DNA of 64,000 nt from a virus. This document shows, in pieces, positions 1-64,000 of the stretch. The stretch covers positions 33,145 to 97,144 of IMG/VR virus record IMGVR_UViG_3300046006_002975, one strand, 5' to 3'. Position 1 is the first letter of the stretch. The number at the start of each line of letters is the position of its first letter. The notes beneath the pieces are model-generated. The model was not told the origin of the DNA. It ran no database searches and saw nothing but the letters and a program-made list of their open reading frames with translations. A program made the position numbers and the translations under genes.

Positions 1-2
1 AC

Positions 3-2834
3 CCGTTAACTACAGCTTTAATACCAACATTAGAAGTTACAAGTTTTACAACGAAAGATTTGGTAGTAACTGGGGTTTTTACTAACCAAGGTTCTACGAT
101 TACAGATACTAATGAATATATTTTCCAAGCAAACTCAGGTTTACCAACATCCGTTAGTTCCCAGATTACCGTAAATAGAGGCGAATCAGCTAATACCGCA
201 AACGTTAATGCTATGATTAGATGGAATAATCCATCTAAACAATGGGAAATTAGAGATGTTAATAGTAATACATCATATTATAAAATAACTACAAAAAATG
301 AATTAGATGGAGCAAATACATTTTTAACAACATTGATTGGTAATAAATTTACTAATGCAGCAACATTCGGTAGCGATTTAACTGTTGCAGGTAATTTGGT
401 TGTTAACGGATTAACAACTACAATTAATACAAATACATTATCTATTGATGATAAAAATATAACTCTTGGCGATGTTGCTTCATACACTTCAGTTACATTT
501 ACTTGCAGTAGTGGTTCTCCAATTATAGCTGTTACATCAACTGCTGGGTTAATTCCTGGAATGATTATTACTAAAACTGGCGGTCAAGCTACTCCTCCAG
601 GTGGAGCGGCTACAATTGTTTCTGTTGATTCTACCACACAAATTACTGTTAATGTTAATATAAACACAACTAGCGGAACGCAATTTGTTGGTGATATTGC
701 CGGCGTCTCAGACTTAACTGCTAATAGCGGAGGTATCACATTAAAAGGCACAATCGACAAGACTTTTAATTGGGCAAATACAACTTTTTCTGCGTGGACT
801 AGTTCCGAAAACATTGCATTAGCTAGTGGTAAATCTATTATACTTAATGGTTCTTCTTCTGGTATAACTACAGTACAACCAAGCGCGATTGCTGGGGGAG
901 TTTTAACATTATCAGCTAATACTGGAACTGTAATATCTACTGGTGATACTGGAACTGTAACTAACGCAATGTTAAATGGTTCTATCACAAACAATAAATT
1001 CGCAAATAGTTCTATAACTATTGGAACTACAAATATTGCATTAGGTTCTTCTAATACTACATTAAGAGGAATTACAAACTTAACTTTTGCAAATACTATC
1101 AATTCAGGAAATACAGTTTCTTTGATTGCTGATAATATTGGTGGGAATAATATAATTATATTCCCGAATCAATCCGGAACAGTAATTCTTTCTGGAGCAA
1201 CAGGAGCTCCAATTACTGCTGCTATGATTGCAAATAATTCTATTGCAAATAATCATATTCATGATAATGCTGCTATTGCAACATATAAATTAGCTGCAAA
1301 TTCAGTAACACTTGGAACTACTAAATTAAATTTAGGCGAATCAAGTAATTCAATTCAAAATATTGTTAATATAAAATTTGCAAATACTATCAATTCAGGA
1401 AATACAGTTTCTTTGATTGCTGATAATATTGGTGGGAATAATATAATTATATTCCCGAATCAATCCGGAACAGTTGTACTTTCAGGCGGTGGTGGCGGCT
1501 CTAGTGGTGCATCAATTACTGCTGCTATGATTGCAAATAATTCTATTGCAAATAATCATATTCATGATAATGCTGCTATTGCAACATATAAATTAGCTGC
1601 AAATTCTATATCTGGAATATATTTGGGTAACAATTTAAATGCGTTAGCTAATGGTACTGGATTAACTTGGTCAACTGGAACAAATTATAATGGTTCAGCT
1701 GCTGCAACTTTAGCAATAGATTCTACCGTTGTTGCTTCTAAATCTGGCAAATTAAGTCAATTTGCATCAACAACTAGTTCTGAATTCCTTGGAATTATTA
1801 GTGACAAACAAGGAACTGGTCCATTAGTTGCAAATAATAGCCCAACATTAACTACTCCTAATATTGGTGTAGCTACTGGAACATCTTTATCATTATCAGG
1901 CGATTTATCAGCTAGAAATTTAACTATTAGCGGAACTACGACAACAATTAATTCAAGTACATTATCTATTGATGATAAAAATATTACTCTAGGTGATGCA
2001 GCTGGAATTCCAAATTTAACATTTATTTGTACTGCGGGTTCTGCAGTTTTAACTGTTGCATCAACTGCTGGAATGATTCCCGGAATGATTCTTACAAAAG
2101 ATTCTGGCCAAGCTATACCGCCAGCTGGAGCAACAATTGTATCTATTAATTCTGACACACAAATTACTATTAGCGGAACGGTTAATGCATCTGGTGGAAC
2201 TCAATTTGTAGGGCATTTTGATGGATATACTGATGCAACTGCTGATCAAGGTGGTATTACATTAAAAGGTACAACCGAAAAAACTATAATATATTCCACT
2301 GCTGCAGTAGGCGGAGCTAGTGCATGGAGATTTTCAGAAAATATTGATTTAGTTACTGGAAAATCGTTTAATATTAATAATACGTTAATTGCTAACTCAA
2401 CACATTTAGGTGCTTTATCTGGCTCATCGATAACTAATGTAACTGCAAAAGGTTTATCTGCTAATTCTGATATTTCAACATATAGAGAGAAAGTTACTGA
2501 TATAACTATTAGTTCAGGCGGAGTTACTAATATAGATGTAAGTGCTGGTAATATTTTTAATATAACACTTAGCTCTGGAATTGCAAGTCCAGTTGCTTTA
2601 AATTTAAATAACTATAATGTTGGTAGTGGATATACACGACCAATAACATTAATAATTAAACAACCAGCGACAAGCTCAGGAAAGCTTGTTACTGTAAATG
2701 GAGCTAAATATACTGATGGGATTGCTCCAATTTTATCAACCGCTGCCAATGCTATGGATGTATTAACCTATTGGTCTATAGATAATGGTACAAACTGGTT
2801 TGGTACTTTTGCCATGGCTGGCATTATAATTTAA
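3..2834 (+). CDS. Modular tail-fibre-like virion protein, 5' end outside window
   Basis: The reading frame is open from the window edge (first full codon at position 3) and ends at 2834, so the N-terminus is missing; the TTG at 60 is not needed as a start. About 943 residues are visible. They are rich in Thr, Asn, Ser and Gly and low in charge, as in phage fibre shafts. A module of about 150 residues occurs twice. It starts with TTTIN(T/S)(N/S)TLSIDDKNITLG and runs through QFVG and GGITLKGT to SENI..(A/V)(S/T)GKS. This ITLG-type module is familiar from fibre and structural proteins of aquatic T4-like phages (family recollection). Between the copies lie two near-identical blocks with NTINSGNTVSLIADNIGGNN. 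The role is inferred to be distal tail fibre or another virion surface protein. No receptor-binding tip or chaperone domain is recognised. Confidence 0.7.
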   Translation, partial: PLTTALIPTLEVTSFTTKDLVVTGVFTNQGSTITDTNEYIFQANSGLPTSVSSQITVNRGESANTANVNAMIRWNNPSKQWEIRDVNSNTSYYKITTKNELDGANTFLTTLIGNKFTNAATFGSDLTVAGNLVVNGLTTTINTNTLSIDDKNITLGDVASYTSVTFTCSSGSPIIAVTSTAGLIPGMIITKTGGQATPPGGAATIVSVDSTTQITVNVNINTTSGTQFVGDIAGVSDLTANSGGITLKGTIDKTFNWANTTFSAWTSSENIALASGKSIILNGSSSGITTVQPSAIAGGVLTLSANTGTVISTGDTGTVTNAMLNGSITNNKFANSSITIGTTNIALGSSNTTLRGITNLTFANTINSGNTVSLIADNIGGNNIIIFPNQSGTVILSGATGAPITAAMIANNSIANNHIHDNAAIATYKLAANSVTLGTTKLNLGESSNSIQNIVNIKFANTINSGNTVSLIADNIGGNNIIIFPNQSGTVVLSGGGGGSSGASITAAMIANNSIANNHIHDNAAIATYKLAANSISGIYLGNNLNALANGTGLTWSTGTNYNGSAAATLAIDSTVVASKSGKLSQFASTTSSEFLGIISDKQGTGPLVANNSPTLTTPNIGVATGTSLSLSGDLSARNLTISGTTTTINSSTLSIDDKNITLGDAAGIPNLTFICTAGSAVLTVASTAGMIPGMILTKDSGQAIPPAGATIVSINSDTQITISGTVNASGGTQFVGHFDGYTDATADQGGITLKGTTEKTIIYSTAAVGGASAWRFSENIDLVTGKSFNINNTLIANSTHLGALSGSSITNVTAKGLSANSDISTYREKVTDITISSGGVTNIDVSAGNIFNITLSSGIASPVALNLNNYNVGSGYTRPITLIIKQPATSSGKLVTVNGAKYTDGIAPILSTAANAMDVLTYWSIDNGTNWFGTFAMAGIII
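1086..1183 (+). repeat. 98-bp direct repeat, copy 1 (copy 2 at 1377-1474)
   Basis: An identical 98-bp stretch recurs 291 bp downstream, inside the fibre gene. It encodes the FANTINSGNTVSLIADN...SGTV block. Identity at synonymous positions points to recent duplication or gene conversion rather than protein-level selection alone. Confidence 0.9.
1210..1303 (+). repeat. 94-bp direct repeat, copy 1 (copy 2 at 1513-1606)
   Basis: An identical 94-bp stretch recurs 303 bp downstream in the same frame. It encodes ITAAMIANNSIANNHIHDN followed by AAIATYKLAANS. With the 98-bp pair it makes up a tandemly duplicated shaft unit of about 100 residues. Confidence 0.9.
1377..1474 (+). repeat. 98-bp direct repeat, copy 2
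   Basis: Second copy of the repeat at 1086-1183, in the same reading frame (offset 291 bp, or 97 codons). Confidence 0.9.
1513..1606 (+). repeat. 94-bp direct repeat, copy 2
   Basis: Second copy of the repeat at 1210-1303. The offset (303 bp) differs from that of the 98-bp pair (291 bp) because 12 bp encoding extra Gly/Ser residues are inserted before it. Confidence 0.9.
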
Positions 2835-2860
2835 CGTTTCTTTTAATAAGGAGAAAATTT

Positions 2861-3208
2861 ATGACATTAAGATTAATTGACGAAGTTTATTTGTATACAT
2901 CTTCTCAACCAGAAGATGCGTTAACAAACAGAGAATTAGTTTCTTGGTTTGACCATTCTGGTATTCCATATATTCATTTATCATATGGAAATGATAATCA
3001 CGAAGAGGTTTTAACTGCAGTAAATACTTGGTGGCGACACGATATTGACACTGGAATTTTACAAGAACCTCTTACGGGATTTCCATTTGTGGTATATACG
3101 GAATCGCATTCAGATAAACCAATATCATATTTACCAAGAAAATATATTACAACTAAAGAAAATATAGTTGAACAATTACCTTCTCTTTATTCATTAGGTA
3201 GAGATTAA
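2861..3208 (+). CDS. Hypothetical protein between two fibre genes
   Basis: 115 residues, starting at an ATG preceded by AAGGAG at good spacing. It is soluble, with no signal peptide or membrane segment. The pattern of a hydrophobic strand (EVYLYTS), a helix with ELVSWF, a strand (IPYIHLSYG) and a late TGFPFVVYTE strand faintly suggests a thioredoxin-like fold. There is no CxxC, so redox activity is not supported. It lies 26 bp after the fibre gene and 11 bp before the collagen-like gene, so it is probably co-expressed with them. A role in fibre assembly would be a guess from position only. I do not recognise the family. Confidence 0.75.
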   Translation: MTLRLIDEVYLYTSSQPEDALTNRELVSWFDHSGIPYIHLSYGNDNHEEVLTAVNTWWRHDIDTGILQEPLTGFPFVVYTESHSDKPISYLPRKYITTKENIVEQLPSLYSLGRD

Positions 3209-3219
3209 AAGGATAAAAA

Positions 3220-5730
3220 ATGCCAATTGGTATCGGAACACAAATTAGAAGAACCATAGTTAATGCAGGAACAACAACTATAAGCATTGGCTCAGGGAAT
3301 CAAGCATTTCCATTTGGGGTTAATTCAGTTAAAGTTAATATGAGTGGAAATCCAGGAACAGCTGGCATTGCAGGTAAAGGAGGATCAGCAGGATTAGCTG
3401 GTCCTGGAAGTTGCGGTGGAGCTGGAGGTCCTGGAGGAGCTGCAGGTAAAGGCGGTAAAGGAGCTTGCGGTGGTCCTGGAGGTTGCGGTGGAGCTGGAGG
3501 TACTGCTGGCATTGCAGGTAAAGGCGGTAAAGGAGCTTGCGGTGGTCCAGGAGGCGCAGGAAGTGCCGGAGGAACTGGGGGAGCTGGAGGTACTGCAGGA
3601 GCATATTTAGGGTTAGGGGTGTTAGGTGGTCCTGGAGGTTGCGGTGGAGCTGCAGGTAAAGGTGGAGCTGGCGGAACTGCAGGAACTGCAGGAAAAGCCA
3701 GTTGCGGTCCAGCTGGACTTGGTGGTCCAGGAGGCGGAGCAGGAGGAGGATCTTCATCTATTTCCTGCGGCTCATATTCGCCCACTAAATTTATTTTTAC
3801 TGGAACTGGTGGAGCAGGAGGAGCATCTTGCTGGCACGCAGGAGCAGCAGGTGGAACTGGATCTATATATTCTCCTACTCCAGTAGCTATTTTAGGGGGA
3901 TATGGAGGATTCGCATATGGTGCAACTGGAACTTTATATGGCAGTCCTGGAGAAGTTACTACAGGTAGAGGTGGAACATACGGTAAAGCTACTACTGCAT
4001 GCTCGGTAACTTATTCAAGCGGAAATAGAGGAACTGCTGGGGGAACAACATTAAATTCTAGTTTTTGCTGTTCTAATTCGTCTTATACGAATATTGCTGG
4101 AGCACAAGGCGGGGGCGGAGCTGGCGGAGCAGCATTTCGTTGGAAATCTAATTGTTGGTATTCAACTGGTGGAGGAGGCGGAGGTGGAGCTGGATCTCCA
4201 GGAGGAGCAGGAGTTGCAGGTTCAGTATGGGGCGCAGGAAAAGGCGGAGCTGGTAGCGCGGGAGCTGCTGGCTCCCCTGGAAAATGCGCTCCAAATACTT
4301 TTACTTACGTCTTATGTCCAGTAAATTCAACATATTTTTGCGGAAGTTGCAGGGGTTATGCCGGCGGATTTGGAGTAGCTGGAGCTAATGCTGCTTTAGA
4401 TGGTTCTTGTGCGCCAAACACATGGGCATTAACTTGCCCATCAAATAGCGTTCAATTTTATGGAAATTGTAGAGGTTATGCTGGAACAAAAGGTACAGAA
4501 GGAGGTTGCGGTACTAATGGTATATGCGCTCCAAATTCTTGGCTTGTAACTTGCCCAACAAACGGGCTTACTCATTATGGGTGGTATAAAGGTTTTGTTG
4601 GTACTGCAGGAGCTCCTGGTATCGATGGTTCTTGCGCTACCAGTTGTGCTCCAAATACGTGGACTTCTTGTTCTGGAAATTCTGGAAATGCCGGAACTCC
4701 AGGAACTGATGGAAATCAATCTTCTATTTTTTGTATAATTGCTAAAGGAGGAACTGCTGGTACTGCAACTGCTGGAACTCCAGGAACCGCAGGAACTAAA
4801 GGCACGAAAGGAGCTAAAGGAGCTAAAGGTTATACTGGTAATGCAGGAGCTTGTGGTAATGTAGGGTTTGCAAGTACATATAAAGGCGCAAAAGGGTCTA
4901 AAGGATCTAAAGGTACTGATGGCACCTATGGATTCGCCGGATATAAAGGATTAAAAGGAGTAAAAGGCGCCAAAGGTTACACGGGAAATAATGGATGTAC
5001 CGGAGGTAAAGGATATAAAGGAACAAAAGGCTCTCCTGGTGGACAAGGTGTAACTGGATGTCCAGGTAATGATGGAACAGCTGCTATTGCTGGGGTAGGT
5101 ACTGCAGGAAATTGGGGAGGAGGCGGAGCTGGAGGCTATGCAGGTTCTATATTCAATTCCAAATTATATGTACCAACAGTTTTTGGTAGCGATGGAGCAA
5201 CATATCCAGGAGGCGGAGCTGGAGGTATCGGAAAAGCGTGCGTAGGTCAATCAATGACAGGTTCTCCAGGAACTGCAGGAACTGTTGGCGTTTCAACTCA
5301 AGGAAAAGCTGGAACTGTTGGCGCAACCGGAAAAGATGGTAATGCAGGAACTCCTGGATGTATAGGTTTAAGGGGTAACGTAGGACCTGCAGGAAATCAA
5401 GGAAAAGATGGAAGTGCTGGAACTCCAGGAACTGCTGGAAATGCCGGAACTCCCGGAAAAGATGGAACTCCTGGATCAGTTGGAAGCGTAGGTCTTAAAG
5501 GTGCATCAGGAACTCCAGGTAATACTGGGGCTGATGGAAATTCAGGAAAAAATGGATGCATAGGTCTTAAAGGCGCATCCGGATCTGCAGGATCCCCAGG
5601 AAAAGATGGTAGCGCAAATTGCGGGGGGGCTGCAGATACGCTTAGTTGCGTTAGCGCAAAAATTTCTTCTAGAGTTTCATATCCATATGTTGCTGCGCAA
5701 AAAATTACCGTTTCATGGCCAAGACAATAA
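3220..5730 (+). CDS. Collagen-like, glycine- and cysteine-rich fibre protein
   Basis: 836 residues. After an N-terminal segment of about 40 residues (MPIGIGTQIRRTIVNAG..) the protein is dominated by glycine. Residues about 40-170 carry GG(A/P)GG and GKGGKGACGG runs like the polyglycine-rich tips of some T4-type adhesins. Residues about 520-630 and 690-800 carry true collagen Gly-X-Y triplets, such as GTKGTKGAKGAKGYTG and GTPGTAG. Four copies of a cysteine motif (CAPN[TS][WF]) begin near residues 356, 397, 436 and 476, about 40 residues apart. The C-terminal ~35 residues (ISSRVSYPYVAAQKITVSWP) are non-repetitive and may be a cap or trimerisation unit. Role inferred: host-binding fibre or adhesin. 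Three 2OG oxygenase genes follow downstream and could hydroxylate it. Confidence 0.8.
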   Translation: MPIGIGTQIRRTIVNAGTTTISIGSGNQAFPFGVNSVKVNMSGNPGTAGIAGKGGSAGLAGPGSCGGAGGPGGAAGKGGKGACGGPGGCGGAGGTAGIAGKGGKGACGGPGGAGSAGGTGGAGGTAGAYLGLGVLGGPGGCGGAAGKGGAGGTAGTAGKASCGPAGLGGPGGGAGGGSSSISCGSYSPTKFIFTGTGGAGGASCWHAGAAGGTGSIYSPTPVAILGGYGGFAYGATGTLYGSPGEVTTGRGGTYGKATTACSVTYSSGNRGTAGGTTLNSSFCCSNSSYTNIAGAQGGGGAGGAAFRWKSNCWYSTGGGGGGGAGSPGGAGVAGSVWGAGKGGAGSAGAAGSPGKCAPNTFTYVLCPVNSTYFCGSCRGYAGGFGVAGANAALDGSCAPNTWALTCPSNSVQFYGNCRGYAGTKGTEGGCGTNGICAPNSWLVTCPTNGLTHYGWYKGFVGTAGAPGIDGSCATSCAPNTWTSCSGNSGNAGTPGTDGNQSSIFCIIAKGGTAGTATAGTPGTAGTKGTKGAKGAKGYTGNAGACGNVGFASTYKGAKGSKGSKGTDGTYGFAGYKGLKGVKGAKGYTGNNGCTGGKGYKGTKGSPGGQGVTGCPGNDGTAAIAGVGTAGNWGGGGAGGYAGSIFNSKLYVPTVFGSDGATYPGGGAGGIGKACVGQSMTGSPGTAGTVGVSTQGKAGTVGATGKDGNAGTPGCIGLRGNVGPAGNQGKDGSAGTPGTAGNAGTPGKDGTPGSVGSVGLKGASGTPGNTGADGNSGKNGCIGLKGASGSAGSPGKDGSANCGGAADTLSCVSAKISSRVSYPYVAAQKITVSWPRQ

Positions 5731-5754
5731 TTAAATTACAAAGGAATTAAATAG

Positions 5755-6027
5755 ATGAAAAAATATGAATATACATATAAAATAAAAGATATTAATATAG
5801 CCGAAAATGCTCTTCTTGTTGAATATATGGCTACAGATGAATCTTTAACATCATATACTCTTCATATTCCTTCCTATATACTGAATGAAGATGAAACGAG
5901 AAAAACTATTGACGAAGTTATTAAATTTTGCGCTCCTCATGGTAGATGGGAATCTCAAGAAATTTTAGTTGAACAATATAATGATATTTTACATAAAACT
6001 GAACTGGTGCCTATACAAAATGCTTGA
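5755..6027 (+). CDS. Hypothetical protein downstream of collagen-like fibre
   Basis: 90 residues, ATG preceded by AAAGGAATTAA. It is small and acidic, predicted soluble, with alternating strands (YEYTYKIKD, ALLVEYMA, YTLHIPSYI) and a helix. It contains a CAPHGRWESQEIL segment. Its last 8 bases overlap the start of the first oxygenase gene (6020), so the two are likely translationally coupled. I do not recognise the family. Position after a fibre gene would fit a fibre assembly factor, but no sequence motif proves it. Confidence 0.7.
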   Translation: MKKYEYTYKIKDINIAENALLVEYMATDESLTSYTLHIPSYILNEDETRKTIDEVIKFCAPHGRWESQEILVEQYNDILHKTELVPIQNA

Positions 6028-6622
6028 AATACAAAATAATGGTATTGCTATATTTGACAATGCCTTTAGTGACGAATATTGCGATCAAGTTATAAATTTT
6101 TTTGAATGGTCGCAAAAAAATAATAGAACATGGAATAGATTACAATCAGAAAATGCTCAAGAAATATATAAAAATGATATATCAGCTTCGCTGCATGCAT
6201 CAATAAATGAAAGATATTTTTCATCAGATAACACCAATTTAGTTGCTGAATTTAATGATACGTTTTTTGATGTTTGGTATGCAGAATATTTAAAATATTT
6301 TTCGACATTAAATACTGCAGAAAAGCATGGTATTTTTGCACACAAAATACAAAAAACTTCTCCTGGAGGAGGATATCATTTATGGCATTTCGAAGCCGGA
6401 GGATTAATTACTTCCAGAAGATTAGGTGCATATATTTTATATTTAAACGACATTGATGTTGGGGGAGAAACTGAATTTCTATATCTTCGTCAACGAATAG
6501 AACCGAAAAAAGGAAGATTGGTAATTTTTCCTTCTGGATACGTATTTACACATAGAGGAAACCCTCCGTTAACTAGCGATAAATATATAATGACGGGTTG
6601 GTTGGAGTATATGGGAGGATGA
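6020..6622 (+). CDS. 2OG-Fe(II) oxygenase, prolyl 4-hydroxylase-like
   Basis: 200 residues from the ATG at 6020. An upstream in-frame ATG at 5969 would overlap the previous gene by 59 bases and adds residues unlike the family, so I reject it. The core is the double-stranded beta-helix of P4H-type enzymes: H123-F-E125 as the HxD/E metal motif, GGETEF after it, GRLVIFPS, distal ligand H178 (FTHRG) and K188 in the place of the 2OG-binding basic residue. The family uses Fe(II) and 2-oxoglutarate to hydroxylate protein or small-molecule substrates. It overlaps the next oxygenase by ATGA. Substrate inferred: possibly the collagen-like fibre encoded just upstream. HxE instead of HxD is less usual but occurs in active members. 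Confidence 0.8.
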   Translation: MLEIQNNGIAIFDNAFSDEYCDQVINFFEWSQKNNRTWNRLQSENAQEIYKNDISASLHASINERYFSSDNTNLVAEFNDTFFDVWYAEYLKYFSTLNTAEKHGIFAHKIQKTSPGGGYHLWHFEAGGLITSRRLGAYILYLNDIDVGGETEFLYLRQRIEPKKGRLVIFPSGYVFTHRGNPPLTSDKYIMTGWLEYMGG

Positions 6623-7215
6623 GCAAATATTTATTTCACCCTATTGTAACAAAAAATCAAGATATTGGAGATTATGTTTTCTGGCAACAAGGGTTTAGCG
6701 ATAAGGATATTAATGCTATTATTGCATTAGGAGAAAATAGAAACCCAATACAAGCAACTATAGATAGAAATAGAGTTGTTAGGGATATTAGAGTTTCAAA
6801 TACTTCATGGATAGATTTACAAGAAGATTCAGTTTGGTTATATGATAGAATATGTGATATTGTATGTAAATTAAATTATCAATACTATAAATTTGATTTA
6901 AGCGGGTTTTATGAACATATGCAATTTACTATATATGAAGGTAATGAATTAGGGCATTATGATTGGCATTTAGACAATAATTTAAATTCAGATTCTCCGC
7001 CAAGAAAATTATCTTTTGTTTTACAATTATCAGATCCAAACGATTATGAAGGCGGCGATTTACAATTAATGCATTCAACAAATCCCGTAACTGTAAAAAA
7101 AGAAAAAGGGTTAGTAGTTGTTTTTCCAAGTTTTACTTTACATAGAGTGACTCCAGTAACAAAAGGAATTAGAAAAACCTTAGTTGTTTGGGTGACTGGA
7201 CCATCATTTAGATAA
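6619..7215 (+). CDS. 2OG-Fe(II) oxygenase, PKHD-type
   Basis: 198 residues. The start is the ATG at 6619, overlapping the previous stop (ATGA); an in-frame upstream ATG at 6598 lies inside the previous gene. It shows a complete facial triad, H117-L-D119 (GHYDWHLD) and H175 (FTLHRVTPV), with R185 (GIRKTLVVWVTGP) for 2OG binding. The GGDLQL strand and the VVVFPS...HRVTPV block are typical of PKHD-type hydroxylases. Catalysis is therefore expected to be intact. The gene is the second of three oxygenases in a row, between the fibre genes and the neck genes. The substrate is unknown; virion protein hydroxylation is a hypothesis from context. Confidence 0.85.
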   Translation: MSKYLFHPIVTKNQDIGDYVFWQQGFSDKDINAIIALGENRNPIQATIDRNRVVRDIRVSNTSWIDLQEDSVWLYDRICDIVCKLNYQYYKFDLSGFYEHMQFTIYEGNELGHYDWHLDNNLNSDSPPRKLSFVLQLSDPNDYEGGDLQLMHSTNPVTVKKEKGLVVVFPSFTLHRVTPVTKGIRKTLVVWVTGPSFR

Positions 7216-7228
7216 AGAGATTTATATT

Positions 7229-7909
7229 ATGAAAAAACCAAAAATATCCAGAAGAAGAAATACACATCAATATAAAAAAACTAATCAAATAGAATTAGAA
7301 ACTTTTTTATATTTCCCGACAGCGATTCATGCAACAAATCTTCCTGAGTTTTTGGATGTAGCCAATAAAGTATCTAAAGAGTTTCTAGGAAAACAAAAAG
7401 AAGAAATTAATGATGTTTATCCTGTTCGTATGACTGGTCAGATATATAATGACGAAAGATTATCTGAATTATGCGATGCAATATTAGATCTTGGATGGAA
7501 TGTTTTAGATCAACAAGGTTATGATATGCAACATTTTAGAGTTATATTAACCGAAATGTGGGTTCAACAACACCACAAATACTCTTTAATGGAGCATCAT
7601 GTACATGGAGGAGATCAACTTGTTGGATTTTATTTTCTTAAAGCGCCAAAAAATGGTTCAAAACCTATTTTTTATGACCCAAGACCAGCAAAAGTAATTA
7701 CAGATTTACCATTAAAACCTTCAGCAGAAATTAATGCAGCAACAAATATTATAAATTTTGATGCAACTCCAGGAAGAATGTTTATCACAAATTCATTTCT
7801 TCCGCATTCGTTTTCAAAAAACGCTTCTAATGAACCAACTGAATTTATACATTTTAATTTAAAGGTAGTTCCATATTTTAAAGAAACTTCTAATGTAGAA
7901 ATTGTATGA
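7229..7909 (+). CDS. 2OG-Fe(II) oxygenase-like protein (TIGR02466-like)
   Basis: 226 residues with a basic N-terminus (KKPKISRRR). Residues 122-136 (EHHVHGGDQLVGFYF) and 182-193 (GRMFITNSFLPHSF) match the pattern of the putative 2OG-Fe(II) oxygenases of TIGR02466, where a histidine-rich strand precedes a (S/V)G(F/V)YYL-like strand. Candidate ligands are H124 or H126 and H193. A run of FIHFNLKVVP forms the last strand. It has its own ribosome site 13 bases after the preceding oxygenase and ends in an ATGA overlap with the next gene. The family is known from cyanophages, where the substrate is not established. Assignment is by remembered pattern, not a search. Confidence 0.75.
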   Translation: MKKPKISRRRNTHQYKKTNQIELETFLYFPTAIHATNLPEFLDVANKVSKEFLGKQKEEINDVYPVRMTGQIYNDERLSELCDAILDLGWNVLDQQGYDMQHFRVILTEMWVQQHHKYSLMEHHVHGGDQLVGFYFLKAPKNGSKPIFYDPRPAKVITDLPLKPSAEINAATNIINFDATPGRMFITNSFLPHSFSKNASNEPTEFIHFNLKVVPYFKETSNVEIV

Positions 7910-8130
7910 AATATCTTATAAGATTTAATAAAACTAGAGGTAAACCAAATAGAGGTACAATGGAACACGTTTGGCGAGTGTTTGAGGAAGAAAAAGAATA
8001 TCTTGTTAAACATGTTGAAATTAATGTCCCATCATTTAGCGAAAGAACAGGCGAAGAATGGAATATTGCATGCGAAGGAATATTGACTTTAGATAGAGAA
8101 ACGTCAACTGCAATTATAAATACAGAATAA
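7906..8130 (+). CDS. Hypothetical protein, conserved-looking
   Basis: 74 residues. The start codon overlaps the stop of the preceding oxygenase (ATGA), giving translational coupling. It is charged and soluble, with a basic N-terminal half (KYLIRFNKTRGKPNRG) and an acidic C-terminal half. EHVWRVFEEEKEYLVKHVEINVPS looks like a helix followed by a strand. There is no signal or membrane segment. Its 3' end contains the first of two tandem TATAAATA late promoters for the neck genes. I do not recognise a function. Confidence 0.7.
   Translation: MKYLIRFNKTRGKPNRGTMEHVWRVFEEEKEYLVKHVEINVPSFSERTGEEWNIACEGILTLDRETSTAIINTE
8115..8122 (+). promoter_or_regulatory. Late promoter TATAAATA (tandem, upstream copy)
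   Basis: Exact T4-type late promoter octamer inside the last codons of the preceding gene, 34 bp upstream of a second copy. Start would be near 8128. It would drive gp13 onward with gp55 sigma. Confidence 0.5.
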
Positions 8131-8148
8131 CCTTTTTACCGTCTCTGT

Positions 8149-8156
8149 TATAAATA
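8149..8156 (+). promoter_or_regulatory. Late promoter TATAAATA for neck/terminase genes
   Basis: Exact TATAAATA in the 54-bp gap before gene 13, 29 bp before its ATG. The ribosome site AAGGAG follows. It likely starts the gp13-gp17 transcript. Confidence 0.75.
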
Positions 8157-8184
8157 ATATAATACTACATATAAGGAGTTTTAA

Positions 8185-8931
8185 ATGGCTCAAGTTACAA
8201 CAAGAGACGAATTAAAAGATTATGCTCTAAGAAGATTAGGTGCTCCAGTTATCACTATCAATGTTGATGACGAACAATTAGAAGATAGAATTGATGATGC
8301 GATTCAATTTTATCAAGATTATCATTATGATGCTACAGAATCGTTTTTCTGGAAGCACGAAATCACCCAACAAGACGTTGATCAAAAATATTTTACTATT
8401 GATCCGGGAATTTTAGGTATTACTAGAATTTTTGCGTTAAATGAAACTATTACTAAAAATAATATGTTTGATTTAAGATATCAACTTCGTCTTCATGAAT
8501 TATACGATTTTACATCAACATCATATACTAATTTCTCCATTACAATGCAACATCTCCAAAATTTAAGTGAAATGTTTACTGGGGAAGTTCCAATTAGATT
8601 TCAACGTCATACTGGAAGATTATATGTAGATTGGGGATGGGGTTCATCACAGATTCCAGTTGGGTCAATGGTTGTTGCTGAAGGATATAAAGCAATTGAC
8701 CCAGAAACTTTTGAAAGCGTTTATAATGACCGTTGGCTAAAAGAATATGTTACCGCATTGTTTAAACGTCAATGGGGCGATAATATGAAAAAGTTTGGCG
8801 GTATTCAGCTTCCAGGTGGATTAACTTTAAATGGTAAAGAAACTTTTGATGAAGCAATATCAGATATACAAAGATTAGAAAATGAAATGCAAGATAGATA
8901 TGAATTGCCAGTTCAATTTTTAGTTGGATAA
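8185..8931 (+). CDS. 13: Neck protein gp13
   Basis: 248 residues (T4 gp13 is about 309). The N-terminal block TTRDELKDYALRRLGAPV, then INVDDEQLEDRIDDAIQFY, is the signature of T4-type gp13 head-completion proteins. The C-terminal block with WLKEYVTALFKRQWG and LPGGLTLNGKETFDEA is also conserved in relatives. gp13 joins the portal vertex to the tail and is needed after DNA packaging. The gene follows two tandem late promoters and has a clear AAGGAG site. gp14, gp15, gp16 and gp17 follow in T4 order, which supports the call. The shorter length is typical of cyanophage-like relatives. Confidence 0.85.
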   Translation: MAQVTTRDELKDYALRRLGAPVITINVDDEQLEDRIDDAIQFYQDYHYDATESFFWKHEITQQDVDQKYFTIDPGILGITRIFALNETITKNNMFDLRYQLRLHELYDFTSTSYTNFSITMQHLQNLSEMFTGEVPIRFQRHTGRLYVDWGWGSSQIPVGSMVVAEGYKAIDPETFESVYNDRWLKEYVTALFKRQWGDNMKKFGGIQLPGGLTLNGKETFDEAISDIQRLENEMQDRYELPVQFLVG

Positions 8932-8936
8932 TTATT

Positions 8937-9803
8937 ATGCCAAGTAAATATTTTCAAAATTATGGTAAAGCAGCAGTCGAGATAAATTTAATCGAGGATC
9001 TCTACAACGAGGCGATAAACATTCAAGGCTTCAGTGGGTACTATATTCCAAATTCGAACGTTGAAGGACGAGATTTAATCTATGGAGACGATCCTTTAAA
9101 GCAGTTTGACGACGCATATAAAATGGATATGTATTTGGTTAATACAATGGATTATGGAGACGAACAAGACTTTTTCTCGAAATTTGGATTAGAAGTAAGA
9201 AATCAAACTAAAATTCAAATATCGTTTCGTGAATTTATGAAACGAACAACTAAACAGTTTGAACGCCCAATAGAAGGTAATTTAATTTTTATACCGTTTT
9301 TTAAAGATTCTGGAGAATTATTTGAAATTAAATTTGTAAATACATCCAAAGATTTATATACTTTAGGTAGAGTTAGACCTTTCTATTATGAATTATCTCT
9401 TGAACCATTTAAATATAATGACGAAAGTTTGGATACTGGTATTGATTCTATTGATATGATTGAAATTATTGAATCATATAAAACTATTTTAGATGTTGAA
9501 GCGGGTACTGGTAATTATACTATTGGAGAAATAATTTATCAAGGTAATGCTAATAATAAAGTTGCTTATGGTGAAGTTACTGCATGGGATAGCGCAAACT
9601 CTATTGTAACTATAATGAATAATAGTGGAGAATTTTCTAATACAGCAGGATATATTTATGGCGCCAATAGTAATGCACAATATTTATTAACAACTATTGA
9701 TGCTAGAGTTCATGAATCTCAATTTGATAATATACCTATTTTCGATGAAGTCGTTGATTTTATTGATACTTCTGAAGGTTTTGGTAGTTTAAAATACAAA
9801 TAA
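8937..9803 (+). CDS. 14: Neck protein gp14
   Basis: 288 residues (T4 gp14 about 256). It begins 5 bases after gp13. The N-terminal ~130 residues contain EDLYNEAINIQG, YYIPN, DDPLKQFDDAYKMDMYL and DFFSKFGLEVRNQ, all typical of gp14 neck proteins. These form the collar beneath the portal with gp13. The C-terminal half (about 185-270) has a domain with IGEIIYQGN and VTAWDSANSIVTIMNNSGEF that recurs in gp15 (residues about 225-290 there: KGESVFQGYS, VVTWNANNLILTLD). The two neighbouring neck/tail proteins thus seem to share a small beta domain. Confidence 0.85.
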   Translation: MPSKYFQNYGKAAVEINLIEDLYNEAINIQGFSGYYIPNSNVEGRDLIYGDDPLKQFDDAYKMDMYLVNTMDYGDEQDFFSKFGLEVRNQTKIQISFREFMKRTTKQFERPIEGNLIFIPFFKDSGELFEIKFVNTSKDLYTLGRVRPFYYELSLEPFKYNDESLDTGIDSIDMIEIIESYKTILDVEAGTGNYTIGEIIYQGNANNKVAYGEVTAWDSANSIVTIMNNSGEFSNTAGYIYGANSNAQYLLTTIDARVHESQFDNIPIFDEVVDFIDTSEGFGSLKYK

Positions 9804-9815
9804 GGTAAAAAAGAT

Positions 9816-10775
9816 ATGAGTTCATATAGATTACAATCAATAAGAAAAACTACTATAGCATTTGCTAGTTTATTTAAAGACATTCCATTAATAAAATATG
9901 ACGATCAAGGGCGCGAATCAGAAAGAATAATTGTTCCAATTATTTATGGCGATAAAGAAAAATATGTAAAACGGTTAGACATTTCGCACGAAAAAGTGCA
10001 AATAACATTACCTAGAATTGAATATGGTTTAACATCAATGGTTTATGATGTAGATCGTAAATTAAATTCAGCAAATAAATTAATGGGTTGTGCTGCAGCT
10101 GGAGATATGTATATTAATTCTCCAATTCCATATAATTTTAATTTAGAGTTAGTGTTATATACTAGAAATATTGAAGATGCCAATCAAATAATGGAGTATA
10201 TTTTATCGCATTTTACTCCAGATTATAATATAAAAATTGTTATGGTTCCAGAAGCAGGTATTGTTAAAACTATACCAATAACATATAACGGCGAATCTGA
10301 AGAAGAAGATTCCACTGGATCGTACGATTCTCCAGTTAGGTCTGTGTTTAGAACATTAACATTTACTGCCAGAAGTTTTATTTACCAACCTCCATTAGAA
10401 TATAAACCAATTTTACAAGCAAATACATTTGTTTATATACCAAGCCCAATTATGAGTTATACGTTAACTGATGGAACTGGATACTTTACAAAAGGAGAAA
10501 GCGTATTCCAGGGTTATTCTTATGATAGAGCTTCAGCAAGAGGAAGTGTTGTAACTTGGAATGCTAATAACTTGATATTAACTCTTGATACTGTTGTTGG
10601 AACATTCGTTGCTAATTCAATTATAACTAATTTAACTGGATCAGCTCAGTATATTATTGCTGAAACTCCAAATAAAGGATTAGCTTATGATACTGGCGTT
10701 ACGCCAACTCCAAACACATTCCCAGTTGTTGGACCATATACAGTAAATCAATCTAACTTGGATTATACAACGTAA
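9816..10775 (+). CDS. 15: Tail sheath stabiliser / tail completion protein gp15
   Basis: 319 residues (T4 gp15 is 272). The start resembles gp15: SIRKTTIAFASLFKDIPLIK, IIVPIIYGDKEKYVKRL, then ITLPRIEYGLTSMVYDVDRK and L. gp15 caps the tail and binds the neck. After about residue 225 there is an extra beta-rich segment (GYFTKGESVFQGYS, NLILTLDTVVGTF) like the one in gp14 here; it explains the extra length. It begins 12 bases after gp14 and ends 2 bases before gp16. Confidence 0.85.
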   Translation: MSSYRLQSIRKTTIAFASLFKDIPLIKYDDQGRESERIIVPIIYGDKEKYVKRLDISHEKVQITLPRIEYGLTSMVYDVDRKLNSANKLMGCAAAGDMYINSPIPYNFNLELVLYTRNIEDANQIMEYILSHFTPDYNIKIVMVPEAGIVKTIPITYNGESEEEDSTGSYDSPVRSVFRTLTFTARSFIYQPPLEYKPILQANTFVYIPSPIMSYTLTDGTGYFTKGESVFQGYSYDRASARGSVVTWNANNLILTLDTVVGTFVANSIITNLTGSAQYIIAETPNKGLAYDTGVTPTPNTFPVVGPYTVNQSNLDYTT

Positions 10776-10777
10776 TT

Positions 10778-11215
10778 ATGACATCTAAATTTAATAAAAC
10801 AATGGAGGAAATATTTAATGTTCCTTCATTGGTGAACGAAGAAGAAACTGAATTTGCAGAATTTTTACCTGCAGAACAATCAACTCATGATTTATCTACT
10901 TTATTAGATCACGATTTAAAAACTGATTATGAAAAAACTAGAGAAAGTATTGATTCGTTAATTGCAAAAGGAACTGAAGCTATTGATGATATGTTGGCAA
11001 TTGCTAGGCAATCAGAAAAAGCTCGCGATTTTGAAGTTGCTGGCAATATGATAAAAACTGTTGTTGATGCGTCAAAAGAATTACTTGAAGTTCAAAAGAA
11101 AATGCGCGATATTACAGGTAAAAAAGAAAACGTTACTCAAAATATTAAAAATGCAGTTTTTGTTGGTTCTACTAAAGATTTAATACGATCTATTAAAAAT
11201 GAGAATAATGAATGA
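10778..11215 (+). CDS. 16: Terminase small subunit gp16
   Basis: 145 residues (T4 gp16 is 164). It is acidic and mostly alpha-helical, with a central coiled-coil-like region (LDHDLKTDYEKTRESIDSL, AIDDMLAIARQSEKARDFEV) followed by MIKTVVDASKELLEVQKKMRDI, the form of gp16-type small terminases that oligomerise on DNA and stimulate gp17. The stop overlaps the terL start by ATGA (11212), which couples the two subunits. Position between gp15 and gp17 is exactly that of T4. Confidence 0.85.
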   Translation: MTSKFNKTMEEIFNVPSLVNEEETEFAEFLPAEQSTHDLSTLLDHDLKTDYEKTRESIDSLIAKGTEAIDDMLAIARQSEKARDFEVAGNMIKTVVDASKELLEVQKKMRDITGKKENVTQNIKNAVFVGSTKDLIRSIKNENNE

Positions 11216-12120
11216 TTGATTTTGAGGGTAGCAATAAGTTATATTATAGAGATAATCCTAATCTAAGAAGAGCGGGTATTGAAAATTGGGAATTCGATCA
11301 ACATCAAACAGATGAACTTAGAAAATGTATTAATGACCCAATATACTTTATTCGTAATTATGTAAAAATTATTAATCTTGATGAAGGTCTTGTCTATTTT
11401 GATATGCACGACTATCAAGAAGAAATGGTTCAAGCATTTCATGAAAATAGATTTTCTATTGTAAGGATTGGCCGGCAATCAGGTAAAACCACAACATCTG
11501 TTGGTTATCTTTTATGGTTATCATTATTTACCGAAAATTATAATATTGCTATTACAGCTAATAAAAAATCATTAGCTGTTGAGATTCTTTCTCGATATCA
11601 ATTAGCCTATGAAAATTTACCTATGTGGTTACAACAAGGTATTGTTATATGGAATAAAGGTAGTATTGAATTAGAAAATGGATCAAAAATGTTAGCAGCT
11701 TCTACTGCTGCTAGTTCTGTTCGTGGTGGATCATTTAATCTTGTATTTATGGACGAATTTGCTCACGTTCATAATAACTTAGCCGAAGAATTTTTTACTT
11801 CAACATATCCTGTAATTTCCTCAGGTAAAACAACAAAAATTATTATTGTATCTACTCCTCGTGGTATGAATTTATACTACAAAATGTGGATGGATGCAGT
11901 AAGTAAAAAGAGTGATTATAAAGCTGTTGATATTCATTGGTCTAGAGTTCCAGGGCGCGATGAAAACTGGAAAGAAACTACGATTAGAAATACTTCTGCT
12001 CGTCAGTTTAACCAAGAATTTGCATGCGTTACTGGGGATACAATAGTTGAAATACAGGATGAATTTGGTAATGAACAAAAAATTACAATGCGTAAATTAC
12101 ATTCGCTTATGAATTCTTAG
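11212..12120 (+). CDS. 17: Terminase large subunit gp17, N-terminal half fused to split N-intein
   Basis: 302 residues. Residues 1-271 are the ATPase half of a T4-type large terminase: Walker A GRQSGKTT (87-94), Walker B LVFMDE (177-182) and coupling motif STPRG (214-218). It drives DNA translocation into the prohead. Residues 272-302, starting CVTGDTIVEI after the extein end NQEFA, are the N-terminal splicing block of an intein: catalytic Cys1, then a GDT turn. The frame then stops at 12118-12120. The rest of the intein and of the terminase is encoded 618 bp downstream (12739-13968), with an HNH gene between. This is therefore a fractured gene with an atypically short N-intein, not a degraded terminase. 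The coding density and motifs of both halves are intact. Confidence 0.92.
   Translation: MIDFEGSNKLYYRDNPNLRRAGIENWEFDQHQTDELRKCINDPIYFIRNYVKIINLDEGLVYFDMHDYQEEMVQAFHENRFSIVRIGRQSGKTTTSVGYLLWLSLFTENYNIAITANKKSLAVEILSRYQLAYENLPMWLQQGIVIWNKGSIELENGSKMLAASTAASSVRGGSFNLVFMDEFAHVHNNLAEEFFTSTYPVISSGKTTKIIIVSTPRGMNLYYKMWMDAVSKKSDYKAVDIHWSRVPGRDENWKETTIRNTSARQFNQEFACVTGDTIVEIQDEFGNEQKITMRKLHSLMNS
12025..12117 (+). other. Split N-intein (31 residues) in terL
   Basis: Codes for C-V-T-G-D-T-I-V-E-I (block A, nucleophile Cys1) plus 21 more residues ending at the stop. A 25-37-residue N-intein is the form of atypically split inteins such as that reported in a metagenomic terL (AceL-TerL, recalled from literature). 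Confidence 0.88.
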
Positions 12121-12131
12121 GAATTCATAAT

Positions 12132-12155
12132 ATTATAAATAATTATATTTATAAT
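12132..12155. repeat. Perfect 10-bp inverted repeat containing a late promoter
   Basis: ATTATAAATA at 12132-12141 and its reverse complement at 12146-12155, with ATTA between. The outer pair T12131-A12156 extends the stem to 11 bp. The stem abuts the ribosome site of the HNH gene (GGAG at 12157-12160). It carries TATAAATA on both strands. Confidence 0.85.
12134..12141 (+). promoter_or_regulatory. Late promoter TATAAATA for HNH endonuclease gene
   Basis: Exact late octamer within the left arm of the inverted repeat. Transcription would start about 12147, inside the right arm, so late RNA lacks the left arm and cannot form the hairpin. Confidence 0.65.
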
Positions 12156-12167
12156 AGGAGCATATTT

Positions 12168-12764
12168 ATGTCAAAACATAGAAAAATATGGGAAGAGCAT
12201 TATGGTAGTATTCCAAAAGATTATGAAGGAAGAACATATGAAATACACCATATAGACGGTAATAGGAATAATAATGATATTACCAATTTGAAATGCGTAT
12301 CAATATGCGAGCATTTTAATATTCATCAAGCGCAAGAGGAATTCGGAGCTTGCGCTATGATAATGAAACGTATGGATATGTCAACAGAACAAATTTCTAA
12401 TATACAAAAAGGAATTAAAAGACCTGGAATTGGAGGAGTAAAAAAAGGAACTATTCCATGGAATAAAGGTAAAAAAATATTTGTTTCCGAAGATTTAAAA
12501 ATAAAACGTTCTAAAAATAGCACTGGGGAATTAAATTCTAAAGCAAAATTAAAAGAAAACCAAGTTATAGAAATATTAGAATTATATTTTAGTAGACCAA
12601 AATTAGAGTCAGAAGGAATAACACAAAGAAACGGTAGAGTTGATTCATATGAATGGAGTTTTTCTAAGTTTTATGCAAATACTTATGAATTAACTCCAGC
12701 AGCTTTAATGCGATTATTAACCAAAAAAAGTTGGAAACATGTTTGGGAAAAATACAAAATATAA
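12168..12764 (+). CDS. HNH homing endonuclease between the terL halves
   Basis: 198 residues with its own AGGAG site 7 bases before the ATG. The HNH core is IHHIDGNRNNNDITNL near residues 25-40, followed by a histidine-containing helix (CEHFNIHQAQEEFG). A NUMOD3-like DNA-contact motif (GVKKGTIPWNKGKK) lies near residue 90. The family makes site-specific breaks in unoccupied alleles and is copied by recombination. The gene sits exactly between N-intein and C-intein segments of terL and its last 26 bases overlap the start of the downstream ORF. It therefore appears to be the free-standing mobility partner of the split intein. Independent expression is indicated by the late promoter at 12134. 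Confidence 0.85.
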   Translation: MSKHRKIWEEHYGSIPKDYEGRTYEIHHIDGNRNNNDITNLKCVSICEHFNIHQAQEEFGACAMIMKRMDMSTEQISNIQKGIKRPGIGGVKKGTIPWNKGKKIFVSEDLKIKRSKNSTGELNSKAKLKENQVIEILELYFSRPKLESEGITQRNGRVDSYEWSFSKFYANTYELTPAALMRLLTKKSWKHVWEKYKI

Positions 12765-13065
12765 AATAAAAACTATAAATGGATGGGAAAAGTTTAGAGG
12801 TGTAAATAAATTACATAAAAAACGAACCGTTCAGATTATAACACAAAATAACTGTTTTCTTGATTGTACTATAGATCATAAAATAAAAACTCTTGATGGT
12901 TATAAAGAAATTAGCGAATTATCTGATTTAGATTTTATAGAGACTATTCATGGATTTTCTAAAATTGATTTTATTTCTGAAAATTTTGAATTAGAAGAAG
13001 TTTTTGATGTCATAGATGCGGGAAACGATAAATGTTATTATACTAATGGAATTTTATCGCATAAT
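12739..13065 (+). other. Split C-intein (109 residues)
   Basis: Runs from MFGKNTKYKI to the terminal His-Asn. Together with the N-intein it forms a 140-residue mini-intein without an internal endonuclease domain. Cys1, TxxH, penultimate His, terminal Asn and Cys+1 are all present, so splicing competence is expected. Confidence 0.88.
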
Positions 13066-13968
13066 TGCGAATTTTTAGGTTCTACAAATACATTAATCGA
13101 TGGATCAAAATTACAAACTCTTGTTGCAGTAGATCCATTAGATACTGATGATGAAATATTTGCTGGAATAACAATTCCAAATGAAATGGATGTATTTATT
13201 CCTCCAGTTAAAGAATCATTTGATGATGAAACTAAAAAACAAATAGATAAAGACCATATTTATGCAATGACTGTTGACGTTTCAGAGGGGAAAAACTTAG
13301 ATTATGCTGCATTTTCCATTTTTGATGTATCAACAATTCCATATACACAAGTAGCTACATATAGAAATAATCAATTACATCCAATGTTATTTCCAGATAT
13401 TATTAAAATGGCTGGAGAATATTATAATAATGCATATGTATTAATTGAGGTTAATAATAATCCAACAGTAGCAGATACTTTATTTCAAGATTTAGAATAT
13501 GAAAATGTATTAAAAGTTTATGCAGGAAACAAAAAAGCTCAACAAATAAGCGAGAACGGTAAAGCAACACAAAATGGCGTAAATATGAGCCCATTAGTCA
13601 AACGTGTTGGCTGTACCACATTAAAGACTTTAATTGAAACTGATAAATTACGAATTAATTCCAGCGAAACTATATATGAATTAACTCGATTTATTGCAAC
13701 AAATAACTCATTTGCAGCTGAAGAAGGAGCTAATGATGATTTAGCGATGACTTTGGTTATTTTTGCTTGGTTATCAACTCAAAAATTATTTATAGAATTA
13801 TCTTCTACAGATATCCGTAAAAGATTACAAATAGAAAATAATTATATTAAAGAAGATGATATTGACGTTCCACCTATGCCGCAATTTAGTAATCCATTAA
13901 TGGATAGATTTACATTAGAAGATGGCGATTTATGGGAAGTTGTTGAACCAGCAGGATTTTATTATTAA
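12739..13968 (+). CDS. 17: Split C-intein fused to C-terminal (nuclease) half of terminase gp17
   Basis: 409 residues. Residues 1-109 are the C-intein: block B-like T44-I-D-H47 and the C-terminal splicing block VFDVIDAGNDKCYYTNGILS followed by H108-N109. The next residue is Cys110, the +1 nucleophile. Residues 110-409 are the terminase nuclease half, with acidic catalytic residues in AMTVDVSEG, LIEVNNN and NDDLAMTLVIF (Asp 342, Glu 399 and Asp 495/496 of a spliced protein). The start at 12739 overlaps the HNH gene by 26 bases and has only a weak ribosome site, so translation may be coupled. As I recall it, the MF..NT start resembles the AceL-TerL C-intein. Splicing joins NQEFA to CEFLGS and gives a 571-residue TerL (T4 gp17 is 610). 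Confidence 0.9.
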   Translation: MFGKNTKYKIKTINGWEKFRGVNKLHKKRTVQIITQNNCFLDCTIDHKIKTLDGYKEISELSDLDFIETIHGFSKIDFISENFELEEVFDVIDAGNDKCYYTNGILSHNCEFLGSTNTLIDGSKLQTLVAVDPLDTDDEIFAGITIPNEMDVFIPPVKESFDDETKKQIDKDHIYAMTVDVSEGKNLDYAAFSIFDVSTIPYTQVATYRNNQLHPMLFPDIIKMAGEYYNNAYVLIEVNNNPTVADTLFQDLEYENVLKVYAGNKKAQQISENGKATQNGVNMSPLVKRVGCTTLKTLIETDKLRINSSETIYELTRFIATNNSFAAEEGANDDLAMTLVIFAWLSTQKLFIELSSTDIRKRLQIENNYIKEDDIDVPPMPQFSNPLMDRFTLEDGDLWEVVEPAGFYY

Positions 13969-13985
13969 ACATAAACGCTGAAAAT

Positions 13986-13993
13986 TATAAATA
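13986..13993 (+). promoter_or_regulatory. Late promoter TATAAATA for tail sheath gene
   Basis: Exact octamer in the 72-bp gap before gene 18, 48 bp upstream of its ATG. Confidence 0.75.
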
Positions 13994-14040
13994 CCTCTAT
14001 GAAAACTGATTTTCTATTTTTATAACAAGGAGTACAATTT

Positions 14041-16161
14041 ATGGGGTTTCAATTATCACCTGGAGTAAATGTATCAGAAATTGATTTAACTAACGTAGTT
14101 CCAGGAGTTAGTTCATCAATAGGAGCATTTGCCGGACAATTTAGCTGGGGACCAGCAGGTATCAGAACATTAGTAGATTCAGAAAATAGATTAGTTTCTA
14201 CTTTCGGCAAACCTACAAATGAAAATTACGCATCATTCTTTACTGCTGCTAATTTCTTAGCGTATACAAACAATCTTAGAGTTGTTAGAGCTATAGACAA
14301 TTCTAATACATTTAACTCAACATGTATTTCAGAATTTATTAATTTAAATTCTTTAACTGCAAATACTCGTTCAGGGAATACAGAAGTAGTATTTAACCAA
14401 AGCATTGGATCTTATTTGAGTAGCGGAGATAAATTTACATTAACTACAGTTGACGGTCCATTTATTTTGACTGCAAATACAGTTAACGGAAATGTCGTAA
14501 ATGTTGTTGCTAATATCGTTGGAGCAGCAAATGGAGCAATTGCAGTTTTACCTACGTCTCAAACAGATGTAAGTATTGCAAACGAAGAAGATTACGAATT
14601 AAATTTTGATGCAGGAACATATTCTAAATTTGGTGCATTTTTTGGCCGTTATCCAAGCGATTTAGGGAACTCATTAAGTATTTCTGTATGTTCTTCTAAT
14701 ACCTCATTTAGTCAAACAGGATTAACTGCAAATACAACATTAGGCTTGCCATCTGTAACATTAAACGTTGGATATGCTAATACATTCTTGACTATTGGCG
14801 ATATAGTAAAAGTTGGAGGAACCGATTATCCTATTTCTGGATTTACTTCTACTTCTGCGACAAATACAGTTTTAGCAGTTTCTAAAAATGGAGCAGCAAC
14901 TGCAACTAATATTACGGCATCAACAAGATGGGCGTATGCAGACCAATTTGACTCAAAACCTACTTCATCAGCATATGCTATTGATAGTAAAGGTGCGGAA
15001 AACGATGAATTACATATAATTGTAATTGATACTGATGGAAAAATTACAGGCGAAAAAGGAACTATATTAGAAAAATTTGCTCATGTATCAAAAGCGCAAG
15101 ACGCTAAAACAGATGACGGCTCGCCAAGCTATTATGTAACTAAAATTTTAAATGAATCAAAATATATCTATGTTGCTAACCATTTAACTGGTTCGACAAA
15201 TTGGGGTGATATGCTTGATAATGGACTAGTTTACGATAAATTAACAAATTATTATCATAAATTGGGAAGAGGAACTAATGTTGCTCCATCTGCAGGAGAT
15301 TTACAATTAGCATACGATAAATTTAGTAATGCTGATGAAGTTGATATTTCTTTATTGTTATCTGGCGCTGCTGATGCCACTTTAGCTAATCATGTATTAG
15401 ATATAGTAAACCAAAGAAAAGATTGCGTTGCATTTGTTTCTCCATTAAGAGCTGATGCGGTTGATTCAGTTAATTTAGATAACATTATTGAATATAGAAA
15501 TGCATTAACTCCATCAACTTCTTATTCAGTATTTGATTCTGGATGGAAATATCAATTCGATAAATATAACAACAAATATCGTTATGTTCCATTAAATGGT
15601 GATACTGCGGGTTTATGTGCTAGAACTGATAATGTAAGAGATCCATGGTTTTCTCCTGCTGGATTTAATCGCGGTCAAATCTTAAATGCAATTAAATTGT
15701 CATGGAATCCAACTAAAGCTCAAAGAGATGAATTGTACAAAAATGGAATTAATCCAGTTGTTGCATTCCCAGGAGAAGGAATTATCCTTTATGGCGATAA
15801 AACAATGCAAATGAAACCATCTGCATTTGACAGAATTAATGTTCGTAGATTGTTTATTGTTCTTGAAAAAGCTATTGCAATTGCAGCAAAATACTCTCTA
15901 TTTGAATTCAACGATTCGTTTACAAGAGCGCAATTTATATCTATGGTTGAACCATTCTTAAGAGATGTAAAAGGACGTAGAGGTATCTATGATTTCTCGG
16001 TAATTTGCGATGAAACAAATAATACTGCTGAAGTTATTGATACAAATAGATTCGTTGGTGATATTTACATTAAACCAGCTAGATCTATCAACTTTATCCA
16101 GTTGAATTTCGTAGCAGTTCGTACTGGCGTTGACTTTACTGAAATTGCAGGTAAATTCTAA
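14041..16161 (+). CDS. 18: Tail sheath protein gp18
   Basis: 706 residues (T4 gp18 is 659). The N-terminus (GFQLSPGVNVSEIDLTNVVP) and AFAGQFSWGPAG are the conserved entry of contractile sheath proteins. The C-terminal ~200 residues hold the conserved sheath core (GLCARTDNVRDPWFSPAG, KAQRDELYKNGINPV, RRLFIVLEKAIAIAAKYSLF, then DVKGRRGIYDF). The middle (about 110-290) is a Thr/Asn-rich beta domain, probably surface-exposed in the sheath. It has its own late promoter and AAGGAG site, and a perfect palindrome just after it probably separates its transcript from gp19. Confidence 0.93.
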   Translation: MGFQLSPGVNVSEIDLTNVVPGVSSSIGAFAGQFSWGPAGIRTLVDSENRLVSTFGKPTNENYASFFTAANFLAYTNNLRVVRAIDNSNTFNSTCISEFINLNSLTANTRSGNTEVVFNQSIGSYLSSGDKFTLTTVDGPFILTANTVNGNVVNVVANIVGAANGAIAVLPTSQTDVSIANEEDYELNFDAGTYSKFGAFFGRYPSDLGNSLSISVCSSNTSFSQTGLTANTTLGLPSVTLNVGYANTFLTIGDIVKVGGTDYPISGFTSTSATNTVLAVSKNGAATATNITASTRWAYADQFDSKPTSSAYAIDSKGAENDELHIIVIDTDGKITGEKGTILEKFAHVSKAQDAKTDDGSPSYYVTKILNESKYIYVANHLTGSTNWGDMLDNGLVYDKLTNYYHKLGRGTNVAPSAGDLQLAYDKFSNADEVDISLLLSGAADATLANHVLDIVNQRKDCVAFVSPLRADAVDSVNLDNIIEYRNALTPSTSYSVFDSGWKYQFDKYNNKYRYVPLNGDTAGLCARTDNVRDPWFSPAGFNRGQILNAIKLSWNPTKAQRDELYKNGINPVVAFPGEGIILYGDKTMQMKPSAFDRINVRRLFIVLEKAIAIAAKYSLFEFNDSFTRAQFISMVEPFLRDVKGRRGIYDFSVICDETNNTAEVIDTNRFVGDIYIKPARSINFIQLNFVAVRTGVDFTEIAGKF

Positions 16162-16173
16162 GTAACAGTTAGT

Positions 16174-16201
16174 TTGGTGACGAGTCTAGACTCGTCACCA
16201 A
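16174..16201. terminator. 28-bp perfect palindrome after sheath gene, probable terminator or processing hairpin
   Basis: Arms run outward from the central CTAG and match at all 28 positions (TTGGTGACGAGT on the left). It is GC-richer than its surroundings and lies 12 bases after the gp18 stop. It lacks a T-tract, so intrinsic termination is uncertain; an RNA end-stabilising hairpin is equally possible. Confidence 0.6.
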
Positions 16202-16205
16202 CCAT

Positions 16206-16213
16206 TATAAATA
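16206..16213 (+). promoter_or_regulatory. Late promoter TATAAATA for tail tube gene
   Basis: Exact octamer 4 bases after the palindrome and 44 bp upstream of the gp19 ATG. Confidence 0.75.
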
Positions 16214-16256
16214 ATTAAAAGAATATTTACGATTTTCAAATAAGGAGTATCCGAAC

Positions 16257-16796
16257 ATGGCGTTCAATATTGCAGAATTTAGATCAGCAATGATTGGTGA
16301 TGGTGCTAGACCGAATTTATTTTCAGTTTCGCTTACATTTCCAACTGTTGCTAGTGCACCTGTTGCATCTAAACAATTAACATTTATGGCTCATGCTACA
16401 ACATTACCTCCATCAATTATGGGCGTTGCATCACAATTTTACTTTGGTCGTCAAGTAAAATTTGCTGGCGATAGACAATTTCCAGATTGGAGTATTACAG
16501 TTATTAATGACGAAGATTTTAATATTAGAAATGCATTTGAATCTTGGTCAGATAAGTTAAATAGTCATTCACAAAACGTTCGTGCAGCTGGAGCAATCAA
16601 TTCAACATTGTATTGCGCTGATGCTGTTGTTACGCAATACAGTAAAACTGGTGCAGCAATCAAAGAATATAAATTTGTTGGTATGTTCCCTAATACTGTT
16701 GATCCAATTGCTCTTGATTGGGGTTCAAATGATAGAATTGAAGAATTTGGTGTAACATTCTCGTATCAATACTGGGAATCTAAATCAGTAACCTAA
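16257..16796 (+). CDS. 19: Tail tube protein gp19
   Basis: 179 residues (T4 gp19 is 163). Features of the T4 tube family: N-terminal AEFRSAMIGDGARPNLFSV, the FYFGRQVKFAGDRQFPDWSI loop and strand, and DEDFNIRNAFESW. It polymerises on the baseplate to form the inner tube under the sheath. Its own late promoter and AAGGAG site fit a high-copy virion protein. It is placed between sheath and portal as in T4. Confidence 0.92.
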   Translation: MAFNIAEFRSAMIGDGARPNLFSVSLTFPTVASAPVASKQLTFMAHATTLPPSIMGVASQFYFGRQVKFAGDRQFPDWSITVINDEDFNIRNAFESWSDKLNSHSQNVRAAGAINSTLYCADAVVTQYSKTGAAIKEYKFVGMFPNTVDPIALDWGSNDRIEEFGVTFSYQYWESKSVT

Positions 16797-16838
16797 TATA
16801 TAAGAATATACTATTAATATTTAAAAAGGTAATTTATT

Positions 16839-18515
16839 TTGGCTAAATTTTCATTATTCGGTTTTAAAATAGGGAAAGATACACCAGCACAGGAAGTGCT
16901 ACCTTCTTTTTCAGCTCCAGTACTAGATGATGGTGCAGTTACTATAACTGCAGCAGCGCATTATGGTACCACTATTGATTTAGATTCAAATTATAAAAAT
17001 GATGTAGAGTTAATTACTCGATATCGCGAAATGGCTATGCAACCAGAAATTGAAAGTGCTGTTGATGATATTATTAATGAAGCAATTATCAATGAAGATG
17101 GAGTTATTATAAAATTAAAATTAGATAATTTGAAAGTTGCACCTAAAATAAAGAAAGCTATTGAAGATGAATTTGATAATATCTTGACTCTTTTGAATTT
17201 TAAACAATTGGGTCAAGATATCTTTAGAAGATATTATATTGATGGAAGAATGTATTATAATATTATTCTCGATAAAGCAAATCCAAATGCAGGTATTCAA
17301 GAATTAAGATATACAGATCCAAGAAAAATTACAAAAATTCGCGAAATTAAAAAAGTAAAAGATCAAACTACTGGTTATGATATTGTTGCTGGTTATGTTG
17401 AATATTATATCTATTCTGATACTATATCAACAAAATCTAACTTAACAAATTCTGGATTAAGAATTGCTCCAGATTCAATGATTTGCGTTACATCAGGTTT
17501 ATTGGACGCAAAAAGATCAATTATATTAAGTAACTTACATAAATGCATTAAACCTCTAAATCAATTAAGAATGATCGAGGATGCTAGCGTAATTTACAAA
17601 GTATCAAGAGCTCCAGAAAGACGTATTTTTTATATTGATGTTGGTAATCTACCTAAAATGAAGGCAGAACAATATCTTAAAGATATTATGACAAAATATA
17701 AAAATAAAGTCGTTTATGATGCTACAACAGGTGAAATCAGAGATGATAGAAGATTCCTTTCTATGATGGATGATTTCTGGTTACCTAGACGCTCTGATAA
17801 TAAATCAACAGAAATTACTACATTACCATCTTCTGCTGCATTTGATGATATGTCAATGGTAGAATATTTCGAGAAAAAATTATATAAAGCACTTAATGTT
17901 CCATTTTCTAGATTAGTTCAACCCGATAGTGCATTTGATGTTGGTACAAATCAAGTAATTTCTCGTGATGAAATTAAATTTGACAAATTTATCCAAAGAT
18001 TAAGAAATAAATTTACTGACGTGTTTGATCAAGCATTAAAAGTTCAATGCCAATTAAAAGGTATTTGCTCTGATGATGAGTTTGATGTATACAAACAAGA
18101 TTTCGATTATGAATTTGTTAGAGATAATAATTATGCTGAAATGAAAGATTCAGAATTATTACAGAATAGATTAAATTTATTGGCAGTTGTTGATCCATAT
18201 AAAGGCGTTTATTATTCTCAAGAATGGATCCAAAAAAATATCCTTAAAATGGATGACGATGAAATCGAACAAATGCAAAAACAAATTGCACAAGAAATTA
18301 AAGATCAAGTATATCCGGACCCAAAATTAATGAATGATCCAATGGCGGGATTAGGCGGAGATCCAGGAGTTCCCGGAGAAGATCCTAATGCTGATCCAGA
18401 TGGAGATGGTGTACCTAACGATGAAGATGCAAATGATCAAGATCCATCTGTAGGTAGATCTCCTTCAGGAAATAAAAAATCAAATAAACAAGCGCAGAAT
18501 CCGTACTATGACTAA
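16839..18515 (+). CDS. 20: Portal vertex protein gp20 (TTG start)
   Basis: 558 residues (T4 gp20 is 524). The frame has no ATG near the start; the stop TAA at 16830-16832 and the good site AAAAAGG leave TTG at 16839 (or ATT at 16836) as the only options. T4-type portal blocks are clear: ITRYREMAMQPEIESAVDD, IVNE-like IINEAIINEDG, YYIDGRMYYNIILD, LRYTDPRKITKIRE and SRAPERRIFYIDVGNLPK. Twelve copies form the DNA entry gate and prohead initiator. The last ~60 residues are acidic and low in complexity, with DPDGDGVPNDEDANDQDP, like a calcium-binding thrombospondin type-3 repeat. This tail is not present in T4 as far as I recall. Confidence 0.92.
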   Translation: MAKFSLFGFKIGKDTPAQEVLPSFSAPVLDDGAVTITAAAHYGTTIDLDSNYKNDVELITRYREMAMQPEIESAVDDIINEAIINEDGVIIKLKLDNLKVAPKIKKAIEDEFDNILTLLNFKQLGQDIFRRYYIDGRMYYNIILDKANPNAGIQELRYTDPRKITKIREIKKVKDQTTGYDIVAGYVEYYIYSDTISTKSNLTNSGLRIAPDSMICVTSGLLDAKRSIILSNLHKCIKPLNQLRMIEDASVIYKVSRAPERRIFYIDVGNLPKMKAEQYLKDIMTKYKNKVVYDATTGEIRDDRRFLSMMDDFWLPRRSDNKSTEITTLPSSAAFDDMSMVEYFEKKLYKALNVPFSRLVQPDSAFDVGTNQVISRDEIKFDKFIQRLRNKFTDVFDQALKVQCQLKGICSDDEFDVYKQDFDYEFVRDNNYAEMKDSELLQNRLNLLAVVDPYKGVYYSQEWIQKNILKMDDDEIEQMQKQIAQEIKDQVYPDPKLMNDPMAGLGGDPGVPGEDPNADPDGDGVPNDEDANDQDPSVGRSPSGNKKSNKQAQNPYYD

Positions 18516-18909
18516 AACATTACATAAAGATTTACCTCAGGTTCTAATTCTAAAAAGAACTTATGTCCAAAGATTCCCTAACGGGCAACAAGTAGCTTTG
18601 TATCACTCGGAGCACTTAAATCAATTTATTACTGTTCCTTTGGACGGTTCTAGCTTTTCTAATACAACAGAATCAGTTTTAGAAAAGTTAACACAAATAT
18701 CAGAGAATGATGATATAGGAGTTATTATATTTGACGACCAGTCGGAGTTAAATATAAATAAAGAATGCGCTGATGTAATTTTAAATTTCATCAACAATAA
18801 TGAAGAATTAGCAGAAGAATTACACGTTTCAGATAAAAGTTTCTTAGAAATTTTGGAACAGGCTGCTCAATTACAATCAACAGATTTATCGGAAGAATCT
18901 GGTCAATAA
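18508..18909 (+). CDS. Hypothetical protein in prohead core position (gp67/68 locus)
   Basis: 133 residues, starting 8 bases before the portal stop. It is acidic, especially the C-terminal 30 residues, and predicted largely helical there. In T4 the genes between 20 and 21 are the small prohead core proteins 67 and 68, so position suggests a core or assembly role. Sequence resemblance to gp67 or gp68 is not evident to me. The N-terminal half (QVLILKRTYVQRFPNGQQVAL) looks like a beta strand pair rather than a scaffold helix. Confidence 0.7.
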   Translation: MTKTLHKDLPQVLILKRTYVQRFPNGQQVALYHSEHLNQFITVPLDGSSFSNTTESVLEKLTQISENDDIGVIIFDDQSELNINKECADVILNFINNNEELAEELHVSDKSFLEILEQAAQLQSTDLSEESGQ

Positions 18910-18925
18910 CAGGAGTTAACAAACG

Positions 18926-19567
18926 ATGAAATTGTTAAATGAGTTTACCGAAACAGAAGTTCTTGTAGAAGAAGCTAACGGTAAAAAGAATCATACTATT
19001 AAAGGTTATTTCATTCATTGTAATGAACAAAACAGAAATGGTAGAGTTTATGTAAAAGAGCATATGCTACCTGAAGTAACAAGATATAAAAGAGATTATA
19101 TTGATACTCGTAGATCTTTAGGTGAATTGTCTCACCCAGAAGGACCGCAAATTAATCCAGATAAAGTATCTCACCTTATTACCAAATTGGATTTTGATGA
19201 TCACCGTTGTTATGGTGAAGCTAAAGTTTTAGATACTCCCAATGGAAATATCGTAAAATCATTTATTGATGCTGGCGTAAATTTTGGCGTATCAACAAGA
19301 GGATTGGGTTCTATCAAAGAATCTAATGGAATTAAATACGTCCAACCAGATTTTCGTTTAGTAACAGTTGATATTGTATTAGATCCATCAGGTAAAGATT
19401 GCTATGTTGAAGGTTTAATGGAAGGAAAGGAATGGATGTTTATTGAAGGTAAAGGTTGGGTTGAACAATATCTTGAAGAATCAAGAGATACTTTAAGAAA
19501 ACTTACAGCTAAAGAAGTTGAACCGATGGCTCTTAAAATCTTCGAAAACTTTTTAAGAAAACTCTAA
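18926..19567 (+). CDS. 21: Prohead core protease gp21
   Basis: 213 residues (T4 gp21 is 212). It carries the serine protease layout of the T4 prohead protease: GELSHPE with H70, GVSTRGLG with S123, and VDIVLDPSGKDC with a candidate third residue (D149 or D153). NRNGRVY and ALDEP-like substrate strand elements are also in place. It cleaves scaffold and head proteins at (L/I)xE sites during maturation, then digests itself. It is preceded by AGGAG and sits between the core-position protein and gp22, as in T4. Confidence 0.92.
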   Translation: MKLLNEFTETEVLVEEANGKKNHTIKGYFIHCNEQNRNGRVYVKEHMLPEVTRYKRDYIDTRRSLGELSHPEGPQINPDKVSHLITKLDFDDHRCYGEAKVLDTPNGNIVKSFIDAGVNFGVSTRGLGSIKESNGIKYVQPDFRLVTVDIVLDPSGKDCYVEGLMEGKEWMFIEGKGWVEQYLEESRDTLRKLTAKEVEPMALKIFENFLRKL

Positions 19568-19583
19568 TACAAAATTTAATTTA

Positions 19584-19591
19584 TATAAATA
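19584..19591 (+). promoter_or_regulatory. Late promoter TATAAATA for scaffold/capsid genes
   Basis: Exact octamer in the gap between gp21 and gp22, 32 bp before the gp22 ATG. It would also serve gp23, whose 27-bp upstream gap has no octamer. Confidence 0.75.
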
Positions 19592-19622
19592 ATTATTATA
19601 AAAATCTAATAGGAGATATTTG

Positions 19623-20702
19623 ATGTCACAAGATAAAAATTTAAATCTTTCTGAAGCTGCAATGGATATTCTAAACAGCAACAGAAAAGACAAAGGCGCT
19701 AAACAAGATAAATTTGGCGAAGGCGAAAAATTACATGATACAGTTAATAAAACAACAGGTCATGATGTAGGAAATGCTGATTGGGAAAAATTGAGTGTTG
19801 AAGCTCCATCTGCAACTCCTCCAGGTCAAACACCACCTGTTGGCGCTGAACCAATGAAAAAATTAGCTCCACAACCAGCTGAAGCTTCTTCTAAAGTTGA
19901 TACAAAAGTAAATCTTCATCCTAAAAAAGGTGTTAATGAAGAAGGCGAACCAGACGAAGATGAAGAAGAAGTAAACGAAGATATCGCAGCATTAATGGCT
20001 GGCGAAAACTTATCAGAAAGTTTTAAACGTAAAGCATCTGCTATTTTTGAAGCTGCTGTTAAATCTAAAGTTGGTGAATTAGCTGAAGAATTAGAAGCGC
20101 ATTATGTTGCGCAATTCGAAGAAGCTTATGAAGATATGAAAGAAGATTTCACTGATAAAGTTGACGAATATTTAGATTACGTTACTGAATCGTGGATGGA
20201 AGAAAATAAATTAGCAGTTGAATCAGGTTTAAGAACTGAAATTGCAGAAGGCTTTATTGAGTCTTTGAAAACCGTATTCGAAGAACACTATATCGATATT
20301 CCTGAAGAAAAATTCGATGTAGTAGAAGAATTAGCTTCTAAAGTAGAGGCATTAGAAAAACAAGTTAATGAAGAAATGAATAAAAACATTAACTTGAAAC
20401 AAAAATTGTCAGAACAAAAGAAAGTTGAAGCTCTTCACGCAGTATGTGAAGGATTAACATTATCTCAAGCTGAAAAAATTAAAACTATCGCAGAGAGCGT
20501 AGAATTTGTAAGCGAAAATGATTTTGTTACACAAATGGAAGATATTAAAGAATCTTATTTCTCAGCATCTACCGTTAAACCAGCTTCTATCGAATCTTTA
20601 AATGACGTTATTGACTTAAATGAAGAAGTAAAACCAGCAAAAAGAGTTGATCCAACAATTGCTGCTTATGCTTCACGTATTTCACAAACAATTTTAAAAT
20701 AA
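19623..20702 (+). CDS. 22: Prohead scaffold protein gp22
   Basis: 359 residues from the ATG at 19623, chosen over TTG at 19620 because AGGAG lies 7 bases upstream. The protein is highly acidic and mostly helical from about residue 115 on, with long Glu-rich coiled-coil segments (ELAEELEAHYVAQFEEAYED, EALEKQVNEEMNKNINLK). This is the form of the T4 scaffold, around which the capsid assembles. The first ~115 residues are Pro/Lys-rich and disordered-looking, longer than in T4 gp22 (269 residues). Several (L/I)xE tripeptides could be gp21 cleavage sites. The C-terminus (DPTIAAYASRISQTILK) is conserved in T4-type scaffolds. Confidence 0.88.
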   Translation: MSQDKNLNLSEAAMDILNSNRKDKGAKQDKFGEGEKLHDTVNKTTGHDVGNADWEKLSVEAPSATPPGQTPPVGAEPMKKLAPQPAEASSKVDTKVNLHPKKGVNEEGEPDEDEEEVNEDIAALMAGENLSESFKRKASAIFEAAVKSKVGELAEELEAHYVAQFEEAYEDMKEDFTDKVDEYLDYVTESWMEENKLAVESGLRTEIAEGFIESLKTVFEEHYIDIPEEKFDVVEELASKVEALEKQVNEEMNKNINLKQKLSEQKKVEALHAVCEGLTLSQAEKIKTIAESVEFVSENDFVTQMEDIKESYFSASTVKPASIESLNDVIDLNEEVKPAKRVDPTIAAYASRISQTILK

Positions 20703-20729
20703 AAATAAAAATTTAAGGAGTTTATCTAA

Positions 20730-22064
20730 ATGGCTTTATTAAACGAAGAATTGCAAAATAAATGGAGTCCAGTTCTGGATCATCCAGAATTAGCAAAAAT
20801 TACTGATCCATACAAAAAAGCAGTTACTGCAATTGTATTGGAAAATCAACAAGCAGCGATGGATTCAGATCGCGAAACATTGATGGAAGGAACACCAACT
20901 AATACAACTGGTGGTATTTCTAACTTCGATCCAATTTTAATCAGTTTAGTACGTCGTGCTTTACCTAACTTGATTGCATATGACGTAGCTGGCGTTCAAC
21001 CAATGACTGGTCCTACTGGATTAATCTTTGCTTTACGCTCACGTTATGGCGCTCAAGGTAACGGTACATTCCCTAACGGTGGCGGTAACGAAGCATTCTA
21101 TAACGAAGCTAATACTATTTTCTCTGGTATTATCGGCACAGGTGGTTCAACTACTACAGGTACAGCAAATTCAGCTGTAGGTTCTACAGGTCCATTAGCT
21201 AATTCAGCTTTTGATACTGGACAAGCAATGACAACTGCTATGGGTGAAGTATTAGGCGATGGTGCTGGTACTGTATTCGGCGAAATGTCAATTTCAATCG
21301 AAAAAGTTACTGTTTCTGCTAGAACTCGTGCATTGAAAGCTGAATACAGCTTAGAAATGGCTCAAGATTTGAAAGCAATTCATGGTTTGGATGCTGAAAC
21401 TGAATTATCAAACGTTTTATCTACAGAAATTCTTGCTGAGATGAACCGCGAAGTAATTCGTACAATCTATACAGTAGCTAAAGCTGGTGCTCAATTCGGT
21501 ACAGTTACTCCAGGCGTATTCGACTTAGATACAGACTCAAATGGTCGTTGGTCAGTTGAAAGATTTAAAGGTTTGATTTATCATATCGAAAGAGAAGCTA
21601 ATCAAATCGCTAAAACAACTCGTAGAGGAAAAGGTAACATCTTAATCGTTTCTTCTGACGTTGCTTCTGCTCTAGCAATGGCTGGCGTATTACAATATAC
21701 TCCTGCATTATCAGCTGACTTACAAGTTGATGATACTGGTAATACATATGCTGGTTTGTTACATGGTCGTATCAAAGTTTATATTGATCCTTACTTCGGT
21801 GGTTCATACCAAAACGTTGAATTATGTACAGTTGGTTATAAAGGTACAAGTCCTTATGACTCTGGTTTATTCTACTGCCCATACGTTCCTTTACAAATGG
21901 TTCGTGCAGTTGATCCAGGTACTTTCCAACCAAAAATCGGCTTTAAAACTCGTTACGGTTTAGTAGCAAATCCATTCGCTGAAGGTACAACCCAAGGTCA
22001 AGGTTTGATTACTCCACGTAGCAACAACTATTACAGAATCTTTGCTGTGAAAAACTTAATGTAA
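20730..22064 (+). CDS. 23: Major capsid protein gp23
   Basis: 444 residues (T4 gp23 is 521 before processing). Signature blocks include FDPILISLVRRALPNLIAYD, GVQPMTGPTGLIFALRSRYG, and RALKAEYSLEMAQDLKAIHG. The N-terminal ~55 residues (to LMEG, an LxE-type site) are probably removed by gp21. The gene looks richer in C-ending codons than its neighbours (for example TTC, GGC), as often seen in the most highly expressed gene. It ends in a strong terminator at 22096-22116. Confidence 0.95.
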   Translation: MALLNEELQNKWSPVLDHPELAKITDPYKKAVTAIVLENQQAAMDSDRETLMEGTPTNTTGGISNFDPILISLVRRALPNLIAYDVAGVQPMTGPTGLIFALRSRYGAQGNGTFPNGGGNEAFYNEANTIFSGIIGTGGSTTTGTANSAVGSTGPLANSAFDTGQAMTTAMGEVLGDGAGTVFGEMSISIEKVTVSARTRALKAEYSLEMAQDLKAIHGLDAETELSNVLSTEILAEMNREVIRTIYTVAKAGAQFGTVTPGVFDLDTDSNGRWSVERFKGLIYHIEREANQIAKTTRRGKGNILIVSSDVASALAMAGVLQYTPALSADLQVDDTGNTYAGLLHGRIKVYIDPYFGGSYQNVELCTVGYKGTSPYDSGLFYCPYVPLQMVRAVDPGTFQPKIGFKTRYGLVANPFAEGTTQGQGLITPRSNNYYRIFAVKNLM

Positions 22065-22070
22065 TTTAGT

Positions 22071-22092
22071 TTTGTTTCATGGATGAAACAAA
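22071..22092 (+). repeat. Stem-loop before capsid terminator
   Basis: TTTGTTTC pairs with GAAACAAA across a 6-base loop, 7 bases after the gp23 stop. With the following terminator it forms a double hairpin. Confidence 0.6.
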
Positions 22093-22116
22093 AAAGGGAG
22101 CTTCGGCTCCCTTTTT
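22091..22116. terminator. Strong bidirectional terminator after gp23
   Basis: GGGAGC-TTCG-GCTCCC (22096-22111) with an ultrastable UUCG loop, five A's before and five T's after. It works in both directions and so ends both gp23 and the convergent minus-strand gene. Confidence 0.93.
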
Positions 22117-22128
22117 CTATTTGGGAGT

Positions 22129-22938
22129 TTAGAAAAAACTATCTAAATCAAAAGACGTGGATCTTTGATATTTACCTCCACTGGTATCTCGTAAACGTAA
22201 TTCAGCATGACCTGTAGTTTCACGAACATATTTTGTACATAAATCAGGAAATCTACGAACCAAATCATCAGCACTTTTATCAATACGCTCAAGAGTTCGT
22301 TCAACTTGCATTCCTCCATCTTCAGTATAATATTTTGATATAACAGTAATATTATCTAATCGCGAAACTGACCCATCAAGAACATAATGTTGAAGAGTTC
22401 TTTCAAAATCTTCTTTGTCACATAATTGAACCATACGATCTTGATGTTTATCGTTAATGCAGCCCCACAGCGACCCAATGCAGTAATATAAACCAGTCTT
22501 AGGGGTATAACTCATAAAAAACGCATTCGACGCTGCATAGACACCACAGAGCTTATTTTCGTTCTCCTGCATAATATTATACATTGGCTCAAATACTTCT
22601 TTATGGATATCTTCAATTGGCTCCATTTTCTTTTCATCAGCAGGAGCTTTGCGCATAATACTCGATAAATCATCATCAAAATTTACAACAAATTCCCCCT
22701 CATCATAATAATTTCTAATAAAGTTTCTAATCGGTCCCATACCAACAACGCCTACAACAATATTTTTGTTATAAATGTTATCTTTTAATGATGTTTCGTA
22801 TGCAGTCTTTTCGACATCATTAGCAACAAAGATTGTTACTGTACTTGGATCTACATTATATTTCTCCAATACACTTAAAGTTTTATCTCTAAGCGTATCA
22901 GATCGTTTATACGAAGGAATTGCAATATTCAATTTCAT
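22129..22938 (-). CDS. TET-associated glycosyltransferase-like protein (predicted DNA glycosyltransferase)
   Basis: 269 residues on the minus strand. N-terminal LNIAIPSYKRSDTLRDKTL, then VTIFVANDVEKTAYE, GPIRNFI and the nucleotide-sugar/metal motif FDDD (D88-D90) match the GT-A fold of TET-associated glycosyltransferases (TAGT). By family knowledge these add sugar to 5-hydroxymethyl-pyrimidines made by phage TET/JBP enzymes. Exactly such an oxygenase lies 0.9 kb away on the same strand. A sigma70-like promoter (TTTACA, 17 bp, TATAAT) lies upstream. The product would act on phage DNA in the cytoplasm. A general glycosyltransferase on another substrate remains possible; the TET neighbour is the main argument. 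Confidence 0.75.
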   Translation of the reverse strand: MKLNIAIPSYKRSDTLRDKTLSVLEKYNVDPSTVTIFVANDVEKTAYETSLKDNIYNKNIVVGVVGMGPIRNFIRNYYDEGEFVVNFDDDLSSIMRKAPADEKKMEPIEDIHKEVFEPMYNIMQENENKLCGVYAASNAFFMSYTPKTGLYYCIGSLWGCINDKHQDRMVQLCDKEDFERTLQHYVLDGSVSRLDNITVISKYYTEDGGMQVERTLERIDKSADDLVRRFPDLCTKYVRETTGHAELRLRDTSGGKYQRSTSFDLDSFF

Positions 22939-22968
22939 AATCTACCCTTTAATTTTAACTAAAAATAA

Positions 22969-22976
22969 TATAAATA
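22969..22976 (+). promoter_or_regulatory. Late promoter-like TATAAATA facing the GIY-YIG gene
   Basis: Exact octamer on the plus strand, 108 bp before the GIY-YIG ATG and next to the -10 of the divergent minus-strand promoter. Either could interfere with the other. Confidence 0.45.
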
Positions 22977-22977
22977 T

Positions 22978-23006
22978 ATTATACTATATTATTTTGATAT
23001 TGTAAA
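22978..23006 (-). promoter_or_regulatory. Sigma70-like promoter for glycosyltransferase gene
   Basis: Minus strand: TTTACA (23006-23001), 17-bp spacer, TATAAT (22983-22978), preceded by GC as in the other promoters of this phage. Confidence 0.8.
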
Positions 23007-23084
23007 GCAAAAAAAAATGCTTATCACGATCCTGGCAGATCTATAAGCTCTAAACATTCGTTTTAACATTCATAGAGAATATCA

Positions 23085-23807
23085 ATGCCCAGCAAAAATA
23101 TTTATACAAATAAAAATAAATTTACCTTAAACTATTATGTTTATGCATACATAAGAACAATCGATTCAATAACAGCAAAAAGCGGCACGCCATATTATAT
23201 AGGAAAAGGTATAAAAAATAGAGCATTTAAAAAACACGGAAAAGTTCCTGTTCCTAAAGACAAAAATTATATAGTTTTTGTTGAAACTAATTTAACAGAA
23301 ATCGGTGCATTAGCTATAGAACGAAAATTAATTAAATGGTATGGAAGAAAAGATTTAGGAACAGGAATTCTATTAAATAGAACTGATGGCGGAGACGGGA
23401 TATCAAATCCATCAATATGTATTCGTAAAAAAATATCTATAGGGCAAAAAAATAGAATAATATCTGACAGCGAAAAACAAAATACAGCAAAAAGAATGAT
23501 CGGTAATACATATGGAACTGGGAAAAATTTAAAAAACACTAATGCAGCAGGAAAAAGGTCAAAACAAGCTATAGAAAATTCAGCTTTAGCGCATAGAAAA
23601 ATTTATAATATAATTTCTCCTAATGGAAAGAATTATTTTATTTTAGGGTTAAAACAAATATGTAAGAAATTAAATTTAAATTATAGTGGTATGTTAAATG
23701 TATCAAGAGGAATAAAATTACACCAAAATGGATGGAAATGTATTAAGGTTGGGAAGATACAAGATTTCCCCAACCTTAATTTAACTTCTCTAGAAGAAAT
23801 CTTCTAA
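23085..23807 (+). CDS. GIY-YIG homing endonuclease
   Basis: 240 residues. The N-terminal domain has a GIY-YIG variant: YYVYAYIR, then [17 protein letters not shown], and E in [13 protein letters not shown] followed by [10 protein letters not shown]. The C-terminal part ([20 protein letters not shown]) is a NUMOD-like helix-turn-helix DNA-binding module, as in Seg and I-Tev type enzymes. It is encoded on the plus strand between two minus-strand modification genes and its end overlaps the TET gene by 18 bases. It has only a weak ribosome site (AGAGAA). It probably invaded this intergenic site as a free-standing mobile gene. Confidence 0.85.
23742..23780. terminator. 12-bp inverted repeat near convergent gene ends
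   Basis: ATTAAGGTTGGG (23742-23753) pairs with CCCAACCTTAAT (23769-23780). It lies in the last codons of the GIY-YIG gene, just beyond the end of the convergent TET gene. It could end both transcripts, but there is no clear T-tract. Confidence 0.5.
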
Positions 23808-25208
23808 TCCATTACATTCGTTTGCAGATTTTAACCAAGGGTGACGTTCAATTAACCATTTTTCTCCAACGTCGCCTTTTGCTTTTAAGAAATCATACCA
23901 TTCTTTTGCTGCAGAATAATTATAGTTTTTATCTGGAGTATCAGCCCACATTCCTGGAGTAATACCATTCCAACGATATCTTTGGTTTGGATGATTTGGG
24001 TTTAATCTGCGACTATCAATAAATTCTCTTCTTGCATCTTCATAATCATAAGACCCAAGTTCTAACATTTTTTCATGAAAAAAGGCTATAATAGAAATTC
24101 TTTCTGAATTTGGATTATTCTTTATCATTTCAGTATTGCCATGCAAACCTGCTTGATTATTTACTAATAATAAATCAGTAGGTCTAATATCAACTGCATA
24201 CCCAATTTCAGGAAATACCAAATAACACCCAGAATAGTCATCATTATTGCTAATTACACAAAGATTAGCAAACCCGTTTTCCATATTAGCAGGATCGTAA
24301 TGACCCGCTGTTCTAAAGTCTCTATTTACTGTAATTGTCGTAAATGGAGTATCCGGTACAACAAATCTTTGATCGATCGATTCTGCAGCACGTTTTTGAT
24401 TACCATAACGCCATGGCAGCATATCTTTAAAACCTTTAGCTAAAGATTGTAAGAATGGATAAGACTTAGAAAACTTTTCTAGATTATCTCTTGTATAGGT
24501 AGTTGGTCTACCAAAAGGAATTCTAGGATATCTATCATACCAACCAGCAATACCAGAATTTACGACATTAGCATAAGTCGTTTTACTAATCAATTTATCT
24601 AATACTCGTTGAGCTTCAGCTTTTGCTTCATCAATAGTTAATGCGCATAATTTATCGATAAAGTCATTAAATACAAATTTCTCAGCTCTAATTTGCTCAG
24701 TCAACCAGACGACACCACGACTATCATCAGATTTAAGATTTTTATACTTAGCTCGTATTAAATCAACATCTGCCTTTGGCGTATATCCGCCAAATACTGA
24801 AGTCGAATTTTTATGTGCAAAGAATTCCAATAAATCAAATTGTTCATCAGTAACCCATTCTCTTCCTGCGCATGTAGCAGTTCTTGGACCACCAGCCATA
24901 CCACGATTTTGCGTTTCAACAGCTGCATCGCGCAAACCAGCATAAGCGGCATCAGCTTCTTCTTTAGTAAAAAAGTTTTTACGAAATTTAAATACGATAT
25001 TTTTTTCAGATAAGCCTTTTGAACAACCAGAACAATTCATATCATTATCGCAATTTTCTTCGGCAGTAAAATCTGCGCAATCTGGAGGAAGATATACATC
25101 TAAATCTTCTTCAACTAATATCTTATAATGGCTTTCATCAAGCCATTTACCAACCAAATCGGGTCTTGGAGTTACCTCTTCTGGTCTTAAAACTACAACT
25201 TTTACCAT
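23790..25208 (-). CDS. TET/JBP-family 2OG-Fe(II) dioxygenase (5-methylpyrimidine oxidase)
   Basis: 472 residues on the minus strand with AGGAG before the ATG. The catalytic core is near residues 285-385: [16 protein letters not shown] with metal ligands H303 and D305, [20 protein letters not shown], then LHGN with H356, and R370 in [12 protein letters not shown] for 2OG. This order (GHYD, LV.PE, DLLL.N....HGN, R.S...F) is that of the TET/JBP class, which oxidises 5-methylcytosine or thymine in DNA. The N-terminal part has a cysteine cluster (C...C...C..C near residues 52-62) of unknown role and a ~200-residue helical region. The partner glycosyltransferase is downstream on the same strand. 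No C5-methyltransferase that would supply 5mC is seen in this window. Confidence 0.85.
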
Positions 25209-25237
25209 CTATATCTCCTATTGTAAGATTCAAGTAT

Positions 25238-25266
25238 ATTGTACTACATAACTTAAAAAAAGTAAA
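25238..25266 (-). promoter_or_regulatory. Sigma70-like promoter for TET dioxygenase
   Basis: Minus strand: GC then TTTACT (25266-25261), 17-bp spacer, TACAAT (25243-25238). The -35 and spacer match the glycosyltransferase promoter, so the modification genes are probably expressed together and early. Confidence 0.75.
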
Positions 25267-25288
25267 GCTTTTTTTGTATTTAGAATTT

Positions 25289-25296
25289 TATAAATA
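25289..25296 (+). promoter_or_regulatory. Late promoter TATAAATA for tube-like protein
   Basis: Exact octamer 28 bp before the ATG at 25324, divergent from the TET promoter. Confidence 0.75.
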
Positions 25297-25323
25297 CAAG
25301 TAAATAAATTATAAGGATTTTTT

Positions 25324-25863
25324 ATGGCTTTCGAAGATACAAACGTCTGTAATACCGATTTATTACAGTCATCGAAGTTTACTTTTATAATTCCAAGATT
25401 AACAGAGGTTCAGTTTTTCTGTCAAGCTGTTAATATTCCTGGAGTAAACACGCAAAGTACAGTTCAGTTATCTCCATTTAGGGATATGGGTGTTCCAGGC
25501 GATAAAATGGAATACGAAGATCTTAATGTAGAATTTCTTGTTGATGAAGAATTGCGCTCTTGGGCGTCAATTTATTATTGGATTAAAGGTTATACGCAAG
25601 CTGAAACTTGGGATGATTATAAAAATTTAGATAAATTATCAAAATATAGTCAATACGAATATTTAAATACTCCACAATATGCAGATGCATTATTAACAAC
25701 ATTATCTGCAGCTGACGATAAACCAAAAGTACAAATACATTTTATTGATTTGTTTCCTGTATATGTTTCTGCTATACCTTTAGATGTTAGGATTAGTTCT
25801 GAAAAAATTATTACTGCTACAGCAACATTTAGATTTAAAAGGTATGAAATAGCATTAGTTTAA
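25324..25863 (+). CDS. Tail-tube-fold structural protein (gp19-like or tube terminator)
   Basis: 179 residues, the same length as gp19 in this genome. FTFIIPRLTEVQFFCQAVNI, the PGDKMEYEDLNVEFLVDEEL block, and the final TATATFRFKRYEIALV strands follow the tail-tube fold layout (strand, long loop, helix with SWASIYYWIKG, terminal sheet). It has its own late promoter, so a virion role is likely. In T4, gp3 (tail terminator, 176 residues), gp54 and gp48 also have tube-related folds; gp3 is the closest in size. Which of these it replaces cannot be decided by eye. Confidence 0.6.
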   Translation: MAFEDTNVCNTDLLQSSKFTFIIPRLTEVQFFCQAVNIPGVNTQSTVQLSPFRDMGVPGDKMEYEDLNVEFLVDEELRSWASIYYWIKGYTQAETWDDYKNLDKLSKYSQYEYLNTPQYADALLTTLSAADDKPKVQIHFIDLFPVYVSAIPLDVRISSEKIITATATFRFKRYEIALV

Positions 25864-25903
25864 TCGCCTATATATTTTTGTAATGTTTATTTGAGAATTT
25901 AAA

Positions 25904-26344
25904 ATGATAAAACTTGACGCAATTATAGAATATTGGAAAACAGATAGTCAAATCGACGAATCTAAACCTCATCAAGAATTAGTAAATACTCCTCTTTTGC
26001 ACGCGAAATATGTCGAGATTCTTTCTCAGCATAGACTCGCTGCACAGAAAGCAAAATTCGACCATGCAAAGATGAAGAAAATTCGTAGGGAGTATTACCT
26101 AGGAAATCTTGCAAAGGAAACCTTGGACGAGTATGGATGGGATCAGTTCGACTTAAAGATTGGCACTAAAGGTAACATTGACACTTATCTTGAAGCTGAC
26201 GATTTTTTAATAAAAATTCTTGAAAAAAAAGCATACTATGAAGAATGTATATACGTTTGTGAAGCTATCCTTAAAGAAATTAATAATAGAACTTGGCAAC
26301 TCAGGGAATATATGACTTATGCCAGATTCCTAGCAGGAAATTAA
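25904..26344 (+). CDS. uvsY: Recombination mediator UvsY
   Basis: 146 residues (T4 UvsY is 137). The N-terminal IIEYWKTDSQID, LLHAKYVEIL, a Lys/Arg-rich helix (AKFDHAKMKKIRREYYLGN) and the C-terminal EAILKEINNRTWQLREYM match the UvsY family. The protein loads the UvsX recombinase on gp32-coated single-stranded DNA. It is followed one base later by the uvsW start, the same pairing as in T4. There is no clear ribosome site beyond a GAG; a start elsewhere is not supported. Confidence 0.9.
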   Translation: MIKLDAIIEYWKTDSQIDESKPHQELVNTPLLHAKYVEILSQHRLAAQKAKFDHAKMKKIRREYYLGNLAKETLDEYGWDQFDLKIGTKGNIDTYLEADDFLIKILEKKAYYEECIYVCEAILKEINNRTWQLREYMTYARFLAGN

Positions 26345-26345
26345 A

Positions 26346-27851
26346 ATGATAATTGAAATCGAAAAACATAATGAAACTTATGCTATCCTTAAATGCGATA
26401 AGGGGATTGCGCAAGAATTAAGCGATTACTTTTCTTTCTTTGCTACTGGATATAAATTTATGCCTAGTTTTAAATCGAGACTCTGGGATGGAAAAGTTCG
26501 TTTAGCAAAAATATTACCAAATGGAGATATGGAGTTTTTTATTGGTTTAATCCCTCAATTAGAAGCATTCGCTAAAGATAGAGGTTATACTATAGAACAC
26601 AATTATAAAGATAACTACGACCCAGTTACGGACACTGAGCTGCACAAATTTATTACTACATTAAATATTCATTCTAATGGAAAGAAAATTGAAGTTAGAG
26701 ATTATCAATTTAAAGGCGTTCTCGATTTTCTTAATGAAAAACGTTTAATGTTATTATCCCCGACAAGTTCAGGTAAAAGTTGTATCCTTTATATTATTGT
26801 TAGATATTTGTTAGCACATAAAAGAAAGAAAGGTTTACTGTTGGTTCCAAACACATCATTATGCCATCAGCTTACATCAGATTTTGCTGATTATTCAAGC
26901 CATAATGGATGGGATGTAAATAAACATATTCATATGATATTTGCCGGTCAAGATAAAAATGCCGACAAACAACTATACATTAGCACGTGGCAATCATTAT
27001 TTAATCATAAGAGCCGAACTTATTTTGACCAATTTGATTTTGTATTATGCGATGAAGCTCATTTAGCATCTGCAAATAGTTTAACAGGTATTGTACAAAA
27101 ATGCATTAATGCTGATTATCGAGTTGGGGTTACTGGAACTCTAAATGGACAAAAAATACATTCATTGCAATTAGAAAGTTTATTTGGTCAAGTTAGAAAA
27201 GTTATTACAACCAAACAATTAATGGATAACAAACAAGTTACGAAACTAAGCATTAAATGTATCGTACTAAAATATCCCGAGGAAACGTGTAAATTATCTA
27301 AAGGTTTAAAGTATCAACAAGAACTAGAATATTTAATTGCTAATGCTGGTAGAAATAAATTTATTAAGAATCTATCATTATCATTAAAAGGGAATACGTT
27401 ATTATTATATCAATATGTTGAAAAACATGGAGATGTACTATATGACTTAATTTCAAATTCAAAACATGCTGTTAATAAAAAGATATATTATATTCATGGT
27501 AATATTAAGGCTGAAGAAAGAGAAGAAATTAGAAAGGCAATGGAGACTGAACATAATGTAATTTTAATAGGTTCTGTTGGAACAGTGTCTACTGGAACTA
27601 ATATTAAAAACCTACATAATATTATATTTGCTAGCCCTTCTAAATCTAGAATAAGAAACCTCCAAGCTATTGGTCGCGTTTTACGTTTAAATGAAAATAA
27701 AGATGAAGCAGTATTATATGACCTTGCTGATGATTTACGGTATAAAAAACATCAAAACTATACTCTAACACATTTCCAAGAAAGAATCAAGATTTACAAT
27801 GAAGAAAAATTTGATTATAAAATTATTAAAGTAGATATGGAAACATTATGA
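26346..27851 (+). CDS. uvsW: Recombination DNA/RNA helicase UvsW
   Basis: 501 residues (T4 UvsW 503). Superfamily 2 motifs: Walker A SPTSSGKS (138-145), DEAH box (236-239), TGT motif (VGVTGTLNG), a later GTVSTGTNIKNL and QAIGRVLRLN (motif VI). The first ~110 residues form the UvsW N-terminal domain (FFATGYKFMPSFKSRLWDGK). UvsW unwinds branched DNA and R-loops, and so shifts T4-type phages from origin- to recombination-dependent replication. Its end overlaps the next gene by ATGA. Confidence 0.93.
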   Translation: MIIEIEKHNETYAILKCDKGIAQELSDYFSFFATGYKFMPSFKSRLWDGKVRLAKILPNGDMEFFIGLIPQLEAFAKDRGYTIEHNYKDNYDPVTDTELHKFITTLNIHSNGKKIEVRDYQFKGVLDFLNEKRLMLLSPTSSGKSCILYIIVRYLLAHKRKKGLLLVPNTSLCHQLTSDFADYSSHNGWDVNKHIHMIFAGQDKNADKQLYISTWQSLFNHKSRTYFDQFDFVLCDEAHLASANSLTGIVQKCINADYRVGVTGTLNGQKIHSLQLESLFGQVRKVITTKQLMDNKQVTKLSIKCIVLKYPEETCKLSKGLKYQQELEYLIANAGRNKFIKNLSLSLKGNTLLLYQYVEKHGDVLYDLISNSKHAVNKKIYYIHGNIKAEEREEIRKAMETEHNVILIGSVGTVSTGTNIKNLHNIIFASPSKSRIRNLQAIGRVLRLNENKDEAVLYDLADDLRYKKHQNYTLTHFQERIKIYNEEKFDYKIIKVDMETL

Positions 27852-28225
27852 CCGAAAAATTTGAAATTAAAATTGTTAGATTAAAAACTGGTGAAGACTT
27901 AATTGGATTTTATTATCAAGATAAAGAATCCAATACTGTAATAATAAAATACCCAAAAACATTCTACCCTACTATTGATATCGAAAACGAAACTGAAGAA
28001 ATTATTATGGTTGATTGGATGCCTTTAGAAGCATTTCCCCTTCAAGAAGCACCTATTCCAATGGATCACATTTTATTTGTTTCTTATTCATCTATAGAGT
28101 TTGGATATCGATATCTTGATGCAATATTGGAATATCTAGATCCCGAATCAACATTAGCTAAACAAATTAAAGAAACAATAATAGCTGAAACAGATATTCC
28201 GCCAGAAGGATATAGTATTCACTAA
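27848..28225 (+). CDS. Small Sm-like protein, paralogue of 41658 gene
   Basis: 125 residues, coupled to uvsW by ATGA. The N-terminus (KIVRLKTGEDLIGFYYQD, NTVIIKYPKTFYP) resembles an Sm/Lsm strand pattern. Then comes an acidic loop, a WMPLEAFP segment, a HILFVSY strand and a C-terminal helix. The same order (LSGETVLGTYLG, VGFAPFPEY, NLVVFYIEPDEQFVEQY) is seen in the gene at 41658. Such proteins are common and uncharacterised in T4-like cyanophages (recollection). RNA binding would be an inference from the fold only. Confidence 0.65.
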   Translation: MTEKFEIKIVRLKTGEDLIGFYYQDKESNTVIIKYPKTFYPTIDIENETEEIIMVDWMPLEAFPLQEAPIPMDHILFVSYSSIEFGYRYLDAILEYLDPESTLAKQIKETIIAETDIPPEGYSIH

Positions 28226-28495
28226 TTTAATCCTCTTCGAGGATCTGCTACGCAGTAATTCTATTTTGAGACTTTAATGTTTATGGAACGAGCTTTAGCG
28301 AAGTTCCAAACAACACTTAGAGTATAATGTAACCTACAAATTTAATTTCGTCAAGCACTTTTTTTCAACTTATTATATTTTAACGAGAAATAGTTCTTGA
28401 CGAAAATTAACCCTCCATAAGAAATAATTCTTGCTATTTTAGCTTTTTTATAGTATAATACTGTTAAATAACTGATAATACATGGAGTAATTGCT
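28226..28495. other. Longest non-coding gap: hairpins and opposed promoter-like elements
   Basis: 270 bp. Hairpin 1: ATCCTC-TTC-GAGGAT (28230-28244). Hairpin 2: CTGC-TAC-GCAG (28245-28255). Hairpin 3: GGAAC...GTTCC (28285-28307). A minus-strand TGCTTGACG (28349-28357) and a plus-strand CTTGACG (28396-28402) form an imperfect inverted repeat. The gp55 promoter follows at 28431. It may hold a small RNA or the end of the uvsW operon; no ORF is supported. Confidence 0.5.
28431..28459 (+). promoter_or_regulatory. Sigma70-like promoter for gp55-47-46 operon
   Basis: TTGCTA, 17-bp spacer, TATAAT, 37 bp before the gp55 ATG. Confidence 0.7.
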
Positions 28496-29161
28496 ATGAA
28501 AGAATTAAAATTTGATTTCGCCGATGTCCCAGATTTTACTGAAGAAATACCTTCTTTATTAGAAGATCTTCCGGAAGAAAAACCCGTTGTTGCTAAAGTA
28601 AAAAGAAAAAAAGTTACTAGAGAATATATTAATAATGCTGATTTTTGCGCTGCTTTAGAGAAATATAAAGCTGATTGCGCTCTTGCTAAAGCTGAAGGGA
28701 AAATTAAACCTAGAATTCCAAATTATATTGGAGAATGTTTCGTTAAATTATCAGAGGGATTAGCTCGTAGACCTAATTTCTTTGGGTATTCATATAAAGA
28801 TGAAATGATTGCTGATGGAATTGAAAACTGTTTAATGTATTTTGAAAATTTTGATTCAGCAAAAACTAAAAATCCCTTTGCTTATTTTACTCAGATTCTT
28901 TGGTGGTGTTTTGTTCGTAGGATCCAAAAAGAAAAAAAACAACAGTATATAAAATATAAAGCAACAGAAAATTTCGGTATTCTTGATGAAGCTGAGTTAT
29001 TGGAACTTGGTGAAGGTCAAATTAAACAAATTGAAGTTTATGATAATATGTATGATTTTATTCAAAAATTTGAAGATACTGAATTCAAAAAAAGCACTAA
29101 AAGTCCTGTAGCGAAGAAAAAGAAAAAAGCTAAAGGGATTGAAACTTTCTTGGAGGATTAA
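28496..29161 (+). CDS. 55: Late-transcription sigma factor gp55
   Basis: 221 residues (T4 gp55 is 185). Sigma region 2-like segment near residues 75-150: PNYIGECFVKLSEGLARRPN, SYKDEMIADGIENCLMYFEN and NPFAYFTQILWWCFVRRIQK. gp55 directs host RNA polymerase to the TATAAATA late promoters found through this window, with the gp45 clamp as activator. The N-terminal ~45 residues are acidic then basic and are extra relative to T4. The C-terminal KKKKKAKGIETFLED end may be the clamp-binding tail. Its stop shares a base with the gp47 start (TAATG). Confidence 0.92.
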   Translation: MKELKFDFADVPDFTEEIPSLLEDLPEEKPVVAKVKRKKVTREYINNADFCAALEKYKADCALAKAEGKIKPRIPNYIGECFVKLSEGLARRPNFFGYSYKDEMIADGIENCLMYFENFDSAKTKNPFAYFTQILWWCFVRRIQKEKKQQYIKYKATENFGILDEAELLELGEGQIKQIEVYDNMYDFIQKFEDTEFKKSTKSPVAKKKKKAKGIETFLED

Positions 29162-30225
29162 TGAGTAAAATTGTATTTTTAGGTGATACGCATTTTGGTT
29201 GTCGCGGGGATAGTCAACATTTTCATGAATTTTTTGATAAATTCTATACTGATGTATTTTTTCCTTATTTAATTGCTAATAATGTTAAACACGTTATTCA
29301 ATTAGGTGACATTTTTGATAGACGTAAATATTCTAACCATTATACTCTTGATGAAGCAAAAAGATATTTCTTTTCTAGATTTGATAAATTGGATATACAA
29401 TTAACTACGCTATTAGGAAATCACGACCTCTTTTATAAAGAATCATTGAGTATTAGTAGTTCTGGGTTATTCTTAACACAATTTAAAAATGTAACTGTTG
29501 TAAAAGAACCAACTAAACTTCTTAATGGAATTTCTATTATTCCATGGATTTGTAAAGAAAATTATCAAGAATGTTTGGATTTTATTAAACAAGATACTTC
29601 TACTGTTTGTGTTGGGCATTTTGAAATAGAAGGTTTTAAGATGTACCAAAGTAGTATCCTATCGGAGCATGGATTGTCCGCTAAGGCGTTTTCTAATTAT
29701 GAAAGGGTATTATCCGGTCATTATCATCACGCGTCTAAGAGAGGGAATATCGAGTACATAGGGACTCCTTATGAGATGACTTGGCAAGATTATGCCGATC
29801 CAAAAGGTTTTAGAGTTTTTGACTTAGAAACTAGGGAATTGGAAACTGTACTTAATCCAAATTCAATTTTCTATAAGATGGATTATGATGATTCTGGATC
29901 TAGTGATGTCACTAATTCCAGTTATCTTGATAAAGAATTTTTATCTAACGTAATTGGTAAATATGTTAAGATTCAAGTTAAGGCCAAAACTAATCCATAT
30001 TTGTTTGATTTATTTGTCGATCAAGTTTATGCGAATAACCCTATAGATGTATCAATTACTGAAGATGTAGTTGATTTAGAAATTGATGAGGATGTTGATG
30101 AAACTGATGATACATTAACAATTACTTACAAATATATTGATAGTATTAATCAACAAGAATTAGATAAAAACAAATTGAAGACTATGATGTCTAATTTATA
30201 TACTGAAGCAATGGCGGTTGAATAA
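29161..30225 (+). CDS. 47: Recombination nuclease subunit gp47 (Mre11/SbcD-like)
   Basis: 354 residues (T4 gp47 is 339). Calcineurin-like metallophosphoesterase motifs in order: GDTHFG (8-13), GDIFDRR, LLGNHD, VGHFE and SGHYHH. With gp46 it resects double-strand ends for recombination-dependent replication and host DNA breakdown. It is coupled to gp55 in front and gp46 behind by one-base stop/start overlaps. The C-terminal ~60 residues are very acidic (DVVDLEIDEDVDETDD). Confidence 0.94.
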   Translation: MSKIVFLGDTHFGCRGDSQHFHEFFDKFYTDVFFPYLIANNVKHVIQLGDIFDRRKYSNHYTLDEAKRYFFSRFDKLDIQLTTLLGNHDLFYKESLSISSSGLFLTQFKNVTVVKEPTKLLNGISIIPWICKENYQECLDFIKQDTSTVCVGHFEIEGFKMYQSSILSEHGLSAKAFSNYERVLSGHYHHASKRGNIEYIGTPYEMTWQDYADPKGFRVFDLETRELETVLNPNSIFYKMDYDDSGSSDVTNSSYLDKEFLSNVIGKYVKIQVKAKTNPYLFDLFVDQVYANNPIDVSITEDVVDLEIDEDVDETDDTLTITYKYIDSINQQELDKNKLKTMMSNLYTEAMAVE

Positions 30226-31946
30226 TGGTAATTTTTGAAACAATCCGGTTTAAAAACTTTCTTTCCTATGGAAATAACTTTACTGAAATTGAATTAAATA
30301 AAGATAGAACTACTTTATCCACTGGAATTAACGGGCAAGGCAAATCAACATTTATTGATGCAATTACCTTTGCCCTTTATGGAAAACCTTTTAGAAAAAT
30401 TAACAAAAGCGGTTTAATAAATTCAATTAATAAATCTGAATTGGTTACTGAAGTTGAGTTTTCTATTGGTCCAAACAAATATAAAATTATTCGTGGTATT
30501 AAACCAAATATTTTTGAAGTTTATTGTAATGGCGATTTAGTTCGCCAAGACGCAAAAGTAAAAGATTATCAAGAACAATTAGAAAGATATATACTTAAAA
30601 TGAGTTATAAATCTTTTACTCAAGTTGTTATTCTTGGCTCAGCTAGATATACTCCTTTTATGCAGTTATCAGCTGGAGATAGACGCTCTGTTATTGAAGA
30701 TTTGCTTGATATTCAGATTTTCTCTAACATGAACTCTATTGTTAAAGATAAAGTATCTGGAATTAAAGAAACTGTTCAAGATTGTAAATTTAATATTGAA
30801 TTATTTAAAGACAAAATAGAACTTCAAAAACAAAATATTAAACGTACCAATCAAGTTTCTGATGAACTAATTCTTAGAAAAAAAGAATTAATTGCAAATA
30901 CTTGTGTTGAGGTTGAAGATTTACAGCAAACTATCTCTGAGTTATTGTCTGAAAACGAACGACTGGGTCATGAAATTTCTGATATGGATGTCGTTGAAAA
31001 AAAGAAAAATAAATTATTATTAATTGAAGGTAAATTGCGCGATAATATATCTAAGGTAGAAAAAGATAATACATTCTATTATTCAAATGATAATTGTCCA
31101 ACATGCCGTCAATCTATTAATTCTGTGTTTAAACAGGAAATTATTGAAAAAAATAGCACTAAATTAATAGAATTAGTTGATGGCGAAAAAAAATTATCTA
31201 AGGAATTAAAGGTTGCTACTGATAGATTAGTTGCTATATCCAAGATAAACGCTAAAATTTTAAAGAATTCAAGTATTTTATCAGAGAAAAATTCAAATAT
31301 TGTTTCTGCGCAAAAATATATAAAACTAGTTTCTAATGAAATTGATCAACTAAAAGATTCATCAAATACCACTGATAATGGTTCAGATAAACTGCAAGAA
31401 TTAATTGAATCATTAGATATTTATGTTGAAAAATATGAAGAATATATAAATGAAAAAAGTTATTATGATTTTATTTCTGTTATGTTAAAAGATGGAGGAA
31501 TTAAAACTCGTATAATTAAACAGTATCTTCCTATTTTAAACAAATATATAAATCAGTATTTGGCTCAATTAGATTTCTTTGTTAATTTTAATATTAATGA
31601 AAATTTTGAAGAAGTAATTAAATCGCGTCATAGAGATGAATTTACTTATGCTAATTTTTCTGAGGGTGAAAAAACTCGATTAGATTTAGCTATTTTGTTT
31701 TCGTTTAGACAGCTGGCTAGATTAAAAAATTCAGTTAATACTAATCTATTAATTTTAGATGAGATTATGGACGGCAGCCTCGATACTGGGGGTACTGATG
31801 TTTTTATGAATTTATTATCATCAGTTGATAAAAGTACAAATATATTTGTTATTAGTCATAAGTCTGATCAAGTATCAGATAAATTCGATACTGTATTAAA
31901 GTTCGAAAAAATAAAAAACTTTTCAAAGATGAAGGTTATACAATGA
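30225..31946 (+). CDS. 46: Recombination nuclease subunit gp46 (Rad50/SbcC-like)
   Basis: 573 residues (T4 gp46 is 560). Walker A GINGQGKST (34-42), a central coiled coil, a zinc-hook CPTC (C291, C294), the signature region FSEGEKTRLDLAILFSF and Walker B LLILDEIMDGSLD. This is an SMC-like ATPase that works with gp47. The start codon overlaps the gp47 stop, and the stop overlaps the next gene by ATGA. Confidence 0.95.
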   Translation: MVIFETIRFKNFLSYGNNFTEIELNKDRTTLSTGINGQGKSTFIDAITFALYGKPFRKINKSGLINSINKSELVTEVEFSIGPNKYKIIRGIKPNIFEVYCNGDLVRQDAKVKDYQEQLERYILKMSYKSFTQVVILGSARYTPFMQLSAGDRRSVIEDLLDIQIFSNMNSIVKDKVSGIKETVQDCKFNIELFKDKIELQKQNIKRTNQVSDELILRKKELIANTCVEVEDLQQTISELLSENERLGHEISDMDVVEKKKNKLLLIEGKLRDNISKVEKDNTFYYSNDNCPTCRQSINSVFKQEIIEKNSTKLIELVDGEKKLSKELKVATDRLVAISKINAKILKNSSILSEKNSNIVSAQKYIKLVSNEIDQLKDSSNTTDNGSDKLQELIESLDIYVEKYEEYINEKSYYDFISVMLKDGGIKTRIIKQYLPILNKYINQYLAQLDFFVNFNINENFEEVIKSRHRDEFTYANFSEGEKTRLDLAILFSFRQLARLKNSVNTNLLILDEIMDGSLDTGGTDVFMNLLSSVDKSTNIFVISHKSDQVSDKFDTVLKFEKIKNFSKMKVIQ

Positions 31947-32554
31947 GCGAGTTTATATATAATACTGCTGATGTAGTTTCTCAGGCTGCAGCAGTGCCTG
32001 AACCTCAATTTCTTGGTTATGAATTATGTGATCAAAAAGATCCAGTTTTAACTACAAAGTTAAAACACTTCGATTTTACCAATACTGAATTAAATTCTAG
32101 CGAAATTGCTTCAAAGTTAATTGCAACATGTAAATTCCATAAAGTATATGGAATTGCTGCAAATCAATGCGGATTAGAACACAAAGTATTAGTTGCTGGC
32201 GCTGAGGATAATTTTGTTGCATTTTTTAACCCTATTGTTATTGAATCGCATGGCGAAATTTTATTAGAAGAATCTGATTTAAGTAATATGGGTTTATTAA
32301 TTGCAGTTAAACGCCCTACTACAGTTATTGTTTCATATCAAGATTTCGAAGGAAATGAAAAGATGACTAGGTTCGATGGTTTAACTTCAAGAATTATTCA
32401 ACAAGGAATAGATAGATTAAATGGAATTGATTTTAAAACTAAAGTTTCTAAATTTGTTTTAGAACGAGCTGAAACTGCTCTAAATAAAAAAATTAAGAAA
32501 TTCATAAAGAGTCACATAATTACGAAAAAGAGAGGTAAAAATGGCAAGAAGTAA
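31943..32554 (+). CDS. Peptide-deformylase-like pseudoenzyme
   Basis: 203 residues. The fold signature of deformylases is visible: motif 1 as YGIAANQCGL (69-78), FFNPIVIESHGE, and motif 3 region QQGIDRLNG (153-161). The catalytic residues are lost: the motif 2 Cys (EGCLS) is EESDLS with Asp112, and HExDH reads Q154-G-I-D-R158. All three metal ligands and the catalytic Glu are thus replaced. The frame is intact and coupled to gp46, so this is a conserved pseudoenzyme or a protein with a new role rather than a decaying gene. Cyanophage relatives usually encode active deformylases. A basic C-terminal tail (KKIKKFIKSHIITKKRG) is added. Confidence 0.8.
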   Translation: MSEFIYNTADVVSQAAAVPEPQFLGYELCDQKDPVLTTKLKHFDFTNTELNSSEIASKLIATCKFHKVYGIAANQCGLEHKVLVAGAEDNFVAFFNPIVIESHGEILLEESDLSNMGLLIAVKRPTTVIVSYQDFEGNEKMTRFDGLTSRIIQQGIDRLNGIDFKTKVSKFVLERAETALNKKIKKFIKSHIITKKRGKNGKK

Positions 32555-32843
32555 ATGTCGTACATGCGTAACTATTTCTACTATTTGGAAATTAAGTAAA
32601 ATACATTTTAGGCATTTTATAGAAGATATTCGAGCATTTAATGAAGTTCAAGAATATTCATGTAAAATTCATTATTATGAAGATATGACAAAAGTAAGTT
32701 TAATTCCTGAAATTGAAGCAATTAAAAAGGTACGAGAAACTGCTGCATCTAAATATAATTCCGAGATTACCGAAAAGATATTCGCAATACCAGAAGATAT
32801 ACAAAATAAAATTAACGAACAAATTTTAAAAGAGACTACTTAA
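32541..32843 (+). CDS. Hypothetical protein, basic N-terminus with CxxC
   Basis: 100 residues, starting 14 bases inside the end of the deformylase-like gene. It has a short CRTC pair at residues 6-9 and is predicted mainly helical (ISTIWKLSKIHFRHFIEDI, EIEAIKKVRETAASKYN). There is no signal peptide. I do not recognise a family. It is likely part of the gp55-47-46 operon. Confidence 0.65.
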   Translation: MARSKCRTCVTISTIWKLSKIHFRHFIEDIRAFNEVQEYSCKIHYYEDMTKVSLIPEIEAIKKVRETAASKYNSEITEKIFAIPEDIQNKINEQILKETT

Positions 32844-32846
32844 ATT

Positions 32847-33641
32847 ATGGAAATTAAATTATCAAAAGAAAATCTAGAAGGCAAAAAACTATTTGTTGCT
32901 ACTCCAATGTATGGCGGTAGTTGTCTTGGTGCTTATATGAAGTCTTGTTTAGACTTACAAATGGCCGGATTACAATATGGATTGGAAATTAAATTCTCGT
33001 TCTTATTTAATGAAAGTTTAATTCAGCGAGCAAGAAATTATTTGGTTGATGAATTTTTACGTTCTGATTGTTCTCATATGATGTTTATTGATGCTGATAT
33101 TGGTTTTAATGCAATGGATGTTATTGCCATGTTAGTATTAGATAAAGATATTATTGGCGCTCCGTACCCAAAGAAAACTATTAAATGGGAAAATATTAAA
33201 AAGGCAATTATTAAAAATCCTAATATTTCGACTGGAGAATTAGAGAGATTAGGTGGAGATATTGTATTTAATCCTGTTGCTGGAACTAAACAGTTTAATG
33301 TTACTGAGCCATTACAAGTTCTTGAGATTGGAACTGGTATGATGATGATTCGTAAAGATGTTCTATCTAAATTTAAAGAAGCGTTTCCGCAATATGAATA
33401 TACGCCCGATCATGTTGGAACTCAACATTTTGGTGGTGATAGAAAAATTCATTCGTATTTTAACGTTGAAATTGATGAAGAATCTAATCGCGTATTAAGC
33501 GAAGATTATCACTTCTGTCAACAATGTAGAAAAATCGGAATTGAAGTTTGGATGGCGCCATGGGTTAACTGTTTACATGTCGGAAGCTATCAGTTCCAAG
33601 GTAATTTACCAGCTGTAGCAAATTATCTCGGCGAACTGTAA
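32847..33641 (+). CDS. GT-A-type glycosyltransferase-like protein
   Basis: 264 residues. KLFVATPMYGGSCLGAYMKS at the start, a RARNYLVDEFL helix, and MMFIDADIGF with a DxD motif are the layout of a GT-A nucleotide-sugar transferase. DIIGAPYP and a GTGMMMIRKDVL segment follow, then EDYHFCQQCRKIGIEVWMAP. Such genes are widespread in T4-like aquatic phages, with unknown acceptor. Its short spacing to the preceding gene suggests the same operon. It could glycosylate a virion protein or modified DNA. Confidence 0.75.
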   Translation: MEIKLSKENLEGKKLFVATPMYGGSCLGAYMKSCLDLQMAGLQYGLEIKFSFLFNESLIQRARNYLVDEFLRSDCSHMMFIDADIGFNAMDVIAMLVLDKDIIGAPYPKKTIKWENIKKAIIKNPNISTGELERLGGDIVFNPVAGTKQFNVTEPLQVLEIGTGMMMIRKDVLSKFKEAFPQYEYTPDHVGTQHFGGDRKIHSYFNVEIDEESNRVLSEDYHFCQQCRKIGIEVWMAPWVNCLHVGSYQFQGNLPAVANYLGEL

Positions 33642-33659
33642 AATAATTTAAAAAAGTGC

Positions 33660-33688
33660 TTGACTTTATAGAGGTGTTAATATATAAT
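33660..33688 (+). promoter_or_regulatory. Sigma70-like promoter for tRNA/dNMP kinase region
   Basis: TGC-TTGACT (33660-33665), 17-bp spacer, TATAAT (33683-33688). A 9-bp inverted repeat (33667-33675 and 33689-33697) flanks the -10 element and could be an operator or an RNA 5' hairpin. Confidence 0.82.
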
Positions 33689-33697
33689 ACCTCTATA
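33667..33697. repeat. Inverted repeat around -10 element
   Basis: TATAGAGGT (33667-33675) and ACCTCTATA (33689-33697), 13 bases apart. Confidence 0.7.
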
Positions 33698-33761
33698 CTA
33701 AAAAAGTTAGAAATAATTTTAAAAAAGTTGTAAAAATTGACTAAATAGAATAAAGTATTTT

Positions 33762-33769
33762 TATAAATA
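33762..33769 (+). promoter_or_regulatory. Late promoter-like TATAAATA before tRNA cluster
   Basis: Exact octamer 22 bp before tRNA-Thr. It would allow late expression of the tRNAs in addition to the upstream sigma70-like promoter. Confidence 0.6.
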
Positions 33770-33790
33770 GGTACTTTACCAAGAATATTT

Positions 33791-33865
33791 GCCTTTTTAG
33801 TATAATGGCTATTACAGTTGACTTGTAATCTTCAGATCTCAGTTCGATTCTGGGAAGAGGCTCCA
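33791..33865 (+). tRNA. tRNA-Thr (TGT), anticodon stem weakened
   Basis: Acceptor GCCTTTT/AAGAGGC with encoded CCA, T-arm CTCAG-TTCGATT-CTGGG and anticodon loop CTTGTAA (TGT, reads ACA). The anticodon stem GTTGA/TCTTC has two adjacent T-T mismatches, and the D stem has only three pairs. Confidence 0.8.
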
Positions 33866-33873
33866 AATTATTA

Positions 33874-33950
33874 CTCCCATTAGCTCAGTCTGGTAGAGCG
33901 ATCCGTTTGGGGCGGATAGGTCGGCAGTTCGAATCTGTCATGGGAGACCA
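33874..33950 (+). tRNA. tRNA-Pro (TGG)
   Basis: Complete cloverleaf: acceptor CTCCCAT/ATGGGAG, D stem GCTC/GAGC, anticodon stem ATCCG/CGGAT, loop TTTGGGG (TGG, reads CCA), T-arm GGCAG-TTCGAAT-CTGTC, CCA encoded. Confidence 0.93.
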
Positions 33951-33972
33951 AATGTTTATTGAGAATTATATT

Positions 33973-34584
33973 ATGATTATAGGTTTACTTGGTTTTATTG
34001 GTTCCGGAAAAGGAACTGCTGGCGATATTTTAGTAGAAAATGATTTTACTGCTTTATCCTTTGCTGGTTCGTTAAAGGATGCAGTATCTTCTATTTTTGG
34101 TTGGGATAGAGCTCTATTAGAAGGTGATACTGAAGAATCGCGAGTTTTTCGTGAAACTGTTGATAATTTTTGGTCAGTTAAATTTGGTAAATCTATAACG
34201 CCTAGATATATTTTACAGTATTTTGGTACAGAAGTTTGTAGAAATAATTTACTTGATAGTATTTGGGTTGATTCTCTAGAAAGAAAAATTCAACAGTATG
34301 ATAATGTAGTTATTACTGATGTTAGATTTAAAAATGAAATTAGTTTTTTAAGGTCTATTGGGGCTAAATTTATACATATTGACAGAAAAGAAACGCGACC
34401 TGAATGGTATGGATTTCTTGACTCAGTAGATAGACCTGTATTTGTAGCTTATGCTGAAGCTAGAGATATTCATAAATCTGAATATGAATGGTATAGTAAT
34501 CCTCATATTGACTATATAATTCAAAATAATGGAACTCTACAAGAATTAGAGCTAAAAATATTAGATGTAATTGTAAATAATTAA
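33973..34584 (+). CDS. Deoxynucleoside monophosphate kinase (gp1-like)
   Basis: 203 residues from the ATG at 33973. An ATG at 33952 is possible, but its ribosome site lies in the tRNA-Pro 3' end; starts further upstream lie inside the tRNA. The P-loop is GFIGSGKGT near residues 6-14. The block SITPRYILQYFGTEVCRNNL, then IWVDSLERKI and VVITDVRFKNE, matches T4 gp1 dNMP kinases, which phosphorylate dNMPs for phage DNA. If phage DNA carries modified cytosine, as the TET gene suggests, the modification is made after polymerisation, so no special specificity is required. Confidence 0.85.
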   Translation: MIIGLLGFIGSGKGTAGDILVENDFTALSFAGSLKDAVSSIFGWDRALLEGDTEESRVFRETVDNFWSVKFGKSITPRYILQYFGTEVCRNNLLDSIWVDSLERKIQQYDNVVITDVRFKNEISFLRSIGAKFIHIDRKETRPEWYGFLDSVDRPVFVAYAEARDIHKSEYEWYSNPHIDYIIQNNGTLQELELKILDVIVNN

Positions 34585-34586
34585 AT

Positions 34587-35258
34587 ATGATTTCTAAATA
34601 TCTAACACAAATACAAAATGACGGGTTACAAATAGATGTTGTTTATGATATTGGCGCTCATCAAGGTAGTTGGTCTAGTTATTTAAAATCCAACGTTTTA
34701 CCTGTTAGCGATTTTTATTTATTTGAAGCTGACTCAATACATCAGTCGTCTTTAGAAGAATTAGGTTTTCCATATTTTATTGGAGTATTAAGTAATCCTG
34801 GGAGAAAATTTGTTGAGTTTTATAACACAAATTCAACTGATTGTAGCACTGGTAGTTCTTATTATAAAGAAAATACTGTTTATTATGATAATTTTTCTGC
34901 AGTTAAATTTCCTTGTACAACGTTAGAATCACTTATAATTGAATATGGTTTACCAATACCTAATCTACTGAAAATAGATACGCAAGGTTCTGAATTAGAT
35001 ATTTTGCGCGGCGTTGAATCATATATAGATAATATTGATTTGATATATTTAGAATGCCCTATAATTAAATATAACATTCATGCTCCATCTATTCAAGATT
35101 ATATAGATTATATGAAAGAAAAAGGATTTATTCCTACTGAAGTAATGGAAATCCATAGATATGAACATGTATTATTACAAATAGATATTATGTTTATTAA
35201 TTGCGCAACAAAAGAATGGCTTTATGGTCCAACTGAATTTAGTCGACCTTTAGTTTAA
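34587..35258 (+). CDS. FkbM-family methyltransferase
   Basis: 223 residues. The SAM-binding start is VVYDIGAHQGSWSSYL, followed by DFYLFEADSIHQSSL, then TTLESLI and LLKIDTQGSELDILRGV, the classic FkbM block order. The family mostly O-methylates sugars or small molecules. In this genome it could cap glycans made by the island at 47.5-56.3 kb. It begins 2 bases after the dNMP kinase stop and is followed by tRNA genes. Confidence 0.88.
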   Translation: MISKYLTQIQNDGLQIDVVYDIGAHQGSWSSYLKSNVLPVSDFYLFEADSIHQSSLEELGFPYFIGVLSNPGRKFVEFYNTNSTDCSTGSSYYKENTVYYDNFSAVKFPCTTLESLIIEYGLPIPNLLKIDTQGSELDILRGVESYIDNIDLIYLECPIIKYNIHAPSIQDYIDYMKEKGFIPTEVMEIHRYEHVLLQIDIMFINCATKEWLYGPTEFSRPLV

Positions 35259-35266
35259 AAGATAAT

Positions 35267-35341
35267 TCCCTAGTAGCTCAGTGGTAGAGCTGACGGCTGT
35301 TAACCGTCCGGTCGGTGGTTCGAACCCATCCTAGGGAGCCA
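35267..35341 (+). tRNA. tRNA-Asn (GTT)
   Basis: Acceptor TCCCTAG/CTAGGGA, anticodon loop CTGTTAA (GTT), T-loop TTCGAAC, CCA encoded. All stems pair well. Confidence 0.93.
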
Positions 35342-35347
35342 AATAAG

Positions 35348-35442
35348 ACCCATTAGGTGTGACTATGACGGAATTGGTAGACGTCCTCGATTGTGATTCG
35401 AGATTTTGTGGGTTCAAGTCCCACTAGTCACCCCTAATGGGT
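35348..35442 (+). repeat. 10-bp inverted repeat flanking tRNA-His
   Basis: ACCCATTAGG (35348-35357) and CCTAATGGGT (35433-35442) extend the acceptor stem of tRNA-His by ten pairs beyond a small bulge. It may guide processing or act with the following TTTAAAAAAT as a stop signal. Confidence 0.8.
35359..35432 (+). tRNA. tRNA-His (GTG)
   Basis: Acceptor GTGACTA/TAGTCAC, anticodon stem CTCGA/TCGAG with loop TTGTGAT (GTG), T-arm GTGGG-TTCAAGT-CCCAC. Discriminator C as in bacterial tRNA-His. CCA is not encoded (CCT follows), and the base at -1 is T rather than the usual G. Confidence 0.85.
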
Positions 35443-35455
35443 TTAAAAAATAATT

Positions 35456-35530
35456 GTCGCTATCGTCTATCGGTTAGGACACAAGATTTTCATTCTTGTA
35501 AGCGGGGTTCGATTCCCCGTAGCGACGCCA
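35456..35530 (+). tRNA. tRNA-Glu (TTC)
   Basis: Acceptor GTCGCTA/TAGCGAC, anticodon stem CAAGA/TCTTG with loop TTTTCAT (TTC, reads GAA), T-arm CGGGG-TTCGATT-CCCCG, CCA encoded. Confidence 0.93.
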
Positions 35531-35535
35531 ATATT

Positions 35536-35612
35536 GGGTAGGTAGTTTAATTGGATAAAACATGTGCCTCCAAAACACAAAGATGAGAGTTCAAATCTTT
35601 CTCTGCCCGCCA
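35536..35612 (+). tRNA. tRNA-Trp (CCA)
   Basis: Acceptor GGGTAGG/TCTGCCC, anticodon loop CTCCAAA (CCA, reads TGG), T-arm GAGAG-TTCAAAT-CTTTC, CCA encoded. The pair next to the loop is C-A, so the anticodon stem has four good pairs. Confidence 0.87.
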
Positions 35613-35634
35613 ATTAATTTAATACGAGGAAGTT

Positions 35635-35817
35635 ATGAAAACTTTATTTTTGATTATTTTATGTTTATTTGTAACAGGTTGTGCTAGTTCTGGTGATTTA
35701 GCTAAATTACAGGATGATCATGCTGCTTTAACTGCAAAGGTTGAATCTTTGACAAATTCAAATAAACAGTGTGATAAAAAATTAGATAATTTCTTCAAAA
35801 AAGTTCAGAAGAAATAA
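35635..35817 (+). CDS. Small lipoprotein inside tRNA cluster
   Basis: 60 residues with an AGGAAG ribosome site. A lipoprotein signal peptide is clear: MKTLFLIILCLFVTGC with lipobox VTGC and acylated Cys16. The mature part (about 45 residues) is a short charged helix (LAKLQDDHAALTAKVESL) that could form a coiled coil like Lpp. It would be anchored to a membrane of a Gram-negative host. Possible roles are an outer-membrane spanin, superinfection exclusion or a host-lipoprotein mimic. No inner-membrane spanin partner is seen nearby. The gene is wedged between tRNA-Trp and tRNA-Met. Confidence 0.85.
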   Translation: MKTLFLIILCLFVTGCASSGDLAKLQDDHAALTAKVESLTNSNKQCDKKLDNFFKKVQKK

Positions 35818-35822
35818 TATAT

Positions 35823-35898
35823 GCCCCTTTAGCTCAATGGTTAGAGCGTCCGACTCATAATCGGTTGGTTCTAGGTTCAAGTCCTAGGAGGGGCACCA
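35823..35898 (+). tRNA. tRNA-Met or tRNA-Ile (CAT)
   Basis: Acceptor GCCCCTT/GAGGGGC, D stem GCTC/GAGC, anticodon loop CTCATAA (CAT), T-loop TTCAAGT, CCA encoded. The paired first acceptor base excludes an initiator. CAT may be elongator Met, or Ile if lysidine-modified. Confidence 0.9.
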
Positions 35899-35904
35899 AA
35901 TATT

Positions 35905-35978
35905 GCGGGATTGGTATATAGGTTGTGCCTTAGCCTTCCAAGCTAATGAAACGAGTTCGACTCTCGTATCCCGCTCCA
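35905..35978 (+). tRNA. tRNA-Gly (TCC)
   Basis: Acceptor GCGGGAT/ATCCCGC, anticodon stem TTAGC/GCTAA with loop CTTCCAA (TCC, reads GGA), T-loop TTCGACT, CCA encoded. GGA is abundant in the glycine-rich fibre gene. Confidence 0.93.
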
Positions 35979-36010
35979 AATTTTATTATGTATTTTATTA
36001 TGGGAGATTT

Positions 36011-36562
36011 ATGAAACATAGATCATATAATGTTGATGGATATGCAATAGATGTCTATGACGATCTATTTACATTAGCTGAAAGAACTCATTTCTATAAC
36101 TATATTTCTAATTCAAGTTTTCGGTTTGGCTGGGAAGATACTAGTGAAATTGAATACGGTAATTATAGATATTTTTATTCAGCATATAATCAAGAAGATC
36201 GTAATAATTTAGGAATTTTTGATTCATTAAGTCGTCATGAAGGTTTGCGATATACCCTTAGTCAATATAATATTAACAAAAGTATTGTTAATTTATCAAT
36301 TCCGGTAAATACATATTTTAACCATAGTCATGTTGAAGACAAAGTTTTATTATATTATGTAAACCTTCGATGGAAAGAAGAATGGGGTGGAGAAACTCTT
36401 TTCTATGATGATAGTTTAAACGATATTTTATTTGCAAGCCCATTTACTCCAGGTAGATTAATTTTATTTGATGGACAAATTCCGCATACATTAAGACCGC
36501 AGGCTGGTTCAGCTCCGCATTTCCGTTTCACATTCACAACATTCTTTACTAAAAACTTATGA
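36011..36562 (+). CDS. 2OG-Fe(II) oxygenase (P4H-like)
   Basis: 183 residues. The ATG at 36011 follows GGGAG; in-frame starts further upstream lie in tRNA-Gly. Candidate ligands are H107 with E109 (HSHVED), then GGETLFY, GRLILFDGQIPH with H159, and R172 (FRFTFTTFF). This is the general layout of Fe/2OG hydroxylases of the P4H type, again with HxE in place of HxD as in the gene at 6020. It is coupled to the downstream cysteine-cluster gene by ATGA. The substrate is unknown. Confidence 0.78.
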   Translation: MKHRSYNVDGYAIDVYDDLFTLAERTHFYNYISNSSFRFGWEDTSEIEYGNYRYFYSAYNQEDRNNLGIFDSLSRHEGLRYTLSQYNINKSIVNLSIPVNTYFNHSHVEDKVLLYYVNLRWKEEWGGETLFYDDSLNDILFASPFTPGRLILFDGQIPHTLRPQAGSAPHFRFTFTTFFTKNL

Positions 36563-36981
36563 TTGAAAATAAACCTAGATCTTGTGGCGATTGTTCAGCT
36601 TGTTGCGAAGGATGGCTCCATGGAGAAGCGCACGGGCATAAATTTTGGCCAGGAAGACAATGTCATTTTAATGGAAAAAATGGTTGTACTATTTATGAAG
36701 ATAGACCGGAAAATCCATGTAAATCTTTTAAATGTTTGTGGTTATCTGGGGAACAAAATGTTCCCGCGTGGATGAAACCGGATGAATGTAAAGTTATTCT
36801 CTCGTACCAAAATAAAAACGGAAAACCTTATATTTTAGTTTCTGAAGCAGGTAAACCTTTAAGTGCTGAAGTTTTATCTTGGTTATTTATGGAATATTTT
36901 AATGGTAATATAGGGAATTTTGCATATGAACTAAATGGTGGTATGAATTTTGTTGGGGACAATGAATTTTTAAATACATAA
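36559..36981 (+). CDS. YkgJ-type cysteine-cluster protein
   Basis: 140 residues. CGDCSACCEG at residues 9-18, then C36 (RQCHF), CTIYEDRPENPCKSFKC: a CxxCxxCC plus CxIY.xRPxxCxxFxC layout of the YkgJ family (putative zinc or iron chelating). It overlaps the upstream oxygenase by ATGA. The two could work together, for example metal supply to the oxygenase, but that is inference. The C-terminal ~70 residues are a mixed alpha/beta tail without motifs. Confidence 0.8.
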   Translation: MIENKPRSCGDCSACCEGWLHGEAHGHKFWPGRQCHFNGKNGCTIYEDRPENPCKSFKCLWLSGEQNVPAWMKPDECKVILSYQNKNGKPYILVSEAGKPLSAEVLSWLFMEYFNGNIGNFAYELNGGMNFVGDNEFLNT

Positions 36982-36987
36982 AATTGC

Positions 36988-37016
36988 TTGACTTTTTATG
37001 TGTATTAAGTTATACT
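36988..37016 (+). promoter_or_regulatory. Sigma70-like promoter for the replisome operon (gp45)
   Basis: TTGC-TTGACT (36988-36993), 17-bp spacer, TATACT (37011-37016), about 48 bp before the gp45 ATG. Confidence 0.85.
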
Positions 37017-37063
37017 ATATATGTACTGTGTACTTTTGTTATTATTTTAAATAAGGTGATTAA

Positions 37064-37747
37064 ATGAAAATTTCTCAAGAAACAACTGCTATTCTAAAAA
37101 ACTTTGCTCACATCAATCAAGGCATCTTTTTTAGAAAAGGTAATACTGTTTCAACTATGAGTCCAGGTAAAAATATTTTATCTGTGGCTACTATCTCAGA
37201 TACAATTCCTCAAGACTTTGGTATTTACGATTTAAATAATTTCTTATCCGTTGCTTCTTTATTTAAAGAAGGTCCAGAATTAGAATTTGATGATAAACAT
37301 GTTATTATTAAAGGTCGTGGAGGTCGTAGTAAAATTAAATATCGTGTTGCTGATCAATCAATGATTGTTGTTCCGCCAGAAAAACTTCCTAATGTTCCAG
37401 CTCCAGATGTTAAATTTACATTCTCTAAAGAAGATTTTGAGTGGGTATTAAAAACTGCAACTGTTCTTGGTGCACCTCATGTTGCCGTTGAATCGGATGG
37501 AACTACTGTATCTTTAGTTACTTTTGATGAAGCAAATGATTCAAGTCATGTTAATTCATTAGAAATGGCTGACGTTGATCCAGAAGGTAAAGTATTTAAA
37601 TTAGTATTTAAAGCTGAAAATTTAAAAGTTATTCCAGATACGTATTCGGTTGAGATTTCTAGTAAAGGTATTTCAGCATGGACTTCTACTACAGCTGAAT
37701 TAAAATATTGGATTACTATTGAAACGAGTTCAACATTTGGTAAATAA
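37064..37747 (+). CDS. 45: Sliding clamp gp45
   Basis: 227 residues (T4 gp45 is 228). It begins MKISQETTAILKNFAHINQG and contains FRKGNTVSTMSP and DFGIYDLNNFLSVASLF, hallmarks of T4-type clamps. It forms a trimeric ring that tethers gp43 and activates gp55 late transcription. A sigma70-like promoter lies in front, and the clamp loader genes 44 and 62 follow, as in T4. Confidence 0.95.
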   Translation: MKISQETTAILKNFAHINQGIFFRKGNTVSTMSPGKNILSVATISDTIPQDFGIYDLNNFLSVASLFKEGPELEFDDKHVIIKGRGGRSKIKYRVADQSMIVVPPEKLPNVPAPDVKFTFSKEDFEWVLKTATVLGAPHVAVESDGTTVSLVTFDEANDSSHVNSLEMADVDPEGKVFKLVFKAENLKVIPDTYSVEISSKGISAWTSTTAELKYWITIETSSTFGK

Positions 37748-37750
37748 AAT

Positions 37751-37924
37751 ATGAGCGATTTTAATAATACAATGTTAGATAACTGGAATTCTTATATTCC
37801 AGCTACTTCAAGTTATAAAATGAAACAAATATTTTTATTTACTTTATTAGATGCTTATATTAGTGAAGAAGTTGATAAAAAAGAATTAATACATGGCATT
37901 AAATCAATTTTGACAGAGGAATAA
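37751..37924 (+). CDS. Small hypothetical protein after clamp
   Basis: 57 residues: MSDFNNTMLDNWNSYIP, then ATSSYKMKQIFLFTLLD and a Lys/Glu-rich helix ending SILTEE. It starts 3 bases after the gp45 stop and ends 4 bases before the next ATG, so it is embedded in the operon. The pattern is that of a small helical protein, perhaps an RNA-polymerase or clamp-binding peptide, but I do not recognise it. Confidence 0.65.
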   Translation: MSDFNNTMLDNWNSYIPATSSYKMKQIFLFTLLDAYISEEVDKKELIHGIKSILTEE

Positions 37925-37928
37925 TATT

Positions 37929-38213
37929 ATGACTGAAACTTTAGAAACAGTATTTGGTACGCTTGATGATAAACAATTAAAAATTCTTACTGATGGGTTG
38001 AAAGAAATTTCAGTTCATTTTTCTAGAGTTGAGCGCGAAAAAGAAGCAATTAAAGATATCGTTGATGCCGTTAAAGATCAAATTGAGTTACCAAAGAAAA
38101 TTATTAATCGTTTAGCTAAAACGTATCATAAACAAAATTTTGCTGAACAAAATACTGAAGATAAAGAATTTGCTAAACTTTATGTAAGTGTTGTATCAGG
38201 TCATACAGCTTAA
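37929..38213 (+). CDS. Small helical protein, possible DsbA-like DNA-binding protein
   Basis: 94 residues, mostly helical: KQLKILTDGLKEISVHFSRV, then REKEAIKDIVDAVKDQI and LPKKIINRLAKTYHKQNF. A helix pair with basic residues and the phrase LPKKIINRLAKTYHKQ recall small T4-type double-stranded DNA-binding proteins (DsbA). This is a tentative match from memory. It ends just before a strong terminator, closing the gp45 transcript. Confidence 0.65.
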   Translation: MTETLETVFGTLDDKQLKILTDGLKEISVHFSRVEREKEAIKDIVDAVKDQIELPKKIINRLAKTYHKQNFAEQNTEDKEFAKLYVSVVSGHTA

Positions 38214-38223
38214 ATTGATTTTT

Positions 38224-38246
38224 GGGTGGCTTCGGTCACCCTTTTT
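38224..38246 (+). terminator. Terminator between gp45 and gp44 transcripts
   Basis: GGGTGGC-TTCG-GTCACCC (38224-38241) followed by TTTTT. The UUCG loop matches the gp23 terminator. Confidence 0.9.
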
Positions 38247-38272
38247 ATTATTTTTATTTTGGAGTTTATATT

Positions 38273-39214
38273 ATGATACGTGAGCATATGTTATGGTGCG
38301 AAAAATACAGACCAGAAAAAATTTCAGATTGTATTCTTCCTGAATCAATCAAATCGACATTCCAAGAATTTGTTACTCAAAACAAAATCCCTCATTTATT
38401 AATTGCAGGTTCAGCTGGCGTTGGTAAAACAACTATTGCAAAAGCCTTATGTAAAGAAACAGATTGCGACTATATTGTCATTAATGGTTCTGATGAAAAT
38501 GGTATTGATGTTCTTCGTGGTAAAATTAAAAATTATGCATCTTCAGTTAGTTTATCTGGCGGACGTAAAGTAATTATTATTGATGAAGCAGATTATTTAA
38601 ATGCTAATTCACTACAACCAGCTTTGCGTAATGCAATTGAAGAGTTTTCTCGTAACTGTTCTTTTATATTTACTTGTAACTATAAAAACCGTATTATTGA
38701 ACCGCTACATTCAAGATGTTCAGTTGTCGATGTAAAGATTACAAAAGAAGATAAACAGAAATTAATGGCTCAGTTTTTTAAACGAGTTTGTTGGATTTTA
38801 GATGAAGAAAAAGTTGAATATAACAAAGAAGTTGTAGCTCAGGTTATTGCTAAATATTATCCAGATAATCGTAGAGTTTTAAACGAACTTCAGCGTTATG
38901 CAATGGGTGGTGTTATTGATGCGGGTTTATTATCACAAGTTTCTGATGTAAATTTAACACCATTAATTAAAGGTTTAAAAGAAAAATCGTTTGCTGACGT
39001 TAGAAAATGGGTTGTTGATAACTTAGATAATGATAGTCAAACAATTTATCGCAAGATGTATGATTCAATGTATGATATTTTAAAGCCAAATTCAATACCC
39101 CAGTTAGTGTTATTAATTGGTCGATATCAATATCAAACAGCTTTTGTTATTGATCACGAGATTAATTTAATGGCTTTCTTTACAGAATGTATGGTTGACT
39201 TAGAATTCAAATAG
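38273..39214 (+). CDS. 44: Clamp loader large subunit gp44
   Basis: 313 residues (T4 gp44 is 319). The ATG at 38273 follows GGAG; an in-frame upstream TTG lies in the terminator. AAA+ motifs: Walker A GSAGVGKTT (46-54), Walker B IIIDEAD (101-107) and SRC (147-149) with the arginine finger. With gp62 it opens and loads gp45 onto primed DNA. It follows a terminator without an obvious promoter, so read-through or an unrecognised promoter must supply its RNA. Confidence 0.95.
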   Translation: MIREHMLWCEKYRPEKISDCILPESIKSTFQEFVTQNKIPHLLIAGSAGVGKTTIAKALCKETDCDYIVINGSDENGIDVLRGKIKNYASSVSLSGGRKVIIIDEADYLNANSLQPALRNAIEEFSRNCSFIFTCNYKNRIIEPLHSRCSVVDVKITKEDKQKLMAQFFKRVCWILDEEKVEYNKEVVAQVIAKYYPDNRRVLNELQRYAMGGVIDAGLLSQVSDVNLTPLIKGLKEKSFADVRKWVVDNLDNDSQTIYRKMYDSMYDILKPNSIPQLVLLIGRYQYQTAFVIDHEINLMAFFTECMVDLEFK

Positions 39215-39221
39215 GTGAGTT

Positions 39222-39605
39222 ATGGATTTATTTAAAGAAGTTTTACCATCATTGCTTCAATATAAAAAATCTATTATTACATCCGATAACGAAAAACAAT
39301 ACGAACCTTATATTGTAAATCGAGCATTAAGTCAGCATAATGATTGTTTGTTATATGTAAATGAAATGAATCAGTATTCTGGTTTAGATAAAAAAATGCA
39401 ATATGATTTTTACCTAAATATATTAGTTGCTAAGAAAAGACCTTTTCAAAAATGGTATAAAGCAAGCGAATCAAAAGATATTCAGGTAATTAAGGAGTAT
39501 TTCGGTTATTCATCAGAAAAAGCTAAAGATGCATTAAGAATTCTTACTCCTGAACAAATTGATAAAATTAAGGAAGTTGTTGATAAAACAGGAGTTATAA
39601 AATGA
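39222..39605 (+). CDS. 62: Clamp loader small subunit gp62
   Basis: 127 residues, shorter than T4 gp62 (187) and typical of cyanophage-like relatives. MDLFKEVLPSLLQYKK, a YIVNRALSQHNDCLLYVNEM block and the VAKKRPFQKWYKA segment are conserved in gp62. One gp62 joins four gp44 in the loader. Its stop overlaps regA by ATGA, as in T4. Confidence 0.88.
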   Translation: MDLFKEVLPSLLQYKKSIITSDNEKQYEPYIVNRALSQHNDCLLYVNEMNQYSGLDKKMQYDFYLNILVAKKRPFQKWYKASESKDIQVIKEYFGYSSEKAKDALRILTPEQIDKIKEVVDKTGVIK

Positions 39606-40003
39606 GTGACATTTTTAATGGATATGGCGTTGAGGTATTTATTGATGAAAATAATTTTTTAAAAATTAAAGAAACATTATCTAGAATTGGCGTATTATCT
39701 AAAAAAGATAAAACTTTATATCAATCATGTCATATTTTACATAAACAAAGTAGATATGTAATTATCCATTTTAAAGAATTATTTGGTCTAGATAACAAAT
39801 CTCATGAAATTAGTGAAAATGATATTGCTAGAAGAAATACTATTGTAAATCTTTTAAGAGATTGGGAATTATTGGAAATTAGACACGAAGATGAATGTAA
39901 ATCTCCGTTAGTTCCTATTAGTCAAATTAAAATTTTATCGTATAAAGAAAAAGATGAATATAATTTGGTTAGTAAATATAACATTGGCAAAGTTAAAAAA
40001 TAA
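39602..40003 (+). CDS. regA: Translational repressor RegA
   Basis: 133 residues (T4 RegA is 122). GVEVFIDENNFLKIKETLSR at the start, then ARRNTIVNLLRDWELLEI near residue 80, match RegA. It binds early mRNA start sites and reduces translation of replication proteins, including its own operon. It is in the T4 order 45-44-62-regA-43. It ends in a one-base overlap with the PAAR gene. Confidence 0.9.
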   Translation: MSDIFNGYGVEVFIDENNFLKIKETLSRIGVLSKKDKTLYQSCHILHKQSRYVIIHFKELFGLDNKSHEISENDIARRNTIVNLLRDWELLEIRHEDECKSPLVPISQIKILSYKEKDEYNLVSKYNIGKVKK

Positions 40004-40266
40004 TGCCTGGAGTTACTAGAAAAAGTACGGATTCAGCTGGAGGTAAATTAGCTGCTGGATCCGGTGATGTATTTGTTAATGGAGCTGCAGCAGTTAGAAT
40101 AGGTGATGCAGTTACAGGTCATGGGGTCGCCCCTCATGATTCCCCAACTATGGCTGCTGGTTCTGGTTCAGTATTTGTTAATGGCATTGCAGTTTGTCGA
40201 GCTGGCGATGCCGCTACTTGTGGCCATTCAGCGTCAGGGTCGGGAGACGTTTTTGCTGGTGGCTAA
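40003..40266 (+). CDS. PAAR-domain spike tip protein
   Basis: 87 residues. Two halves each with GSG.VFVNG..(A/V)(A/C)R.GDA: PGVTRKSTDSAGGKLAAGSG then GHSASGSGDVFAGG is the PAAR pattern with conserved histidines and cysteines (H45?, C65, C73, H75) for metal binding. PAAR proteins sharpen the tip of contractile tail spikes (T4 gp5.4 analogue). It lies, unusually, inside the replication operon between regA and hsp20, away from other tail genes and without a late promoter. Confidence 0.88.
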   Translation: MPGVTRKSTDSAGGKLAAGSGDVFVNGAAAVRIGDAVTGHGVAPHDSPTMAAGSGSVFVNGIAVCRAGDAATCGHSASGSGDVFAGG

Positions 40267-40347
40267 ATAGTTTTGCGAGAATGGTTCTCGTGGAAAAATG
40301 ACCTGCTTCGGGGGTCGAAATTAAATCTTGCTTTTAAGGAGAAAAAT

Positions 40348-40776
40348 ATGTACGCTAAAGACTTAACTACTTTTAGAACAATTCATAATTCAGCATTAAT
40401 TGGTTTTGACGAATTATTTCGTAGAATCAATGAATTGGAAAAGCCGCAAACTGGGTTTCCTCCATATGATATTATTAAACAGTCTGAAGAGAAGTTTGTT
40501 ATCAAAATGGCAGTTGCTGGATATACAAAAGATCAAATCTCAGTTACTTTAGATACAGGTAAACTTGTTGTTACAGGTAAAATTAAACCAGATGAATCTA
40601 AAAAAGATTCGGAATTCTTATATAAAGGAATTGCTGAAAGAGATTTTACTAGAACATTTACCATAGCTGATACAGTTGAAGTCGATAAAGTATCATTATC
40701 CGATGGTATGTTATATGTATCGCTAAGAAATGTAATACCAGATAACAAAAAGCCTAAAATATTTCAAATAGAATAA
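40348..40776 (+). CDS. Small heat shock protein Hsp20
   Basis: 142 residues from the ATG at 40348, which follows AAGGAG; the in-frame start at 40273 is rejected because it lacks a site. The alpha-crystallin domain is clear: TGFPPYDIIKQSEEKFVIKM, AVAGYTKDQISVTLDTGKLV, FLYKGIAERDFTRTFTI and DTVEVDKVSLSDGMLYVSL. It holds unfolding proteins; Hsp20 genes are a feature of cyanophage-like T4 relatives. The 81-bp leader contains a CGAGAA-TGG-TTCTCG hairpin (near 40278-40292). A terminator follows the gene. Confidence 0.93.
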   Translation: MYAKDLTTFRTIHNSALIGFDELFRRINELEKPQTGFPPYDIIKQSEEKFVIKMAVAGYTKDQISVTLDTGKLVVTGKIKPDESKKDSEFLYKGIAERDFTRTFTIADTVEVDKVSLSDGMLYVSLRNVIPDNKKPKIFQIE

Positions 40777-40795
40777 TTAGGTTTTATAACTATAG

Positions 40796-40826
40796 GGGCA
40801 ATCAGAAATGGTTGCCCTTTTTTTTT
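40796..40826 (+). terminator. Intrinsic terminator after hsp20
   Basis: GGGCAATC / GGTTGCCC stem (8 bp, loop AGAAAT) followed by nine T's. It ends three bases before the next promoter's -35. Confidence 0.93.
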
Positions 40827-40828
40827 GC

Positions 40829-40857
40829 TTGACGAAAAATGACTTATATAGTATAAT
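40829..40857 (+). promoter_or_regulatory. Sigma70-like promoter for dCMP deaminase/gp43 operon
   Basis: TTGC-TTGACG (40829-40834), 17-bp spacer, TATAAT (40852-40857), directly after the terminator T-tract. Confidence 0.88.
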
Positions 40858-40886
40858 ATTATTATAGTTTAAATGTAGGAGGTATT

Positions 40887-41159
40887 ATGTCTTATAGCCG
40901 TTGGTCTTGTTCAGATTGGTATGCATTTCATACAACTGAATCCGGTGAAACAAAAGAAACTCAAAAACTAGCTTTATGGTATGCTGGAGCTGATGAAAAT
41001 CCAATTTATACCTATGAAGAATTAAAAGTAATTACGCCAGAAATAATTAGAGCAAGGTGTGATATGGAAATTGGTGAAAGTAATATGGAAGAAGCGTTTT
41101 ATATTATAAAGCAATTTATATTTGATATTGATGATGAATTTAACCCTGATAAAAAATGA
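40887..41159 (+). CDS. Hypothetical protein, first gene of the gp43 operon
   Basis: 90 residues, AGGAGG site. It contains SRWSCSDWYAFHTT at the start and is acidic and helical after residue 40 (ELKVITPEIIRARCD, EEAFYIIKQFIFDIDDEF). The first part recalls a short beta hairpin with aromatic residues. No family is recognised. It is coupled by ATGA to the dCMP deaminase gene. Confidence 0.7.
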   Translation: MSYSRWSCSDWYAFHTTESGETKETQKLALWYAGADENPIYTYEELKVITPEIIRARCDMEIGESNMEEAFYIIKQFIFDIDDEFNPDKK

Positions 41160-41668
41160 AAGATAAATTTGTTAAATACTTTATGGATGTCGCCGAGAGA
41201 ACTGCTCAGTTGTCCTATGCGACTCGTTTACAAGTTGGTACGGTCATAGTAAAGAATAATCGTATCATTAGCTGTGGGTACAATGGAATGCCTGCAGGGT
41301 GGACGCCTAATGATTGTGAATATCCAGTTTCTATTGATAATGTTGAATTTTCAAAATTACCTCTTGACGAACAAGCTAGATTCACGTATAATTTCAATAA
41401 AAATGAGTGGGAAGGATTAAAAACCTATGATGAGTTAATTCATTCTGAAGCAAATGCAATTAGTCAGTTAGCGCGTTCAACAGAATCTGGTATAGGTGCA
41501 ACAATTATTTGTACTCATAGTCCTTGTTTACAGTGCGCAAAAATTATATACAGTTCTGGTATAAAAACTTTATATTATAAAAACGAATATCGTTCAGCCG
41601 CAGGTATTCGTTTTCTTGAAAAATGCGGTGTTAAAATATATAAAATTGAGGAAGAAAATGACAGTTAA
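41156..41668 (+). CDS. dCMP deaminase
   Basis: 170 residues (T4 Cd is 193). Zinc ligands and catalytic residue: H96-S-E98 in IHSEAN, with PCLQC giving C124 and C127. The CGYNGMPAGW segment is typical of dCMP deaminases, which turn dCMP to dUMP for dTTP synthesis. This fits a phage with very AT-rich DNA. Its end overlaps the next gene by 11 bases. Confidence 0.92.
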   Translation: MKDKFVKYFMDVAERTAQLSYATRLQVGTVIVKNNRIISCGYNGMPAGWTPNDCEYPVSIDNVEFSKLPLDEQARFTYNFNKNEWEGLKTYDELIHSEANAISQLARSTESGIGATIICTHSPCLQCAKIIYSSGIKTLYYKNEYRSAAGIRFLEKCGVKIYKIEEENDS

Positions 41669-41981
41669 ACAATTTAAATTATTATCTGGTGAAACAGTTC
41701 TTGGAACATATCTTGGTCCATGCGAAACGAGACCTGAATGTGATTTATTCGAAGATACGATTCAATTAGTTATTACTGACTCATTGGAAAATCCAAAAGA
41801 ACAATCAGTTGGTTTTGCTCCATTTCCGGAATATAATAACCCAAAAAATAAAAATAAGATTGAAATTAATAAAAATTTAGTTGTATTCTATATTGAACCA
41901 GATGAACAATTTGTTGAACAATATAATAAAATTTTTGGTAAAATCTTAACTGCGCCACAAAAAATCTTTACAGGAAAATAA
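41658..41981 (+). CDS. Small Sm-like protein, paralogue of 27848 gene
   Basis: 107 residues from the ATG at 41658, inside the end of the deaminase gene; an upstream in-frame ATG at 41616 would overlap more and has no site. KQFKLLSGETVLGTYLGPC, then a variable loop and NLVVFYIEPDEQFVEQYNKI mirror the gene at 27848. It lies immediately before gp43 (ATG adjacent to its stop). RNA binding is a guess from the Sm-like strand pattern. Confidence 0.65.
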   Translation: MTVKQFKLLSGETVLGTYLGPCETRPECDLFEDTIQLVITDSLENPKEQSVGFAPFPEYNNPKNKNKIEINKNLVVFYIEPDEQFVEQYNKIFGKILTAPQKIFTGK

Positions 41982-44498
41982 ATGTCAAAATTCTACACTG
42001 ACGTATCTATATTAGGGAATAGTATTTTATACAAAGGGATTGAAAATGGTAAGCGAGTTCAGTTCAAATATGAATATTCGCCTAAAGTTTATGTTAAATC
42101 AAATAAACAAAGTGATTGGAAAAATCTTTTCGGTCAATATGTTGAAGAAATCCAACCTGGAGATATTAAAGAAACCCGTGATTTTATTAAAAGATACGAA
42201 GATGTAGATAATTTTGAAATTTATGGTGATATCGGATTCGATGTCCAATTTATCTCTGATCAATTTCCAAAAGTTATTGATTGGGATATAGAATACATTA
42301 ATTCATATGTATTGGATATCGAAACTGCAACAGAAAATTCCGGTTTTCCATCTCCTGATTTAGCAGCAGAAGAAGTTCTTCTTATCACTATGAAAAACAT
42401 GAAAACAAAACGCTCTACAACTTTTATGTCTAGAGAATATACTGGAAATAAAAAAGAAAACTGTGAGTTTATTTTATGTGATGATGAGTATTCTTTATTG
42501 AACCGTTTTGTTGATTTCTGGAAACATAGCGATATTGATATTATTACAGGTTGGAACGTTGAAGGGTTCGATATAAAATATCTTGTTAATCGTATTGCTA
42601 AAATTATTAGCGAAGATAGAGTTAAGGATTTAAGTCCATGGAACAGGATTAAAGAACGAAAAACTAAAGACGATTTTGGTAAACCAACAACTCTATTTGA
42701 AATTGTTGGAGTTAACGTTGTTGACTTTCGAGATCTTTATAAAAAATACGGACAGAAAAAACCAGAAAATTTACGATTAGAAACTGTAGCTCAGTTAGTT
42801 TTAGGTCATGGTAAATTAGATCATAGTGAATTTGATACATTTAAAGATTTTTACACTAATGGTTGGAATAAGTTTGTGGATTATAACATTATCGACTGCG
42901 ATAGAGTCGATGAGCTAGAAGATTCAGAAAAACTTATTGATTTGTGCTTAACCATGAGTTATTTGGCCAAAATTAATTATGGTGATATTTATAGCCAAAT
43001 TAGAATGTGGGATGCAATTATTTTTAATCATTTAAAAGCGAATAAAATTGTAATTCCACCTAGATCTAAAAATAGTAAAAATGAACAGTTTGAAGGTGCT
43101 TTTGTTCGTGAACCAGTTCCTGGGTTTTATCGTAATATTGCTAGTTTCGATGCCACTAGTTTGTATCCAAGTATTTTACAAACATGGAATATTTCGTTGG
43201 AAACTTTTACTGGTATGTTTGATGGTAATATTACAACTAAAGGTTTATTAGATAAAGAATATACTTTTCCAGAAGAATATGCTGTTGCAGCTAATGGTGC
43301 TATGTATCGCAAAGACAAAGTTGGTATGATTCCTGAGTTGATTGACGTTTATATGAAAAAACGTAAAGAGGCGAAATCAACAATGTTAAAATATGAATCT
43401 GAAATGGAGTTATTAAAAGCTAATAAAGATTATGATAAAAAAGAATACAAAAGAATATCTAATTTAATTTCAAAGTTTAATAATGAGCAGATGGCATTTA
43501 AAATTGCTATGAATAGTTTGTATGGAGCTTTAGGTAACGCTTTCTTTAGATATTACACCTTAGAAAATGCTCGAGCTGTAACTTTATCTGGTCAATACAT
43601 TATTATTTCCGTTGGTGAATTTGTTAAATTAAAATTAGATAAAATGTTTAAAGCTGATTATCCATGGGTAATTTATCAAGATACAGATTCAATTTATCTT
43701 TCGTTAGAACCTATTGTTAATAAATTTTATTCTGATAAAGAATTTAAAGAAATTGTTCCTGTTTTAAGTAAAATTTGTAAAGAAAAGATTGATCCAATTA
43801 TTAATGAATGTTGTGATGATTTGCAAGCCTATACTCATGTAAAACGTAACTGTATTTCATTTAAACTTGAGGGTATTAGTTCTAATGGTTTTTGGACTGG
43901 TAAAAAACGATATGCATTAAATGTGTATGAAAATGAAGGTGTTGTTTATAACGAACCTAAGATAAAAATTATGGGTCTTGAAGTTGTTAAATCTTCAACT
44001 CCATTAGTTATTCGCGATAAACTTCGTAGCTCAGTTGGTTTGATTTTAAATGGAACTGAAGAGGATATTCAAAATTTTGTTTCTGAAGTAAAAAGCGAGT
44101 TTAAAAAATATTCTGTCGAAGAGATTGCGTTTCCTCGTGGAGTAAATGGTATTGAAAAGTATTCTGATTCAGAAACCATTTATGGTAATAAATGTCCGAT
44201 TCATACTAAAGGTTCGATCCTATATAACAATAAACTTCGTGAAATGAGTCTTCAGAATAGATATGAAATGATTGGTGAAGGTGCGCATATTAAATTTTGT
44301 TATTTAAAATTACCTAATCCATTAAAACATGAAGTAATTTCATTTCCAGTTTCAATTCCACCTGAGTTTGATTTAGAACAATATGTAGATTACGATAAAC
44401 AGTATGAAAAAACTTTCTTGGACCCATTAAATGGTATGTTGGAAGCCATTGGTTGGTCGCATGAAAGAAGAAATTGTATTGATGACTTTTTTGCTTAA
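41982..44498 (+). CDS. 43: DNA polymerase gp43 (family B)
   Basis: 838 residues (T4 gp43 is 898). Exonuclease motif I LDIETA (D112, E114), Exo II with GWNVEGFDIKYL, polymerase motif A FDATSLYPSIL (D390), motif B KIAMNSLYGALGN and motif C YQDTDS (D567, D569). All catalytic acids are present, so proofreading and synthesis are intact. It uses the gp45 clamp. The C-terminus ends in a short aromatic tail (DDFFA) typical of clamp-binding ends. Confidence 0.96.
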   Translation: MSKFYTDVSILGNSILYKGIENGKRVQFKYEYSPKVYVKSNKQSDWKNLFGQYVEEIQPGDIKETRDFIKRYEDVDNFEIYGDIGFDVQFISDQFPKVIDWDIEYINSYVLDIETATENSGFPSPDLAAEEVLLITMKNMKTKRSTTFMSREYTGNKKENCEFILCDDEYSLLNRFVDFWKHSDIDIITGWNVEGFDIKYLVNRIAKIISEDRVKDLSPWNRIKERKTKDDFGKPTTLFEIVGVNVVDFRDLYKKYGQKKPENLRLETVAQLVLGHGKLDHSEFDTFKDFYTNGWNKFVDYNIIDCDRVDELEDSEKLIDLCLTMSYLAKINYGDIYSQIRMWDAIIFNHLKANKIVIPPRSKNSKNEQFEGAFVREPVPGFYRNIASFDATSLYPSILQTWNISLETFTGMFDGNITTKGLLDKEYTFPEEYAVAANGAMYRKDKVGMIPELIDVYMKKRKEAKSTMLKYESEMELLKANKDYDKKEYKRISNLISKFNNEQMAFKIAMNSLYGALGNAFFRYYTLENARAVTLSGQYIIISVGEFVKLKLDKMFKADYPWVIYQDTDSIYLSLEPIVNKFYSDKEFKEIVPVLSKICKEKIDPIINECCDDLQAYTHVKRNCISFKLEGISSNGFWTGKKRYALNVYENEGVVYNEPKIKIMGLEVVKSSTPLVIRDKLRSSVGLILNGTEEDIQNFVSEVKSEFKKYSVEEIAFPRGVNGIEKYSDSETIYGNKCPIHTKGSILYNNKLREMSLQNRYEMIGEGAHIKFCYLKLPNPLKHEVISFPVSIPPEFDLEQYVDYDKQYEKTFLDPLNGMLEAIGWSHERRNCIDDFFA

Positions 44499-44511
44499 AG
44501 GAAAATAAAAT

Positions 44512-45594
44512 ATGAGTTTGTTAGATAAAATTAAAAAGAATAGTACAATTAAAGAAACTTCGGTTCTTTCTAAATCAAAATTCTTTGTTGATAAAGATAT
44601 GATTCAAACGCCAATTCCAATTATTAATGTGGCTTTATCTGGTTCATTAGATGGAGGGTTTACTCCTGGATTTACTATGTGGGCTGGTCCAAGTAAACAT
44701 TTTAAAACTGCATTTAGTTTATTAATGGCTAAATCGTATATGGATAAATATCCAGAATCAGTTTTGTTATTTTATGATTCAGAGTTTGGTACGCCGCAAT
44801 CATATTTCCAATCTTTTGGTATTGATATGGATAGAGTGATCCACACTCCTCTTAAAAACGTCGAGGAATTGAAGTTTGATATAATGAATCAGATTGATAA
44901 TATTGTCCGTGGAGATCGAATTCTTATCCTTATAGACTCTATTGGTAATTTGGCTAGTAAGAAAGAAGTTGATGATGCCTTAGATGGTAAATCAACAGCT
45001 GATATGACAAGAGCTAAACAATTAAAATCTTTGTTTAGAATGATTACTCCTCATTTAATGTTAAAAGATATTCCATTGGTAGCTGTTAATCATACCTATA
45101 AAACAATGGAACTTTATGCAAAAGATGTTGTTGGTGGCGGTACTGGTTCATATTATGCAGCTGATAACATTTATATTTTAGGTCGCCAACAAGAAAAAGA
45201 AGGAACTGAAGTAATTGGATATAACTTTATTATTAACGTTGAGAAATCTCGATATACCAAAGAGAAATCTAAAATTCCAGTTTGCGTAAGTTTTAAAGGT
45301 GGTATTAGTAAATGGTCTGGTTTAATTGATTTAGCATTAGAATCTGGTATCGTTATTAAACCGAGTAATGGTTGGTATCAAAAAGTTAATTTAGCAACTG
45401 GTGAACTTTTAGAGAAAAAATATCGATTAAAAGAAACTGAATCTGCTGAATTTTGGGATCCTATTTTGGAAAGCACTCAATTTAAAGCATTTATTGAAAG
45501 TAAATATAAAGTATCTCATGGAGATATTTTTGGTAATGATATTGATGAAGATATTGATGCTGTATTTGCTGATGAGGAATTGGAAGATGCATAG
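44512..45594 (+). CDS. uvsX: Recombinase UvsX (RecA-like)
   Basis: 360 residues (T4 UvsX is 391). Walker A GPSKHFKT (59-66), Walker B RILILIDSIGNLAS, and the NHTYKTMELYAKDVVGGGTG block match phage UvsX proteins. It forms filaments on single-stranded DNA for strand exchange, loaded by UvsY. The C-terminus is acidic (DIDEDIDAVFADEELEDA). Its stop overlaps the start of the next gene. Confidence 0.95.
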   Translation: MSLLDKIKKNSTIKETSVLSKSKFFVDKDMIQTPIPIINVALSGSLDGGFTPGFTMWAGPSKHFKTAFSLLMAKSYMDKYPESVLLFYDSEFGTPQSYFQSFGIDMDRVIHTPLKNVEELKFDIMNQIDNIVRGDRILILIDSIGNLASKKEVDDALDGKSTADMTRAKQLKSLFRMITPHLMLKDIPLVAVNHTYKTMELYAKDVVGGGTGSYYAADNIYILGRQQEKEGTEVIGYNFIINVEKSRYTKEKSKIPVCVSFKGGISKWSGLIDLALESGIVIKPSNGWYQKVNLATGELLEKKYRLKETESAEFWDPILESTQFKAFIESKYKVSHGDIFGNDIDEDIDAVFADEELEDA

Positions 45595-45790
45595 ATTAAC
45601 TAGAATTGATATTAATGATATTTTTTATGTAACGCTTATTATTAGTTTTCTTTGTTGGACAATAGCATCTTGGTTTACTCATATTATAGTTTGTATTAAC
45701 AATAAAGAATGGTTATTTTTAATTGCCGGAGCCATAATGGCTCCAATTGCGTGGGTTCATGGAACTGGCGTTTGGTTTAATGTTTGGTAG
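45587..45790 (+). CDS. Small two-helix membrane protein
   Basis: 67 residues from the ATG at 45587 overlapping the uvsX stop; the in-frame start at 45494 lies within uvsX. Two hydrophobic segments are seen: FYVTLIISFLCWTIASWF and WLFLIAGAIMAPIAWV. The short polar link holds a Cys and Asn-Asn-Lys-Glu. Small membrane proteins at this place, between uvsX and gp41, occur in T4 relatives (recollection), role unknown. It could act on the membrane or host defence. Confidence 0.75.
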   Translation: MHRLTRIDINDIFYVTLIISFLCWTIASWFTHIIVCINNKEWLFLIAGAIMAPIAWVHGTGVWFNVW

Positions 45791-45799
45791 GAGAAAAAA

Positions 45800-46138
45800 A
45801 TGGTTGACGAAAGAACAGTTGTAGAGTATAATTTCATTGAGGTCAATGGAGCAAATGGATTAAAATTAGAATCCGGTGAATTTGACGGGGTTATCGTAAC
45901 ATTAAGCGATCTTAGTGTTCAAGATGATGGTACAGATAATCCAGATGGATCTGCTGTGTTAAGTTTTAATTATGATGTCGTTTATGACGCCGAAAAACCA
46001 AAAGAATTATTTGAAACTATAGATTTTAAAAATACTATAGGTGATATATTAATGAAAATTCTTACTGACAGTATTAAAGAAGCAGGAGAAAATATTGAAT
46101 CTGAATACGCTGATTTTGAAGAACCTTCATTACTCTGA
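45800..46138 (+). CDS. Hypothetical acidic protein before helicase
   Basis: 112 residues, AGGAG site. The middle is beta-rich (GVIVTLSDLSV, SAVLSFNYDVVYD) and the C-terminal helix is acidic (ILMKILTDSIKEAGEN). Its last 44 bases overlap the gp41 frame, so helicase translation is coupled to it. The family is not recognised; in T4, small helicase-associated genes lie in the same place. Confidence 0.7.
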   Translation: MVDERTVVEYNFIEVNGANGLKLESGEFDGVIVTLSDLSVQDDGTDNPDGSAVLSFNYDVVYDAEKPKELFETIDFKNTIGDILMKILTDSIKEAGENIESEYADFEEPSLL

Positions 46139-47492
46139 AGAATTTACGAGAAAAGTATTACCTTTTTTAAGGGCAGATTATTTTAATGATAGAAATGAAC
46201 GAACAATTTTTAACGAGATTAGTTCGTTCATTACAAATTATGGAAATATTCCAACATATGAAGCTCTTATTATTCAGTTAAATGAAAAAACAGTTTCCGA
46301 AGAAGAACATAAAGAAACTCTTACATTATTAAATGAATTGCATGAAGCTAAATCTGAAACTGTAGATTTGGAATGGTTAGTTGATAAAACGGAAACTTTT
46401 TGTCAAGACCAAGCAATCTTTAATGCTGTTAGAGAATCTATTACAATTCTCGATGGAAAACATAAAGATTTATCAAAAGGAAGTATTCCTACGTTATTAT
46501 CTGAAGCATTATCTGTTTCTTTTGACTCAAGCGTTGGTCATGATTATTTGGGTGATGCTGATAGCCGTTATGAATATTATCATAGAACTGAAGAAAAAGT
46601 TCCTTTCGGGCTAAACTATTTTAATCTTATAACAAATGGTGGATTACCAAAGAAAACTTTAAATGTTATCTTAGCTCCACCTCATGGCGGTAAAAGTTTA
46701 ATGATGTGTAACTTTGCAGCTGATTTTCAAACAGCAGGTAAAAATGTTTTATACATAACTTGTGAAATGGCTGAAGAAGAAATTGCAAAACGTATTGATG
46801 CTAATTTGCTTAGAATATCTATGGATGATTTAATGCAAATGGATAAATCAACTTTTGATAAAAAGATTAATTATGTTAAATCAAAAACTGTTGGTAAGTT
46901 ATTTGTCAAAGAATACCCAACAGCTGCAGCTAATGTAAATCATTTTAGAACTTTATTAAATGAATTGCGTTTAAAAAAGAATTTCGTTCCAGATGTAGTG
47001 TTTATTGATTATTTAAATATTTGTGCTAGTTCTAGAATGAAGATGTCTGGTAGTATCAACACTTATACATATATTCAGGCTATTGCGCAAGAATTGCGTG
47101 GCTTTGCTCAGGAGTTTAGTATTCCTGTTGTGACAGCAACTCAGACAACTAGAAGCGGATCTCAAAGTAGTGATGTTGATATGAGTGATGTATCTGAATC
47201 ATTTGGTGTTCCTGCTATTGCTGATTTTATGTGTGCAATCATTAACAGCGAAGAATTATATGATTTAAATCAAATGATGATTAAACAGTTAAAAAATCGT
47301 TATAGAGATTTAAATTTAAATAAACGATTTGTTGTTGGTGTTGATCGAGCTAAAATGAAATTGTTTGATGTTGAACAATCAGCTCAGGAAGGTATTACTG
47401 ATGCTGGAAGCATGGATCCATCTGAGTCGTATAAATCTATGCAAAAACAAAATAAATTTGAAAAGAAATCATTTGATGGGTTTAAAGTATGA
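46095..47492 (+). CDS. 41: Replicative helicase gp41 (TTG start)
   Basis: 465 residues (T4 gp41 is 475). DnaB-type: Walker A APPHGGKS (194-201), Walker B VVFIDYLNI, and QAIAQELRGFAQEFSIPVV with the following TQTTRSG. No ATG is available; TTG at 46095 follows AGGAG by six bases, and the next residues (TLILKNLHYSEEF) align well with the T4 start (recollection). It unwinds duplex at the fork and pairs with gp61 primase encoded at 61896. The ATGA overlap with a glycosyltransferase marks the start of the glycan island. Confidence 0.94.
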   Translation: MNLNTLILKNLHYSEEFTRKVLPFLRADYFNDRNERTIFNEISSFITNYGNIPTYEALIIQLNEKTVSEEEHKETLTLLNELHEAKSETVDLEWLVDKTETFCQDQAIFNAVRESITILDGKHKDLSKGSIPTLLSEALSVSFDSSVGHDYLGDADSRYEYYHRTEEKVPFGLNYFNLITNGGLPKKTLNVILAPPHGGKSLMMCNFAADFQTAGKNVLYITCEMAEEEIAKRIDANLLRISMDDLMQMDKSTFDKKINYVKSKTVGKLFVKEYPTAAANVNHFRTLLNELRLKKNFVPDVVFIDYLNICASSRMKMSGSINTYTYIQAIAQELRGFAQEFSIPVVTATQTTRSGSQSSDVDMSDVSESFGVPAIADFMCAIINSEELYDLNQMMIKQLKNRYRDLNLNKRFVVGVDRAKMKLFDVEQSAQEGITDAGSMDPSESYKSMQKQNKFEKKSFDGFKV

Positions 47493-48208
47493 CAAAAAGT
47501 GCAGTAGTAATAATTCCAACAACAGGAGCTGATACTCTTATAGAAACAATTGAGAGTGTTGCCAAACAAACATATGATAATGTTACTGCCCTTATTGTGG
47601 TTGATGGGAAACAATTTGCATCTAAAGTAAGGAAACTGCTTTTAGGTAAAGGTTTTAGTATTCCTTTGCGAGTTGAATATCTAGATGAAAATGTTGGAGC
47701 TAACGGCTTTTATGGTCATAGGATTTATGCAGCTTATTCTCATTTAGTTAATGAGGATTATATTTTCTTTCTTGATCAAGATAATTTGTTTGAGTCAAAT
47801 CATATTGAAACTATGATTGCTAAATTAGAATCAACTAATTCTGATTGGGCGTATAGTTTGCGTAATATTTGCGATAAAAATGGAAATTATATTTATCAAG
47901 ATAATTGCGAAAGTTTAGGTAAATGGGAAGCATGGACTAATTGTTATCATATAGATACTAATTGTTATTGTTTTTCAAATAAAGTTGCTGTTACTATTGC
48001 AGGAGCTTGGCACGGCGGATGGGGTCAAGATAGAATTGTATTCCAGGCACTAAAACAATATTTTCCTAATTTTGAATGTTCTAACTATTATACAGTTAAT
48101 TATAGGCTTGATGGTAACGAGGGATCTGTTACTAAAGATTTTTTTGAGCATGGAAATAAATTAATGAGCGAAAAATATAATAATAAATTTCCATGGAGTA
48201 AAATATGA
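47489..48208 (+). CDS. Family 2-type glycosyltransferase
   Basis: 239 residues, coupled to gp41 by ATGA. SAVVIIPTTGADTLIETIES begins the GT-A fold; DNVTALIVVDG, YIFFLDQDNLFE with the DxD motif (DQD) and HGGWGQDRIVF near residue 170 follow. This is the layout of inverting GT2 enzymes that add sugars to glycan chains. It opens a block of eleven sugar-related genes. The acceptor is unknown. Confidence 0.82.
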   Translation: MTKSAVVIIPTTGADTLIETIESVAKQTYDNVTALIVVDGKQFASKVRKLLLGKGFSIPLRVEYLDENVGANGFYGHRIYAAYSHLVNEDYIFFLDQDNLFESNHIETMIAKLESTNSDWAYSLRNICDKNGNYIYQDNCESLGKWEAWTNCYHIDTNCYCFSNKVAVTIAGAWHGGWGQDRIVFQALKQYFPNFECSNYYTVNYRLDGNEGSVTKDFFEHGNKLMSEKYNNKFPWSKI

Positions 48209-48858
48209 AAATTGATATACATACATTATATTGGAATAATGGAGAATATTTAATTAAATCGCAAAAAAAAGTAATGGATCATTTTCAAATACCAGTAATA
48301 TATCATAATTTAGATGGTTATCCACACGGTAAATGGATGGATGAGGTTCTTGAAAACAGTACGTCAGATATTGTTGGATTTTTTGATAATGATTGCGTCC
48401 CTTTAAATAGACAAATTGTTGATTATGCAATAAATTATGTTGCAACAAATAAAACGTTTATTGGTACAGCTCAAGTATCAAATCATATTGCGCCATATTC
48501 GCATATATTTGCTGCTCCGTGTTTTTTCTTTATTTGTCGAGAAGCATGGATACAGCTTGGTAAACCTTCTTTTTCTGAAAATACAAGATCAGATGTTGCT
48601 GAAGAAGTTTCTTATAGAGCTGAAGAACATAAATTATCATATAAAGCTTTATATCCAACTCATTTTGAGCGAGAATCAACAGAAGGTATTTGGAAATTAA
48701 GTAACTATGGATATTTTGGTATAGGAACTGTTTTTGCTAATTCCATCTATCATTTATATCAAGGTCGTTTTAAACAAAATGCAGATTTATTTGCTAAACG
48801 TTGCCAAGAAATAATTGATGGTACGTTTACTACAAACGGTATGCGTAATTCAATTTAG
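48205..48858 (+). CDS. Glycosyltransferase-like protein (GT-A)
   Basis: 217 residues, coupled by ATGA. IDIHTLYWNNGEYLIKSQKK, HNLDGYPHGKWMDEVLEN and DIVGFFDNDCVPL (DND as the metal motif) point to a GT-A transferase, though it is short. A conserved-looking PCFFFICREAWIQLGKPSFSE segment follows. It lacks a membrane segment. Substrate unknown. Confidence 0.7.
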   Translation: MKIDIHTLYWNNGEYLIKSQKKVMDHFQIPVIYHNLDGYPHGKWMDEVLENSTSDIVGFFDNDCVPLNRQIVDYAINYVATNKTFIGTAQVSNHIAPYSHIFAAPCFFFICREAWIQLGKPSFSENTRSDVAEEVSYRAEEHKLSYKALYPTHFERESTEGIWKLSNYGYFGIGTVFANSIYHLYQGRFKQNADLFAKRCQEIIDGTFTTNGMRNSI

Positions 48859-48867
48859 GAAATAATT

Positions 48868-49680
48868 ATGAGTAAAATTAGTATAGTAACTGCTTTTTTT
48901 GATATTGGTAGGGGAGAATGGACTCCAGATAAAGGATTGCCTCATTATTTACAAAGATCTACTGATGTTTATATCAAAAGGTTTTCTTATTTGTTGAACT
49001 TAGATACAGATATTACTGTTTATACATCTCCTGACCTTGTTAATACGTTGACAGAATTAAGCGTTGGTAAATTAGCAAAAACAACTATAGTTGGAATTGA
49101 TTTATCTGAATTTGATAGTATAAAAGAACGTATTGTAGATATTCAGCAAAACGAATTATTTAAAAATAGTATTTCTCCGAATCAGCTAAAAAATCCTGAA
49201 TATTGGAATTCAGATTATGTATTGGTTACTAACTTAAAAGCATATTTCGTCGATTTATCTATTAAAAATGGATTATCTAAAAATGATATGGTTGCTTGGA
49301 TTGATTTTGGTTATTGTAGAAGCGAACAAAATATACCACAAAGTAATTCCTGGGAATATAATTTTGACCCAACAAAACTTCATTTATTTGCATATAAGCA
49401 ATATGATGGTAAAAATATATTAGAAATAATTGCAACAAATGATGTATACATACTTGGAGCTAAAGTTGTTGCGCATAAATCTATGTGGTCAATTATGGCA
49501 CAATTAATGAAATCTTCTCAAGATAAATTATTTGAAAATAATTTTGTTGATGACGATCAAGGTTTATGGTTAATTTCCAGTTTAATGGAACCCTATTTAT
49601 TTGAGTTGCATACAATACCAGATCATCAATTAGGTGGAGATCCTTTTGTTTTGTTTAACGAGTTTAACGATACTGTATGA
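48868..49680 (+). CDS. HtrL/YibB-like glycan synthesis protein
   Basis: 270 residues, with its own site. ISIVTAFFDIGRGEWTPDKG at the start, YIKRFSYLLNLDTDITVYTS, and MVAWIDFGYCRSEQN recall the HtrL/YibB family found in LPS and capsule clusters. These are thought to be glycosyltransferases. The DDDQGLWLISSL segment near the end would be the acidic catalytic part. Stop and next start overlap (ATGA). Confidence 0.78.
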   Translation: MSKISIVTAFFDIGRGEWTPDKGLPHYLQRSTDVYIKRFSYLLNLDTDITVYTSPDLVNTLTELSVGKLAKTTIVGIDLSEFDSIKERIVDIQQNELFKNSISPNQLKNPEYWNSDYVLVTNLKAYFVDLSIKNGLSKNDMVAWIDFGYCRSEQNIPQSNSWEYNFDPTKLHLFAYKQYDGKNILEIIATNDVYILGAKVVAHKSMWSIMAQLMKSSQDKLFENNFVDDDQGLWLISSLMEPYLFELHTIPDHQLGGDPFVLFNEFNDTV

Positions 49681-51059
49681 ATAAATTAATAATTTTTGAT
49701 TTAGATGGCGTTTTAATAGATTCTAGGAATTTACATTATTATGCTTTAAATGAAGCATTAAGTCATATTGATGATAGCTATACTATAAGTATAGAAGAGC
49801 ATTTAAGCGTTTATGATGGATTAAATACTACAAAAAAGCTTAAATTATTAACTCAAACTAAAGGTTTAGAACCTAAACATTATGATACTATTTGGGAAAA
49901 TAAACAAAATGCTACATTTAAATATATAAAAGAATTTCAGGAACACTTTTTATTACAAAAGATATTTGCTAAAATAAAAAATAGAGGTTATAAAATTGCT
50001 GTTGCTAGTAACTCAATAAGAGAAACTGTAAAATTATCTTTATTGAGTATCGGTGTATTAGAATTTGTTGACTATTACGTTAGTAATGAAGATGTAACTA
50101 GAACTAAACCATATCCAGAAATGTATTGGAAATGTATGATAGCTATGAATGCTCTTCCTAAAAATACAATAATTGTTGAAGATAGTCATATTGGTAGACA
50201 AGGAGCTATAGATTCTGGCGCGCATTTATTAGCAGTTGATGATTCTCATGAAGTTAATTCAGAACATATATTAGATAGGATTTATAATATGATGGATAAA
50301 ATCGAAGGAGTTGGTAAAAAGCCTTTGCCATGGAAAGATACAAAATTAACAGTATTAATTCCAATGGCTGGCGCGGGTAGTAGGTTTTCTGCTGCAGGTT
50401 ATACTTTCCCTAAACCTTTAATTGAGGTTAGAGGAAAACCTATGATTCAAGTTGTTGTTGAAAACTTGAATATAGAAGCTAATTATGTATTTTTAGTACA
50501 AAAAGAACACTATGAGCAATACAATTTAAAATATTTGTTAAATTTAATTGCGCCAAATTGTGAAATTGTATTGGTTGATGGTATTACTGAAGGTGCTGCT
50601 TGTACAACTTTATTAGCTAAAAAGTATATTGATAATGATAATCCATTGGTTATGACTAATTCTGATCAATTTATTGAATGGAATTCTAATGAATGTTTAT
50701 ATGCATTTTCAGCTGATGCTATTGATGGAGGTATATTAACATTTAATGCTACACACCCTAAATGGTCATATGCTAAAGTCGATGAAACTGGTTTTGTTTC
50801 TGAAGTTGCAGAAAAGAAAGTTATATCTGATCAAGCAACAGTAGGAGTTTATTATTGGAAAAAAGGTTCTGATTATGTTAAATATGCTGAACAAATGATT
50901 GAAAAGGATATACGAACTAATAATGAGTTTTATGTATGTCCAGTATTTAATGAAGCTATTGCTGATGGTAAAAAAATACGAGTAAAAACTGTTGAAAAAA
51001 TGTGGGGTATTGGTACTCCTGAAGATTTAAATTATTTTCTAGATAATCATAAAGAATGA
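49677..51059 (+). CDS. Fusion: HAD phosphatase + sugar nucleotidyltransferase
   Basis: 460 residues with two domains. Residues 1-210 are a HAD hydrolase: FDLDGVLID (nucleophile Asp), AVASNSIRETVKLSL, and TKPYPEMYWK then VEDSHIGRQGA. Residues 222-460 are a nucleotidyltransferase of the sugar-1-phosphate type: LIPMAGAGSRFSAAGYTFPK, PLIEVRGKPMIQVV, TNSDQF as the acidic site, and the MWGIGTPEDLNYFL end. A phosphorylated sugar (or related compound) could be both dephosphorylated and nucleotide-activated by one protein. Overlaps on both sides (ATGA) place it mid-operon. Confidence 0.88.
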   Translation: MNKLIIFDLDGVLIDSRNLHYYALNEALSHIDDSYTISIEEHLSVYDGLNTTKKLKLLTQTKGLEPKHYDTIWENKQNATFKYIKEFQEHFLLQKIFAKIKNRGYKIAVASNSIRETVKLSLLSIGVLEFVDYYVSNEDVTRTKPYPEMYWKCMIAMNALPKNTIIVEDSHIGRQGAIDSGAHLLAVDDSHEVNSEHILDRIYNMMDKIEGVGKKPLPWKDTKLTVLIPMAGAGSRFSAAGYTFPKPLIEVRGKPMIQVVVENLNIEANYVFLVQKEHYEQYNLKYLLNLIAPNCEIVLVDGITEGAACTTLLAKKYIDNDNPLVMTNSDQFIEWNSNECLYAFSADAIDGGILTFNATHPKWSYAKVDETGFVSEVAEKKVISDQATVGVYYWKKGSDYVKYAEQMIEKDIRTNNEFYVCPVFNEAIADGKKIRVKTVEKMWGIGTPEDLNYFLDNHKE

Positions 51060-51859
51060 AAAACATTATATTTTTTATAACTCATAAAACATTAGGCGTT
51101 GAACACGCTACAGCTTGTTTTTATAGTTTATCTAAACAAGAAAATGTTTCTGGTAAATTTGATGCCTTATATATTTACAATACGCACCAAGATGAATTAT
51201 CAAATGATACGTTAATAGATTTATACGAAAAATTTAATTTAAATACTTTTTTTGCTGAAATTAAATTATTTGATTATAATCCTAATACCGAAAAGGCATT
51301 AGGTGCAGATATATCAACTATTAGAAATTACGTTACGGAAAATTATGTTCAAGAAGATAGAGTTTTATTATTAAAATCTGATTGCCTTTTATCTAAAAAT
51401 TATTTTAGCGATATTCTTTCTTTACCTGTAGATATTCCCGCATATTTTGTTGCTCCATTTATTTGTGCAAAAGAAAGAATAACTGATACTGAAATATTTG
51501 AATATATTTCTAGAGATTCGTATATTCAGTCAGATGATATAACGTTTTTTGTGGAAGATCAAATAGGTAGTAGTAATAATGATTTTAATAACCGTCCTGA
51601 AGTAAATATAACTGATAATAGCATAAAATTTACTTCTTGTTATGTTATTAGAGATTTTTCTTGTCATTTCCTTTCTGTTGGATTATTTGATTTCGTACAT
51701 ATAGCTGTTCAGAGTTGGGGTGGGGTTAATTTTTCTTCTTTATTTAAGTATTTTATTGGAACTAATCGAAGTTTTGTAGTTCACAAATATCATAGTATTG
51801 TTAGTGAAAACAGAGTTACAGATAGAGAAGGTCCAGTTGTTTCTTGGTTAAAGAGTTAG
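51056..51859 (+). CDS. Probable glycosyltransferase
   Basis: 267 residues, coupled by ATGA. The start NIIFFITHKTLGVEHATACF and DALYIYNTHQDELSN, together with RVLLLKSDCLLSKNYF (KSD in the place of DxD), look like a GT-A enzyme. The C-terminal part (GLFDFVHIAVQSWGGVNFSS) has no motif I can name. It is included as a glycosyltransferase mainly because of fold pattern and location. Confidence 0.6.
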   Translation: MKNIIFFITHKTLGVEHATACFYSLSKQENVSGKFDALYIYNTHQDELSNDTLIDLYEKFNLNTFFAEIKLFDYNPNTEKALGADISTIRNYVTENYVQEDRVLLLKSDCLLSKNYFSDILSLPVDIPAYFVAPFICAKERITDTEIFEYISRDSYIQSDDITFFVEDQIGSSNNDFNNRPEVNITDNSIKFTSCYVIRDFSCHFLSVGLFDFVHIAVQSWGGVNFSSLFKYFIGTNRSFVVHKYHSIVSENRVTDREGPVVSWLKS

Positions 51860-51862
51860 TGT

Positions 51863-52528
51863 ATGAGAATAGCAGTTTTAATAGCAGGTCATATAAGATC
51901 ATGGGATTTTTGTAAACAAAATTTTTTAGAAAATTTGTATAACGCCAATCATCAAATTGATGTTTTTGTTGACACGTATAATGAAATTTTTAGGTCAGAT
52001 TATCATCTTCATAAAGAATATGAAATGAATATTATTAAAAATTCTGATCAAATTAAACAAATGTTTTCTGGTATTAATGTTGTAAATTTTGGTATAGAAC
52101 CTGAGGTTGTTGGACCCCCTCAAGATATGCAAAAAAGAAAATTATTACGAGTATTTAATGATTTTTTACAACATGAAAATATTTATGGAACATATGATTT
52201 AGTTATAAGATATAGATTTGATATATTATTAAATAAACCTTTAAATTATGAATATATATTACAAGAATGTACCAATAATCCTAAATTAATTTTTATTGGT
52301 GATGGTGCTGTTCATATGCCGCAAAACGATATGATGGCAATATGTAATTTCGATGCATTTAAAATATATTTAAATAGATTAAATACTTATCCATATCAAC
52401 TTGATCCAATGATACATCATTATAGTATGGATCATTTAATAGCAGATTTTGGAATTGAATATAGCCAAACAATTGGTATTTCTATTGTTAGGCTTGATGG
52501 TAATAAAAATTATAGGATTGAAAAATAA
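51863..52528 (+). CDS. Glycan-cluster protein, paralogue of 53229 gene
   Basis: 221 residues. RIAVLIAGHIRSWDFCKQNF is nearly the same as the start of the gene at 53229 (ILLVGNIRTWSYCKENF). Both go on with a D(V/I)FV(D/S)TYN strand, an I..(M/I)FSGINV block and YDLVI(R/K)(Y/T)R(F/C)D(I/L)L, where RxD is the likely active-site acid. Such proteins occur in capsule and LPS clusters and are probably transferases. It shares a TAATG overlap with the methyltransferase downstream. Confidence 0.65.
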   Translation: MRIAVLIAGHIRSWDFCKQNFLENLYNANHQIDVFVDTYNEIFRSDYHLHKEYEMNIIKNSDQIKQMFSGINVVNFGIEPEVVGPPQDMQKRKLLRVFNDFLQHENIYGTYDLVIRYRFDILLNKPLNYEYILQECTNNPKLIFIGDGAVHMPQNDMMAICNFDAFKIYLNRLNTYPYQLDPMIHHYSMDHLIADFGIEYSQTIGISIVRLDGNKNYRIEK

Positions 52529-53232
52529 TGGTGAATTTATATAATAATGAATCAGATATACATGATAATCAAAATATTTATGATTCGTTTAATAATTTTA
52601 TTTTTAGTAATGATAGAAATGTTTTTAATAAATTACATAGTAAATTTGAATTTTACGATAAAACAAAACATTTACTTGGAGATATTGTAGAATGCGGGGT
52701 ATTTAAAGGTTCTGGTTTATTATCTTGGTTGAAAATTTTGGATATTAATGAACCGCATAGTATTAAAAAGGTTATGGGTTTTGATTTTTTTAATCCATCA
52801 TTTGTAGATGAATTAAAAGATGAAACTGATAAACGAACAATGCAACAAGTTTTTGATCGAGATAAAGATTTAGATTTAAATTCTATTTCATATGATGGTA
52901 TATCTAAAAAAATTATTTCAGCTGGATTTAATACTTCTAAGTTTGAATTGATACAAGGTGATGTTAGTAAAACTTCTAAACAAATTGTTGTTTCTAGACC
53001 TGGATTTAGAATTAGCATTTTATATCTTGATATGGATTTAGCAGAACCAACATATGATGCATTAGTTAATTTTTGGGATAATATTGTTTCAGGTGGTATT
53101 GTTGTATTTGATGAATACGCATATCATAGTTGGAGCGAAGCTAATGGGGTAGATAAATTTATAAGAGAATTTGGTATTGAATTACATAGAACAAATATTA
53201 AAGCCCCTACTGCATATATTATTAAACCATGA
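52528..53232 (+). CDS. TylF/MycF-type O-methyltransferase
   Basis: 234 residues. GDIVECGVFKGSGLLSWLKI (51-70) is the SAM-binding start of TylF-type macrocin methyltransferases; SILYLDMDLAEPTYDALVNF and GGIVVFDEYAYHSWSEANGV carry the metal and substrate acids. The family methylates hydroxyls of sugars in many phages and bacteria. It lies between the two paralogues at 51863 and 53229, with overlaps on both sides (one base and ATGA). Confidence 0.88.
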   Translation: MVNLYNNESDIHDNQNIYDSFNNFIFSNDRNVFNKLHSKFEFYDKTKHLLGDIVECGVFKGSGLLSWLKILDINEPHSIKKVMGFDFFNPSFVDELKDETDKRTMQQVFDRDKDLDLNSISYDGISKKIISAGFNTSKFELIQGDVSKTSKQIVVSRPGFRISILYLDMDLAEPTYDALVNFWDNIVSGGIVVFDEYAYHSWSEANGVDKFIREFGIELHRTNIKAPTAYIIKP

Positions 53233-53900
53233 AAACTGCAATATTATTAGTTGGAAACATAAGAACTTGGTCTTATTGTAAAGAAAATTTTTTACAAACA
53301 TTTGGACATTTAAATCCTGATATTTTTGTGTCGACGTATAATTTACAGTATAATCATCATCCATATATACGAAATTTAATTGGAGATAATGAAGATGCAT
53401 GGCTAACCAATGAAGAAATTGCTGATATTTTTTCTGGAATTAATGTTAAAAATATTAGTATTGATAGTAATTTACATTATAATTTGCCTGAAGATGTTAA
53501 TAGTTTATTTACCGGATTAGAAACTACATTTTTTCAATATCTTAAATTTTTTCAATCTGTTCAAATAATGAATGAATATGATGAATATGATTTGGTTATT
53601 AAGACTCGTTGCGATTTATTATATAACCCAATTAATTTTGATAATGTTTTAAATTCTATTATTATTGATTCGGGTAATGTTTATCCTAATGATTGTATTT
53701 TAATCGCAAATAAAAATAATATTGTAAATATTTCTGAATTTATTATGCAAGAATTTTTTAATCCAATATATAGCAATAGTCATGATACTCCTCCACATGG
53801 ACTATTGTGTAATGCTATTAACCATTTAAATATTCCTGTTCAGCAACAAAAAATTATGAATTGTGTTGTTAGAAAGGGAAATAAAATACAACAATATTAA
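53229..53900 (+). CDS. Glycan-cluster protein, paralogue of 51863 gene
   Basis: 223 residues, coupled by ATGA. KTAILLVGNIRTWSYCKENF, DIFVSTYN, IADIFSGINVKN and YDLVIKTRCDLLYNP match the gene 1.4 kb upstream. Similar length and order show that one arose by duplication, followed by strong divergence. The C-terminus (QQQKIMNCVVRKGNKIQQY) parallels the other copy's TIGISIVRLDGNKNYRIEK. Probably a transferase of the same pathway. Confidence 0.65.
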   Translation: MKTAILLVGNIRTWSYCKENFLQTFGHLNPDIFVSTYNLQYNHHPYIRNLIGDNEDAWLTNEEIADIFSGINVKNISIDSNLHYNLPEDVNSLFTGLETTFFQYLKFFQSVQIMNEYDEYDLVIKTRCDLLYNPINFDNVLNSIIIDSGNVYPNDCILIANKNNIVNISEFIMQEFFNPIYSNSHDTPPHGLLCNAINHLNIPVQQQKIMNCVVRKGNKIQQY

Positions 53901-53901
53901 T

Positions 53902-54348
53902 ATGAAAATTATATCGCATAGAGGAAATTTAACTGGACCTTGTTCAGATACAGAAAATCATCCCGATCAAATTAATTTATGTATATCTAAAGGATATGAT
54001 GTAGAAATTGATTTGTGGTTTATAGATGGAGATTATTTTCTAGGGCATGACACTCCAACTTATAAAACTTCTTTTAGTTTTTTATTGGAAAGAAAGGATA
54101 AATTATGGATTCATTGCAAAAATCAAGATGCTGTATTTGCGTTGAATAACACTGGATTTAATTATTTTTGGCATCAAGAAGATGATATTACATTAACTTC
54201 TCAAGAATTTATTTGGGCTTATCCAGATAAGCATGCAAAATATTTTAAAAACCTTGTTATATTGGATTTTACAAAAAACGTTAATTTTGATTTTTATAAA
54301 AGCCGTGGAGTATATGCAGTTTGCATTGATTATATTATAGGTAATTAA
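53902..54348 (+). CDS. Glycerophosphodiester phosphodiesterase-like protein
   Basis: 148 residues from the ATG at 53902; an upstream in-frame ATG at 53863 lies inside the previous gene. The TIM-barrel GDPD signature is seen: ISHRGN (H6, R7), TENHPDQI, GYDVEIDLW (E35, D37) and FLGHD (H49). It is shorter than usual (about 240) and so covers only part of the barrel; related short forms occur in polysaccharide clusters. It could release or trim a glycerol- or other phosphodiester unit of a glycan. Confidence 0.7.
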   Translation: MKIISHRGNLTGPCSDTENHPDQINLCISKGYDVEIDLWFIDGDYFLGHDTPTYKTSFSFLLERKDKLWIHCKNQDAVFALNNTGFNYFWHQEDDITLTSQEFIWAYPDKHAKYFKNLVILDFTKNVNFDFYKSRGVYAVCIDYIIGN

Positions 54349-54349
54349 A

Positions 54350-55318
54350 ATGAAAATAGCTTTTCAAACGAATACAATTTGTCATAGAGGTACCACTGTG
54401 GCAATTTTAGATTATGCAAAATATAATCAGGAAATTTTAGGTAATGAGAGTATAATTGTTTATCCTACAAATTTTAGTGATTCTGGAGTTAGTTCTGATT
54501 CATTAACGCAACAAGATGTTTTGGTGGAAGTTAAGAAACAATTTACCGTAATCGGTTATACTTCTCTTGCTGAATTGGATAAAATAGTAGAAGATAATAA
54601 TGTTGATGCTACTTATTTTATTAAAGGTGGATTTAATGATGGTTTAGTTACAACAAAATCTAAAAATTTAATTCATGCAGTATTTCAGGCTAATCAGCCT
54701 CATGGAGACAAATATGTTTATATCTCAGAATGGTTGTCGGATTATGTTAGTAATGGTAAAATTGATTTTGTTCCACATATAGTTGATTTACCAAAAACTA
54801 AACAAACTAATTTTAGAGAAAAATTAGGAATAGATAAAAATAAAATAGTTGTTGGTCGAATTGGTGGGTTGCACCAATTCGATATTCCTTTTGTGTTAGA
54901 AACTATTGCTCAATTTGCATACAAAAATTTAGATTATGTTTTTGTATTTGTAAATACATTTAAATTCATTAATTTACCAAATGTTATATTTATTGATCCA
55001 ATAATTGATGAACAAGAAAAAACTGATTTTATTTTATCTTGTGATGCGATGATTCATGGTAGAAGCGATGGAGAATCTTTTGGTTTAGCTATTTGTGAAG
55101 GGTTATTTCATAATAAACCTGTATTTTGTTTTAATGGTGGTCGTGATAAACATCATATAACTTTATTAAAAGATAGTGGATTATTATATAATAATGCTAT
55201 TGAATTGCGCGATATGTTACTTAATGTTAAATTATATAATAAAAATTATTCTAAATTAGTAGAAAAATTTAACCCGCATACAGTTATGGAAAAGTTTAAA
55301 ACCGTTTTCCTTGATTAA
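54350..55318 (+). CDS. GT-B glycosyltransferase (GT4-like)
   Basis: 322 residues, one base after the previous stop. The N-terminal half has TNTICHRGTTVAILDYAKYN, and the C-terminal half the retaining GT4 pattern: KIVVGRIGGLHQFDIPFVLE, VNLPNVIFID-like strand, SCDAMIHGRSDGESFGLAI with the E-x7-E-type acid (ESFGLAICE) and KPVFCFNGG. It would transfer a sugar from a nucleotide donor. It is the last member before a new promoter at 55325. Confidence 0.82.
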   Translation: MKIAFQTNTICHRGTTVAILDYAKYNQEILGNESIIVYPTNFSDSGVSSDSLTQQDVLVEVKKQFTVIGYTSLAELDKIVEDNNVDATYFIKGGFNDGLVTTKSKNLIHAVFQANQPHGDKYVYISEWLSDYVSNGKIDFVPHIVDLPKTKQTNFREKLGIDKNKIVVGRIGGLHQFDIPFVLETIAQFAYKNLDYVFVFVNTFKFINLPNVIFIDPIIDEQEKTDFILSCDAMIHGRSDGESFGLAICEGLFHNKPVFCFNGGRDKHHITLLKDSGLLYNNAIELRDMLLNVKLYNKNYSKLVEKFNPHTVMEKFKTVFLD

Positions 55319-55324
55319 AAGTGC

Positions 55325-55353
55325 TTGACAATATAGATGTTTTATATTATAAT
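55325..55353 (+). promoter_or_regulatory. Consensus sigma70 promoter for NAD-dependent epimerase gene
   Basis: TGC-TTGACA (55325-55330), 17-bp spacer, TATAAT (55348-55353): a perfect consensus. ATAGATG (55333-55339) and CATCTAT (55358-55364) form an inverted repeat over the -10 and start. Confidence 0.92.
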
Positions 55354-55381
55354 AGGGCATCTATTTAAAAAAAGGTGATAT

Positions 55382-56287
55382 ATGAAAGTATTGGTTACTG
55401 GTGGTTGCGGTTTTATTGGAAGTCATTTAATTGATGCACTAGTTGGCTCTGGTTATACCGTTGTTAATGTTGATGATTTGTCAGCTGATAATGATCAATT
55501 TTATTTTAATGAAAACGTTAAAAATTATCATTTTGATATTTGTAATACTAAACAATTAATTTCAGTTAGTAAAGGGTGTGAATTTATATTTCATTTAGCC
55601 GCTGAATCTAGATTAGGTGCTTCTATTGCTAATCCAAGAAAGGCAATTGATTCTAATATTAAAGGCGTTGTTTCTGTATTAGAAGCAGCAAAAGCAAATA
55701 AGATTAAAGGTATTGTTTTCTCTTCAACTTCTTCAATATATGGATTAAATACAAATTTTCCATTAAAAGAAACTGAGCGAGAAGATTGTTTAAACGCATA
55801 TGCATCAACTAAATATGCAGCAGAATTATTTTTGAGAAACTATTATGAAATTTACGGAATTAAATCAGTTATTCTTCGCTATTTTAATGTTTATGGCGAA
55901 CGTTCTCCCAAATCTGGCCAATATGCGCTAGTATTGGGTATCTTTGAAAAATTATTAAAAGATGGTAAACCATTAACAGTTACTGGTGATGGAACCCAAG
56001 AGCGAGATTTTATACATGTAAAAGATATTGCTCAGGCTAATATACGGTGTATTGCTAATTTTGATGCAAACCCAGATATGTGGAAAGCTCAAGTATTTAA
56101 TATTGGATATGGACAAACAAAAACTATTAATGAAATTGCTAATACTTTATCAGATAGTATTGTTTATATTAAAAAACCCGCTGGTGAGGCATTAAATAAT
56201 TTATCAGATAATACTAAATTTAAGTTAGCAACAGATTGGGTTCCAACTATAAATGTGCTTGACTGGATTAAAGAAAAACTATTATAA
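55382..56287 (+). CDS. NAD-dependent sugar epimerase/dehydratase
   Basis: 301 residues. Extended SDR fold: GGCGFIG (7-13) for NAD, then SSTSSIYG and the catalytic Y140-x3-K144 (AYASTKYAAE), followed by LRYFNVYGERSP and RDFIHVKDIAQAN. It resembles UDP-glucose/UDP-GlcNAc 4-epimerases (WbpP type). It would provide a nucleotide sugar for the glycan genes or for DNA glycosylation. Its promoter is the strongest of the window, so the sugar donor may be required early. Confidence 0.9.
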   Translation: MKVLVTGGCGFIGSHLIDALVGSGYTVVNVDDLSADNDQFYFNENVKNYHFDICNTKQLISVSKGCEFIFHLAAESRLGASIANPRKAIDSNIKGVVSVLEAAKANKIKGIVFSSTSSIYGLNTNFPLKETEREDCLNAYASTKYAAELFLRNYYEIYGIKSVILRYFNVYGERSPKSGQYALVLGIFEKLLKDGKPLTVTGDGTQERDFIHVKDIAQANIRCIANFDANPDMWKAQVFNIGYGQTKTINEIANTLSDSIVYIKKPAGEALNNLSDNTKFKLATDWVPTINVLDWIKEKLL

Positions 56288-56295
56288 TATAAATA
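56288..56295 (+). promoter_or_regulatory. Late promoter TATAAATA for the internal-protein cluster
   Basis: Exact octamer directly after the epimerase stop, 38 bp before the ATG at 56333. Confidence 0.75.
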
Positions 56296-56332
56296 GTTAA
56301 TTATATTATACACATTAAACCAGAGAGGTTAT

Positions 56333-57505
56333 ATGCTAAGTTTTAAAGATTTTCTTGTTGAGAACGAGGAAGAAGGTGCTAAATTAAAGCACATTAAACA
56401 TCCAGAAGATAGAGTTTTTGAAGGTTCAAATGGATATGCTCATGCTCGAGGTGCATTGCATCATGCGCATGATGCAATTAAATCTGGAGAACATAGCACT
56501 AACCTTACCATGAAATACGATGGATCTCCTTCCATCGTATATGGTCATCATCCAGAGAATGGTAAATTCTTTGTAGCCAGTAAATCTGCATTTAATAAAA
56601 ATCCAAAAATAAATTATACTCACGAAGATATTGAGCAAAACCATGGCCATGCTCCTGGATTAGTTGAGAAGTTAAAAGATTCGTTGGATCATTTACATAA
56701 AATTACTCCAAAAAAGGGTGTATATCAAGGCGATTTAATGTTTAGTGGAGATGATAAGAAACATAATGATAATGGATCCGTATCATTTACTCCAAATACA
56801 ATTAAATATACTGCTCACGGCGAAGAAGCAGATAAAGTTAAAAAAGCAAAATTAGGTATTGTTACTCATACTCAGTATCATGGAGATACCTTATCTTCTA
56901 TGAAAGCTGATCCTCATCCAGATTTACATAATTTTAAATCTCATGATCATGTTTGGAGTAAAACTCCAGAACATGATACCAAAAACGTTCATTACAGCGA
57001 ATCCGATCAAGCTAAATTTCAAAAACATATGGATGCCGCTGATAAAATTCATAAAGCGCATAAAGATACTATATATGATTCTACAGCACCTCATGGTGGT
57101 GACAGTGGGCATTTAGCGACATATATTAATCATACGGTTAGAACTGGCGAAAAACCTTCTGCAGATGGATTGCAGAATCATATAGCAGGTAAATATGAAA
57201 AACAAATTGATAAGTTAAAAAGTGATGCAGGTAAAGCTAGAAAACATACTGAACTGACTAGTCATCTATCTCATATTGCTGGTAATTCTGATCATTATAA
57301 TCGTTTATTAAAAATGCATGGCCATTTACAGTCGGCTAAAAATATTTTAACCAAAACATTAAATCAACATGAAGGTGGATTAGAACACCATATTGGTGAC
57401 AAAAGAACTAATCCGGAAGGATTTGTTATTCATCATAATGGAGAACCAACTAAACTTGTTAATAGAGAAGAATTTTCTAAAGCTAATTTGTTAAAGGTAC
57501 GTTAA
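56333..57505 (+). CDS. Ligase-superfamily nucleotidyltransferase with capsid-targeting-like N-terminus
   Basis: 390 residues. Motif I of ligases/capping enzymes as KYDGSPS (K61 the predicted adenylated lysine), FFVASKSAF, VYQGDLMFS (motif III-like acid) and a late EGFVIH...TKLVNREEF (motif IV/V-like). This pattern is known in cyanophage proteins of unknown role (DUF6267, recollection). The first ten residues MLSFKDFLVE resemble the T4 capsid-targeting sequence MKTYQEFIAE and end in an LxE site for gp21. It is under a late promoter, so I infer it may be packaged into the head and act on DNA or RNA after injection. Middle part is His-rich. Confidence 0.75.
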   Translation: MLSFKDFLVENEEEGAKLKHIKHPEDRVFEGSNGYAHARGALHHAHDAIKSGEHSTNLTMKYDGSPSIVYGHHPENGKFFVASKSAFNKNPKINYTHEDIEQNHGHAPGLVEKLKDSLDHLHKITPKKGVYQGDLMFSGDDKKHNDNGSVSFTPNTIKYTAHGEEADKVKKAKLGIVTHTQYHGDTLSSMKADPHPDLHNFKSHDHVWSKTPEHDTKNVHYSESDQAKFQKHMDAADKIHKAHKDTIYDSTAPHGGDSGHLATYINHTVRTGEKPSADGLQNHIAGKYEKQIDKLKSDAGKARKHTELTSHLSHIAGNSDHYNRLLKMHGHLQSAKNILTKTLNQHEGGLEHHIGDKRTNPEGFVIHHNGEPTKLVNREEFSKANLLKVR

Positions 57506-58128
57506 TGAGCACTAAAAATCCTGTTGTTACTGCTTTTGGTAGAATGAATCCACCTACAACTGGGCACTTACAGTTAATTAATGCTGTTCGTTCTACTGCA
57601 GAAAAAGAAAATGCTGATCATGATATTATCGCTTCAGGTAGTCATGATCCAAAGAAAAATCCATTAACTTCAGAACACAAATTAAAACATTTATCTAGAT
57701 ATTCTCCTGGAACTAATTTTTCTGTAGCTGATTCTAAATCTCCAACATTATTACATCATTTATCTAAATTACACGATAAAGGTCATGATCATTTAATTTA
57801 TGTTGCGGGTTCGGATCGCACAAAAGATATGGAAGAATTAATACATAAATATAATGGAGTGCCGTCTAAACATGGATATTATAATTTTAAAAAGATAGAA
57901 GTGCGTTCAGCTGGTCATAGAGATCCAAATGCAGAAGGAACTGCTGGTATGTCTGGAACTAAAATGCGAGAATTTGCTAAAAACAATGATTTTCATTCAT
58001 TTAGACAAGGAGTTCCATCTCACGTTTCAGATGATCATGCAAAAGAATTGATGAGTGATGTTAAATCTGGTATGAATGTTCATGAATCATATATTCGTGG
58101 ATTTTTAAACAAACTAAGACTATTTTAA
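57505..58128 (+). CDS. Nucleotidyltransferase of the NMNAT/cytidylyltransferase fold
   Basis: 207 residues, start overlapping the previous stop by one base. TAFGRMNPPTTGHLQLI has the TxGH site (H21), ASGSHDPKKNPLTSEHKLKH follows, and GMSGTKMREF matches the ISGTxxR motif that holds ATP. The family moves nucleotidyl groups onto NMN, phosphocholine, pantetheine or similar. It is coupled to the ligase-like gene in front and a P-loop kinase behind. Together these suggest a nucleotide or NAD repair function. Many His residues may add metal affinity. Confidence 0.85.
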   Translation: MSTKNPVVTAFGRMNPPTTGHLQLINAVRSTAEKENADHDIIASGSHDPKKNPLTSEHKLKHLSRYSPGTNFSVADSKSPTLLHHLSKLHDKGHDHLIYVAGSDRTKDMEELIHKYNGVPSKHGYYNFKKIEVRSAGHRDPNAEGTAGMSGTKMREFAKNNDFHSFRQGVPSHVSDDHAKELMSDVKSGMNVHESYIRGFLNKLRLF

Positions 58129-58129
58129 A

Positions 58130-58939
58130 ATGCAAAATAAACAAGCAATTTTTATTATCGGATCTCCTGGATCCGGAAAGGATGTCGTAATTAGAGATAT
58201 TGCATCTAATTACGGTATTGTAGAATTTACGTCAACTCAAATTGATGAGATGTTGTATAATGACGCAGTATTTAAACGAGCTAAATCGGAAAAACAAGAT
58301 TCTCTTTTAGAAAGATATTCCATACTCGTTACTGGAAATTTATTCGATCTGGGGTTTGTTATAACTAAAGATATATTAGAAACAATTGGTTATACAACGC
58401 ATTTAATTGTTGTTGAGGCTAATTTAGGAATTGCTGTAGAACGATTAAAAGATAGAAAAAATTTAAAAGAATCATTGGATAGAATTAGTGTTGGAAATGC
58501 AAATAGACAAGCAATTATTAGTTTATTTAACTCTTATATTACTGTGGATAATTCAAAATCATTGGATTTAACTGAATCAAGAGAATTTATTTATGATATT
58601 TTAGAAGATTTAACATTTAAATCAGATTTACGTTTAGAAGAAATTGTAAAAATTAATTTGAAGAAAAAGGTTAATAAAATTGTTCCATTAAAACTTCCTG
58701 CCGATTCTTCTGATACTAGAAGTATGACTCCAGGAACATGGTCTGTTTATAATGGAGTTGCTGAATCAGTTGAATCGCCTAATTATGATATTTCTCCAAT
58801 AGCTACTGGTCCTATGCAAAGTACCGCGTCTTCAACAGTTAGTATGCAATCTGATCAAGATAAAGAAAATACTAGAAAAGTGTTGAATAAAATTAAAAAA
58901 ATAAATTTTAAAAAGGTGGTTCCCCGTGGAATTGGATGA
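58130..58939 (+). CDS. P-loop kinase-like protein
   Basis: 269 residues. Residues 1-155 are a kinase fold: IFIIGSPGSGKDVVIRDIA (Walker A 10-17), a TSTQIDEMLYN segment, HLIVVEANLGIAVERLKDRK and the C-terminal domain helix. Zeta-toxin and polynucleotide kinase families have similar starts. Residues about 190-240 are low-complexity (PADSSDTRSMTPGTWSVYNG..). The substrate is unknown. It begins one base after the NMNAT-like stop, and its end overlaps the next gene's GTG start. Confidence 0.78.
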   Translation: MQNKQAIFIIGSPGSGKDVVIRDIASNYGIVEFTSTQIDEMLYNDAVFKRAKSEKQDSLLERYSILVTGNLFDLGFVITKDILETIGYTTHLIVVEANLGIAVERLKDRKNLKESLDRISVGNANRQAIISLFNSYITVDNSKSLDLTESREFIYDILEDLTFKSDLRLEEIVKINLKKKVNKIVPLKLPADSSDTRSMTPGTWSVYNGVAESVESPNYDISPIATGPMQSTASSTVSMQSDQDKENTRKVLNKIKKINFKKVVPRGIG

Positions 58940-59639
58940 ACAAATGCATAATAAATTTACTTCATTAAAGTCTTTATTTAAATCTACTGATCCATCAAAG
59001 CATTTTCATGGAACTAAACCTAGAAAATTCTCTACTGGGAAAGATCAAATGGATCCATCTCATGCACAGTTAACTTCTAAATCAAATTCAAATAATGCTC
59101 CTGTATCAATGGGATTTAAAGATAAGTTACTGAATCATTATAGAGAAAATTTTACTGAATTAAATGAAGATAACTCAACTAGGATTTACCGTAATGCATT
59201 ATCTGCTAAATCAGCTTATGCTGGAATTAAACTGTATTCAAAATATACTAATCCACAAATATTAAAAAATACTCGTAAATTTGCAAATAGAGAAAAACAG
59301 ATAACTAAATCTGATAGTGAAAATAAAGCTGATACTGCATTAATGACTACTATAAACAGAGAGCATGAACATAATTATGAAATGCAACATCATCAACAGC
59401 ATCATCCAGAGCCAGTAGAACCTAGATTAAAACAGCGCGTTTTATCTAAATTTATGCCAAAGAAACCAAATGTTTCTAGTTCTGCTATGCATAATTCGCG
59501 ACAAATTGCACAGAAACAAGATTCATTAGCGGTTCATCGTGCGCCTACTGCTCATGCTGTACATATAGATACAACTCCATCACATTCAATTAGTCATCCA
59601 ACTCCAGTGCATCCAGTAAAACCAAACAAAACTAAATAA
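58926..59639 (+). CDS. Hypothetical His-rich protein (GTG start)
   Basis: 237 residues. GTG at 58926 follows AAGGTGG and overlaps the kinase end by 14 bases; the next ATG (58944) is an alternative. It is basic, low in complexity and likely disordered, with a histidine-rich segment (HEHNYEMQHHQQHHPEPVEP) near residue 150 and many His/Pro/Ser at the C-terminus. Such composition suits DNA-binding internal head proteins, but no family is recognised. It is within the late cluster. Confidence 0.68.
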   Translation: MELDEQMHNKFTSLKSLFKSTDPSKHFHGTKPRKFSTGKDQMDPSHAQLTSKSNSNNAPVSMGFKDKLLNHYRENFTELNEDNSTRIYRNALSAKSAYAGIKLYSKYTNPQILKNTRKFANREKQITKSDSENKADTALMTTINREHEHNYEMQHHQQHHPEPVEPRLKQRVLSKFMPKKPNVSSSAMHNSRQIAQKQDSLAVHRAPTAHAVHIDTTPSHSISHPTPVHPVKPNKTK

Positions 59640-59653
59640 TAGGAGATATATAA

Positions 59654-60067
59654 ATGGATTTACAAAGTATTAAAGCGCTTAAATTAGAAAATTCTTTATC
59701 TGATATTCAAATTACAGAAGAAATTGAACAAATTGATGAAGTTAGTAATTATGACCAAGTTGTAACTTATTATAGACATTTAGGATTAGATCCATATAAA
59801 TTGCGTGGAATTACCGGAGCAAAACTTCGCGATAAAATTAAGAATTCTCCTGCATTTAAAGCATGGTTACAATTAAAAAATAGATTAGAAGATGTAGAAC
59901 AAGATTCAACGAAATCATTAGTTGAAACAATTAAAGATGCTAAGAAAGATAGTATTGGAAAAAAGGCAAAAGTAACATTTTACGGTTATCCAGATAAAAA
60001 TGCTAAAGTAAGTAATACTGACTTGGAGCAGGCTAATACTCCAAATAATTATCTTAACCAAAATTAA
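59654..60067 (+). CDS. Hypothetical late-cluster protein
   Basis: 137 residues with a TAGGAGATAT ribosome site. Acidic N-terminus (QITEEIEQIDEVSNYDQV), then TYYRHLGLDPYKLRGITGAK and a helix with LQLKNRLEDVEQD. The C-terminus (YGYPDKNAKVSNTDLEQ) is polar. It begins 14 bases after the His-rich protein. No family is recognised. Confidence 0.7.
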   Translation: MDLQSIKALKLENSLSDIQITEEIEQIDEVSNYDQVVTYYRHLGLDPYKLRGITGAKLRDKIKNSPAFKAWLQLKNRLEDVEQDSTKSLVETIKDAKKDSIGKKAKVTFYGYPDKNAKVSNTDLEQANTPNNYLNQN

Positions 60068-60086
60068 AACTTATTACCTATAAATT

Positions 60087-60470
60087 ATGGATGACTTGAC
60101 TGAAGATAATTTTTTATTATTTGCTGCAAAACATTATTATTCTGTGCATTATTCTATGACTGAATTTAATTCCGATTTAAAAAGAATAATTTACATTAAA
60201 CGATTGTTAAAGAAATATAAAAAATCCGGCGAATTAGCTGAACGGTTAATTTTAAATCATTTAATATTATTATATAACGTTTTTGAACCAACTATAGCTG
60301 TAAATAAAATGTTGTTTTTTAAATTAGATGATAATTGCTATAGTGCATTAAAAACGTTTTTAGTTTATCTAAATAGAATGCCTACAGAAATTTTGTATGA
60401 TGGAACTAAATTAATTTCCTCTGATATTCCTTTAGATATGGAAATCGCAAAAATATTAAGAGAATTATGA
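60087..60470 (+). CDS. Hypothetical helical protein
   Basis: 127 residues, predicted almost fully helical: FLLFAAKHYYSVHYSMTEFN, then KRIIYIKRLLKKYKKSGELA and LNHLILLYNVFEPTIAVNKM. Related small proteins are frequent in T4-like cyanophages (recollection), role unknown. It ends in an ATGA overlap with a short gene. No clear ribosome site is seen (ACCTATAAATT before the ATG). Confidence 0.7.
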   Translation: MDDLTEDNFLLFAAKHYYSVHYSMTEFNSDLKRIIYIKRLLKKYKKSGELAERLILNHLILLYNVFEPTIAVNKMLFFKLDDNCYSALKTFLVYLNRMPTEILYDGTKLISSDIPLDMEIAKILREL

Positions 60471-60643
60471 AAACATTTAAACAATTTTTAGAAGAAGATG
60501 GAGAAGGTGCTCCTGCTGCGGTTAGTACCGCTCCAACTAATACTACAAATGGTATAGCAGGACTTAAAGATCCTGGAGTAAAAATGCCAAGAAAAAAACA
60601 ATCTCCAGTTATGACTGGAACTCCAATAACAAGGGCAGGATAA
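60467..60643 (+). CDS. Short protein with capsid-targeting-like N-terminus
   Basis: 58 residues: MKTFKQFLEEDGEGAPAAVS, then a Thr/Asn/Pro-rich tail ending MTGTPITRAG. The start resembles the T4 internal-protein targeting sequence MKTYQEFIAE and provides a possible gp21 cleavage site (FLEE, LxE). It overlaps the preceding stop by ATGA and ends one base before the Dps-like gene. I infer a small internal head protein or peptide. Confidence 0.7.
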   Translation: MKTFKQFLEEDGEGAPAAVSTAPTNTTNGIAGLKDPGVKMPRKKQSPVMTGTPITRAG

Positions 60644-60644
60644 A

Positions 60645-61169
60645 ATGGATAATAAATATAAAAATAAATTAACTTCTATTATTGAAGATTGCGGTTTTAA
60701 TAGAACACGTAAAGCTAATCAAAAAGAAATAGAACAAGCTTTATTTGAAGCTACAAAACCTGGATATCCGCCTGAAGAAGCTCAAGATCCAAGTTCAAAA
60801 GAAGGAATTTCCAATGCAATTGCTTCTGAATTTTTTGCTCGTTGTAGAGCTCTAGCTACAACTACTCATTTTGCTCATTTAAGTACAGATTCTTTTTCGG
60901 AACATTCTGCTCTAACAACTTTTTATGTAGAAATTGTTGAAACTGTAGATAAATTCTGTGAAGCTTATATTGGATTATATGGTAAATTTATTAGTTTGCC
61001 TCCAATTGCTGCTGAAATGAAAATCGCAGTTGATGCTATTATAGAATTTAGGGATTGGATTTCTAAAAATAGAGGATTAATTACTGATGATACTTCTATG
61101 CAAAATATAATTGACGAATCTATTGAATTATGCAATACTACAATTTATAAATTACAAAAATTGAAATAA
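60645..61169 (+). CDS. Dps-like ferritin-fold protein
   Basis: 174 residues. Residues 55-175 are four helices in a ferritin-like pattern. H75, H87, D102 and E106 have spacings of 12, 15 and 4, identical to the Dps ferroxidase residues H51, H63, D78 and E82 of E. coli Dps (recalled). The usual fifth ligand D67 equivalent is T91. Dps proteins oxidise iron and compact or shield DNA. In a late cluster with capsid-targeting-like proteins, a role protecting packaged DNA or controlling iron is plausible. The N-terminal ~55 residues are a variable tail. Confidence 0.72.
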   Translation: MDNKYKNKLTSIIEDCGFNRTRKANQKEIEQALFEATKPGYPPEEAQDPSSKEGISNAIASEFFARCRALATTTHFAHLSTDSFSEHSALTTFYVEIVETVDKFCEAYIGLYGKFISLPPIAAEMKIAVDAIIEFRDWISKNRGLITDDTSMQNIIDESIELCNTTIYKLQKLK

Positions 61170-61181
61170 CTGGTATTTGTT

Positions 61182-61373
61182 ATGATGACTGTCAAAGAGG
61201 CAACCCCAATGATCCATTATAATAATTATAACGATAAAGAAATATTATCAAAAAGTAATATAGCAAAAAGACTTAACTTATTGCGATCTTTAGAAAATTA
61301 TTCTCATAAACTAGATAAATTACTTGAACAAACATCAAAAATAGAAGATATTTCTCTAAAGGTGGGCAGATAA
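61182..61373 (+). CDS. Small hypothetical protein
   Basis: 63 residues; two consecutive ATGs (61182, 61185) make the exact start uncertain. Helical and polar, with SNIAKRLNLLRSLENYSHKL as the main amphipathic helix and LLEQTSKIEDISLKVG after it. It ends in a one-base overlap with the next coiled-coil gene, so the two may be partners. Confidence 0.6.
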   Translation: MMTVKEATPMIHYNNYNDKEILSKSNIAKRLNLLRSLENYSHKLDKLLEQTSKIEDISLKVGR

Positions 61374-61831
61374 TGGCAGATAATTCAACGTTGCATGATG
61401 TAAAAGTCGAAACGTTATCGGAATTAAAAGTTGAAGTTGCAGTCTTAAAACAAGAAGTCGGATTTATTAATAGGCTTTTTAGTAGAATCGAAGACGTAAT
61501 TGATAAAATCGATACTCAACATGCAGCAGTATTAGATAAAACTACGAAAATAGAATATAACCTTCTTAATACTAAAGATGAATTAGAAGATTTATATAAA
61601 ATATTAGAAGACTCTGAGAAAAATATTTCAAGTAGAATTAATGCTATTGAGAAGTTATTAACAGAGGAAATTAATTCTATGAATAAAATTTTAACTGATA
61701 GAGTTGATAAAAATGAAGCCAAAACTGTAGACCTATTACAATACAAATGGTTATTGTGGGGCGGCGGTGTAGTTGTTTTATGGATATTTTCAAATATTGA
61801 TATGCTCAAAAAATTATTTGTAATAAAATAA
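61373..61831 (+). CDS. Coiled-coil protein with C-terminal membrane anchor (XhlA-like)
   Basis: 152 residues. Residues 10-120 are a continuous heptad-like helix (VAVLKQEVGFINRLFSRIED, NTKDELEDLYKILEDSEKNI). Residues 126-141 (WLLWGGGVVVLWIFSN) form a single transmembrane helix near the end. This is the build of XhlA-type phage proteins, which act with holins in some phages. A role in lysis or membrane contact is possible; no holin or endolysin is seen next to it. Confidence 0.7.
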   Translation: MADNSTLHDVKVETLSELKVEVAVLKQEVGFINRLFSRIEDVIDKIDTQHAAVLDKTTKIEYNLLNTKDELEDLYKILEDSEKNISSRINAIEKLLTEEINSMNKILTDRVDKNEAKTVDLLQYKWLLWGGGVVVLWIFSNIDMLKKLFVIK

Positions 61832-61834
61832 TGC

Positions 61835-61863
61835 TTTACTTTTTTATCTTTTCGTAGTATAAT
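61835..61863 (+). promoter_or_regulatory. Sigma70-like promoter for primase gp61
   Basis: TGC-TTTACT (61835-61840), 17-bp spacer, TATAAT (61858-61863). The start near 61870 lies within the left arm of the terminator hairpin. Confidence 0.85.
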
Positions 61864-61864
61864 A

Positions 61865-61892
61865 AGCCTGAATATAAACTTCAGGCTTTTTT
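61865..61892 (+). terminator. Terminator overlapping the gp61 transcription start
   Basis: AGCCTGAA / TTCAGGCT (8 bp, loop TATAAAC) followed by a run of T's. RNA coming from upstream can form it; RNA started at the promoter lacks most of the left arm. Confidence 0.88.
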
Positions 61893-61895
61893 ATT

Positions 61896-62897
61896 ATGAG
61901 CATTTGGATAGATAGAAAATACATTTTAATGTTATCACCTAAGTTGGAACTCTTTAAACAAAAGAATACCAACCTATATACCATGCGTTGCCCATATTGC
62001 GGCGACTCTCAGAAAATGAAATCAAAAACTCGTGGATTCGTTTATGCAAAAAACGATAATTATTTCTACACGTGTTTTAATTGCGATAAAGGAACAACTC
62101 TTAGATCTTTGCTTGGTTATCTAGATCCTCATCTAGAACAAGAATATATCATGGAAAATTTCCAGGAAAAATTTACTGGAAAGAAAACTAATTCTATTGA
62201 TAAACCTGCAATTCCAAAATTTAAAATTCAAGATAAAAAAATAGATTTACCTACTATTGCTGATTTAGACGACGATCATATCGCCAAAAAGTATATCTTA
62301 GATCGCAAAATACCAGAAAAATATCTTAAATATTTATTTTTTACTAATGATTTTAAGGCTTTTGTCGAATCGGTTTCTGATAAAAAGCTTGATCAAACTG
62401 GTCCAAGGGTAATTATTCCATTTTATTCTCGATCTGGAGATTTAGTTGCATTTCAGGGAAGAGCTCTTGATAGTTATTCCATGAGATATATAACAGTAAA
62501 GATTGACAGGGAACAAGAAAAGATTTTTGGGCTGGATAAAGTTGATCCAATGAAGCTGATTTATGTTGTAGAGGGTCCATTCGATTCTTTATTCCTACCA
62601 AACGCGATCGCAACTGCAGACTCAAATTTGGCCGCTGCAGCTAATGTGTTTGATAAGAGTAAGTTGATACTAATCCCTGACTGCGAGCCTAGAAACGCGA
62701 ACATCGTTAAAAATATCGGGAAGTTTATTAAGAATGGGTTCTCTGTTTGTTTATTACCAGAATCATTTGGGGTCAAGGATATTAATGATGCAATAAAAAA
62801 TGGCTTGACGCAGGAGGAATTATTAGTTATAATAAGTAATAACACCTTCTCTGGGTTACGAGCTGAACTGGAATACTTAAATTGGAAGAAAATATGA
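61896..62897 (+). CDS. 61: DNA primase gp61
   Basis: 333 residues (T4 gp61 is 342). N-terminal zinc ribbon C32, C35, C60, C63 (RCPYCGD, TCFNCDKG), then the TOPRIM motif IYVVEGPFDSLFLPNA and LILIPDCEPRN. It makes RNA primers on the lagging strand with gp41. Expression is from its own promoter/terminator switch. The stop overlaps the next start by ATGA. Confidence 0.94.
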   Translation: MSIWIDRKYILMLSPKLELFKQKNTNLYTMRCPYCGDSQKMKSKTRGFVYAKNDNYFYTCFNCDKGTTLRSLLGYLDPHLEQEYIMENFQEKFTGKKTNSIDKPAIPKFKIQDKKIDLPTIADLDDDHIAKKYILDRKIPEKYLKYLFFTNDFKAFVESVSDKKLDQTGPRVIIPFYSRSGDLVAFQGRALDSYSMRYITVKIDREQEKIFGLDKVDPMKLIYVVEGPFDSLFLPNAIATADSNLAAAANVFDKSKLILIPDCEPRNANIVKNIGKFIKNGFSVCLLPESFGVKDINDAIKNGLTQEELLVIISNNTFSGLRAELEYLNWKKI

Positions 62898-63076
62898 CAA
62901 CTAAAATAGAAAAAATTAATGCTAGCGAAGATGGAAATACGAAATTCCTTATTGATGGTCTAGAATACATGAGAGTTAGTGGCATTTGGTTTAGATGGGA
63001 TAAATATCAGGTAAAATATATTCCAGAAGATAGACCGGAATTGGAAAGTTTATATTTGGAGACTTTTGGAAAATGA
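62894..63076 (+). CDS. Small hypothetical protein after primase
   Basis: 60 residues from the ATG at 62894, overlapping the primase stop (ATGA). GNTKFLIDGLEYMRVSGIWF and RWDKYQVKYIPEDRPELESL suggest a compact beta-rich fold. The family is not known to me. Confidence 0.68.
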   Translation: MTTKIEKINASEDGNTKFLIDGLEYMRVSGIWFRWDKYQVKYIPEDRPELESLYLETFGK

Positions 63077-63132
63077 TTCATTCTAATTTACGAAAAACTC
63101 CGAATGAATAAATAATTTATTTTGGAGATATT

Positions 63133-63930
63133 ATGTTTTTACAAAATAAATATACAAATTTTTATTATGCTATTATTGCAAATTCAAAACACCGGGATTT
63201 ACCTCAATATTATGAAAAGCATCATATTATACCGAAATGTTTAAATGGAAATGATTCTATTGATAATATCGCGAATTTAACTGCTAGGGAACATTTTATT
63301 TGTCATTTATTATTGACTAAAATGGTAGAAAATAATTCTGGGATTAAATTCGCTTTACATATGATGACGAATGTTAATGGAAATCAACAAAGAAATTATA
63401 AAATTAATTCTCGAATATATGATTATATTAAAAAGTTAAATTCAGAAGCTTGTTCTGAACGTAATCGTAATAGAGTATATACAACTGGAAGAAAAAAATA
63501 TTTTAATACAATTATTGGAAAATATGAATTTTTTAATGACGGGGATATTATACCAGAAAGTTATACTAAAGGTTGGAATGCGGATTTTAAAGTAAATATA
63601 TCATCTAAAAATAAAGGTCGAGTATATTACTATAATCCAGAAACTTTTGAAACTAAAGCATTTACTGCTGAACACACTATTCCTACTGGTTGGATAAAAG
63701 GTAATCCAAATGCCGATACATCAAGCGTTACGCAAATAAAAGGAAAAAAATATTTCCATAATCCGCTAACTTACGAAGAAAAACGATTAGATTTTTGTCC
63801 AGATAAATGGGTTAGTGGTAGAATATTTGTTTGGATTACAGATGGTAAACAAAATTTACAATACAATAAATATGAATCTATGCTACCTGGATTTAGATAT
63901 GGTAGGACTAACATGAAAAAAGGAAAATAA
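63133..63930 (+). CDS. HNH homing endonuclease
   Basis: 265 residues, GGAG before the ATG. The HNH core is YEKHHIIPKCLNGNDSIDNI with ANLTAREHFICHLLL (residues 25-60), a form common in free-standing phage HNH enzymes. The C-terminal half holds three repeats of a GKKYF/GRVYYYNPETFETK/GKKYFHNPLTYEEK unit, probably a DNA-recognition beta repeat. It is located after the primase and before the next gene, and probably entered as a mobile gene, the third in this window. Confidence 0.88.
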   Translation: MFLQNKYTNFYYAIIANSKHRDLPQYYEKHHIIPKCLNGNDSIDNIANLTAREHFICHLLLTKMVENNSGIKFALHMMTNVNGNQQRNYKINSRIYDYIKKLNSEACSERNRNRVYTTGRKKYFNTIIGKYEFFNDGDIIPESYTKGWNADFKVNISSKNKGRVYYYNPETFETKAFTAEHTIPTGWIKGNPNADTSSVTQIKGKKYFHNPLTYEEKRLDFCPDKWVSGRIFVWITDGKQNLQYNKYESMLPGFRYGRTNMKKGK

Positions 63931-63934
63931 ATCT

Positions 63935-64000
63935 ATGATAAAAAATGATTATGGTATTAAAGTTAAAATGATTGCAGATTCATTTTATGATTTTGATTCC
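63935..64000 (+). CDS. Start of gene cut by window end, possibly ThyX
   Basis: 22 codons visible from the ATG at 63935, with AAGGA before it: IKNDYGIKVKMIADSFYDFD. The VK.IADS phrase recalls the start of phage ThyX thymidylate synthases, but too little is visible to decide. dCMP deaminase in this genome would fit dTMP synthesis. Confidence 0.45.
   Translation, partial: MIKNDYGIKVKMIADSFYDFDS

What the first reader, a model, noticed from the sequence alone, without database searches (positions are those of the whole stretch)
11212..13968. Fractured terminase gene with an atypically split intein and a free-standing HNH gene between the halves
Seen: terL-N ends NQEFA then CVTGDTIVEI...stop (31-residue N-intein). 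An HNH gene follows. The next ORF starts with 109 residues ending ILSHN, then CEFLGS and the terL nuclease half. Cys1, TxxH, His-Asn end and Cys+1 are intact, and both terminase halves keep their motifs (Walker A/B, three acidic nuclease sites). Known: fractured genes with split inteins and adjacent endonuclease genes have been described in metagenomes, and an atypically split TerL intein (AceL) is known. Here the whole locus is seen in its genome context. Inference: functional TerL (271+300 residues) is made only by trans-splicing, which also makes packaging depend on both transcripts.
Basis: partly seen in the sequence, partly recalled or inferred. Interest (0 to 1): 0.92.

Follow-up and report, generated by a model that had tools for sequence, protein, structure and literature searches.

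The report
Split-intein terminase carrying its own nuclease
In this virus of bacteria the DNA-packaging motor gene is cut in two by a selfish element that should let the two protein halves splice themselves back together, and relatives show that the element jumps between viruses with the help of swappable DNA-cutting enzymes that all appear to be aimed by one shared module and switched by a copy of their own target site.

Summary
TerL-N (271 aa) + IntN (31 aa), a free-standing HNH gene, then IntC (109 aa) + TerL-C (300 aa). Among solved structures the two intein pieces match the two halves of Cat, the consensus of the atypically split TerL inteins, so this is a member of a family with published trans-splicing activity. 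(1) A near-isogenic phage (about 1% different) has the uninterrupted gene (NQEFG|CEFLG). (2) The insert is 0.3% different between phages whose exteins have dS 0.25, so it moved horizontally as one unit. (3) The HNH protein's C-terminal ~98 residues recur on GIY-YIG nucleases at the same place; 67 of 71 loci found with this domain lie in split TerL. (4) A copy of the C-extein start, the presumed homing site, lies at the IntN stop codon beside a T4-type late promoter in most of 44 loci: the anatomy of I-TevI autorepression. (5) Relatives carry HNH, GIY-YIG or DUF559/MTES_1575-type nucleases, none, or an unsplit mini-intein at the same site. Splicing, cleavage and repression were not tested. New variant of a known kind.

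The parts
11212..12024 (+). TerL N-extein (271 aa, Walker A GRQSGKTT, Walker B VFMDEFA), ends NQEFA
   Evidence: Pfam Terminase_6N 1e-21; phrog_5989 terminase large subunit 9.5e-66
12025..12117 (+). IntN, 31 aa, CVTGDTIVEIQDEFGNEQKITMRKLHSLMNS; stop codon 12118-12120
   Evidence: only PDB hit is CatN 6dsl_A, E 0.0097
12108..12121 (+). Homing-site mimic TATGAATTCTTAGG, overlapping the IntN stop; resembles C-extein start TGCGAATTTTTAGG
   Evidence: rank 2 of 13,967 positions on both strands of the window stretch; 35 of 44 relatives with the same targeting domain have such a copy
12107..12130 (+). Inverted repeat TTATGAATTC/GAATTCATAA (10-bp arms, loop 12117-12120)
   Evidence: sequence; fold of 12100-12185 z = -5.19, 0 of 200 shuffles as stable
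12132..12155 (+). Inverted repeat ATTATAAATA/TATTTATAAT whose 5' arm holds the late promoter; abuts the Shine-Dalgarno
   Evidence: sequence
12134..12141 (+). T4-type late promoter TATAAATA of the HNH gene
   Evidence: TATAAATA within -15..+70 of the IntN stop in 32 of 44 relatives, at most about 0.02 expected per stretch
12156..12160 (+). Shine-Dalgarno AGGAG of the HNH gene
   Evidence: sequence
12168..12764 (+). Free-standing HNH homing endonuclease gene (198 aa); HNH_3 catalytic domain residues 3-46, catalytic residues invariant
   Evidence: Pfam HNH_3 2e-14; invariant H27 H28 D30 N35 N40 H49 H53; phrog_12324 intron-like DNA endonuclease 9.9e-27
12447..12737 (+). C-terminal targeting domain of the HNH protein (about residues 94-190)
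   Evidence: HMM shared with GIY-YIG proteins at the same site, E 1e-36 to 4.6e-8; 67 of 71 loci with the domain lie in split TerL; HNH loci with it 24 of 24 in TerL, without it 3 of 53
12739..12764 (+). 26-nt overlap of the HNH 3' end with the IntC start (probable translational coupling)
   Evidence: overlap of 1 to 28 nt in most relatives
12739..13065 (+). IntC, 109 aa, TIDH block B, ends ILSHN
   Evidence: only PDB hit is CatC 6dsl_B, 3.7e-6; profile 6.5e-23
13066..13968 (+). TerL C-extein, Cys+1 CEFLGS, 300 aa: end of the ATPase domain plus RNase H-like nuclease
   Evidence: Pfam Terminase_6C 3.8e-13
13986..13993 (+). Late promoter of the next gene (tail sheath)
   Evidence: tail sheath phrog_23

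Best explanation
A mobile split intein with a separate nuclease sits in an essential T4-type terminase gene. Shown by sequence: TerL is encoded as TerL-N-IntN and IntC-TerL-C with an HNH gene between them; the whole 1,041-bp insert was exchanged between diverged phages, and near-identical phages lack it. Inferred, very likely: IntN (31 aa) docks on IntC (109 aa), Cys1 and Cys+1 carry out trans-splicing, and the product is a TerL joined at NQEFA-CEFLGS. Inferred, likely: the HNH protein binds and cuts uninterrupted terL near the NQEF|CEFLG site through its C-terminal domain, and repair copies HNH plus both intein halves into the cut gene; the intein makes the insertion harmless. Inferred, moderately likely: the copy of the C-extein start beside the late promoter is an operator through which the nuclease represses itself, and in this phage the hairpins keep the HNH ribosome site closed on long read-through transcripts, as known for I-TevI; the TerL-C half would share this late control because its start codon lies inside the HNH gene.
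For: Split intein: IntN and IntC hit only CatN and CatC of 6dsl; contiguous relatives at the same site are predicted with a Hint fold (pLDDT 89.4; 67 PDB matches E<0.001, the top 50 listed being inteins or related Hint domains), and the split point falls next to their low-confidence loop, residues 36-39. Function kept: extein omega 0.02-0.06 against empty and occupied alleles. Mobility: insert 3/1041 differences against 34/800 in the 400 bp on each side, p 5e-10; HNH dS 0.009 against extein dS 0.247; L008 intein 3/418 against 57/600, p 1e-10; near-isogenic empty L009/L017; occupied L006 and empty L016 from the same sample code 3300009151. Targeting domain. Homing-site copy: 35 of 44 loci, 25 of them the best match in their locus, largely absent in other-nuclease (1/15), nuclease-free (0/9) and contiguous (0/5) loci; its first codon follows the +1 codon class, TGY or ACN, p 2e-5. 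Precedent for operator and hairpin: PMC2988022.
Against: No biochemical test. Statistics over loci treat related phages as independent, so combined p-values overstate. Within each +1 class the mimic is not clearly closer to its own extein than to others (p 0.06 and 0.09), which fits a relic or shared ancestry as well as an operator. Nine of 44 loci lack a detectable mimic. The strong hairpin is clear only in the window clade. L046 and L123 lack a recognised nuclease domain and L008 lost most of the HNH gene, so some copies no longer home.
Confidence: 0.82

Rival explanations
1. Genes in pieces without splicing: the two TerL halves assemble non-covalently, and the intein fragments are inert tails, as reported for a ribonucleotide reductase split by a homing endonuclease gene.
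For: A functional split nucleotide reductase is described (cited in PMC10448857).
Against: The break is inside an intein with all splicing residues invariant, IntC omega 0.07-0.29 in relatives, and both halves match a trans-splicing pair. The break falls inside the ATPase domain.
Confidence: 0.05
2. RNA-level removal: the HNH region is an intron and TerL carries an ordinary contiguous intein.
For: ICP1 terL is spliced as RNA (PMC10448857); HNH genes are often intronic.
Against: No Rfam intron in the window. Relatives with contiguous mini-inteins carry no HNH, and L008 with most of the HNH deleted is still split into two frames.
Confidence: 0.03
3. The HNH gene homes alone into intein DNA, and the intein itself is immobile.
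For: Contiguous and nuclease-free inteins exist at the same site.
Against: The exchanged unit runs from extein to extein (first flanking differences at -31/+15 in L006 and -25/+10 in L008); the nearest relatives lack the intein too; the site copy resembles extein, not intein, DNA.
Confidence: 0.12
4. The homing-site mimic is only a relic of an old target duplication, kept because it supplies the IntN stop codon and the late promoter; no autorepression. (A rival to one step of the best explanation only.)
For: The mimic supplies the stop codon in many loci (offset -2). L225 shows how a one-sided event could put a C-extein copy upstream of the nuclease. Own-locus similarity within a class is weak.
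Against: Best match in its locus in 25 divergent loci, tied to the targeting domain, with the published I-TevI operator as precedent.
Confidence: 0.35

Closest known systems
AceL-TerL, GOS-TerL and the consensus Cat intein (PDB 6dsl)
   Same: TerL gene, IntN of 25-37 aa and IntC of 104-115 aa, Cys1/Cys+1 as in AceL and Cat; both window halves match Cat
   Different: Those were characterised as proteins. Here the locus, empty alleles, nuclease gene and control region are seen in phage genomes; junction sequence NQEFA|CEFLGS.
Fractured genes with split inteins and an intervening endonuclease gene (Dassa et al. 2009, paper not held; AceL NrdHF, PMC7891396)
   Same: Split intein halves flanking a free-standing homing endonuclease gene; AceL NrdHF has a GIY-YIG gene between its halves
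   Different: AceL NrdHF is split at the usual endonuclease position (98+48 aa); here the break is after 31 residues and the gene is HNH, with interchangeable types in relatives.
[quoted passage not shown]
   Same: HNH or GIY-YIG enzyme, late promoter, homing-site-like operator, hairpin over the ribosome site; the N-terminal part of the window HNH is I-TevIII-like
   Different: Those sit in group I introns; this one sits in a split intein.
Collaborative homing in phages (discussed in PMC10448857)
   Same: A free-standing nuclease would mobilise a separate splicing element
   Different: There the splicing element is a group I intron and the nuclease gene lies outside it.

Membership tests
Atypically split TerL intein (AceL/GOS/Cat) | IntN of about 25-37 aa and IntC of about 104-115 aa, homologous to CatN/CatC | tested here: met
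   31 + 109 aa; PDB hits 6dsl_A and 6dsl_B only
Atypically split TerL intein (AceL/GOS/Cat) | Class 1 catalytic residues: Cys/Ser1, block-B TxxH, C-terminal HN, Cys+1 | tested here: met
   Sequence; invariant columns
Atypically split TerL intein (AceL/GOS/Cat) | Efficient protein trans-splicing | not testable with these tools
   Needs co-expression
Fractured gene with free-standing endonuclease | Host gene broken at a split intein, endonuclease ORF between the halves | tested here: met
Homing endonuclease of the HNH_3 / I-TevIII type | HNH catalytic motif intact | tested here: met
   Pfam HNH_3 2e-14; catalytic residues invariant in an alignment of 14 HNH proteins
Homing endonuclease of the HNH_3 / I-TevIII type | Cuts the uninterrupted allele and is inherited preferentially | not testable with these tools
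   Only indirect: empty alleles and horizontal exchange
I-TevI-like regulation | Homing-site-like operator at the endonuclease late promoter | tested here: met
   Sequence criterion only: 35 of 44 loci, window rank 2 of 13,967
I-TevI-like regulation | Hairpin sequestering the ribosome site with the late promoter inside it | tested here: inconclusive
   Window z -5.19, SD only partly paired; relatives weaker
Group I or II intron | Conserved intron RNA | tested here: not met
   No Rfam match except tRNAs at gathering thresholds

The most novel reading that the evidence does not exclude
One terL-aimed DNA-binding domain has been joined to unrelated catalytic domains (HNH, GIY-YIG) and drives a split intein through T4-like phages, while a duplicate of the first 14-26 bases of the C-extein both ends IntN and forms the operator and late promoter of the nuclease, so that homing, nuclease dose and expression of half of an essential protein are tied to one short sequence.
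Probability: 0.5. Interest if true: 0.78.

Novelty: new variant of a known kind. Interest (0 to 1): 0.66.

Why it matters
Why some inteins are split after about 30 residues, away from the usual endonuclease position, and how split inteins without an endonuclease domain spread, are open questions. This locus and its relatives supply the missing states: empty, contiguous, split with any of several nucleases, and split with the nuclease lost, including near-isogenic pairs. They point to a separate, exchangeable nuclease that carries a split intein. They also provide dozens of new short-IntN split inteins in the Cat family, used in protein labelling, and isolated phages (Serratia phage 92A1, Providencia phage PSTRCR_127, Vibrio phages VP-1 and Va1) in which the arrangement was not annotated and can be tested.

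Tried and rejected
Intron reading: no Rfam hit. A whole-alignment nucleotide comparison of the L008 insert gave an inflated 43/464 because of the 577-bp deletion; separate alignments of IntN and IntC give 3/418. The first mimic test with short-region shuffles had little power; ranking against every position of both strands of each locus replaced it. Is the mimic locus-specific? Only by +1 codon class (p 2e-5); within a class not significant. A scan with eight divergent targeting domains failed for lack of conserved columns; four closer ones worked. Hairpins in relatives are mostly unremarkable. AlphaFold of the HNH protein: no significant PDB match, best I-HmuI at E 0.96, so the fold of the targeting domain stays unknown. 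Pfam does not recognise the window IntC alone. Dassa et al. 2009 is not in the paper library, and the AceL/GOS discovery papers did not come up, so what they say of neighbouring genes was not read. The four domain hits outside TerL (L166, L167, L169, L170) are weak GIY-YIG matches upstream of an SbcD-like gene.
Full report
What is there. TerL-N (271 aa, ends NQEFA) runs into a 31-residue IntN beginning at Cys1 (12025) and stopping at 12118-12120. An HNH gene (12168-12764) follows, and its last 26 bases overlap the start of the third ORF (12739), which begins with a 109-residue IntC ending ILSHN and continues into Cys+1, CEFLGS and 300 residues of TerL. Pfam names the three parts Terminase_6N, HNH_3 and Terminase_6C. 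The window is part of a 97,144-base virus record with one TerL-N match, and neighbours are T4-type morphogenesis genes: small terminase, tail sheath, portal, major capsid. T4-type late promoters (TATAAATA) precede several of these genes, and one precedes the HNH gene.

The intein. Searching each piece alone against solved structures gives one hit each: CatN (6dsl chain A, E 0.0097) for IntN and CatC (6dsl chain B, E 3.7e-6) for IntC; a profile of six relatives reaches 6.5e-23 on CatC. Cat is the engineered consensus of AceL-TerL and GOS-TerL, which are known atypically split inteins that trans-splice (25+104 and 37+115 residues; PMC11766414). Membership in that family is therefore met on sequence, split position and catalytic residues; splicing by this copy was not tested. 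Five non-redundant relatives have an unsplit mini-intein at the same site (L049, L050, L078, L101, L104). Their model has a Hint fold matching dozens of inteins, and the loop of lowest confidence, residues 36-39, lies where the others are split.

Natural comparison. Close relatives in IMG/VR fall into occupied (L002-L008) and empty (L009-L029) alleles. The empty gene reads NQEFG|CEFLG in most. L009 and L017 differ from the window by about 1% in the flanks, and the only changes within 100 bases of the site are two bases at -1/-2 (GGT to GCA, Gly to Ala). L006/L007 carry the same insert in a much more diverged phage: 3 of 1,041 insert bases differ against 34 of 800 flanking bases (p 5e-10), and the HNH gene has dS 0.009 against dS 0.247 in the exteins. 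L008 is a third lineage with 3/418 against 57/600 (p 1e-10). The first flanking differences lie within 31 bases of the insert on both sides. The insert therefore moved as a unit from extein to extein. Exteins are under strong purifying selection in comparisons with occupied and empty alleles alike (omega 0.02-0.06), so the fractured gene is very probably functional. In L008 most of the HNH gene has been deleted between two copies of CTTATGAATT (window 12106-12115 and 12692-12701), yet the two halves remain in separate frames: the fracture outlives the nuclease. Eight other non-redundant loci are also split without room for a nuclease.

Interchangeable nucleases, one aiming module. At the same position relatives carry HNH_3, GIY-YIG or SegE-like GIY-YIG, or DUF559/MTES_1575-type (restriction-like) nucleases, usually free-standing, sometimes fused to IntN (VP-1) or to IntC (Va1, L052, L054). 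An HMM of the C-terminal ~98 residues of six HNH enzymes matches GIY-YIG enzymes at this site with E (Z=1000) from 1e-36 to 4.6e-8, and two proteins with no recognised nuclease domain (L046, L123); it matches none of the 15 other nucleases well. Scanning viral contigs for this domain and for the HNH family, regardless of neighbourhood, gave 71 loci with the domain, of which 67 lie in split TerL. HNH proteins with the domain: 24 of 24 in TerL; without it: 3 of 53 (p 5e-17). These loci include redundant contigs, and the query came from TerL copies, so the proportion applies to detectable relatives. The simplest reading is that the domain recognises the terL site and catalytic domains have been exchanged.

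A copy of the target at the nuclease promoter. Directly at the IntN stop codon the window reads TATGAATTCTTAGG, close to the C-extein start TGCGAATTTTTAGG. In 44 non-redundant loci (<90% identity) with the targeting domain, 35 have such a copy, mostly at fixed offsets (-2 or +4 from the stop), 25 of them as the best match on either strand of the whole locus apart from the true site. In many loci the copy reads TGTGAGTTTTTTGG and supplies the IntN stop codon itself. In 32 of 44 TATAAATA lies within the same short stretch, against at most about 0.02 expected per stretch. The copy is largely absent from loci with other nucleases (1 of 15), without nuclease (0 of 9) and with contiguous inteins (0 of 5). 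Where the C-extein starts with an ACN codon instead of TGY, the copy also lacks TG (0 of 8 against 23 of 27, p 2e-5), though within a class the copy is not clearly closer to its own extein, and related loci are not independent. In T4, I-TevI has an operator 15/20 identical to its homing site over its late promoter and represses itself; [quoted passage not shown] RNA hairpins hide the ribosome sites on long transcripts (PMC2988022). The window has both features in sequence: the copy, and two perfect 10-bp inverted repeats, one containing the late promoter and abutting the Shine-Dalgarno (z -5.19). The hairpin is not general in relatives.

Mechanism, with status. Shown by sequence: the split gene, the empty and occupied alleles, unit transfer, the shared domain, the site copy. 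Very likely: trans-splicing gives TerL with NQEFA-CEFLGS. Likely: the HNH enzyme cuts empty terL near the junction, and repair brings in HNH plus intein. Moderately likely: autorepression and late-only translation.

Novelty. The kind is known: atypically split TerL inteins, and fractured genes with an endonuclease between the halves (PMC11766414; AceL NrdHF with GIY-YIG, PMC7891396). I found no description, in the papers searched, of the shared targeting module, the site copy at the nuclease promoter, or empty/occupied/nuclease-lost series for TerL; the key 2009 paper could not be read. I therefore rate it a new variant of a known kind.

Noticed in passing
L008:1-3412: This relative's TerL carries inteins at three sites (Walker A GK|T, GGSFN|CVVMDEF at Walker B, and QEF|CEF). 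The second is split with a GIY-YIG domain fused to its IntN, so TerL is made of at least three, perhaps four, pieces.
   Followed up: partly
L030:2277-6062: TerL with two inteins: one at Walker A with a restriction-like nuclease fused to the C-intein, and one at QEF|CEF whose intervening ORF has the targeting domain but no recognised nuclease domain.
   Followed up: partly
L036 (Campylobacter phage F341) and L034 (Salicola phage SCTP-2): TerL-C ORFs begin with a C-intein at another site (Walker B region in F341) and no TerL-N was found in the fetched stretch, so the partner may be encoded far away in the genome.
   Followed up: no
L033, L035, L037, L038: Isolated phages (Providencia PSTRCR_127, Serratia 92A1, Vibrio Va1, Vibrio VP-1) have fractured TerL split inteins annotated only as terminase or hypothetical proteins.
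   Followed up: partly
L225:2400-3700: TerL-N runs into about 36 residues of C-extein, then a truncated HNH gene, IntC and the C-extein again: a one-sided integration or an assembly chimera. It shows how a C-extein copy could end up upstream of the nuclease.
   Followed up: partly
L052:3437-5113: HNH_3 nuclease fused in frame to IntC and TerL-C, without the usual targeting domain.
   Followed up: no
23085-23807 and 63133-63930: Two further probable homing endonuclease genes in the window, one two genes downstream of the major capsid gene and one near the window end (phrog_655 homing endonuclease, 2.8e-40).
   Followed up: no
47489-56287: Long run of glycosyltransferase-like, sugar-nucleotide and methyltransferase-like genes on one strand between replication and other phage genes (by eye from the translations).
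   Followed up: no
3220-5730: 836-aa collagen-like protein rich in Gly-X-X repeats among structural genes.
   Followed up: no
33791-35978: Eight tRNA genes (Thr, Pro, Asn, His, Glu, Trp, Met, Gly).
   Followed up: no
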